A stretch of DNA of 32,480 nt, taken from the IMG/VR virus record IMGVR_UViG_3300021392_000011, positions 1-32,480 of that record; one strand, given 5' to 3'. The notes under the pieces are model-generated. The model saw only the letters and a program-made list of their open reading frames with translations, ran no database searches and was not told where the DNA came from. Position numbers and translations under genes: made by a program. The stretch is from a virus. Shown here one piece after another: positions 1 to 32,480 of the stretch; the first letter of the stretch is position 1; every line of letters starts with the position of its first letter.

Positions 1-546
1 ATGCGTAAATCAGAACTCATCCAACAACTCGAAAACCATCCAAACTTTGACGTTGACCGCCTCTACGAAATAGCCCAAGGTCGCCAGTTAACAAAAGCAG
101 TCCTATGGGAATACCTCTGTGAACTAACAGCATGGAAGCCATTAGAGGTGGTTCAATCCACAAGCCCCAATTGGTACTTAGTAGCTAGTAGCAGCGAGAC
201 AGGGCTTTGGTATAAGGTTAATATCATAAGTCAAGTTTGTGATTGTATCTACAGCGAGTACCGCACAACTCCCTGTTGTCATCTATCAGCTGCGATGGCA
301 CATCAAGAGAATCAGTGGATAGAACGTGCAGCTAAATATGGGCTTACTGTCTCAGTTGTGGATGGTAAGTACCAGGTGCAAGACAAAATGACCGGTTCCT
401 GTGTAGGGGAAATATGGTTTGACGAGGATGAGCAACTCTGGTTCCTAACTGAACCAAGAAAGCCAGGAATTTTGAGGTACGAGGGGGTAGATGAGGTTAT
501 CGAGTATTTGTCAGCAGTAGTAAGTTTTGGAAGTCAATTAGCTTGA
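1..546 (+). CDS. SWIM zinc-finger-like protein (181 aa)
   Basis: The protein has a CxC...CxH pattern near residues 79-93 (CDC, then CCH), which matches the SWIM-type zinc finger often found in nucleic-acid-binding proteins of mobile elements. The flanks are hydrophilic and no other domain is recognised. An ATG sits exactly at the window edge and gives a plausible N-terminus, but a longer upstream start cannot be excluded. Its stop overlaps the ribosome-binding site of the next gene, so the two are probably cotranscribed. The zinc-binding role is an inference from residue spacing; the cellular function is unknown. Confidence 0.6.
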   Translation: MRKSELIQQLENHPNFDVDRLYEIAQGRQLTKAVLWEYLCELTAWKPLEVVQSTSPNWYLVASSSETGLWYKVNIISQVCDCIYSEYRTTPCCHLSAAMAHQENQWIERAAKYGLTVSVVDGKYQVQDKMTGSCVGEIWFDEDEQLWFLTEPRKPGILRYEGVDEVIEYLSAVVSFGSQLA

Positions 547-557
547 GGAGAAAAAAG

Positions 558-884
558 ATGATTAATTCAGCAGATAAAGCCAAAGAATTACTTGTTCATT
601 ATTTTCAGATTTCAAACAATCACAGTCTCAATGCAGATAATCATAGCGAAATCGAAAACATTGTTAATTGCATTATTGAAGCAGCGGTTTACGAAATAGA
701 GCAACGGGTGCTTGCGACAAAGCCTAGTCAAACCAATAGCGTAACAAAATGGCGATTTTGCGAGAGAGGGGAAGAAGAAGTCGTTGAACTACCAACTAAG
801 CTCTCTGTTCAAGAAGTCCGCCAAGTATTTTATGAGTGGTTGTCCGACAGAACTACCGCTTATTTTGATTTGATTCACGACTAA
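558..884 (+). CDS. hypothetical protein (108 aa)
   Basis: I place the start at the ATG at 558 rather than the upstream in-frame TTG at 543, because a clear GAGGAG ribosome-binding site lies at 545-550, overlapping the previous stop. The protein is acidic, soluble and largely helical, with no signal peptide or membrane segment. I do not recognise a family. The close spacing to the preceding SWIM-like gene suggests a shared transcript. It is probably a small accessory protein of the element. Confidence 0.55.
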   Translation: MINSADKAKELLVHYFQISNNHSLNADNHSEIENIVNCIIEAAVYEIEQRVLATKPSQTNSVTKWRFCERGEEEVVELPTKLSVQEVRQVFYEWLSDRTTAYFDLIHD

Positions 885-956
885 GGATTTTTGCGCAACC
901 TGCATGAGTGGTTGGGTTTGTTGGCTACCACAAGTAAATCTAAAACAGACACAGCA

Positions 957-1754
957 ATGACGACAAAAAAGACTGAACAGACAAAAAAATTGCGCCCTAT
1001 CATTTTTGATGATGAGCCATTTAATGTTTTAGTATCTCTTGCCGGTTCTGGTGGAATACGAGGGGTTGATGACGAAAAACTAGGGGACAACTTTTCCTGT
1101 TTTGTCCTCAAAACCAACCTCTGGTATGGATTACCAAAGTGGGACAAAGGCGATCCAGAACAAGGAAAAGTTCCTCAATCAGACTTTTGGACTCAACTAC
1201 TCTTTGTTCCCACTGAGGGCATCAAAGCAGATAATAAATTGTACAGTAAAGTCAGCGATCGCACTGTTTGTCAAATGTTCAAGCGAGGGCGACATTTAAA
1301 TACTTTTTCCGCTGCTTGTAAAACCACTCGCAATGAAGTCAAACTAGACGACTTGCTGGATGAACTGAATATTCCAGAGCTTCAAGCGTGGCAGCTTGTT
1401 GTCTGGACGCCGGAATTCGTGGGTAAGTCAAATAAACATGGTAACTACTCTGCTCTTAAATGGGAGTGGAGTATGCCAGAAGGGGAGCGTCAACTAGAAA
1501 CTCAAAGCCGAATTATCAAAATGTATCAGGAGTTTGGCACAAACCCGATTGAACTTGAGTATGAAATAGATCCAGGATTACTCAACTTGGATACTCTTGA
1601 ACCTGAAGAAAAACGCAAGTTCAAAAAACTAATTGCTAGCCAGAACCAACCAATCTTACTCGGTGAAGCAGCACAAGCGTTTGCGGCCTTGCCTCAACAA
1701 ATAGAACAAGCTGCGATCAAAGCAGAAGCAGATTCTTCTGCTGGCAGCAAATAA
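957..1754 (+). CDS. hypothetical phage-type protein (265 aa)
   Basis: The frame is open from a TTG at 891, but the first plausible start is the ATG at 957, which begins MTTKKTEQTKK. The body is a mixed alpha/beta soluble protein, rich in Trp and Gly in its first two thirds and ending in an Ala/Gln-rich helical tail (about residues 225-265). Charged ends and a compact core would fit a nucleic-acid-binding early protein, but I see no diagnostic motif and do not assign one. An inverted repeat follows the stop, so this may be the end of a small transcription unit. Confidence 0.6.
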   Translation: MTTKKTEQTKKLRPIIFDDEPFNVLVSLAGSGGIRGVDDEKLGDNFSCFVLKTNLWYGLPKWDKGDPEQGKVPQSDFWTQLLFVPTEGIKADNKLYSKVSDRTVCQMFKRGRHLNTFSAACKTTRNEVKLDDLLDELNIPELQAWQLVVWTPEFVGKSNKHGNYSALKWEWSMPEGERQLETQSRIIKMYQEFGTNPIELEYEIDPGLLNLDTLEPEEKRKFKKLIASQNQPILLGEAAQAFAALPQQIEQAAIKAEADSSAGSK

Positions 1755-1765
1755 GACCAATAGTC

Positions 1766-1791
1766 AGTCCCTGGGTTAACAAACAGGGACT
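1766..1791 (+). terminator. hairpin after the 957-1754 gene
   Basis: AGTCCCTG at 1766-1773 pairs perfectly with CAGGGACT at 1784-1791 across a 10-nt loop. No run of Ts follows, so this is a weak or factor-assisted terminator, or an mRNA-stabilising 3' hairpin. Confidence 0.45.
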
Positions 1792-1802
1792 ATTTAAAAC
1801 TA

Positions 1803-2063
1803 ATGAAAAAAGTTATTTGCGGACACTGGAATTTCATTGTCAAAGATGCATGGATTCTCTGTCAAGATTGTCACATGGGGATCAACATTAACTCGCCCCA
1901 AGGTCAACGCTTGCTAAAGACAAAAGAGTCCAAGTCACCACTAGACTTTCAGCAACAACAAGCATACAACTCACTGGTCGAATCGTACAAAGAGTTGGTA
2001 AAAAACGCCGGTACGGATGATCCAGAAGTGTTAGCAAGTTTTGCGAATAATTCAATTGAGTGA
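1803..2063 (+). CDS. small zinc-knuckle-like protein (86 aa)
   Basis: The N-terminus carries CGH near residues 6-8 and CQDCH near residues 20-24. This gives a C/H plus CxxCH set that could bind one zinc ion. The remaining 50 residues are charged and helical. The start is the only reasonable ATG, with no strong ribosome-binding site. Its stop codon at 2061-2063 overlaps the GAGGAG site of the methyltransferase-clamp gene, so the two are translationally close. The function is unknown; a DNA- or protein-binding adaptor is possible. Confidence 0.55.
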   Translation: MKKVICGHWNFIVKDAWILCQDCHMGININSPQGQRLLKTKESKSPLDFQQQQAYNSLVESYKELVKNAGTDDPEVLASFANNSIE

Positions 2064-2074
2064 GGAGTTAAAGA

Positions 2075-4063
2075 ATGGCTTCAATCATTCCTGACAATGT
2101 ATTGGAAGTACTAACAAATTCAACAATACAATGTAACCGCTTAATTCTGCCACCTGACCAGCTAGATAGAAAGATTTACAAACAGGTGGATGACGTATTA
2201 ATCCGAATGGGAGGAAAGTGGAACAGAAAGGAAAAAGTCCATATTTTTCCTAAATCTGTTGATATTCAAGCAGCATTGGAAGAAATTCTGAGTAACGGGA
2301 AAAAGCCTGAGAAAAATCCACATTCGTTTTTTGAAACACCACAACTGATCGTGGAGCAAATGCTGAGATTTGTTGGCAATCAACCAAGGAGCTTTCTGGA
2401 ACCTTCCGCTGGCAATGGGGCAATTGCTAGCGAAATACGAAAAAAGTATCCAAACTCTTATCTCCACCTTGTAGAAATAGACAAGGATAGGGCTAAAGAA
2501 CTTATGCTTCAAGGATATTCAGTCGAAGCAGGCGATTTTTTGAATCTTGCCCTTGAACCGGTAGACTGTATCTTGATGAACCCACCTTTCAGTAATCCAC
2601 GAGGGGCTTACATTGACCACATACAAAAGGCGTGGTCTCTTTTAAATGAAGAAGGGAGCTTGATAGCGATCGCTCCTTTATCATTTACATTCGCCAAAGA
2701 CAAGAGATCCACAGAATTTAGAAATTTTGTTTCTGACAATGGATCATGGGAGCAACTACCAGATGATTCTTTCAAAGAATCAGGTACATCGGTATCTACA
2801 GTACTCATTGCGCTGAAGAAAAGAAAGTCTGTATCAGTGCAACCGCAATCCCACATTCTAAAACTTACTTCCACTCAAAGTGACCTAAATACCAACCTCT
2901 CATTGGTGAAAAGAGTTGTCCCAGATAAGCCCCATCACCCCATCTGCAAGAATATCTTGTTAGTGGCAGACTCAAAAACTCAACAAGTACAATTGACAGC
3001 GTTTGATTTGAGTTTGGGTATTCAGACTAGCTTCAGTGCTGTGGTAGAAACAGATGGAAAAATTGCGATTCCTGCTAAACTACTCAACGACATTGTTTCC
3101 CGTCTGCCAGAAGGAGAAATTACCCTCACCAGCGAGAGCACGATAGTAGACACTGAAGCTGAAGGAAATAGCATCAAGATAACCTTGACCTCTACATCAG
3201 GACGCTATCAAATGCAAGGCATGAGTGCTGAAGAGTTTCCCTCACTCCCACAAATTGAAGATGGAGTCGCAGTTGAACTACCAGTAGAAGCCTTAATGAC
3301 AGGGGTGCGGGGTTCTTTGTTTGCCACCAGTACTGATGAAACTAAGCAGGTATTGACAGGGGTTCATCTGAAAATGCAGCAAGAAAACCTAGAATTTGCC
3401 GCTACAGATGGTCATAGACTAGCGGTAGTGCAAACTACTAACAACCTACCATCCCCTCCTGGGAGTGACGAAAGCGATGCAGCAGCTGTAGCAGAAGCAT
3501 CGGAGACTTCCCCATTGGAGTTAACTTTACCAGCTACAGCCCTACGAGAACTGGAACGAATGCTAGGGATGAGTCAACCTAATGACACTGTTGCTCTTCA
3601 CTTTGAGCAGGGTCAAATTGTCTTCAAAGGAGGGGGACACCACTTAACCAGCCGTACTCTGGAAGGACAATACCCAGCTTACCGTAAGCTAATTCCGGAC
3701 TCTTTTATACGCCAGCTCACAATTGAGCGGCGTCAACTACTCAGTGCGGTGGAAAGGATTGCGGTATTGGCTGATAAAGAAAAGAAGGTGATCAAGTTTA
3801 ATATTGATAGCGTTCAACAACAGATTAACCTATCTGTAAACACTCAGTTGAGTAGTGGACAAGAATCAGTATCGGCACAAATATCTGGTGAGAGCCTAGA
3901 AATTGGTTTTAACTTCAAGTATCTAATAGAAGGACTGAAGACGCTTTCTACAGATGAAATTCAGATGCTGGTTAACGAAGCCAGTACACCTGTCATTTTA
4001 ACCCCTCTGGGTGGCTTGAAAATGACGTACTTGATTATGCCTATCAAGATTCACCATAATTGA
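2075..4063 (+). CDS. N6-adenine-type DNA methyltransferase fused to DNA polymerase III beta sliding clamp
   Basis: This 662-aa protein joins two complete modules. Residues 20-70 form the small N-terminal domain common in phage methyltransferases (LILPPDQLDRKIY). Residues 107-250 are a Rossmann methyltransferase with SAM motif I FLEPSAGNG (107-115) and catalytic motif IV NPPF (169-172), typical of N6-adenine enzymes. Residues 263-660 are a full-length beta clamp: TAFDLSLGIQTSF, AEEFPSLP, ATDGHRLAVV and the terminal YLIMPIKI match cyanobacterial DnaN. Three clamp folds fit, with an acidic insertion near 460-480. GAGGAG at 2062-2067 supports the ATG. The clamp would tether DNA-processing enzymes to replicating DNA, and the methyltransferase would modify that DNA. 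No stop or frameshift separates the halves, so this is a genuine fusion in the sequence as given. The methylation target is unknown. Confidence 0.9.
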   Translation: MASIIPDNVLEVLTNSTIQCNRLILPPDQLDRKIYKQVDDVLIRMGGKWNRKEKVHIFPKSVDIQAALEEILSNGKKPEKNPHSFFETPQLIVEQMLRFVGNQPRSFLEPSAGNGAIASEIRKKYPNSYLHLVEIDKDRAKELMLQGYSVEAGDFLNLALEPVDCILMNPPFSNPRGAYIDHIQKAWSLLNEEGSLIAIAPLSFTFAKDKRSTEFRNFVSDNGSWEQLPDDSFKESGTSVSTVLIALKKRKSVSVQPQSHILKLTSTQSDLNTNLSLVKRVVPDKPHHPICKNILLVADSKTQQVQLTAFDLSLGIQTSFSAVVETDGKIAIPAKLLNDIVSRLPEGEITLTSESTIVDTEAEGNSIKITLTSTSGRYQMQGMSAEEFPSLPQIEDGVAVELPVEALMTGVRGSLFATSTDETKQVLTGVHLKMQQENLEFAATDGHRLAVVQTTNNLPSPPGSDESDAAAVAEASETSPLELTLPATALRELERMLGMSQPNDTVALHFEQGQIVFKGGGHHLTSRTLEGQYPAYRKLIPDSFIRQLTIERRQLLSAVERIAVLADKEKKVIKFNIDSVQQQINLSVNTQLSSGQESVSAQISGESLEIGFNFKYLIEGLKTLSTDEIQMLVNEASTPVILTPLGGLKMTYLIMPIKIHHN

Positions 4064-4069
4064 TTGATT

Positions 4070-4106
4070 GTTAGCGCCGCTAGCGCTTGAAGTCAGGGGC
4101 GCTAAC
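4070..4106 (+). terminator. hairpin between the clamp fusion and recD2-like gene
   Basis: GTTAGCGCC (4070-4078) pairs with GGCGCTAAC (4098-4106) as a 9-bp GC-rich stem. The 19-nt loop contains a further GCTAGCGC. No T-run follows, so it may be a partial terminator or a processing hairpin just before the next ribosome-binding site GGAGA (4113-4117). Confidence 0.45.
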
Positions 4107-4126
4107 AGAATTGGAGAACTTGCACG

Positions 4127-6310
4127 ATGTTAGCACAGCAATCACAACAAACTGAAAAACTTTGCGGCAGTATCTGTCGTATAACTTTCAAAGCCGAAGA
4201 CTCTGGGTATGCGGTACTCAAAATACAGACTCCTGAATTCGAGGTTGTCACAGCAGTAGGTATCATCCCTGATGCTCAACAAGGACTCGATATTGAGCTA
4301 AACGGAGAGTGGGTTCGCCATCCTAAGTGGGGACAGCAATTTAAAGTTCTCTCCTACCATATGCCAGAACCAACACAGGAGGAAGGGATGGTTGCTTTCC
4401 TGTCCTGCCTTGATGGGTTAGGGGAATCAAAGGCTCAAAAGATTGTAGAGTACTTTGGGGAGAATACTTTTAGAGTCTTCTCCGAAGATAGCACTCGCTT
4501 GTTGGAAATACCAGGAATTGGCAAGAAAACTCTGCCCAAAATACTAGAGTCATTCCAGGAAAAGAAAGAATTAAGTCGGTTAATTGGATTCCTTCATGAG
4601 CTTGGAGTATCAGCTAGCTATGCTAAGCGCATCTATGAGGAATACGGCGACAACGCCATCGGATGCATTAAAGCCAATCCTTATTTGTTAGCGGAGGAAG
4701 TCAGAGGCTTTGGGTTTAAGAGAGCAGATGAAGTTGCCAGGGGATTAGGGATTGGTGTTGATGCCTCAGTACGCATTACAGCAGCTATTTTCCACAACTT
4801 AAAAGAAGCAGCCAACAGAAATGGGCATTGCTTTTTGCCATTAAACGATCTTCTATTCTCTGCGAAAGCATCACTAACTCTACCTGATTATCAACCCTGT
4901 GATCAAGAAATTGTACAACAGGTGAGCACCCTTAGTATCAAGGGAGTACTTGTAGAAGAGAATGGTAGAATCTACCTGCGCTCTTACCACCAAGCTGAAC
5001 TGGAATTATCAGCAACACTTCGGTCATTATGTGGAAAGCTAGAGTTGGAGTGTGAAGATTTAGAAGATTGGCTAATTGATTACGAGATAGAAAATGAAAT
5101 TCAATTAGCAACTCAACAAAGAGAAGCAGTTAAGCTTGCTGCCTCAAATAACTTAATGGTGATCACGGGTGGAGCAGGAGTAGGAAAATCCACAATATCC
5201 AAAGCTATTTTGAGCTATTGGCATAGCCAGAAAAAGAGAGTCGTAGCAATAGCACCAACGGGAAAAGCTGCACAAAGAATCCGTGAAGTAGCAGATTTCC
5301 CAGACGCTAGTACGATCCACAGGCTATTAGGTTGGACAGGTTACAGCTTTCTGCACTACAAAGATAATCCTCTTGATGCTGACGCTTTCTTGATTGATGA
5401 AGGGTCAATGATTGACCTTAAATTAGCTCATGCTTTGTTTGATGCGATTCCTCCCCATGCAACCGTTGTGATCGTGGGAGATGTAAATCAGTTACCATCA
5501 GTAGGTGCTGGCAATGTCCTTCGGGATATTATCGATTCCGAAGAGATTCCAGTGGTCAGACTAACTGAGATTTTTCGCCAAATTGCTAAGAGTAAGATTA
5601 TTCAAGCATCACAAGCTATCAATGAAGGCTATTTCCCAAACCTAGAAAAATTGGGGCGTGATTCTGAGCCCAAAACAGATGCACTGTGGATTCCCTGCTC
5701 TCAAGGACAAATTCCAGAGGCTATTGAGTGGCTAGTTAATGACAAGCTTTTAAATATGGGGTACGAAGAAGATGATATTCAGTGCCTTTCCCCTATGCAC
5801 AAAGGAGATGTGGGAAATATTGAACTGAACAAGCTAATTCAACAAGCATGGAATCCGAAATATCCCATCCAATCAAACTGTGGAATATTCCGAGAAGGCG
5901 ATCGTGTTATCCAGACCCGTAATGACTACAATAAGCTGGTATTCAATGGAGATATCGGGAATATTGTAGAAATCGACAAAGAGGAGAATATTGCCTTAAT
6001 TTGCTACCCGGATTTTGATGGTAATGATCGCTTTATTGAATATCAATTATCCGATCTCAAAGATGTGATGCTGGCATACAGTATTTCAGTGCATCGCTCC
6101 CAAGGCAGTGAGTTTCCTGTGGTGATTCTCCCGGTATCCATGCAGCAGTACATGATGTTACAACGAAACCTTTATTACACAGGAGTGACTCGCGGGAAGA
6201 AACTGGTGGTGATTGTAGGGGAAGAGAAGCCATTACAAATTGCGGTGCAGACTAACCGCGTCTTAAACCGCAATACCACGCTTAGGGAGCGGTTGGCAGG
6301 CAATCTGTAG
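4127..6310 (+). CDS. recD2: RecD2-type SF1B DNA helicase
   Basis: At 727 aa this matches the usual length of RecD2/TraA-like 5'-3' helicases. Residues 10-80 look like the N-terminal OB-like domain. Residues 90-210 contain helix-hairpin-helix segments (LLEIPGIGKKTL, GFGFKRADEVARGLGI). Walker A is GGAGVGKS (348-355), motif II LIDEGSMID (422-430) and motif III VGDVNQLPSVGAGN (450-463). The C-terminus has the SH3-like 2B region and helicase motifs V and VI (VHRSQGSEF, YYTGVTRGKK). All catalytic residues are present. RecD2 proteins act outside RecBCD, in fork repair and recombination. The position after the clamp and before the replication genes suggests a role in phage DNA replication or recombination. 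Confidence 0.92.
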   Translation: MLAQQSQQTEKLCGSICRITFKAEDSGYAVLKIQTPEFEVVTAVGIIPDAQQGLDIELNGEWVRHPKWGQQFKVLSYHMPEPTQEEGMVAFLSCLDGLGESKAQKIVEYFGENTFRVFSEDSTRLLEIPGIGKKTLPKILESFQEKKELSRLIGFLHELGVSASYAKRIYEEYGDNAIGCIKANPYLLAEEVRGFGFKRADEVARGLGIGVDASVRITAAIFHNLKEAANRNGHCFLPLNDLLFSAKASLTLPDYQPCDQEIVQQVSTLSIKGVLVEENGRIYLRSYHQAELELSATLRSLCGKLELECEDLEDWLIDYEIENEIQLATQQREAVKLAASNNLMVITGGAGVGKSTISKAILSYWHSQKKRVVAIAPTGKAAQRIREVADFPDASTIHRLLGWTGYSFLHYKDNPLDADAFLIDEGSMIDLKLAHALFDAIPPHATVVIVGDVNQLPSVGAGNVLRDIIDSEEIPVVRLTEIFRQIAKSKIIQASQAINEGYFPNLEKLGRDSEPKTDALWIPCSQGQIPEAIEWLVNDKLLNMGYEEDDIQCLSPMHKGDVGNIELNKLIQQAWNPKYPIQSNCGIFREGDRVIQTRNDYNKLVFNGDIGNIVEIDKEENIALICYPDFDGNDRFIEYQLSDLKDVMLAYSISVHRSQGSEFPVVILPVSMQQYMMLQRNLYYTGVTRGKKLVVIVGEEKPLQIAVQTNRVLNRNTTLRERLAGNL

Positions 6311-6477
6311 GACTTATCGTATCTTCAATAGTTACGTTACTGTCCTCAATGTTGGTGATCGTATTTTGATAGCCACAATGAGGGCAGCAAATTTTGTTGC
6401 CTACGCTTTAGCGGATGCTGGCTACAGACGCTCCGAATCGCAGTTGAAATGATTGAGAATTTCTAAATGAAGATTTG

Positions 6478-6505
6478 TTGTCACGCGATTGCAATGTGTT
6501 AAAAT
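6478..6505 (+). promoter_or_regulatory. sigma70-type promoter before the 6529 gene
   Basis: TTGTCA (6478-6483) and TAAAAT (6500-6505) are separated by 16 bp. They lie about 24 bp before the ATG at 6529, in a 218-bp gap after the recD2-like gene. The rest of the gap holds only a minus-strand zinc-ribbon-like reading frame. This probably starts a new transcription unit for the replication block. Confidence 0.5.
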
Positions 6506-6528
6506 ACGAATGTCACATACTAAAGACT

Positions 6529-6708
6529 ATGCCAAGAGGAAGAATACTGCCGAAGCTGGCAAAAACTACCTGGACTACCGAGACAAGAACTATGCGTGTC
6601 CCTATTAGAATTCATGACCAAGTTAAACAGTTGGCGCGATGGGCTGATTCTCAACCAAGCCCAGAAGAAGCCATGCAAAGGATTCTGGATGCGATCGCTT
6701 CCATGTAA
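6529..6708 (+). CDS. small RHH-like DNA-binding protein (59 aa)
   Basis: The start is set at the ATG at 6529 (MPRGRILPKLAK). The longer TTG frame from 6475 would run through the -35/-10 region. The central TRTMRVPIRIHDQVKQLARW followed by an amphipathic helix has the strand-helix-helix layout of ribbon-helix-helix regulators. A basic tail precedes the strand. It sits first in the unit that leads into the replication genes, a usual place for an autoregulatory repressor or plasmid-type copy control protein. The assignment rests on pattern only. Confidence 0.5.
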   Translation: MPRGRILPKLAKTTWTTETRTMRVPIRIHDQVKQLARWADSQPSPEEAMQRILDAIASM

Positions 6709-6726
6709 ACCATTTTGTGAAAACTA

Positions 6727-6999
6727 ATGAGCAAAATAGCATTTATTCACAAGCCTCGAATTAAGCCAGATCTTCAGTGTCTTATCAAGATGGGCTGGGA
6801 CTTGGGCTTGATTCGAGAATGTAGCCGTATTGGAAACCACTTAGATGACAAAGAGGGTGTTTTCTTTCGGATTGCATACTGTTGCTTTCCTCCTGAAGCT
6901 TTTTTACTAATTAAGGAATCAGAACTGCAAGTACAACTGGATGGGTTGCTATTGGGATATGCGATCGCAACTCAAACCCCGATTTCTTTCATCAAATAG
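6727..6999 (+). CDS. hypothetical protein (90 aa)
   Basis: This is a soluble protein with an even spread of hydrophobic residues and a CC pair near the middle (AYCCFPPEAF). No known motif is seen. It starts 18 bp after the previous stop, with no clear ribosome-binding site, and contains a HIP1 site near its 3' end. A strong hairpin follows directly (7005-7027). It is likely to be a genuine small early gene because it is well spaced between neighbours and has no competing frame. Confidence 0.55.
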   Translation: MSKIAFIHKPRIKPDLQCLIKMGWDLGLIRECSRIGNHLDDKEGVFFRIAYCCFPPEAFLLIKESELQVQLDGLLLGYAIATQTPISFIK

Positions 7000-7004
7000 C
7001 ATTA

Positions 7005-7027
7005 CCCCAGTGCGACCCACACTGGGG
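7005..7027 (+). terminator. GC-rich hairpin before the replication module
   Basis: CCCCAGTG (7005-7012) and CACTGGGG (7020-7027) form a perfect 8-bp stem with a 7-nt loop. CAATAAT follows rather than a T-run. It separates the small-gene unit from the leader ORF and initiator gene, and could act as an attenuator or processing site. Confidence 0.5.
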
Positions 7028-7055
7028 CAATAATCGTCACCAAGGAGAAAAAACA

Positions 7056-7109
7056 ATGATTCAATTTTATCACATTACAGATTTCGCGGAAAAAGGAGGG
7101 GTGAAATGA
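7056..7109 (+). CDS. 17-aa leader peptide coupled to the initiator gene
   Basis: An AGGAG site (7043-7047) sits 8 nt before an ATG that encodes MIQFYHITDFAEKGGVK and stops at TGA 7107-7109. The stop overlaps the initiator's ATG (ATGA), the classic geometry for translational coupling. A second ribosome-binding site (AAAGGAGGGG) for the initiator lies within the last codons of the ORF, so its translation would control access to that site. The peptide itself has no recognised motif. Whether it is functional or merely a translational valve is inference. Confidence 0.5.
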   Translation: MIQFYHITDFAEKGGVK

Positions 7110-8374
7110 TTTCCTGGCTGGAATTATCTGCAATCCTAAATAGACCGATTGCTTTTCACCGAATCTTTGCCACAGTTGGAAGGGGAGCTATCCCAGGATT
7201 ATTCCTTAGTCAAGCTTTTTACTGGACAAATCGAACTCAAGACCCTGAAGGGTGGTTTTACAAAACTCAAGATGAATGGTTAGAGGAAACAGCTTTAATA
7301 CGGTCAGAACAAGAGAGGGCAAGAAGGCAACTCAAAAAAAATGGCTTAATTGAAGAAAAAAAGCAAGGTCTTCCTTGTAAAGTTTTTTACCGTATCAACA
7401 AAGCGGCACTGTTGCAACAAATATCTCAGTTAGCAAGCAAAACGATCCCTGCAAACAGCAATGCTGTATCGGACAAACAAGAATGTTCAAATGAACAAAC
7501 TAGTTCGGTGTTCTCTGCAAACAGCAATGCTGGATCGAGCAGACATTCTATATATACAGAGAATACAACAGATACTACAGCAGATATAATACCCCCCTAC
7601 CCCCCAGCGGGGGGACAACAAAAACAGCCGGATTCTGAACAGCTAAATCTTGGGTTTCCGGATTCCGGAACTCAACCGGAAGACTCGGAACTCAACCGGA
7701 AGACTCAGCTACCGGAAGAATCTTCCTCCCTGGCTAAAAAAACCAAGATCTTGGACAAACCGGAAGGATCTAGTCCGGGAGCTAATTATTCCGCGACGGC
7801 GAATGAGAATTATTCTCATTCTTGTTGGGACTCCACTATTAATAGTGATAATGGGAGCCCAGGTAAGATCAAAAAAGGTGGTAAGAAGACAAGTAACAAG
7901 AAGGGCAAAAAAAATATACCCTCATTAAGCCCAGAAGAGTTGAATTATTTCTTCCAGGCATACCATGCCGAGAAGCCATCCAATTTTAAAACTCACACAC
8001 GCAAGCTTCTTGCTGAAGATGAAGAGCGTATCGCTAAGTTGGTGGAAAAGTATGGCGACCGCTCTCTGGATATGTTTGTGGCTGCTTTAACTTATTGCAG
8101 GGAGCAAACTTGGTCAGGGTGGAGAGAGGGTGAAAAGATACTCACTTTTTTGTTCTACAACAACAAGGTTCCAATGTATGCCGACAGGCATAGAGATGCG
8201 ATGGAGTCTGATTCTCAGTACCGAGCAAGAGTAGAGGGACGCGCTCTCTCAATGGACAAGGGGCGTCAGCCCAAGGTGTACGACAACGACGGCAACGAAG
8301 TAACTGGTGCGGCAGCAGAAGCATTTAATGCTGTAGCCTCAAACCCTTATCTACAAAGAATGCTAGAACTTTAA
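7106..8374 (+). CDS. phage replication initiator, lambda O-like organisation
   Basis: This protein has 422 aa. Residues 1-110 are a winged-helix domain of the kind found in phage and plasmid replication proteins (FYKTQDEWLEETALI then ARRQLKKNGLIEEKKQG and a beta wing). Residues 115-270 are a low-complexity, Ser/Thr/Asn-rich linker. Residues 275-422 form a helical C-terminal domain (LSPEELNYFFQAYH, YGDRSLDMFVAALTYCREQ). The order of DNA-binding domain, linker and partner-binding domain, followed by loader and DnaB genes, matches replisome organisers such as lambda O. The linker DNA is dense in repeats and palindromes. Expression is probably coupled to the 17-aa leader ORF. It should bind the origin and recruit the loader-helicase complex. 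Confidence 0.72.
   Translation: MISWLELSAILNRPIAFHRIFATVGRGAIPGLFLSQAFYWTNRTQDPEGWFYKTQDEWLEETALIRSEQERARRQLKKNGLIEEKKQGLPCKVFYRINKAALLQQISQLASKTIPANSNAVSDKQECSNEQTSSVFSANSNAGSSRHSIYTENTTDTTADIIPPYPPAGGQQKQPDSEQLNLGFPDSGTQPEDSELNRKTQLPEESSSLAKKTKILDKPEGSSPGANYSATANENYSHSCWDSTINSDNGSPGKIKKGGKKTSNKKGKKNIPSLSPEELNYFFQAYHAEKPSNFKTHTRKLLAEDEERIAKLVEKYGDRSLDMFVAALTYCREQTWSGWREGEKILTFLFYNNKVPMYADRHRDAMESDSQYRARVEGRALSMDKGRQPKVYDNDGNEVTGAAAEAFNAVASNPYLQRMLEL
7449..7847. other. putative replication origin inside the initiator gene
   Basis: Two 18-bp direct repeats that contain the palindrome CAGCAATGCTG lie at 7449-7466 and 7515-7532. An AT-rich stretch (TATATATA near 7550 to ATATAATA near 7591) follows. 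A C6/G6 hairpin is at 7600-7614. A cluster of about seven CCGGA motifs spans 7628-7763 and includes a perfect 20-bp tandem duplication (7666-7705). Perfect palindromes are at 7743-7754 (CCAAGATCTTGG), 7801-7821 (10-bp arms, 1-nt centre) and 7834-7847 (CACTATTAATAGTG). Iterons, an AT-rich zone and dyads in the linker of an initiator gene are the hallmarks of lambda-type origins. This is inference from architecture. Confidence 0.5.
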
Positions 8375-8384
8375 GGAGATTCTG

Positions 8385-8993
8385 ATGATTGAACAGAAAA
8401 AATTTGAATACTGCCTAGATTTACTTAAGCAAAACTTTGGTCGTGAACTAACCCCAGACATCAAGGCAATCTGGTACAAATACTTATCAAAAGAATTATC
8501 TGACGATCAGTTTTTTAAGGCAGTACAACACGCAGTACTCCACAGCCGATTCATGCCAACCCCAGCAGAGCTAGTTGAGTTCGTCAAAGGTTCCCTGGAT
8601 GACCAAGCCTTGCAGGAATGGCAGAAGATTGTCCAGGCAGTATCCAATGCACAACAGCCACAGGTAAGCGATCGCGCTCTTTCTGCCTTGGCGATAATCG
8701 GTGGCATAGAAGCAGTCGGTTACGCTGACCAATTCACCACTCGCAACCTTCAACAGAAATTTGTCAAACAGTATTGTAAGCCCTACGTTCCCTCATTGCC
8801 TTCTAACAAGCCCGTAGAGGCGAGTCAACCCATGCAGATGCCCAAGTGGGACTACCAGGGAGAATTGGCTGCTTTACAGGCAAAATTAGCAAAACAAAAG
8901 GAGGTATCTGAAAAGGAAAAGCAAGCTAAAAAGTCTCAACCGAGCATCCAGGAAATAGAGGCACAGTTAAAGAAAATCACAGGACAGAAATAG
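8385..8993 (+). CDS. putative replicative helicase loader (202 aa)
   Basis: The AAGGAG site at 8373-8378 overlaps the initiator stop and sits 6 nt before this ATG. Residues 1-70 (LDLLKQNFGRELTPDIKAIWYK, then a helix and FMPTPAELVEFV) have the compact helical layout of phage helicase loaders of the SPP1 G39P type. The C-terminal third (about 145-202) is a highly charged Lys/Glu helix that could contact DnaB. Its place between the initiator and the helicase is the standard loader position. I am fairly sure of the role from context, less so of the family. Confidence 0.6.
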   Translation: MIEQKKFEYCLDLLKQNFGRELTPDIKAIWYKYLSKELSDDQFFKAVQHAVLHSRFMPTPAELVEFVKGSLDDQALQEWQKIVQAVSNAQQPQVSDRALSALAIIGGIEAVGYADQFTTRNLQQKFVKQYCKPYVPSLPSNKPVEASQPMQMPKWDYQGELAALQAKLAKQKEVSEKEKQAKKSQPSIQEIEAQLKKITGQK

Positions 8994-8995
8994 CT

Positions 8996-10411
8996 ATGTA
9001 CTCCAATAACACTACCAAGTCAGAACCGGCCAATGTTGTTGAGTTGCAGCTAGCTGAAGGTTGTCTTCCTCCTCAAAACATTGATGCTGAGGAGGCAATA
9101 TTGGGAGGGATATTGCTAGATCCTGAGGCGATTGGTCGGGTTGTTGATATTCTGCTCCCAGAAGCTTTTTACATCAAGGTTCATCAGGAAATCTACAAAG
9201 CAGCTTTGGAGCTTTTCGACAAAGGAGAACCAACAGACTTAATGATTGTTACTGACTGGCTGTATGCTAATGGCTTACTAGACAGTGTGGGTGGTCAAAG
9301 TAAGCTAGGGCAGTTAGTAGAGCGCACTGTATCAGCAGTCAATGTTGACCGTTATGCAATGCTGGTGATGGACAAGTACCACCGCCGCAAGTTAATTGAA
9401 GCGGGGAATGAGATTGCACAACTGGGCTACGAACACCCTACTTCGCTGGAAATGCTTCTTGATGATTCAGCCGAGAAGATTTTCTGGATTCAAGAACAAA
9501 GCCGCCAAAGCGATCGCTACCAGTTAGAATCCGCAGAGCAAATGGCAGTTCCACTATGGGAATCTATTGAGCAGGGTTTAAATGCAGGGATATCTACTGG
9601 ATGGTCTGACCTAGACGAGCTAACTGGAGGATTACATCGGAAAACTATCACAATTGTGGGTGCTGATTCCCATATGGGAAAAACCAGTTTCATGGTTGGG
9701 TTGTCGCATCAAATTCTCACAGAAGTTGGCAAGCCTGTTCTATTTTTCTCTTGTGAAATGTCCAAGGAGCAGCTTAATCCACGGTTGCTTGCTAGAGTCT
9801 CTGGGATTGACTCTAGCCGACTGGTCAGAGGGGATATGCTAGGGGGGGTAACTCAAGCAGAGTGGGGAGTCTTAGCTGGAGCAATTGGTACATTTAGTGA
9901 GCTTTCTTGGCTTGTCTACGATGAACCAAGCCCATCAATATCAACTATTCGTTCAATTGTCAAGCAAGCTATTAGTAGAAAAGGTAACTTAGGAGCTTGT
10001 TTTCTTGATTACATCCAGATGCTTCGACTGGATAGCTCTCAGAATAGGGTGCAGGAACTGGGAGAATTGACGAGGCAGTTGAGAGCGATCGCAAAAGATT
10101 TTGATTTCCCCTTCTTTGTTGGCTCCCAAGTTAATCGGGAATTAGGAAAAAGGAATAATAAGCGTCCAACAAAGAATGACCTGAGGGATTCAGGAGAAAT
10201 TGGCGAAGCTGCTGATTTGGTACTCTGTCTTTACCGGGATGCTCATTATTCCAAGAATCCCAACGATAAAAATATCGAAATCATTGTGGACAAAAACCGT
10301 CCCTACGGCAAATTAGGGACGGCAAAGATGATGGTGGATTTGGAGACTTGCACTTTTATGCAAGTGGATAACCGTTATAGAGATACGGTTGACGAGTTTG
10401 AAACTTTTTGA
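8996..10411 (+). CDS. dnaB: replicative DNA helicase DnaB
   Basis: At 471 aa this is a full-length DnaB. Residues 22-125 are the helical N-terminal domain (PQNIDAEEAILGGILLD). The RecA-like motor follows with Walker A GADSHMGKT (222-230), CEMSKEQL, the motif H3 core FLDYIQML, GSQVNRELGKR and DLRDSGEIGEAADLV. It would form the ring helicase that unwinds the fork 5'-3'. Walker A reads DSHMGKT where host DnaB usually has RPSMGKT, a small divergence expected of phage homologues. There is no intein, although cyanobacterial DnaB is a common intein host. The ATG lies 3 bp after the loader stop, so the genes are cotranscribed. Confidence 0.95.
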   Translation: MYSNNTTKSEPANVVELQLAEGCLPPQNIDAEEAILGGILLDPEAIGRVVDILLPEAFYIKVHQEIYKAALELFDKGEPTDLMIVTDWLYANGLLDSVGGQSKLGQLVERTVSAVNVDRYAMLVMDKYHRRKLIEAGNEIAQLGYEHPTSLEMLLDDSAEKIFWIQEQSRQSDRYQLESAEQMAVPLWESIEQGLNAGISTGWSDLDELTGGLHRKTITIVGADSHMGKTSFMVGLSHQILTEVGKPVLFFSCEMSKEQLNPRLLARVSGIDSSRLVRGDMLGGVTQAEWGVLAGAIGTFSELSWLVYDEPSPSISTIRSIVKQAISRKGNLGACFLDYIQMLRLDSSQNRVQELGELTRQLRAIAKDFDFPFFVGSQVNRELGKRNNKRPTKNDLRDSGEIGEAADLVLCLYRDAHYSKNPNDKNIEIIVDKNRPYGKLGTAKMMVDLETCTFMQVDNRYRDTVDEFETF

Positions 10412-10418
10412 TCTTTTT

Positions 10419-10439
10419 ATCACATTATTAAAATGTGAT
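10419..10439. promoter_or_regulatory. operator-like palindrome ATCACA-N9-TGTGAT (copy 1)
   Basis: A 21-bp dyad with perfect 8-bp arms (ATCACATT and AATGTGAT) and a 5-bp AT-only centre lies 9 bp before the intein-bearing gene and just after dnaB. An identical half-site and spacing recur at 14452-14472. It could bind a dimeric regulator of the modification block. The 8-bp AT-rich arms could also form a weak RNA hairpin. Confidence 0.5.
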
Positions 10440-10448
10440 TTAACTATT

Positions 10449-12470
10449 ATGTACCAATTAAATCTTTTTGACAACCAAAGAATAACTTCAGCAAAGCGAG
10501 ACCTTCTGTTGAAGCAAGCCCTTCCTTGCAGACAAGATACTGACCTGCTCAAACAAAGCTCTGCCATAATTTCTGAGGCAATTTCTTCATTTAATCCGTA
10601 TGCAATAGTGGCTGCTGTTAGCGGGGGGGATGACAGCATGGCCGCTTACTATGTTGCAAAAATGTTGGGCGTGAAGCTTGATTTCATTCTTCATGTCAAT
10701 ACAAGGACTGGGATTCCGGAGACCACGCAATTTGTTCGGCATTTTGCAGACAAAGAATCCATGAAATACATAGAAGGAGATGCAGGGAACGCCTATGAAA
10801 GTCGAGTTCTAGAGAAAGGTTTTTTTGGCTTAGGAAGACGTGCTCACAACTACGCTTATCACATATTGAAACAAAGAAGGATAGAACACGAGCTATCCAA
10901 GATACGTAAACGAAAACGCGGTCGAAACATCTTGATCATAAACGGAGTCAGAAAGAATGAGTCAGACAACCGGCGCAAAAATTTTGCCGATGATGTTTAT
11001 CGGCACGATGGCTCCAATATTTGGGTGAATTTAATCCATTATTGGGAAAAGTCTGACTGCTTGGATTTTCTTGCTGACTGCAAAGCTTGCCGTAATCCCG
11101 TCTCAAAAGAGCTGTGTCGGTCTGGAGAGTGTATGTGTGTCGCTCCGAGTACGTTAATATCTACTCCGGGCGGATGGAAACCTATCGCCTTGATCTGCCC
11201 TGGAGATCTTGTGAATGGATTGGTTAATAACAAGGTAGTGCCTCAAAAAGTATTTTGGGTTCATAGAAATGCTCCAAAACTAATGTTTGAGGTAAAACCT
11301 CAGTACAGAAAAAGCATATTTGCTACAGCAAATCACCCTATTCTAGTTAGAAGGTTTCATACCGAACGAAAAAAGGAGCAAAACTATCGTCCCACAAAAG
11401 TGTTTTCGGCTCCAGAATATAAATCTGTTAGAGAGATTAAATCTCTAGTTGATACAGCAAGAACCTTTCATCAATCAAAAAAGGAAGGGTATTACATGGC
11501 TGTACCCGTTGATCAAACTGAAACACCTATAGAGTTAACAGAAGATCAATTAAAGTTGATTGGCTACTTTGCTTCTGAAGGCGCTTACAACTACAAGGGC
11601 AGTAAATGCCAAGGGCTTGTCTTCACTGTGAGCTTAACCCATTCGCTTGAAATGGGAAATCAGATAGAAAAATGCTTAAAGGCTCAGTCGTGGCATGTCC
11701 ACCGCAGGGAATGGACTGATACTCGAACCGGACGCCGTTTTTTAACTGTTCGCACTAATAATCGGGCTAGCTCGGATTGGATGAAACAGTTTATGTCTGG
11801 GCGATATTGCTATGAGAAGGACTTTAAGCCCCAGATTATGCAAGCGCCGATTAAGGATCAGACAAAAATTTTAGAGGCAATGTGGGAAGGAGATGGATCT
11901 GATTTTATACTTGATCGACCTGCTAGGAACGGAAAGAAATCCCGTCAAGAGGATTGCTCTGTTTACTCTTCCACTTCGCTTAAGATGGCATTACAAGTAC
12001 AAGAAATGTTGATACGTCGGGGTGAAGTTTATGGGCTACGAGTTAACCAAAAGCCAAATAAAATGGCTCGTTACCCTATGTATCAAGTCGGGTCTTCTAA
12101 GGGACGGATTGTAAACGCATTTTGGGAAGATCACATTCTATGGGTGAACATCAATTCGATTCAAGAATCAGAGGAGTGTGAAGCATGGAATTTGACCATT
12201 GATGGCCAGCCAAACTATATAACACCTTCTGGTGTCACGCATAATTGCGGCACGATGCAAAGCCAGCAAGCACGATTAGAGGCTGCGGCATTGTTCCCAG
12301 AGTGGGGGCAATGGCTTGATGAGTTAGAGAGAAAAGTAAAGCTAAAGTTTCCTTGGGGATGGGGGCAGAGTATACCCAAAAGCTTTCAAAACGAACAGAA
12401 AGGACAGATGAGGCTTTTCCCTTACGATAATTTTCAACCAATGTGCTCTAGTTGCATAAAGGAGAAGTAA
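10449..12470 (+). CDS. PAPS reductase-like PP-loop protein interrupted by a LAGLIDADG intein
   Basis: The start is placed at the ATG at 10449 (MYQLNLFDNQRITSA). The TTG at 10389 would overlap dnaB and the palindrome. The host part is about 303 aa. The PP-loop SGGDDS is at 58-63, VNTRTGIPETTQFV follows as in PAPS reductases, and a Cys-rich region (CKAC, C, then CMC/G) could hold an iron-sulfur cluster. The family splits ATP to activate a substrate, often for sulfur transfer. A 370-aa intein (residues 230-599) lies inside the Cys cluster. The N-terminal QLNLF (3-7) resembles a beta-clamp-binding motif, and QMRLF occurs near the C-terminus. The substrate is unknown. It is paired with a second PP-loop gene by a one-base overlap. 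Confidence 0.82.
   Translation: MYQLNLFDNQRITSAKRDLLLKQALPCRQDTDLLKQSSAIISEAISSFNPYAIVAAVSGGDDSMAAYYVAKMLGVKLDFILHVNTRTGIPETTQFVRHFADKESMKYIEGDAGNAYESRVLEKGFFGLGRRAHNYAYHILKQRRIEHELSKIRKRKRGRNILIINGVRKNESDNRRKNFADDVYRHDGSNIWVNLIHYWEKSDCLDFLADCKACRNPVSKELCRSGECMCVAPSTLISTPGGWKPIALICPGDLVNGLVNNKVVPQKVFWVHRNAPKLMFEVKPQYRKSIFATANHPILVRRFHTERKKEQNYRPTKVFSAPEYKSVREIKSLVDTARTFHQSKKEGYYMAVPVDQTETPIELTEDQLKLIGYFASEGAYNYKGSKCQGLVFTVSLTHSLEMGNQIEKCLKAQSWHVHRREWTDTRTGRRFLTVRTNNRASSDWMKQFMSGRYCYEKDFKPQIMQAPIKDQTKILEAMWEGDGSDFILDRPARNGKKSRQEDCSVYSSTSLKMALQVQEMLIRRGEVYGLRVNQKPNKMARYPMYQVGSSKGRIVNAFWEDHILWVNINSIQESEECEAWNLTIDGQPNYITPSGVTHNCGTMQSQQARLEAAALFPEWGQWLDELERKVKLKFPWGWGQSIPKSFQNEQKGQMRLFPYDNFQPMCSSCIKEK
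11136..12245 (+). mobile_element. 370-aa LAGLIDADG homing intein
   Basis: The segment starts with Cys1 (CVAPSTLISTPGG, block A) and has TANHP in block B. It carries two LAGLIDADG-type motifs, LKLIGYFASEG (139-149) and ILEAMWEGDGS (245-255), both with acidic residues retained. It ends with blocks F/G WNLTIDGQPN and GVTHN, followed by Cys+1. Cys1, the block B His, the penultimate His, the terminal Asn and Cys+1 are all intact, so splicing should be competent. The LAGLIDADG domain suggests active homing. The spliced junction would read GECM-CGTMQ. Confidence 0.88.
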
Positions 12471-13645
12471 TGCAGTTAAGTCTATTTGACAACGAACGAA
12501 TAACCTCAGCCGAAGCAATTGAATTAACGATGAAATCACTGCAAACCTATGGCAAAGATTACGAGCATTGGGTAATTAGTTTTAGCGGAGGAAAAGATAG
12601 TAGCACTCTAGTTACTTTGACTATCGATTTGATTGAGACAGGTTGCATTCCTAAACCAAAGTCACTTCATGTTTTATACGCCGATACCCGAATGGAATTG
12701 CCCCCACTTCAAATGTCAGCAATGCAAATCCTCTCCGAATGTAAACGACGCGGCTTTGAAACAGAAGTAGTGATGGCTCCTATCAAGAAGCGATTCTTGC
12801 CTTATATTTTGGGTCGTGGAGTACCACCACCTAACAATACTACGATGCGCTGGTGTACCCAGAAGATCAAACTTGATCCGATGAAGGTGGCAATGCAAGA
12901 ACTGTACGAAAAGTATGGCAGGCTACTCAGTCTCAATGGGGTTCGGATTGGAGAATCCGCAATACGCGATCGCCGCATCCTCTCTTCTTGTTCTAAAAAC
13001 GGAAGTGAGTGTGGTCAGGGTTGGTTTCAACGGGAGCTCCCTGATTTTATCTGCGACAAGTTAGCACCCATTCTACATTGGCGAGTGTGTCAAGTGTGGG
13101 ACTGGCTGCAATTCGACGCCCCGAACTTGGGATTTGACACTGAGGTATTAGTGGATGCCTATGGGGGTGATGAAGCTGAAGAAATCAACGCACGGACAGG
13201 GTGCATTTGCTGTCCACTAGCTAGTAAAGACCTGGCTTTGGACGCTCTAATCCAAATGCCCCATTGGTCTTACCTTACCCCTCTCAAGGAACTTCGACAT
13301 TGGTATCTCTGGGCACGGCGCTTTGACAATCGCCTCCAAAAACACGGGGAGATAAATAAGGATGGCAAATTATCAAAGAATCCCTGCCGCAAGGGGCCAC
13401 TCACGATTAAAGCTAGACAGGAAATGTTAGCAGCGGTTCTGGCAATCCAAGACAAGGTTAACACTGCTGCCATTAAACGGGGTAGGCCACTGGTGAACAT
13501 TCTTAACCAAGAGGAAATTAACTACATCCACCGGTGTCACGATAACCAAGTTTTCCCTCAGGGCTGGACCGGTGATGAGCCAATAGGCAGTGAGCTGTTG
13601 CCTCAGATCTACTCTGACGGCACTGTACAACCAACGTTATTTTAA
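12470..13645 (+). CDS. PAPS reductase/DndC-like PP-loop protein (391 aa)
   Basis: The ATG at 12470 overlaps the previous TAA, with AAGGAG at 12459-12464. The PP-loop SGGKDS lies near residue 38, LHVLYADTRMELPP follows, RWCTQKIKLDP is typical of the family, and a TGCICCP cluster near residue 249 could bind a metal or iron-sulfur centre. The layout recalls DndC and other phage PAPS-reductase-like proteins, but no DndB, D or E is present, so phosphorothioation is not supported. It begins MQLSLFDNERITSAE, closely matching the start of the upstream intein protein. QLSLF is the consensus bacterial clamp-binding pentapeptide. The C-terminus also ends in QPTLF. The substrate is unknown; a nucleic-acid base or backbone is likely from context. 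Confidence 0.82.
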   Translation: MQLSLFDNERITSAEAIELTMKSLQTYGKDYEHWVISFSGGKDSSTLVTLTIDLIETGCIPKPKSLHVLYADTRMELPPLQMSAMQILSECKRRGFETEVVMAPIKKRFLPYILGRGVPPPNNTTMRWCTQKIKLDPMKVAMQELYEKYGRLLSLNGVRIGESAIRDRRILSSCSKNGSECGQGWFQRELPDFICDKLAPILHWRVCQVWDWLQFDAPNLGFDTEVLVDAYGGDEAEEINARTGCICCPLASKDLALDALIQMPHWSYLTPLKELRHWYLWARRFDNRLQKHGEINKDGKLSKNPCRKGPLTIKARQEMLAAVLAIQDKVNTAAIKRGRPLVNILNQEEINYIHRCHDNQVFPQGWTGDEPIGSELLPQIYSDGTVQPTLF

Positions 13646-13655
13646 AGAGAAAATT

Positions 13656-13739
13656 ATGCATTTTAAAGAATACCAAGAGCAATCCCGCGCTACTGTTTTT
13701 TACTCTGAGACGTTGGCAGAAAGTGGGGATAATAAGTGA
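13656..13739 (+). pseudogene. 27-codon remnant resembling the MazG N-terminus
   Basis: A short ORF begins MHFKEYQEQSRATVFYSE and ends in a TGA that overlaps the next ATG (TGATG). MxFxEYQExxxxTxxY is the usual opening of MazG-like nucleotide pyrophosphohydrolases. Nothing after it encodes the EExxE catalytic region, so this looks like a gene deleted down to its first 27 codons. It may be retained as a coupling leader for the next gene. Confidence 0.45.
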
Positions 13740-14464
13740 TGAGAATTCTAGCCTCTAGTCATTCTAGTTTATTGTTTCAAGACTGGGATAGGATGTACGG
13801 AAACTGCGGGAATCTTTTTTCTGTAAGAAGGAAATCTGCAAAGCTACCTTACTATGCAATAGATAACGGCAAATTTGTCGTTTGGAGCAAGGGTAAGAAA
13901 TGGTGTGCTGCTACTTTTTTAGAGATGTGTGATCATTTCTATTCTTTGGTCAATCAGCCTTTGTGGATCGTAGTGCCAGACGAAGTTGCTGACCGACAGG
14001 AGACTTTGAAAAGCTGGCATAAGTGGGAGCCAATACTTCGAGAGAGATATTTAGGTATACCCTTGGCATTTGCTGTTCAAAATGGTATGCAGCCAAAATG
14101 TGTCCCTGATACTGCTGATGTGATTTTTGTTGGTGGTACTTTTGAGTGGAAGTGGTCAACGATGTCTATGTGGTGTCGGGAATTTTCTCGTGTTCATGTC
14201 GCACGAGTCAACAGTTGGCCACGCCTCTGGCTTTGTCTAGAGGCTGGTGCTGAATCGTGCGATGGGACAGGGTGGTTTAAGGGTGTTAACGAGCGTCACG
14301 ATTTGCATTTGTTCTTGGCAATTCAGGCTGGTAAGCTGAAGTTTCCCTACAGATGGCAAGACTTGAGCCCAAAAGGGCGCTTCTCTCTGTTGCAGCGATA
14401 TCTCAATCACCAAGATTTGTGGTCTTGGGAGGAAGAACCTTTGAACAATTTATCACAAACTTAG
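13739..14464 (+). CDS. TGT/DpdA-like TIM-barrel protein (241 aa)
   Basis: The ATG at 13739 is coupled to the preceding short ORF; a GTG one codon upstream is also possible. The protein has the ordered barrel motifs of phage proteins related to tRNA-guanine transglycosylase. These are YAIDNGKFVVW (39-49), WIVVPDEVADRQETL (76-90), PLAFAVQNGM (108-117), DVIFVGGTFEWK (127-138), VHVARVN (152-158) and CDGTGWF (174-180). The DpdA branch of this family inserts 7-deazaguanine bases into DNA. I infer a base-exchange or modification role; a tRNA substrate cannot be excluded. It lacks the long zinc-binding tail of host TGT. It sits directly after two PP-loop genes, which fits a modification pathway. Confidence 0.55.
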   Translation: MRILASSHSSLLFQDWDRMYGNCGNLFSVRRKSAKLPYYAIDNGKFVVWSKGKKWCAATFLEMCDHFYSLVNQPLWIVVPDEVADRQETLKSWHKWEPILRERYLGIPLAFAVQNGMQPKCVPDTADVIFVGGTFEWKWSTMSMWCREFSRVHVARVNSWPRLWLCLEAGAESCDGTGWFKGVNERHDLHLFLAIQAGKLKFPYRWQDLSPKGRFSLLQRYLNHQDLWSWEEEPLNNLSQT

Positions 14465-14472
14465 CTTGTGAT
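14452..14472. promoter_or_regulatory. operator-like palindrome ATCACA-N9-TGTGAT (copy 2)
   Basis: ATCACAA (14452-14458) and TTGTGAT (14466-14472) form a dyad with the same half-site and 9-bp spacing as 10419-10439. It overlaps the end of the TGT-like gene. A further TGTGAT follows at 14475-14480, and the next ATG is at 14552. The 79-bp leader between also contains CCCCA/TGGGG and GTTG/CAAC short dyads. Confidence 0.5.
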
Positions 14473-14551
14473 ATGTGATAATAAAAAGAATTCCCCACAC
14501 AGCGCCAACTGTTGGGGTGTTGGTCAACCCTTATCAAACAAGGATCGACAT

Positions 14552-15343
14552 ATGCATCATAGCATTTTGAGAACAGAAGAAAACGGTGTTGAGTATTTCA
14601 CCGTTGTAGAGACAGGCGAAAGTGCCGTTTCCGAGCGTGGACTTTCTCGAATGAGTGGGGTATCAAGGCGAAATATTCAGCGCTGGTTTGCTGACTTGGC
14701 TCACACTGGGAGTCCAAAATGGCTAAGCCCTTTACAGCATCTGCCTTTGAGCTTGGCTCATGAAATCAAGAAAAATGGAAGAAAGATTAAACCAATCCCA
14801 TCAAAAACGGCATCAAAGTTTATTTCTTTGGTTGCACGTAATTTGAAAACAGATGAAGCCCTGGATACATTAGATGCGATTGCAGATATTGGGTTAACAT
14901 CCTATATCCAGAACAAAACAGGTTGCTTACCGGAACGCTACAAAGCTGCACCACAAGCTCACAAAGCAATCAACCGAATTATGGACAAGCCTCGCCCTTT
15001 TCATCCATTGTTTGGAGACAAAAACGTGCAGGCGGTAGCTGACTTACTCAAATGCAGTCGGAATTGTCCCAAAATCGCAAAATGGTTCTGGGAATACGTT
15101 TATTGTACGTTGACACCAGAAGAAGTTAGCAAGTTGGATTGCGAGAATCCAGTTCTGGAGAATGGACACAGGAAGGACACCATCCATCAATGGCTAGAGG
15201 AAAATGCCACGGTAGAACACAAGCAATACTTCGATGATGTGTTGCAGTTGCTGAAGCTTAGCCAATCGGAATTGGAATTTGAGGAATTCTGGCGACGCAA
15301 ATATGAGCGCGTTTATCAACTGAGCTTTGTCATCGGAGGTTGA
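14552..15343 (+). CDS. P63C-domain-like protein with N-terminal HTH (263 aa)
   Basis: The start is placed at the ATG at 14552; the GTG at 14468 lies inside the palindrome. Residues 26-46 (SERGLSRMSGVSRRNIQRWF) look like a helix-turn-helix. The C-terminal half resembles the P63C domain found in phage and plasmid proteins: YVYCTLTPEEVSKL, then NPVLENGHRKDTIHQWL, then a helix with FDDVLQLLKLS. The function of P63C proteins is not established. It may regulate or assist the surrounding modification genes. It is followed at 5 bp by the ASCH gene. Confidence 0.6.
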   Translation: MHHSILRTEENGVEYFTVVETGESAVSERGLSRMSGVSRRNIQRWFADLAHTGSPKWLSPLQHLPLSLAHEIKKNGRKIKPIPSKTASKFISLVARNLKTDEALDTLDAIADIGLTSYIQNKTGCLPERYKAAPQAHKAINRIMDKPRPFHPLFGDKNVQAVADLLKCSRNCPKIAKWFWEYVYCTLTPEEVSKLDCENPVLENGHRKDTIHQWLEENATVEHKQYFDDVLQLLKLSQSELEFEEFWRRKYERVYQLSFVIGG

Positions 15344-15347
15344 AATA

Positions 15348-15839
15348 ATGCGTTGTATCACTTTGCACCAGCCGTATGCGACATTGATCGCGTTAGGGCT
15401 GAAACACTACGAAACCAGGTCTTGGGCAACTAATTACCGTGGGGCGCTGTTAATTCATGCGGCAAAGAAAAATGCTGCAACTAATCAGATTCAAGCAATT
15501 AACTTGTTTTTGGGAGAGCAAGGTCTACCCAAGGAGTTGAATGAGTTCGTGAAGACAGCCCATGAACTCCCAGTGGGCTGCGTTGTTGCGATTGTTGATT
15601 TATCTAAGTGCCTGAAAATGGCAGATGGGTGGGGGGCAGATCCAGATCCCCCTCTTTTGGAGACTATCATTCAAACCAAAAGCTACCTAGAGAGATCTGT
15701 TGGCTATTGGAAGCCAGGAAGATATGCGTGGAGGTTAGAAGACATCCATGCCCTACCAAAGCCCATTCCTTGCAAAGGTAAACAAGGGTTGTGGATTCCT
15801 TCTGATGAGTTGATTCAATCTTGTCAAGCGGGGTGTTGA
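15348..15839 (+). CDS. ASCH-domain protein (163 aa)
   Basis: The ATG at 15348 follows the previous stop by 4 bp. The opening MRCITLHQPYATLIALGLK followed by HYETRSW and YRGALLIHAAK is the characteristic core of the ASCH fold, a PUA-like domain that binds RNA or modified nucleosides. RYAWRLE and GKQGLWI complete the barrel. Some ASCH proteins act as amidohydrolases on modified cytidine, others bind RNA or DNA. Here it lies between a P63C-like gene and a DUF488 gene within the suspected modification island, so a reader or editor of modified bases is a reasonable guess. Confidence 0.85.
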   Translation: MRCITLHQPYATLIALGLKHYETRSWATNYRGALLIHAAKKNAATNQIQAINLFLGEQGLPKELNEFVKTAHELPVGCVVAIVDLSKCLKMADGWGADPDPPLLETIIQTKSYLERSVGYWKPGRYAWRLEDIHALPKPIPCKGKQGLWIPSDELIQSCQAGC

Positions 15840-15842
15840 AAG

Positions 15843-16496
15843 ATGATTTTCACTGCTTCATACTTTTGTCCTCAAAACCACCACGGGAAACTCATTAGCA
15901 TCAGTCGTTCCAACCCCAAGCAATTTACTAGAATTCCTAAGCTACAGTTCTTTTCTCCATCAAAAGATTTGTTGGCTTGGTGGAAAAAGTCCGCTCAAAC
16001 TGATACCGATTGGGAGAATTACCAAGACAGATTTTTTGCCCAAATTGACAATGATTGGGTGCGAATCAGCCACTGGTTAGACAAAGACCACAGTACAGGC
16101 GACATCACGCTGCTGTGTTGGGAGAAACCAGGTGAGTACTGTCACCGTAATGATGTCGGCGACATAATTGCTGCTCGACTACCTGAGTTTTTTGGTGGGA
16201 AGGATGTACCTCACAGTTTTATTGAAAAGCAGGTACTTGCTTGTAATAAAAAGGGGTTACCTGTCAGGTGCAATCGTATTACTTACACCAAGGAACAATG
16301 CGATTTGTTTGATGGGGGATTTACCCTTTACAAACTATGGCTAGGAAAGAAAGAGCTTTGCCTTGATACAGAGACAGGAACGAGAAATATCTTAGGGCAA
16401 CTGCTCAATCCGACTTATTCCACAAAATGGTTTGAAGGATATGGGCTTGGGTCACAAGAATTGGAGTTAATTGGTCATCGTTCTTTTAAAAAGTGA
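15843..16496 (+). CDS. DUF488-family protein (217 aa)
   Basis: The core signature TLLCWEKPGEYCHRNDVGDIIA (LC...CHR motif, residues 89-110) matches the DUF488 family, whose conserved Cys/His set suggests a nucleic-acid-related or thiol-dependent activity. The N-terminus MIFTASYFCP and the ordered Lys/Trp-rich middle fit the family. About 50 residues beyond the CHR motif there is QCDLF (152-156), one residue off the clamp-binding consensus. The start is 3 bp after the ASCH stop. The biochemical role of the family is unknown. Confidence 0.7.
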   Translation: MIFTASYFCPQNHHGKLISISRSNPKQFTRIPKLQFFSPSKDLLAWWKKSAQTDTDWENYQDRFFAQIDNDWVRISHWLDKDHSTGDITLLCWEKPGEYCHRNDVGDIIAARLPEFFGGKDVPHSFIEKQVLACNKKGLPVRCNRITYTKEQCDLFDGGFTLYKLWLGKKELCLDTETGTRNILGQLLNPTYSTKWFEGYGLGSQELELIGHRSFKK

Positions 16497-16506
16497 GGAC
16501 TGTGTA

Positions 16507-16800
16507 ATGAATATTGGTTGGATAGAGTGTCGTTGTGAAGACATTGAATTGGATGAATATATATCCTCTTACAGAGAGTGGAATATATATCTTTCTATTC
16601 CTAATGGTGGAATATTGGGAGCAGGAATTACAAATCAAAAGAAGGCTTACTGTTTTGATAATGCAACCTGTAAACAGGATTTTTCTCAAGACCTTTCGTT
16701 TGACGAACAATGGCATATTCAGCGATGCAAGGAAAAGATCAATGAGTTGTGCGATGAGTTGATTCCTGAGGGTCAATTAACTTTAAATCTGGAGGTCTAA
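16507..16800 (+). CDS. hypothetical protein (97 aa)
   Basis: A GAGGA site (16495-16499) overlapping the DUF488 stop supports the ATG at 16507 over the earlier in-frame start at 16471. The protein is acidic, with CRCED near the N-terminus and a helical C-terminus ending GQLTLNLEV. No family is recognised. It runs directly into the next gene (stop and start adjacent), so it belongs to the same transcript. Confidence 0.55.
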   Translation: MNIGWIECRCEDIELDEYISSYREWNIYLSIPNGGILGAGITNQKKAYCFDNATCKQDFSQDLSFDEQWHIQRCKEKINELCDELIPEGQLTLNLEV

Positions 16801-17085
16801 GTGTTTCAGGAAATTAAAAAGTTGTGGTTAAACAACAGGTATCGTGTTTGGATTTGGTGCTGGGTACTAGGTGACATGGATGTTGGATTTAGTGCATGGG
16901 AAGAATATAGGACACGGTTGATACCTGATGACTGTAGAGATTTGTGTGACTTGGTAATTGAGGAATACGACAAAGACGTTGACTTGGCACTATCAAGAAA
17001 TCCTTTGTTGAGAGTATACCTTTGGTTTGTAAGGTTCTTTCGTGATTTTTCTTTGTCAATCAATCAAAAAGAGAGTCCATTTTGA
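16801..17085 (+). CDS. hypothetical protein with GTG start (94 aa)
   Basis: A GGAGG site about 8 nt upstream positions the ribosome on the GTG at 16801, immediately after the previous TAA. The protein is Trp- and Arg-rich, with an amphipathic aromatic helix near residues 68-84 (LLRVYLWFVRFF) that could contact membrane or protein. No known family. The 136-bp gap that follows contains the palindrome CAATAAT-CT-ATTATTG (17104-17119), a possible regulatory site for the methyltransferase. Confidence 0.55.
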   Translation: MFQEIKKLWLNNRYRVWIWCWVLGDMDVGFSAWEEYRTRLIPDDCRDLCDLVIEEYDKDVDLALSRNPLLRVYLWFVRFFRDFSLSINQKESPF

Positions 17086-17221
17086 TGTGCGATATAGAGT
17101 ATCCAATAATCTATTATTGCGGTATCTAAATGGGTAAAAGCTGTTTGATTTTTACTAAATTTTCTTGGCTGAAGATAGTGCAAGGAAAATATTGCTTGGA
17201 TTATGAGGAGGCAGTAAAAAA

Positions 17222-17764
17222 ATGGAAGCCGTTGTGACCTCTGCACATCTTTTCTGCGGGGGTGGGGGAGATACCCAAGGTGCTTTAGTAGCAGAATATA
17301 AACCCATTTGGGCGATAGAAAACAACAAGTACGCGGCAGCAGTTTATCGAAAGAGATTCCCTGATGTACAACTCATTGAGTCCGATATTAGACAATTATC
17401 AGATGAGTTTATTCGACACCTCTCAGTACCAGACGTGCTTATCGGAGGAAGTCCTTGTCCGGATTTCTCCATTGCTGGAAATCGATCCGGTCTTGAGGGT
17501 AGTCGCGGTCAACTGTTTTTTGAATTCCTCAGATTTTTGCGATTACTCCAGCCTAAGACTTTCCTCTTTGAAAATGTTAATGGCATCCTTAGCCACGACA
17601 ACGGAAAAACTTTCCAGAAGATCATTGAAGCGTTTGGACAATTGGGGTATATGGGGTCTTGGCAGCTCCGAAATGGCAACCGACACGTTCCGCAAAACAG
17701 ACCAAGAATTTTTGTGGTGGGTATACACAGGGAATATACAAGCAACAAAGTTAAACCCATGTAA
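17222..17764 (+). CDS. C5-cytosine DNA methyltransferase, N-terminal part (frameshifted)
   Basis: A strong GAGGAGG site (17205-17211) precedes the ATG. The 180 aa contain motif I LFCGGGGD, motif IV GSPCPDFS with the catalytic Cys, motif VI FENVNG and motif VIII QNRPRIFVVG, the standard order for Dcm-type enzymes that methylate cytosine at C5. The frame then stops at TAA 17762-17764, before the target-recognition domain and motifs IX-X. Those continue in the +1 frame just downstream. Unless the shift is bypassed, the product is truncated and probably inactive. Confidence 0.85.
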   Translation: MEAVVTSAHLFCGGGGDTQGALVAEYKPIWAIENNKYAAAVYRKRFPDVQLIESDIRQLSDEFIRHLSVPDVLIGGSPCPDFSIAGNRSGLEGSRGQLFFEFLRFLRLLQPKTFLFENVNGILSHDNGKTFQKIIEAFGQLGYMGSWQLRNGNRHVPQNRPRIFVVGIHREYTSNKVKPM

Positions 17765-18674
17765 GCAATCTCTCACTGAGTGTTTGGATGGTAAGCCTAT
17801 TAATTCTTTCAATGGTTCAGCTATTGATGAAGCTTATACGCTTCGAGAGAACAGTGCTAAGGCAGGCAAAGGTAATCGAAAACACCCTAATACTTTCGTC
17901 ACTGTTGCAGTTAAGGGCAGGCTTGGGGAAAGCCCTTGGATTGTCAATGAGTCTCCTTGCCTAACATCTAAAGAATGGACAAGGAGGTTGCACATCAAAA
18001 GAGGGAAGAAAGGGGGAGGAGTTGGATTTGCGATTCTTCAAAAAGTACCAGGAAGTGAACGTCAATATTTTGATAATGCTCCATGTCTGCGATCGTTGCC
18101 ATCTACCAATGGCAAACAAGCAGGTACAGGGGCGTATAAAGTCCGTGAATTTCAAGGGGAGCAATGGCGAGAACGTCCTATCACTGCGACTGAGGCAGAA
18201 CGCTTAATGGGCTGGGAAGAGGGGTGTACAGCGACTGGAGTGACAAGGGACGGTCAGGAAATTGAAATATCTACCACTCAGCGAATAAAAATACTGGGCA
18301 ATGGAATTATCCCAGTGGAAGTGACAGAGATTCTAAATGAATTGAAAAATGCTATCAACATTAAAACACAAAGGCTGGGCTGTGGAATTTCGCATTCAGG
18401 ACAACGAGATAATTTATTCTCTGACAACACCAGAGGGGAAACTCCAAGGCCAAACTTACACAGCATTAACCCCAGTACAGAGCAAGAAAGCGAAGGAGTA
18501 TGCGCTTTCAGAAATCAATGTGCTGACGGAAGCACCACCAGAGTTAATCAACCCAACTCTCAATCCAGAACCAGACGAAGTAGCAGAAATATTGGCGCTA
18601 ATGATACAAAGTTTGCCGAAAGAACAGCTAGTCGGCAAAGCTATTTTGGACGCCTGGGACAAGTCGAGGGTTGA
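17757..18674 (+). pseudogene. C5-cytosine methyltransferase, C-terminal part in +1 frame
   Basis: This continues the methyltransferase without loss of sequence: the target-recognition region, then RPITATEAERLMGW (motif IX region) and RIKILGNGIIPVEV (motif X), all needed for activity. The join lies near AAACCCATGTAA, where a shift at CCC-A would restore the frame. The conserved protein seems to end near 18350. The remaining 320 bp of open frame overlap the next gene and look like a shadow (Ser/Arg/Thr/Asn-rich). A mutation, sequencing error or programmed shift are all possible. Confidence 0.65.
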
Positions 18675-18897
18675 AACCGAAGTGATTGCTGTGACTAAAC
18701 AGCGAGTTATTGATGAGGTGATTTCTACTGGTAACAAGACTACTCATACTTATGAGATGACTTGGAACGGTATTTTGTGGGAAAAATCCATTACCGGGGT
18801 GCTACTTAATGACAGCGAAGTGCTTTGCATTACGCGCAACTTGCAAGATTACCAGCGGAAGTACTGGGAAAATTTTCTGAGACTATCGGATGGTTGA
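18349..18897 (+). CDS. hypothetical protein (182 aa)
   Basis: The ATG at 18349 lies at the natural end of the methyltransferase domain. The frame has normal composition: MLSTLKHKGWAVEFRIQD opens like a small beta-rich binding domain, and residues 100-182 are mixed helix/strand (VETEVIAVTKQRVIDEVI). No family is recognised. I prefer this frame over the overlapping methyltransferase tail because it has balanced hydrophobic content. An IS200/IS605-like remnant begins 3 bp after its stop. Confidence 0.6.
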   Translation: MLSTLKHKGWAVEFRIQDNEIIYSLTTPEGKLQGQTYTALTPVQSKKAKEYALSEINVLTEAPPELINPTLNPEPDEVAEILALMIQSLPKEQLVGKAILDAWDKSRVETEVIAVTKQRVIDEVISTGNKTTHTYEMTWNGILWEKSITGVLLNDSEVLCITRNLQDYQRKYWENFLRLSDG

Positions 18898-18899
18898 TC

Positions 18900-19020
18900 G
18901 TGACATCCTCCAGACACCGACTCTAGCGGGTACGGTGCTGGTTTCTCAGGATCGCTCTTGAGGTTTACTGTTGCATTGGATTTCCCAGGCAACCTTCCTA
19001 GCATCTTGCAAAACTTGAGA
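18900..19020 (-). mobile_element. remnant of an IS200/IS605-type element (tnpB tail and right end)
   Basis: GTGACATCCTCC, a hairpin (CACCG 18915-18919 with CGGTG 18933-18937) and TTTCTCAGGAT resemble right ends of cyanobacterial IS200/IS605 elements. Read on the minus strand, the segment encodes GRLPGKSNATVNLKSDPEKP, similar to the C-terminal tail of TnpB. No transposase or full TnpB is present. The identification rests on remembered family features and is moderate. Confidence 0.4.
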
Positions 19021-19032
19021 CTGAGGATAATT

Positions 19033-19281
19033 TCACTCTATCTCTCCTTTTTTATCAAAATCCAGCCACTGTTGCTCTAAATCTTCGATTTCAATCCCTT
19101 CAAACTTAGCTATATCTCGCATCATCTCATCGATAGTACTAATGTTCGCTTCTATTCTTGCTCCAATAATTTGTCCAGCATAGGTTGCTGCTGGCTTTCC
19201 ATGAGCTTTTGCCCAGCAGATTAGCTTTCGATACTCAAAGGCAGACAGGCTGATGGTAATACGACAGGGTTCTTTCTGCAT
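19033..19281 (-). CDS. RHH-type transcriptional repressor-like protein (82 aa)
   Basis: This is the only plus-region gene that reads leftward. RITISLSAFEYRKLICWAKA (7-26) followed by a second helix has the strand-helix-helix layout of CopG/Arc-like regulators. The acidic tail (EDLEQQWLDF) may mediate oligomerisation. It faces away from the 19447 gene across a 165-bp region with promoters in both directions, the usual design of an autoregulated switch. It could control lysogeny or the small-gene block, but this is inference from placement. Confidence 0.65.
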   Translation of the reverse strand: MQKEPCRITISLSAFEYRKLICWAKAHGKPAATYAGQIIGARIEANISTIDEMMRDIAKFEGIEIEDLEQQWLDFDKKGEIE

Positions 19282-19290
19282 TTTGACTAA

Positions 19291-19318
19291 ATACTAGTTT
19301 CATACGCTATTGTATCAA
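19291..19318 (-). promoter_or_regulatory. leftward promoter of the RHH gene
   Basis: On the minus strand TTGATA (plus 19313-19318) and TAGTAT (plus 19291-19296) are 16 bp apart and lie about 10 bp before the repressor's ATG. This would give a very short leader. Confidence 0.45.
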
Positions 19319-19320
19319 TT

Positions 19321-19347
19321 TTGCATAAATCTGGTATATGATATAAT
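19321..19347 (+). promoter_or_regulatory. rightward promoter of the 19447 gene
   Basis: A perfect TATAAT (19342-19347) is preceded by TTGCAT (19321-19326) with a short 15-bp spacer. Two HIP1 sites follow in the leader, then a small CGTGC-CGAA-GCACG hairpin (19400-19413) just before the ribosome-binding site. Confidence 0.5.
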
Positions 19348-19446
19348 GCATCTATACACGAGAAAGCGATCGCTTGCATCTGACAACTAGCGATCGCCCC
19401 GTGCCGAAGCACGTAACCCCTATTGGTAGTAGGAGATACAATAATA

Positions 19447-19707
19447 ATGACACTTTTTGGATTACACCCCAAGAGTCTTAGAGGCTTATATTGTTGGTCT
19501 AGACGAGAGATGGCAGAACATGTCGGTGACCTAGTTCCCTACGATACTCTCGACAAGTACTTGGCAGACGAAAATTGCAAGCGCTACAGAGAACCCCCTG
19601 TAGTAACCAAGGTCGCATTTTACTACTTGTATCAGTCATTACTGGAAGCAGGAGTTGAGCCTCTCAATAAGCTCGAAAAATCCCAAATTATAGAAATCAC
19701 TTCATAG
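19447..19707 (+). CDS. hypothetical protein (86 aa) divergent to the repressor
   Basis: The ATG at 19447 follows a TAGGAGAT site by about 11 nt; the in-frame start at 19423 would overlap that site. The protein opens MTLFGLHPKSLRGLYCWSRREM and is basic in its N-terminal half. No family is recognised. Its position opposite an RHH gene, and the strong terminator after it, show that it forms a one-gene transcript, a common layout for a phage switch or establishment gene. Confidence 0.6.
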   Translation: MTLFGLHPKSLRGLYCWSRREMAEHVGDLVPYDTLDKYLADENCKRYREPPVVTKVAFYYLYQSLLEAGVEPLNKLEKSQIIEITS

Positions 19708-19739
19708 CAAATTTTTTTTATTTTTCGTAAGCCTTAAAG

Positions 19740-19788
19740 ACTCAGCTCTCAGTGCATAGTTAACACTAAGAGCTGAGTTTTATATTGT
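19740..19788 (+). terminator. strong intrinsic terminator
   Basis: ACTCAGCTCT (19740-19749) pairs with AGAGCTGAGT (19769-19778). The stem extends inward by AGTG/CACT with one mismatch. The 3' arm runs into TTTTATATTG. This is the clearest intrinsic terminator on the plus strand. Confidence 0.8.
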
Positions 19789-19916
19789 GAATATCAACTG
19801 TTGCATCTCATGCAACACCAGACAGAACCTTGACAACTTAATAGCTACAGCCAATCCACAGAAAAGTGTTAAGGCAGTAGTGTTCCCAAAAACTCAATTC
19901 ATGGACAACTTTAAAT

Positions 19917-20108
19917 ATGTCGCTTGCTGAATTAAAGCGCATTGTGCTAGACAATCCAGAAATTATGCAAGAAGCGAGATATTGGGTAGCAGAATATTTC
20001 CCAGGCGAGGATCCGGATGATTTTTCAGATCAAGAAATTATCTGTGGACTTAATCGGCATCACGAAGGAAGTCTTGAATCATTTCTTTTTTTATGCGGTT
20101 TTTTGTAG
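19917..20108 (+). CDS. hypothetical protein, paralogue of the 20380 gene (63 aa)
   Basis: The protein shares the pattern R-WVAE-FP...(D/E)(F/Y)SD-EI--G-N and a final FL-GF with the gene at 20380-20643, so the two are diverged duplicates. It is acidic and lacks membrane segments. No known family is recognised. The ATG has no good ribosome-binding site. A 9-codon ORF (19901-19930) overlaps it in another frame and may be a leader or chance. Confidence 0.55.
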   Translation: MSLAELKRIVLDNPEIMQEARYWVAEYFPGEDPDDFSDQEIICGLNRHHEGSLESFLFLCGFL

Positions 20109-20129
20109 TTTATGTAAGGAGAAGCAGTA

Positions 20130-20411
20130 TTGAACGCGCAGAAAAAGATTAACAAATATGGCGATTTATCCAAATACGAGCGCAGCCACCCAGTAGAACA
20201 GCTTAGGCGAAATCGCGAAGCTCTGTATGACGCAATGACGACCCTAATATTTCGTCTGATTGAATCCACTGATTTACCTGATGAGGAAAAAGCGCTCCAG
20301 CAAGTTAGAAGTTGGCTTGACAATGGATTAAGCCTTTACAGGCTTAATTACAAGACCAACAAAGAACTAGACGAGCATTATGCAAGCAAACAACAAGCAA
20401 AACGTTGCTAG
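20130..20411 (+). CDS. hypothetical protein with TTG start (93 aa)
   Basis: AAGGAGAA (20116-20123) positions the ribosome on a TTG at 20130 and no ATG competes. The protein is hydrophilic and strongly helical (KYGDLSKYERSHPVEQL, then a long Leu/Arg helix), possibly a small coiled-coil partner. It lies between two paralogous genes and overlaps the second by 32 bp. No family is recognised. Confidence 0.55.
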   Translation: MNAQKKINKYGDLSKYERSHPVEQLRRNREALYDAMTTLIFRLIESTDLPDEEKALQQVRSWLDNGLSLYRLNYKTNKELDEHYASKQQAKRC

Positions 20412-20643
20412 TGAAGGAATGGAGACACTAATTGACTTTGCACTTATGCGACCTCATATCGTTAAGACTGCAAGAGAATGGGTGGCAGAAGGATTCCCAA
20501 GTATTAATCAAGATGAATATTCCGACGAAGAAATAGTCACCGGGGTTAATGAAGAATTTGGGTTACGAGATTTTCTGTACCAGTACGGATTTGTTGAGGT
20601 AGACAGAGACGGGAACTTGTATGAGGTTGCAACAATTTTTTGA
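20380..20643 (+). CDS. hypothetical protein, paralogue of the 19917 gene (87 aa)
   Basis: The core REWVAEGFPSINQDEYSDEE followed by GVNEEF-LRDFLYQYGF mirrors the 63-aa protein at 19917 and extends it by an acidic tail. The ATG at 20380 overlaps the previous gene. A later ATG at 20419 would give a 74-aa product that still holds the shared core, so the start is uncertain. The function is unknown. Confidence 0.55.
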   Translation: MQANNKQNVASEGMETLIDFALMRPHIVKTAREWVAEGFPSINQDEYSDEEIVTGVNEEFGLRDFLYQYGFVEVDRDGNLYEVATIF

Positions 20644-20684
20644 TAAGACATGAATCAATTGAATTTCAATCAAGGAGGCAAGTA

Positions 20685-21035
20685 TTGAAACAACAAAACA
20701 GTCAACCAGGAACACTATTGCCGGTTGAGGCTCAATCGAAAGCTTTAATTGAATTGGCAAAGCTTAAGGTAGACGTTAGTACTTCGCAAGTTCAAGTGCA
20801 AGGGTATGAATCGTTAATCCTTAAGATTCTCGCACCAGGTGAGTTACTAACGCCAGAAGAATGTGAAATTGTAACGGGTAAAGACTTCACCAAGGCTATC
20901 AATGCGATGGCTACAGGATTAGCCAAACTTACTCGGTGGTATCAGGAAAATGATGCCAAGACGATGCAAAACTTTCTCACGCCTGCACACATTACCACTG
21001 ATTCTGAGGTAATTTCTCTTGATAGTAATGAGTAA
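20685..21035 (+). CDS. hypothetical protein with TTG start (116 aa)
   Basis: An ideal AAGGAGG (20672-20678) is spaced 6 nt before a TTG at 20685, which I prefer over the upstream frame opening at 20640. The local context AGTATTGAA is nearly identical to the TTG start at 20130. The protein is soluble and helical: LLPVEAQSKALIELAKLKVD is followed by a small domain (LLTPEECEIVTGKDF). No family is recognised. A repeat-rich 3' region follows. Confidence 0.6.
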   Translation: MKQQNSQPGTLLPVEAQSKALIELAKLKVDVSTSQVQVQGYESLILKILAPGELLTPEECEIVTGKDFTKAINAMATGLAKLTRWYQENDAKTMQNFLTPAHITTDSEVISLDSNE

Positions 21036-21127
21036 ATGCCACATCTGAGATCTGAAATGCCACACCGTCAGTATCAATCCTATTATACGGCAATATGCGG
21101 GCAATATTTTCTAAGTATGTGGCATTT
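21034..21127 (+). repeat. repeat cluster with alternative hairpins
   Basis: AAATGCCACA occurs at 21034-21043 and again at 21055-21064. The complementary ATGTGGCATTT lies at 21117-21127 and runs into TTTC. Either left copy can pair with the same right arm (11 bp or 10 bp). GGCAATAT also occurs twice inside the loop. It fits a long-loop terminator or a switchable RNA element between genes. Confidence 0.5.
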
Positions 21128-21214
21128 TTCAAATCTCACTAAGAATTTACTCAACCAGTAAAAACAGGTACTGACCGGAGATGGGAGCAAAATATTATTG
21201 CACACACTACAGGT

Positions 21215-21451
21215 TTGTCGTTCTATTACTTCAGCAACAAAGGACAAGGATTAGATGGTTATCAAAGATTTATTCTTTGCTTAATTCATCAACTTAAAAA
21301 GAATCCTAATTTTTCTGAAAGAGAAAAAACCTACTTAGAAGTAATAGATTACTTTGAAGAATCTGGAGAAAACGGTTTGCCCCGATGGATGGGGTTATGT
21401 AGAGATTCTTTTGAGCAGAATTTCGTCCAATGGCGAAACAACTACAACTAG
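21215..21451 (+). CDS. hypothetical protein (78 aa)
   Basis: The frame has the composition of a real protein (GYQRFILCLIHQLKKNPNFS, then a Glu-rich loop and GLPRWMGLCRDSF). The start is uncertain: a TTG at 21215 is the first candidate, with no good ribosome-binding site. A GGAGATGGGAG upstream serves another frame. The protein is basic, then acidic, and soluble. It ends 10 bp before the next gene. Confidence 0.5.
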   Translation: MSFYYFSNKGQGLDGYQRFILCLIHQLKKNPNFSEREKTYLEVIDYFEESGENGLPRWMGLCRDSFEQNFVQWRNNYN

Positions 21452-21461
21452 AAGATAAATT

Positions 21462-22016
21462 ATGTCAGACTTAACTAGAGAAGAAACTTGGGAGCTTTTG
21501 AAAAAGAGCGTAAAAAATCCACAAGCAGTTACAGACAATTTAATTGTCAAAGTCTTGATACAACTTGGTCTTGACCCTAATGGCAAATCATTTCCACCTG
21601 ACACCGTGGAAAAAGCAGAGCAAGTATTTGTGATGATGGGAGTTGCTACGCAACAAGCTTTAAGTGCGGCATCTGCAAGTGATCAAAAGCAGGCAAGCAG
21701 AGAACTAGTTGTAACTGAGACTGCTGCGATCGCTTCCACCCTTCTGGAGGCTGAAGGTATTGTTGGTTTTGATTCGACAACGATGTTGCTACTAGCTCAG
21801 ACGACGGTTGAAAATGCCGTTGAAATGGCAGAGCAACTCACTGACCTGAAAGAAAAAGCCTTAGTTGCTGGGTTGCAGCAAGGGAACCAACGGTTAGTCA
21901 AAAAATTAATGAATGGCATTTTGGGGGCAAACTCAATTACAGACCAAGTTTTCAGTGACGAGGCTCAATTTGCATTACGATCACGTTGCTCAGCAAGCGG
22001 AAACAGTCTCTGTTGA
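21462..22016 (+). CDS. N-terminal part of a split ATPase-HNH protein (184 aa)
   Basis: This frame encodes a soluble, helical, Ala/Glu-rich segment (residues 1-165) and then degenerates (ALRSRCSASGNSLC) before the stop. The neighbouring frame continues with sensible protein (HYDHVAQQAETVSVEV) from about 21972. The most economical reading is one gene of about 660 codons with a +1 shift between 21955 and 21980. By itself this part has no recognised domain. A separate upstream gene overlapping the ATPase gene by 104 bp is the alternative. Confidence 0.55.
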   Translation: MSDLTREETWELLKKSVKNPQAVTDNLIVKVLIQLGLDPNGKSFPPDTVEKAEQVFVMMGVATQQALSAASASDQKQASRELVVTETAAIASTLLEAEGIVGFDSTTMLLLAQTTVENAVEMAEQLTDLKEKALVAGLQQGNQRLVKKLMNGILGANSITDQVFSDEAQFALRSRCSASGNSLC

Positions 22017-23454
22017 GGTTGCTCAACAGCCAGCAGACAAGATTGATCACCATGAATTTGTTAATCACTTCCGAGCTCCTGAAGTTGTAGATAGCTTAAA
22101 ACCGCAAACAACAGCACAACCCCTTCCAAAGATTGTTCATGAATCTAGCGACTCTGATATTGTTGACTTAGTTTACCAATCGGTTTACTCTTTCAGCTTT
22201 ATCGGAGGGCAGCGCTGTGGAAAATCTCGTTTAATGGCGATCGCTTCCCAGCATTGTTTTCAGCGTAAAAAATTCAAAACGGTTTCGCTAATATCGGCTA
22301 TGAGCTCACCTGGGGAAGATGAGCATTACTGGAGCCATTGTCAAGAAAAATGTCATATTGACCTTTCAACATTGATTACCCCAGGGGAACGAGAGAAGGT
22401 TTATCACCAGTTCTATAAAATAATTGAAAGTTTCACCAAGACAGCTAACAAGAACAATCCACAATTACTGATTATTGATGAATATGCGTTTTTGGGAGAG
22501 AACTTAGCAAAAGACGCCAAACTTAAAGACGGGAAGAATCTACTTATTCCCATTGCTTCAGAACTGCAAAACATCATTTGCTCATTGATTAGCGCTGTAT
22601 CCAGTGGAGGAGCTAAGAAAGGCTGGCATATTTGGTGTGGCTCCCCAAAAGGAGCTATCGGAGCAATGGGGCAATTTGGCCAAGCTTTAAAAAGCTTAAG
22701 GTTGCTGTTTTGTGCCATTAAGCCAGGTGTATCTGTAGAAAGCAATGGTGTTACCGCAACATGGGATGAAGGTCTGTTCAAAGCAACATCACTTAACTTT
22801 CCTGCTTTACGCAAGCCAGAAGGGATGGAAAAGCTTGAGCTAGGCGATCGCATTGTTTTTCTGGGAGACAGGTGGTATGACCAAACATCCTTAGACTTTC
22901 TCGGCAATTTAAAGCCAACGATTCAGGCATCTCAGCCACTTCAACCAGCCTCGGCCACTTCCACTGAAACTGAATCAGAGCAGATACTCCAACTCCTAGC
23001 TTCCTCTCCTGTGAATAACCTCTGGAGTTTCGCTGCTAACATCTTGGGGATAATAGATCCTGAAGAAATCAAAGAAATAGCATTAGCGATCGCAGAGCTT
23101 CTTTGTGAAGCCGGGAATGAGCAACTTGCCCACAAGTACCGAATCCGTACTCCCCATGACGTGCGCTACTCCTACCCTGGGTACTCTACAAAAGTAGCCG
23201 AAACCCATAGGTTAACCGGTAATATCTGTGCTTGCTGTGGGCAAGTTGAATCAGTTCAGGCACACCACACAGAATACCGTGGGGCAGAAGATACACCAGG
23301 GGAAAACTTGTTCCCTGTGTGTCTGGATTGTCACAAATCATTTTGCCACTCAAAAGAGAACTGGCAGAAAGCAGACAATATTTGGGATTATAGAAATACA
23401 CCGGAATTTGTTAGTCAACTAAGGGCTAACACGGTTATATTGGCATCATCTTGA
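21913..23454 (+). CDS. P-loop ATPase with C-terminal HNH nuclease domain
   Basis: The open frame has an ATG at 21913, but its first 20 residues look like an out-of-frame shadow, so the true N-terminus probably comes from the 21462 frame. Walker A is GGQRCGKS (98-105) and Walker B is LLIIDE (185-190), giving a motor or DNA-translocating ATPase-like core. After a linker (335-365) and a helical region comes an HNH finger: CACC (439-442), HH (451-452), N465 and CLDCH (470-474). That set is complete, so nuclease activity is plausible. It is the last large gene of the rightward block. A packaging, mobilisation or defence role are all possible; I do not choose one. Confidence 0.7.
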   Translation: MAFWGQTQLQTKFSVTRLNLHYDHVAQQAETVSVEVAQQPADKIDHHEFVNHFRAPEVVDSLKPQTTAQPLPKIVHESSDSDIVDLVYQSVYSFSFIGGQRCGKSRLMAIASQHCFQRKKFKTVSLISAMSSPGEDEHYWSHCQEKCHIDLSTLITPGEREKVYHQFYKIIESFTKTANKNNPQLLIIDEYAFLGENLAKDAKLKDGKNLLIPIASELQNIICSLISAVSSGGAKKGWHIWCGSPKGAIGAMGQFGQALKSLRLLFCAIKPGVSVESNGVTATWDEGLFKATSLNFPALRKPEGMEKLELGDRIVFLGDRWYDQTSLDFLGNLKPTIQASQPLQPASATSTETESEQILQLLASSPVNNLWSFAANILGIIDPEEIKEIALAIAELLCEAGNEQLAHKYRIRTPHDVRYSYPGYSTKVAETHRLTGNICACCGQVESVQAHHTEYRGAEDTPGENLFPVCLDCHKSFCHSKENWQKADNIWDYRNTPEFVSQLRANTVILASS

Positions 23455-23541
23455 TACTAGTTAGCTACCTGGCTTAACATTGATGATTTGTGACATGTCT
23501 TTTAACGAAATTATTACAGATTCCTATACAAAAGAGCCTTA

Positions 23542-23757
23542 ATGGAAGAAAAACATATTGAACATGATGGATACTTGATTGTTGTTGGATATTGCCCTTA
23601 TATTCACAATTTTTCGTGGACAATATGGAACGACAATTATAAAGTAGAATCCTCTGGAGATATTGGTTGGATGTTTGATTGTGAAAAAGAATGTATCACA
23701 AGCGCAAAAACCTATATTCGGAATTATAGGGATCAGTATGGTTACGGCTGTACTTAG
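23542..23757 (+). CDS. hypothetical protein (71 aa)
   Basis: This is a Tyr/Trp-rich small protein (YLIVVGYCPYIHNFSWTIW) with an acidic middle and no known motif. The start is the ATG at 23542 after an 87-bp gap with a possible TTAACG/TATACA promoter. Its TAG at 23755-23757 overlaps the stop of the convergent structural gene, marking the end of the rightward block. Confidence 0.55.
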   Translation: MEEKHIEHDGYLIVVGYCPYIHNFSWTIWNDNYKVESSGDIGWMFDCEKECITSAKTYIRNYRDQYGYGCT

Positions 23758-24548
23758 CCTGCTTGTTCTAAGGCTATTGCTGCTACTGGTTTAATATTAG
23801 GCTTCCCTTCAGTAAAGACAAGGGGAGCTTTTTCTAATTCGGCAACGTCTTCCCCAAAGAATAATCGGCAATAAGTCATAAAATTGCTGTTCTTGAGTTC
23901 CCTGGTTACCTCAGGAGCCACCCTACATTTCCATTTATAAGTAGCTCTCCCTTGTTCATCTGTGTCAACATAGATAAGCTCGATCCCTTCGTCAGGTAGG
24001 GAGGTAAGTTGAAATGTTTCTTTGGTCGTTAAGTTGGCGCTGTTGGCTGCCCCACCAGTCTCTTCTGATTGTTCTGCCTCTGCGATGCCTGCGGCGGTTC
24101 GCGAAGCGACCATCGCTTCAGCCAATGTCCTAATCCCATAATCGCTTTCAGCGTAATAGCTGAGTACGATATCAGGTGCTACGGTGTCTAAAACCACCTC
24201 GACTTCAAACAGAATTGTTGTGCCTTTGACTGCTTTTGTGGGGAGTACCATAGCAATATTTAATACAATATTTGTTTCAACGATAGTATGCTGCATTTGA
24301 TAGGTTGCTATCTTGAATACCAGTTGATTGAATCGAATAGACGAAGTGACCAGTAAGAGCTTTTCCGTAATGTCAGCCTTAGTTATCAGCTCCCTAACCT
24401 GAGTGGTGACGACTAAGGAATCGATAGTTATGTGATAACTGACAACGTTAGCCTCAACAGAAGCAACAGATAATTGCGGAGGGACAACCCAAACAAGACG
24501 ACTAGCACCACCCGCTGTCAGTCCCCTGTCTAAAATACTCCTAGACAT
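23754..24548 (-). CDS. phage structural protein, last gene of the late operon (264 aa)
   Basis: The first 130 residues are beta-rich (many Val/Ile/Thr strands). A linker with an Ala-rich insert (AEAMVASRTAAGIAEAE) follows, then a compact C-terminal domain (YIDTDEQG-like, KWKCRVAP). Its DNA insert, near 24088-24118, contains TTCGCGAA and looks like a cyanobacterial interspersed repeat that stays in frame. It overlaps the previous gene by 8 bp. The family is not recognised; tail or fibre-associated by position. Confidence 0.6.
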   Translation of the reverse strand: MSRSILDRGLTAGGASRLVWVVPPQLSVASVEANVVSYHITIDSLVVTTQVRELITKADITEKLLLVTSSIRFNQLVFKIATYQMQHTIVETNIVLNIAMVLPTKAVKGTTILFEVEVVLDTVAPDIVLSYYAESDYGIRTLAEAMVASRTAAGIAEAEQSEETGGAANSANLTTKETFQLTSLPDEGIELIYVDTDEQGRATYKWKCRVAPEVTRELKNSNFMTYCRLFFGEDVAELEKAPLVFTEGKPNIKPVAAIALEQAG

Positions 24549-25374
24549 TGGTACTCAAGGTGAAAGAGCCATCTTGGTTTTGTCTATGGGTTTGGTTGAT
24601 CGATAGATTTTGCGATCGCACCCAACCAGGCAACAAAGAACTCGGTGGCATAGCAGAAATGGGATTAGTTGAATCGTGTCCATTACCAATCCATAGGGTA
24701 TTGATTTTCTCTAGATATGGTGCAATAAAGGACTGAAGTCCCGAAATATCACTGCTTTTAGCTAAGTCACTGGTGAGGGTGCGACTAGGGTTATTCCAAG
24801 TTTGAGATGGAATATTAGCGATCGCATTGAAGACAGCGCTGAACTCATCAAGTAGCAACGATTCCGTAGCGCTTGGTACGGCTTGGACATCAGAGACTTT
24901 GGCTAGAACAGTGCTTGCCTCAATCTCTGCTAACGTAGCACCACCTCCTGCACCGGCACTAGTCAAGGTGCGAGAACTATAACCCCAAATGTCTGCTACT
25001 GAGAATGCGGAGCCTGATGTTTGTATTCCTTGAGCTTGGGCTGATGTCGTTAAGCTGATTTCAATGGTGTACCCAGGAACGGATACAGACACGGGTGAAC
25101 CATCATCTGTGTAAAGGTTGCCAGCAATTGTTAGCCTGTGGTCAGCAGCTTGTGGCTTAATCTTCCATCCATTGAGCAAGAAGAAAGTACGCCCTGCAAA
25201 TAATCCCCCAGGTAAGGGCTGACCACCAATTACTTCAAAAGCAGGCAGAAAATTGATGCCATTACCTGATTGCATCCATTCTTTCCAAGCTGAATATATC
25301 GCCTGAACCTCAAGCTCAATTGTACCTGTAGAGCATTCAATCAGCTTTTGTGTGCCGTTAAATGTAATGGCCAT
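24541..25374 (-). CDS. phage structural protein (277 aa)
   Basis: The ATG overlaps the previous stop as TAATG, so translation is coupled. Residues 20-100 (IYSAWKEWMQSGNGI, then FFLLNGWKIKPQAADHRL and an NLYTDDG turn) form a compact domain that is also echoed in the upstream 442-aa protein (AIYSKCKELWKNEAD). The C-terminal part is Ser/Thr/Asn-rich with repeated SRTLTS segments, typical of fibre or tail-tip parts. No catalytic motif is seen. Confidence 0.65.
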   Translation of the reverse strand: MAITFNGTQKLIECSTGTIELEVQAIYSAWKEWMQSGNGINFLPAFEVIGGQPLPGGLFAGRTFFLLNGWKIKPQAADHRLTIAGNLYTDDGSPVSVSVPGYTIEISLTTSAQAQGIQTSGSAFSVADIWGYSSRTLTSAGAGGGATLAEIEASTVLAKVSDVQAVPSATESLLLDEFSAVFNAIANIPSQTWNNPSRTLTSDLAKSSDISGLQSFIAPYLEKINTLWIGNGHDSTNPISAMPPSSLLPGWVRSQNLSINQTHRQNQDGSFTLSTNV

Positions 25375-26702
25375 TAGCTGTTTTGGTAGTTACGTTCTAA
25401 ACTGCTAACCAGGTTAATCACATTGGTTACAGAGCGAGTAATTGTAGCTGTGGCACTAACAAACTGAGCTTTGTTTAATCCGATGGCGACAGCAACGACA
25501 GATGCATCTGTTGCAGTTGGTCTACCACCTTGGTTATTGCCATCATAATCAAAGGTAAAAGATAGGCTACCAACTCCACCAACAGCCCCAGAGATGGGAT
25601 TGCCATCGGCGTCATTCACAATAATGCCACTAGCTGTGCCATAGTTATCAGCAAAGAATAAGCTGAACACTGCATCCGTGTCTGTTTGTAGATTGCTGTT
25701 GAAAAGAATCTCTCCCGCTGCAACATAAGGGAAGCGGCGCACAGTATTAGTGTTGTCGTAGAAATCTATGCGGTTTGTATCTGTTGCTGAGAAATTATCA
25801 ATAAATACACCCTCTGATGTAATCAAGGTGTCACCAAGGAATCTTAGAAGAGAGTCTGCTGTCTGCCCTGTTACAGCCCCAGCACCTGCATCAATGTCAG
25901 AGTTTTGGCGTAGCTGATATTGGACAAATTCATAGATGTTTTCAACTGTTGCTCCATTCCCTTCAATGATCACATCGAAATTGTAATTTGCTCCACCAAT
26001 GTCACGGGTGACTGGTGCTGCTTGATAGGTTATCGACATCCCGGTGTAAGGTGCTGTCGTGCTGATGTCATTATCAGAAGCACTGATTTTCAGGTCTTGT
26101 GCGTTGCTAACAGGGAAGCCGTAGTCTTTGTAAGTCATAGTGGTTACCCCAATGTCGGCTAATCCAGACTGAGCATAAGTTTTTCCCTGTTCTCGACAAA
26201 AAATCTTCAAAAACCCTCGATAATCAAAGGTTCCCGCACCACTTTTGTAAATTTGAATAGCTTGGTTAACAGCATCAGAAAGAACAAAATTTTGAGCTGC
26301 ACCGTTGGCTTCTTGTTGGTAATAAATTTGGTCGCTAGTTGCAGCTAGAGTACCCAGGGAAATTATGCAGGCCCATTCCTCTAAGGAGTTTCCTCCTGAG
26401 TCCCGCACAGCCCAGCCACCGTCTCTAATAATTTCTCGCGTTGTGGAGTCTGCCCAGTTCCAATCATTGATCAGGTCAAACTGAGTTGGTGTAATAGGGT
26501 CGAATGGGAACGGAATTTTAATTAAGTCGGCTTCATTTTTCCAAAGCTCTTTGCACTTGGAATAAATAGCTTGCAGTGCAACTCCATCATTTGATAAATT
26601 ACCTGTCTTTACCAATTGAATCGTTCTAGCTGTAGGACTGCTGAAGTCAAAAATAAGCTCCGTATCTCGATCTAAAAAATCAGGGTCTGTTATTTTGGCC
26701 AT
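25374..26702 (-). CDS. phage structural protein, tail-associated (442 aa)
   Basis: The N-terminus MAKITDPDFLDRDTELIF is followed by the small domain shared with the 277-aa neighbour. The middle (150-320) is mixed alpha/beta, and the C-terminal third is beta-rich with Gly/Asp turns (VNDADGNPISGAVGG) that resemble an immunoglobulin-like or carbohydrate-binding fold. It lies 4 bp after the fibre-like gene. Its role in the tail or baseplate is inferred from context. Confidence 0.65.
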   Translation of the reverse strand: MAKITDPDFLDRDTELIFDFSSPTARTIQLVKTGNLSNDGVALQAIYSKCKELWKNEADLIKIPFPFDPITPTQFDLINDWNWADSTTREIIRDGGWAVRDSGGNSLEEWACIISLGTLAATSDQIYYQQEANGAAQNFVLSDAVNQAIQIYKSGAGTFDYRGFLKIFCREQGKTYAQSGLADIGVTTMTYKDYGFPVSNAQDLKISASDNDISTTAPYTGMSITYQAAPVTRDIGGANYNFDVIIEGNGATVENIYEFVQYQLRQNSDIDAGAGAVTGQTADSLLRFLGDTLITSEGVFIDNFSATDTNRIDFYDNTNTVRRFPYVAAGEILFNSNLQTDTDAVFSLFFADNYGTASGIIVNDADGNPISGAVGGVGSLSFTFDYDGNNQGGRPTATDASVVAVAIGLNKAQFVSATATITRSVTNVINLVSSLERNYQNS

Positions 26703-26706
26703 AGTT

Positions 26707-28986
26707 TTAAGGATTCAAATAAACTCTATCAAATCTTTGCTGAATTGGTACTGTCAGTCCGGCTTCGGTCAAGGTCAAGGTAATTCTAATAGGTATGTAG
26801 TCTGTTTTGAAAACGACCAAATCTACATTAAAATCGGCTGTCCAATTGTAAATATATTCAAAACTTGAGTTGGTTAGAGATTCTGTGCCTGTTAATTCAT
26901 TATTGTTGACATCATAAATCCTGACCTCTGAGCCAATAATCAAATTTGTAATTGTTAAAGTAGCTTGTGTTACATCTAGATAAACAGCTGCTTCTTGTTG
27001 AGCTAACGTAGTTATCCCATTCAAGAAAAACCCTCTCAGATAATTATTGGAATTACTTGAATTCGCTGTGAACCTGATTTTGTCTTTGAAACCCTCAGTT
27101 GGACTTACTGTTTCATTAATAATATTGCTAATATCTTTCCAAATACCTGAAAATCCATTTCCTGTATCTAGATCGTATTCAATAGTGAAGCTGCCAGAGG
27201 AAGAAATGGAATGACCTGAAAAGCCACTGTATCCTAAAACAAAATAACTTCTGTTATATGTAATACTATCTCCCACCTGTCTGAGATAAACACGCCCTGC
27301 TCCATTAAAGACTATCGGATTTTCGGGGTTGGCTGGAATGGCAACAAAAGCTGACTGGCTTAATCCCGCGTCACTTTTTTCGGTAAATAAGATGCCGATG
27401 GCTCCAGTTGTATCAGAATCAAATATGTCGTAAAAATGAGTTCCATTGAGTTCAAAATTAGTTGGAATACCACCATTGTCAAAAACAGCCTTTCCCTGTC
27501 CGCCTTTGATTATTTGATTGTTGCCAAAAACCGGCAATTCAAAATCATATCCAATCCTCAGGTTTTCTATCTCAATAAAGTTTTGTACAGGACTAACTAC
27601 TAAGGCAAACTGTGAGAGATTTAAAAAAGTATTTTCGCAAAAGACTTCCTTGATGCTAATATCTTCCCAAATCCCCTGGAAATATGGGGTTTCAAAAAAT
27701 TTAGCTGGTTGAGACAAGAAATCTAAGGGGGCGGAGAAACTCCCCCAATTTTTTAGCTCTAAACCCCTAATTCTTATAGCTTGAACCAAGGAAACTCGAC
27801 CGAACGTACTGTAGGGCAAAACTCTTAAGTTGCCGACAGAAATGTTTGCTGAGCTCTCTATATACAAAAAAGAGCCCCCTCTAGTTTGACTTTCGGAAAT
27901 ATATACCCCATTGACAGAATCAGAGAAGAATATGTTGTTGATATAGATATCACTACTCGAACCTAGGTAAAATCCATGCCCAAGAATATAACTGCTATCT
28001 ACGGTAAAATTTTGGCAAAATTGGAATCTTATAACATAGTGAACGTCCCAGACTTGAATCAGTCGATCGACAACGACGTACCTCCCCCCTGTTATGACTC
28101 CGGAAGTTGATTGAAGACTTAGCTCAAACTTGCCAAACTTCACGCAGTCTACCCAATCCAATACACAGGTAGAGATTTGTATGTCTTCTACCAATGAGCC
28201 AAGACCCGCAAAGACGACTTTGTTAAAACTCAAAGGTAGTATGACTCCAGTAATCCGAGCCTCTCCTATGATCCCAGTGTCATTAATTGGTAATGCGTAA
28301 GAAAACAGTAAGTCTAAGTATGTATAAGAAATATAAACATTAAAGAAATCAAAAGTCCCTCCAGGAGCTTCCATTTCGTATCGATCGCTCTCATTCCCCT
28401 GAATACTTTGAACTCCAGGAATATTGGGATCAGTTGACGCTACTATAAGGTTATAAATTCTGATTTTAGCCCCGTTGGGAGGAATGCTACCGTTAATTCC
28501 GTCCCCAAAAAGTAAGCTAGATGATCCTTCAGTCTGTTTGCAGGCGTACCCCATGACGCCCATACTGTTACCACCTACCTCGGAAAAGTCTAGGTCAAGC
28601 AAATTTCCCCAAACTTCATAAACACCAGTCCCCACTCCAGTTTCAACTTCACAGTGGGAGATCAAGGAAGCAAAAGGTAGATTAAAAGTTTGGTTGGCTG
28701 TACCGTCGCTTACACCCAACTCGTAATACTTACCAGTTATTTTGAATTCCCCTAAGCGATAACATAACATTCTTTTGTAGTCTTCAAAAAATAATTGCAG
28801 ACTGACAACGTTAGTCCCATCAATCAAAAATTTACCTTCATTAATATTGATGTCTCCGAAATACACTCCACTAGCTGGCTGTGTATTTATGGTAAAAATA
28901 GCTCCATCATTGATGTCAATTGTTTCCCCAGAGACATAGGTGGCAGCAATGTCTGTGTAGTTTGTATCTGTAGAAATAGTGGGCAT
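26707..28986 (-). CDS. large fibre/tailspike-like structural protein (759 aa)
   Basis: I set the start at the second Met (MPTISTDTNYTDIAATYVSG) because the first eight codons of the open frame lie in the intergenic hairpin region. The protein is rich in Gly, Ser, Asn, Ile and Phe, with long runs of short beta strands (YINNIFFSDSVNGVYISES, LRVLPYSTFGRVSLVQAIRI), as in right-handed beta-helix spikes. It carries a C-terminal beta domain. It probably binds the host surface. No lyase catalytic site is obvious. Confidence 0.65.
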   Translation of the reverse strand: MPTISTDTNYTDIAATYVSGETIDINDGAIFTINTQPASGVYFGDININEGKFLIDGTNVVSLQLFFEDYKRMLCYRLGEFKITGKYYELGVSDGTANQTFNLPFASLISHCEVETGVGTGVYEVWGNLLDLDFSEVGGNSMGVMGYACKQTEGSSSLLFGDGINGSIPPNGAKIRIYNLIVASTDPNIPGVQSIQGNESDRYEMEAPGGTFDFFNVYISYTYLDLLFSYALPINDTGIIGEARITGVILPLSFNKVVFAGLGSLVEDIQISTCVLDWVDCVKFGKFELSLQSTSGVITGGRYVVVDRLIQVWDVHYVIRFQFCQNFTVDSSYILGHGFYLGSSSDIYINNIFFSDSVNGVYISESQTRGGSFLYIESSANISVGNLRVLPYSTFGRVSLVQAIRIRGLELKNWGSFSAPLDFLSQPAKFFETPYFQGIWEDISIKEVFCENTFLNLSQFALVVSPVQNFIEIENLRIGYDFELPVFGNNQIIKGGQGKAVFDNGGIPTNFELNGTHFYDIFDSDTTGAIGILFTEKSDAGLSQSAFVAIPANPENPIVFNGAGRVYLRQVGDSITYNRSYFVLGYSGFSGHSISSSGSFTIEYDLDTGNGFSGIWKDISNIINETVSPTEGFKDKIRFTANSSNSNNYLRGFFLNGITTLAQQEAAVYLDVTQATLTITNLIIGSEVRIYDVNNNELTGTESLTNSSFEYIYNWTADFNVDLVVFKTDYIPIRITLTLTEAGLTVPIQQRFDRVYLNP

Positions 28987-29002
28987 GGTTATAAAACAAT
29001 TC

Positions 29003-29031
29003 TCCAGCAAGCAGCATCAAGTCTTGCTGGA
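29003..29031 (-). terminator. hairpin before the fibre-like gene
   Basis: TCCAGCAAG and CTTGCTGGA form a perfect 9-bp stem with an 11-nt loop. In minus-strand RNA it is followed by GAATTGTTTTATAAC. It sits between the head-side genes and the fibre gene and could set their relative expression. Confidence 0.5.
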
Positions 29032-29044
29032 AATCTAGGTAAGA

Positions 29045-29353
29045 TCAACCAGCTTGGGTTTGCACAGGAAGAGTCTGCTCATGTTTGGCAATTTCCTCTG
29101 CAAAAACTTTCCAAGGTACACCCTCTGGCTTTTCCAAGGAATACTTTTCCGCCAAAGATTGCAACTCTTGCCAAGACATAGCTTTAAGTTCAGTAAGTCG
29201 GTCTGGCTTGTCCTTTGTTGTTTGAGGATTTGGCTGATCTTGGTCTACAACTGGAGTCTGAGTAGACCAGCCGTCAGCAATCCACCCCTGAGCATCAATG
29301 GGATGGATGGTCCGAGTCTTCCCATCTTTATAGACTTTCACGGTGTTAGCCAC
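29045..29353 (-). CDS. small virion-associated protein with GTG start (102 aa)
   Basis: The open frame begins at 29410, but a GTG at 29353 with a preceding G-rich site gives the natural start (VANTVKVYKDGKTR). It overlaps the end of the head gene upstream by 16 bp. Residues 60-100 (MSWQELQSLAEKYSLEKPEG) look like a short helix-extended-helix domain of SAP/HeH type that may bind DNA. The N-terminal half (DAQGWIADGWS) is common in small phage head-tail proteins. The role is tentative. Confidence 0.55.
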   Translation of the reverse strand: MANTVKVYKDGKTRTIHPIDAQGWIADGWSTQTPVVDQDQPNPQTTKDKPDRLTELKAMSWQELQSLAEKYSLEKPEGVPWKVFAEEIAKHEQTLPVQTQAG

Positions 29354-29754
29354 CCCCCAAAGCTCAAATCTCCTACGCCCCCTGCCTTGGTTGCCGTCAG
29401 GCGCATCCAAGCAGCGGTAGGGGCTTGGTCTTCAATTTCAGCTCCGGTGAAGCCAAATTCATACTCAGTAGCGTCAGCCCCCAATATTTGAGAGGCAATC
29501 TCGGTAAAAGTTCCTGTTTGGGTATCTGACACTTCAATTGCTACAGTCCATTCTGCCGTACCGGGAGTGACAGAAGCGATCGCTTGGTGGGTTAAAATGC
29601 CTCGAAAGTGATCGACCTTCCGAGAGTTAAACTCAATTGCAGTTGTTGATGTTGTCGCACTGATTGCCCCATCTGCTGGATCTCGCATCATTAGTAATGC
29701 ATCCAGTGTTCCGCATTTTCTGCGGTCAGCAATTGTCGAAAAATGCTCAGCCAT
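29338..29754 (-). CDS. head-associated (decoration or connector-like) protein (138 aa)
   Basis: A beta-rich protein (EWTVAIEVSDTQTGTF, then WMRLTATKAGG and LSFGGWLTP) directly after the capsid gene. The pattern of a discoidin-like or beta-sandwich fold fits decoration or head-tail joining proteins. It opens MAEHFSTIADRRKCGTLDAL. The start follows the capsid stop by 18 bp, so it is cotranscribed. The family is not certain. Confidence 0.6.
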   Translation of the reverse strand: MAEHFSTIADRRKCGTLDALLMMRDPADGAISATTSTTAIEFNSRKVDHFRGILTHQAIASVTPGTAEWTVAIEVSDTQTGTFTEIASQILGADATEYEFGFTGAEIEDQAPTAAWMRLTATKAGGVGDLSFGGWLTP

Positions 29755-29772
29755 TTTGTTTAAATCTTTCTC

Positions 29773-30732
29773 TTAAGCTACTATTGGTGCGTCAATCACT
29801 CCTTGGAGACGTGCAGCGGCGCGACCATCCATAACCGCAACCCCTGCTTCCCACTCCACGACGGTACGCATACAGGGTTTGGATTGCAATTCTCCCAAGT
29901 CCCGTACTTCAATTTCCATGTTTTGAAGTCCCTCAACCATAAGATCTCCAAAACAAACACAATAGATTGAAGTAGAAGCTGGTGTGCCACCCCCAGGATT
30001 AGCCTCGGCGAAAGGTAGTATATCCTCTCCGTTATTATCTTGCTCTAAAGCCTCAATTATGATGCCCTGGTAACGCATTACCTCTCTGCCAAAGTCATCA
30101 GGGGTTAGAGTGATAAAACCAGCAACAGCGGTATCCCTAATTGCTGCCTGCATCTGTAACTTCATCTCAAGATTCATAAACAGGCGCAGATCATCGTCAC
30201 CTCGACTTCTACGGCGTCGCCGCACTCGTGAAATTGTTCGATCAAGTGCCCTTAAAGAAAGAGGGTCACCACCTGAGGAGTTACCCGCATCAATAACTTG
30301 TGTACCCGTTAAGCGTCTTTGAAGGCCATCAAATTCACGAGGATTAATACTACTATCCCCTTTAAAAAAAGTTCTAGTCCAAGACAAGGCAAGGCTATCA
30401 ACCTTATTCAGCTCTTCATCAGACCTAATGCCTTCGCCAAACGATCGCATCAGGCTTAAGTCTACATCCAGATATCCACCAGCGATCGCTAGGGTCTCCA
30501 CCTGAGGATTCATTACACCTGTGCTTTCCTCAAAGCTTTCATTGAGGCCACGAAAACCCACTCCTGGCATTTTTTCTTGCCGGTTGTAACGAAGTGCGTT
30601 ACCTTGGATAGTTCTAAAAGTCAGGTTGTCCAACACTGGTGAGGAGTCAGCAAATTGCTGCACGATCGCAGACTCCCAGTCTTGCCCCATTGAAGAGTAG
30701 CGCTTTGAGGCTTCTATTAAGCTTATTCCCAT
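29773..30732 (-). CDS. phage major capsid protein
   Basis: This protein has 319 aa. RYNRQEKMPGVGFRGLNESF, STGVMNPQVETLAIAGGYLDVD and the alpha/beta C-terminal region with SIYCVCFGDLMVEGLQ followed by a terminal strand match HK97-fold capsid proteins of tailed phages. An E-loop-like segment and an arginine-rich stretch (RRRRRS, about 170-176) are present. It follows a scaffold gene and is followed by head-type proteins, the expected order. Expression is likely driven from within the 30733-30976 region, given the terminator upstream of it. Confidence 0.85.
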   Translation of the reverse strand: MGISLIEASKRYSSMGQDWESAIVQQFADSSPVLDNLTFRTIQGNALRYNRQEKMPGVGFRGLNESFEESTGVMNPQVETLAIAGGYLDVDLSLMRSFGEGIRSDEELNKVDSLALSWTRTFFKGDSSINPREFDGLQRRLTGTQVIDAGNSSGGDPLSLRALDRTISRVRRRRRSRGDDDLRLFMNLEMKLQMQAAIRDTAVAGFITLTPDDFGREVMRYQGIIIEALEQDNNGEDILPFAEANPGGGTPASTSIYCVCFGDLMVEGLQNMEIEVRDLGELQSKPCMRTVVEWEAGVAVMDGRAAARLQGVIDAPIVA

Positions 30733-30783
30733 TGCAAAGTAGAGGATTCAAAGTTTTTGTTAAGCAACCAAGCTTCAAGAAAT

Positions 30784-30901
30784 GAATCCCTCTATCTCTT
30801 TGCATCTCGCTCTGAGATAAGCAGCTCTTTACTGCCAAGACTTGAGCTAGGAACCGAGTCTCTCTATCTCCTTGCATCCCGCGCCGAGATAAGTAGCTTT
30901 T
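30784..30901 (-). repeat. two 46-bp direct repeats in the capsid gene leader
   Basis: Units at 30784-30829 and 30856-30901 are offset by 72 bp and differ at about eight positions, mostly transitions. Each contains TATCTC and GAGATA arms separated by 15 bp (30793-30819 and 30865-30891), so each unit can fold as a hairpin in the capsid mRNA leader. Conserved arms with changed loops suggest selection on structure. Confidence 0.6.
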
Positions 30902-30976
30902 TTCATAGCTACTGGTTTCCTGTTTTTAGGTTATCACAAATCAATCGTATAATTTCACCTGAGGAGCTACAGATAT

Positions 30977-31008
30977 AAAAAAATCCCCCGACAACAGGGG
31001 CTTTTTTT
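30977..31008. terminator. bidirectional terminator between scaffold and capsid genes
   Basis: A7-T-C5 and G4-C-T7 form a GC stem flanked by A and T runs that serve as terminators in either direction. For minus-strand mRNA the stem GCCCC/GGGGA is followed by T7. It separates the scaffold from the capsid gene. Confidence 0.75.
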
Positions 31009-31081
31009 GTGGTAAAAACAATTAATACAAGAAAAAACTTTCGACTTCTTCGGTGCTGCGTTCAATTACCCAAAGGTTGAT

Positions 31082-31855
31082 TCAACTTCCCCCTCCTCTC
31101 TTCTTCATTTCCCGACCAAACCTAGCTCGTTCAGAAGGGGTCATTTTCATTTTCTCTTCTACAGATAATCCAGTGTTTTGCCCTCGAATGCCGGGAACAA
31201 AGCCACCACCAGAAGCTTGGGAGCGTGGCTCAAAAGCGGCTCCTAGCACTGGATCAGAGGCAAACTCTGTCATCAACATAGCAAGATCTTTCGCTTTACC
31301 TGTGGGAGCATCATAGTCAATTAATCTAGTACCTTTCTGTAAAACTACGAAGTTACCTGCCTCATCACGCTCAATTCTCTGCAAAGCATGGGGAAGGATA
31401 AAATCAACAAAGGCAGCATTGGAACTGTCACTGCCACTACGTTTGCCCCCCGCATCAAAGAAAGCTTGCCGGACAATCGCAATCCGTCTTTCTTGTTCTA
31501 GCTGCTTTTTCAAGTTAGCAACTTCTTGGTTTAATTGTTCAGCCCGTTGTTTTTCGGAATTAATAATCTGGGCTTGTTCTTCAACTGTTTTCTGCCGTTG
31601 CTCTTCGGCTTCTTCAACTTGTTGTTTAAATTCCGCAAACTTCTGCGGATCAATTCCTTCAAACTGCTTCTTGAAAGCTGCTAACTCTTCCTGGTTTTTT
31701 TCGATTGTTGCCGCAAGCTGATCCCGCTCATTCCTGAGAGCCTGAATCGTTTTTTTGTAACCCGAATCATCAACTGTTGCTGGAGGGGGCTTTTGTTGTC
31801 CTTCAGATTCGATGGGAGTTTCTGGGGTATCTCCTTGAGTGCTTCCTTGTGACAT
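31082..31855 (-). CDS. capsid scaffold protein
   Basis: This protein has 257 aa. After a disordered Pro/Gly/Ser N-terminus (1-30), residues 33-125 are a long heptad coiled coil rich in Glu, Gln and Lys. A small globular part follows (RIAIVRQAFFDAGGKR, FVDFILPHALQRI), then a Gly-rich tail ending EKMKMTPSERARFGREM. This architecture and its place directly before the capsid gene are typical of phage scaffolds, which guide procapsid assembly and leave before packaging. No protease domain is present. No portal or terminase gene lies to its right inside the window. Confidence 0.8.
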   Translation of the reverse strand: MSQGSTQGDTPETPIESEGQQKPPPATVDDSGYKKTIQALRNERDQLAATIEKNQEELAAFKKQFEGIDPQKFAEFKQQVEEAEEQRQKTVEEQAQIINSEKQRAEQLNQEVANLKKQLEQERRIAIVRQAFFDAGGKRSGSDSSNAAFVDFILPHALQRIERDEAGNFVVLQKGTRLIDYDAPTGKAKDLAMLMTEFASDPVLGAAFEPRSQASGGGFVPGIRGQNTGLSVEEKMKMTPSERARFGREMKKRGGGS

Positions 31856-32037
31856 AGTTCAATACTGTGACATTAGCTTTATTCTAGACGAGACGCAGCA
31901 ACCTAGGGTAAGGATGGTTGGTTAACAGTGCGGGTTCGGGGTTAAACCGTACAAAATGCCATAGCTGTAGTAGAAGTGGTGACCCCAGAAGCTGAGGATT
32001 ATTTTCAGCTTTGGGAAGAAGAACCCCTCGTAGAAGA

Positions 32038-32067
32038 CTAGCCTCTAGCAAAGATGCCAGAGGCTAG
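32038..32067. terminator. hairpin between scaffold gene and CRISPR array
   Basis: CTAGCCTCT (32038-32046) and AGAGGCTAG (32059-32067) form a perfect 9-bp stem with a 12-nt loop. It lies at the far (leader-distal) end of the array and could stop array transcription. The rest of 31856-32116 holds only a 31-codon plus-strand open tail (31946-32041). Confidence 0.5.
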
Positions 32068-32116
32068 ATGAGAGAAGAAGCTTCGTTCTCTATTCAAGTG
32101 GTGGCGTTGTCACGAA

Positions 32117-32381
32117 GTTTCCATTCAAGTAGTTTTCCCAGCGAGTGGGAAGATGTCTTAAACGTGACAGAATATGACGAAGCCTTAGCGTTTCCATTCA
32201 AGTAGTTTTCCCAACGAGTGGGAAGACCTGGGTGGCTAGCATGGGCCACGGCCTGCACACTGAAGAGTTTCCATTCAAGTAGTTTTCCCAACGAGTGGGA
32301 AGATGCAGCTCCGCAGCGGGACATGCGAAACATCCGGATCGATCGTTTCCATTCAAGTAGTTTTCCCAACGAGTGGGAAGA
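32117..32381 (-). CRISPR. CRISPR array, four 37-nt repeats and three spacers
   Basis: Repeats begin GTTTCCATTC and end GTGGGAAGA, at 32117-32153, 32190-32226, 32267-32303 and 32345-32381. Spacers are 36, 40 and 41 nt (32154-32189, 32227-32266, 32304-32344). Three repeats are identical; the first has a G in place of A (CAGCGAG). Read on the minus strand each repeat ends in GAATGGAAAC, like the usual 5' handle side of cyanobacterial crRNAs, and contains the stem TTCCCA/TGGGAA. The variant repeat at the left end suits the leader-distal position. No cas gene is in the window. Confidence 0.92.
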
Positions 32382-32442
32382 GGTCGTTGAGGGAGCCTTA
32401 CCCCGTAAGGGTTTCAGACGCCAAATCGACGCATCTCTGAAA

Positions 32443-32451
32443 ATTGTACCA
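32443..32451 (-). promoter_or_regulatory. possible CRISPR leader promoter
   Basis: On the minus strand TGG-TACAAT forms an extended -10 element about 60 bp before the first transcribed repeat (32381). No good -35 is seen. The region 32382-32480 is the leader candidate and is AT-rich at its right end. Confidence 0.35.
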
Positions 32452-32480
32452 TCTCCTTCTAAAAATTGAGTAAAACGCAT

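What the first reader, a model, noticed from the sequence alone, without database searches (positions are those of the whole stretch)
2075..4063. DNA methyltransferase fused to a complete beta sliding clamp
One uninterrupted 662-aa frame carries SAM motif I FLEPSAGNG and NPPF, then a full three-domain DnaN. Clamps normally recruit methyltransferases through short peptides; a covalent fusion would place methylation at every loaded clamp and could yield dimeric clamps carrying two methyltransferases. It may protect phage DNA during replication or replace the host clamp.
Basis: partly seen in the sequence, partly recalled or inferred. Interest (0 to 1): 0.82.

Follow-up and report, generated by a model that had tools for sequence, protein, structure and literature searches.

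The report
Sliding clamp fused to DNA methylase
A provirus of the marine cyanobacterium Symploca carries one gene that joins a complete adenine DNA methylase to a complete copy of the host's own replication clamp, apparently a natural device for marking new DNA as it is copied; the fusion is real, but no activity has been tested.

Summary
Window 2075-4063 is one open 662-aa frame: a complete TaqI-type (gamma-class) adenine DNA methyltransferase (1-250), a short linker, and a full three-domain beta clamp (262-660). It is not an artefact: a Symploca sp. SIO1C2 contig (109,729 bp) has the same frame at 99% identity, with 23 base differences and no indel.

It is not of phage lineage: it nests, with full support, among chromosomal DnaN proteins of Symploca. 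The clamp in the same MAG is 81% identical, against 42-43% for the closest plasmid clamps. The fused clamp has stayed under purifying selection and keeps most of its partner-binding cleft, but has lost its own start codon. Elsewhere both halves are always separate genes; no other fusion turned up in about 700 cyanobacterial genomes or about 140 viral loci.

Best reading: the host loader puts the fused clamp on replicating provirus DNA, tethering an m6A methylase to the fork to protect new DNA from restriction. The fusion, the clamp's origin and its constraint are shown; loading, methylation and protection are inferred. 'Replaces the host clamp' is not supported.

The parts
2075..4063 (+). methyltransferase-clamp fusion gene, 662 aa
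   Evidence: same frame in Symploca sp. SIO1C2
2075..2824 (+). gamma-class (TaqI-type) adenine-N6 DNA methyltransferase domain, residues 1-250; motif I 106-114, motif IV NPPF 169-172
   Evidence: AlphaFold model mean pLDDT 93; M.TaqI among the best structural matches
2825..2857 (+). linker, residues 251-261; low model confidence at 250-258; contains GTG codon 255, the only alternative in-frame start seen near the clamp's first residue
2858..4060 (+). beta sliding clamp, residues 262-662; ancestral start Met replaced by Leu (CTA) at residue 262
   Evidence: host-derived by tree
891..1754 (+). upstream neighbour of unknown function, conserved in two related viral contigs
4127..6310 (+). RecD2-type helicase directly downstream
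7106..8374 (+). replication initiation O-like protein
8996..10411 (+). DnaB-like replicative helicase
29773..30732 (-). major capsid protein (viral origin of the element)
31082..31855 (-). head scaffolding protein

Best explanation
A temperate virus of Symploca captured its host's dnaN and joined it in frame behind a free-standing gamma-class adenine methyltransferase. The fused clamp is loaded on provirus DNA by the host clamp loader, works with host Pol III, and so keeps an m6A methylase at the replication fork. New DNA is methylated as it is made, before host restriction enzymes can act. Shown: the fusion, the host origin of the clamp, purifying selection on it, retention of most cleft residues, intact catalytic motifs, and a place next to viral replication genes. 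Inferred: loading by the host loader, ring make-up (two fused subunits, or one fused and one host subunit), methylation during replication, and protection from restriction.
For: Same intact frame in a second genome. Clamp nested in the Symploca chromosomal DnaN clade, 100/100; 81% identical to the clamp of the same MAG. Between the two fused copies the clamp differs by 15 synonymous and 5 nonsynonymous changes, dN/dS about 0.10; chance of so few nonsynonymous changes about 2e-6. At the cleft positions that bind partners in E. coli, 17 of 21 residues equal the host clamp. All family-invariant methyltransferase residues are kept. Neighbours are RecD2, O-like and DnaB proteins, with no polymerase or loader found, so the element probably depends on the host replisome. 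An artificial tether of a different m6A methyltransferase to DNA polymerase I is active and stimulated by polymerisation (PMC7736820), so tethering such an enzyme to the replication machinery is workable.
Against: No activity is shown for either half. The two fused copies differ in the methyltransferase by 0 synonymous and 3 nonsynonymous changes, so selection on that half after fusion is not shown. The clamp has evolved faster than host clamps (dN 0.110 against 0.057-0.065 at like dS), with a one-residue deletion in the strand that aligns with the E. coli domain-III dimer interface, so dimerisation could be altered. The T4 alpha-glucosyltransferase binds the T4 clamp, yet that contact was not what mainly sets glucosylation levels (PMC13216743). 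For Dnmt1, PCNA binding was dispensable (PMC4575159). Only two near-identical copies are known.
Confidence: 0.42

Rival explanations
1. Clamp hijack: the clamp half is what matters. It draws host Pol III and clamp-binding proteins to viral DNA, or competes with the host clamp, and the methyltransferase is a bulky passenger or a minor helper.
For: Host-derived clamp under strong constraint; no synonymous change in the methyltransferase half between copies, so its constraint is unproven; changes cluster in the parts of clamp domains I and III that align with E. coli residues 18-31, 276-279 and 295-300.
Against: All family-invariant methyltransferase residues persist although the clamp capture is old (clamp dS about 0.55 to the host copy); a dead passenger would be expected to lose them.
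Confidence: 0.22
2. Captured-gene accident: read-through between two neighbouring genes, with each half working alone and tethering of no importance; free clamp might come from internal GTG 255 or from proteolysis.
For: Both domains end where free-standing relatives end; a GTG codon lies seven codons before the clamp start.
Against: The clamp's own start codon is gone (CTA); the frame has stayed open in both copies; in the syntenic viral relative (L316) neither gene follows the shared g4 gene, so a two-gene ancestor has not been seen.
Confidence: 0.2
3. Replication-linked methylation serves a purpose other than anti-restriction, such as timing of provirus replication or lysogeny control by hemimethylation.
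For: The element is temperate-like: integrase on the Symploca contig, O-like initiator and DnaB.
Against: No target motif or regulated site is known; the element also carries other modification-type genes (C5 methylase, DndC-like), which fits anti-restriction better.
Confidence: 0.1
4. Sequencing or assembly artefact joining two genes.
For: Another gene of the window, a C5 methylase, is split over two frames, so small indels may occur in this assembly.
Against: Identical open frame in an independent assembly, 23 substitutions, no indel.
Confidence: 0.02

Closest known systems
Bacterial beta sliding clamp (DnaN, TIGR00663)
   Same: Three domains, conserved partner-binding cleft, nests inside chromosomal DnaN of Symploca
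   Different: Carries a 250-aa methyltransferase at its N-terminus, lacks its own start codon, encoded on a provirus next to the host's normal copy
Gamma-class adenine DNA methyltransferases (M.TaqI, CamA, type I M subunits)
   Same: Motif order I then IV, NPPF, profile and fold match
   Different: Compact, about 250 aa; no room for the large C-terminal recognition domain of M.TaqI; fused to a clamp
M.EcoGIX / M.BceJIII plasmid single-strand m6A methyltransferases (PMC7736820)
   Same: m6A methylation linked to replication; works when artificially tethered to DNA polymerase I
   Different: Beta class with DPPY (paper); here NPPF and gamma order, so a different family
T4 alpha-glucosyltransferase bound to clamp gp45 (PMC13216743)
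   Same: Phage DNA-modifying enzyme associated with a sliding clamp
   Different: Non-covalent contact; different chemistry; phage's own clamp
Mammalian Dnmt1 bound to PCNA (PMC4575159)
   Same: DNA methyltransferase brought to the fork by a sliding clamp
   Different: Peptide contact, m5C, trimeric clamp; contact reported as dispensable

Membership tests
Beta sliding clamp (DnaN) | All three DnaN domains and the family model above its cut-off | tested here: met
   TIGR00663 317.6 bits against cut-off 137.65; three Pfam domains
Beta sliding clamp (DnaN) | Clamp fold | tested here: met
   Clamp part of the model mostly above pLDDT 90; best PDB matches all beta clamps, TMt 0.76-0.94
Beta sliding clamp (DnaN) | Conserved partner-binding cleft | tested here: met
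   17 of 21 cleft positions identical to the host clamp; the role of the positions is from general knowledge of E. coli beta
Beta sliding clamp (DnaN) | Forms a dimeric ring that is loaded on DNA | not testable with these tools
   Single chains only; one-residue deletion in the strand aligned with the dimer interface leaves it open
Gamma-class N6-adenine DNA methyltransferase | SAM motif I before catalytic motif IV with (N/D)PP(Y/F) | tested here: met
   FLEPSAGNG 106-114, NPPF 169-172
Gamma-class N6-adenine DNA methyltransferase | Profile and fold similarity to M.TaqI | tested here: met
   Profile 3.5e-12; Foldseek 3.0e-10, rmsd 3.5
Gamma-class N6-adenine DNA methyltransferase | m6A activity on DNA | not testable with these tools
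   Needs an assay
M.EcoGIX / M.BceJIII family | Beta class, DPPY motif IV | tested here: not met
   Gamma order and NPPF against the paper's beta class and DPPY
M.EcoGIX / M.BceJIII family | Acts on single strands during replication | not tested
   Needs an assay

The most novel reading that the evidence does not exclude
The protein is a self-tethered, replication-coupled DNA methylase: a provirus turned its host's clamp into a moving platform whose rings carry one or two adenine methylases, loaded by the host's own loader and writing m6A on new DNA behind the fork. It would be the first natural covalent clamp-modification enzyme that I know of.
Probability: 0.38. Interest if true: 0.82.

Novelty: new variant of a known kind. 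Interest (0 to 1): 0.66.

Why it matters
Enzymes that act at the fork normally reach the clamp by a short peptide, and whether that contact matters for DNA modification is disputed for both Dnmt1 and the T4 glucosyltransferase. A natural fusion removes the on-off contact and offers a ready-made test of whether clamp tethering alone makes modification keep pace with replication. It is also a case of a virus capturing the essential clamp of its host and keeping it under selection. The clean domain boundaries make it a possible tool for marking newly made DNA.

Tried and rejected
Membership in the M.EcoGIX family: rejected on motif order and motif IV. Viral or plasmid origin of the clamp: rejected by the tree; the closest plasmid clamps are only 42-43% identical. 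Erythrobacter phage ZS04 looked like a second fusion because its methyltransferase is annotated 'DNA polymerase processivity factor'; the 262-aa protein has no clamp. Further fusions: none in 80 viral methyltransferase loci, 57 viral clamp loci, 386 cyanobacterial genomes, 22 of the family or 391 of the order; the samples overlap and one search scored only three candidates per genome. Single-protein scans of viral contigs with the whole protein or the clamp alone found nothing. Mixed alignments of both domains misaligned the methyltransferases onto the clamp, so the full-length model is good only for the clamp and the orientation of the two halves is unknown. Promoter and terminator scans were at chance. 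The host dnaN upstream region does not match the linker. Literature searches found no report of a natural methyltransferase-clamp fusion; only open-licence papers were searched.

Full report
The frame. Window 2075-4063 is a single 662-aa open frame with an ATG start. Pfam and NCBIfam find a small methyltransferase domain (MTS, 107-200) and all three domains of the DNA polymerase III beta subunit; TIGR00663 scores 317.6 bits over 263-658.

It is real. A scan of genome contigs returned Symploca sp. SIO1C2 (MAG contig JAAHFP010000022.1, 109,729 bases) with the same protein, 99% identical over all 662 residues. The two genes differ by 23 substitutions with no indel. The two elements are not the same assembly: window 1-6355 and 27076-32097 match the contig at about 98-99%, while the middle differs (20.7 kb of phage genes in the window; a 7 kb stretch with a CHAT/AAA protein and a WD40 protein in Symploca).

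Where it sits. The window is a virus record of IMG/VR. It has a capsid protein, a scaffold, an O-like initiator and a DnaB-like helicase. In Symploca the region has a tyrosine integrase 11.5 kb upstream and CRISPR repeats plus Cmr genes downstream. It is thus a provirus or its remnant in a filamentous cyanobacterium. No terminase or portal was seen near the scaffold gene, and no polymerase or clamp loader was found among the scanned genes; both statements are limited to what was scanned.

The methyltransferase half. Residues 1-250 match free-standing proteins of 246-262 aa in phages and plasmids, 35-40% identical, which end where the linker begins. Motif I precedes NPPF, the gamma order. The profile's best solved relative is M.TaqI (3.5e-12), and the predicted structure (mean pLDDT 93) matches M.TaqI and other adenine-N6 DNA methyltransferases. 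No large recognition domain is present, which suggests relaxed specificity; that is inference.

The clamp half. Among plasmid and phage records the best clamps are 42-43% or less identical, and among viral contigs about 61-66% or less, but Symploca chromosomal clamps are 78-81% identical. In a tree of 45 clamps the two fused clamps lie inside the Symploca clade with 100/100 support. Synonymous distance to the clamp of the same MAG (0.55) is like that between Symploca species (0.51-0.57), so the capture is about as old as those species; nonsynonymous distance is about twice as high (0.110 against 0.057-0.065). The fused lineage evolved faster but under constraint: between the two fused copies the clamp has 15 synonymous and 5 nonsynonymous changes (p about 2e-6).

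Function of the clamp. At 21 positions of the E. coli partner-binding cleft (roles from general knowledge), 17 equal the host clamp; the others are N570K, N637S, V657I and Q658K. The ancestral start ATG is now CTA (Leu 262), so the clamp is made as part of the fusion unless GTG 255 is used. Fused-lineage changes fall mostly in domains I (20 of 124 columns) and III (22 of 102), few in domain II (9 of 124), and include a one-residue deletion in the strand aligned with the E. coli domain-III dimer interface. Whether it pairs with itself, with the host clamp, or with both is open.

Rarity. No further fusion was found. Free-standing relatives of the two halves were never found in the same viral or genomic stretch. 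In a related virus that shares genes g1, g3 and g4 (L316), neither the fusion nor RecD2 follows g4, so the fusion is accessory.

How it may work. The element seems to lack its own polymerase and loader and its clamp is nearly the host's; the simplest reading is that host machinery loads it. The methyltransferase then stays on DNA at the fork. M.EcoGIX and M.BceJIII show that a replication-linked m6A methyltransferase can protect incoming DNA from restriction, and that an artificial tether to DNA polymerase I is active and stimulated by polymerisation (PMC7736820). They belong to another class (beta, DPPY), so this is analogy, not kinship. Two findings counsel caution: clamp binding is not what mainly sets T4 alpha-glucosylation (PMC13216743), and PCNA binding is dispensable for Dnmt1 (PMC4575159).

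Weak points. Only two near-identical copies exist; the methyltransferase half shows 0 synonymous and 3 nonsynonymous differences between them, so selection on it after fusion is unproven. The full-length model says nothing reliable about how the halves sit together. No biochemical fact is known for this protein.

Verdict. A genuine, rare natural fusion with a host-derived clamp. The mechanism is plausible but untested.

Noticed in passing
window 32116-32383: Four copies of a 37-nt CRISPR-like repeat spaced 73-78 bases; the same repeats occur at many places along the Symploca contig, near Cmr genes.
   Followed up: partly
window 17222-18674: C5 cytosine methylase split over two overlapping frames; sequencing error, decay or frameshift not resolved.
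   Followed up: no
window 10389-12470: PAPS-reductase-like protein with an intein-like insertion (PF14890, below the curated cut-off).
   Followed up: no
window 12452-13645: DndC-like / PAPS-reductase protein right after the intein-bearing one.
   Followed up: no
L273 17119 to L274 3885 (Symploca contig): CHAT/AAA protein and a 1113-aa protein with WD40 repeats lie where the window has about 20 kb of phage genes; possibly a defence module or the result of recombination.
   Followed up: partly
L015 5920-6708 (Erythrobacter phage ZS04): A 262-aa methyltransferase is annotated as 'DNA polymerase processivity factor' although no clamp is present.
   Followed up: yes
window 2075-2830 compared with L130: The methyltransferase half differs less between the two fused copies (3 of 756 bases, all nonsynonymous) than the clamp half (20 of 1203); recombination is possible.
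   Followed up: partly
L216 10001-11153: A viral clamp 61-66% identical to the fused one is broken by a frameshift.
   Followed up: no
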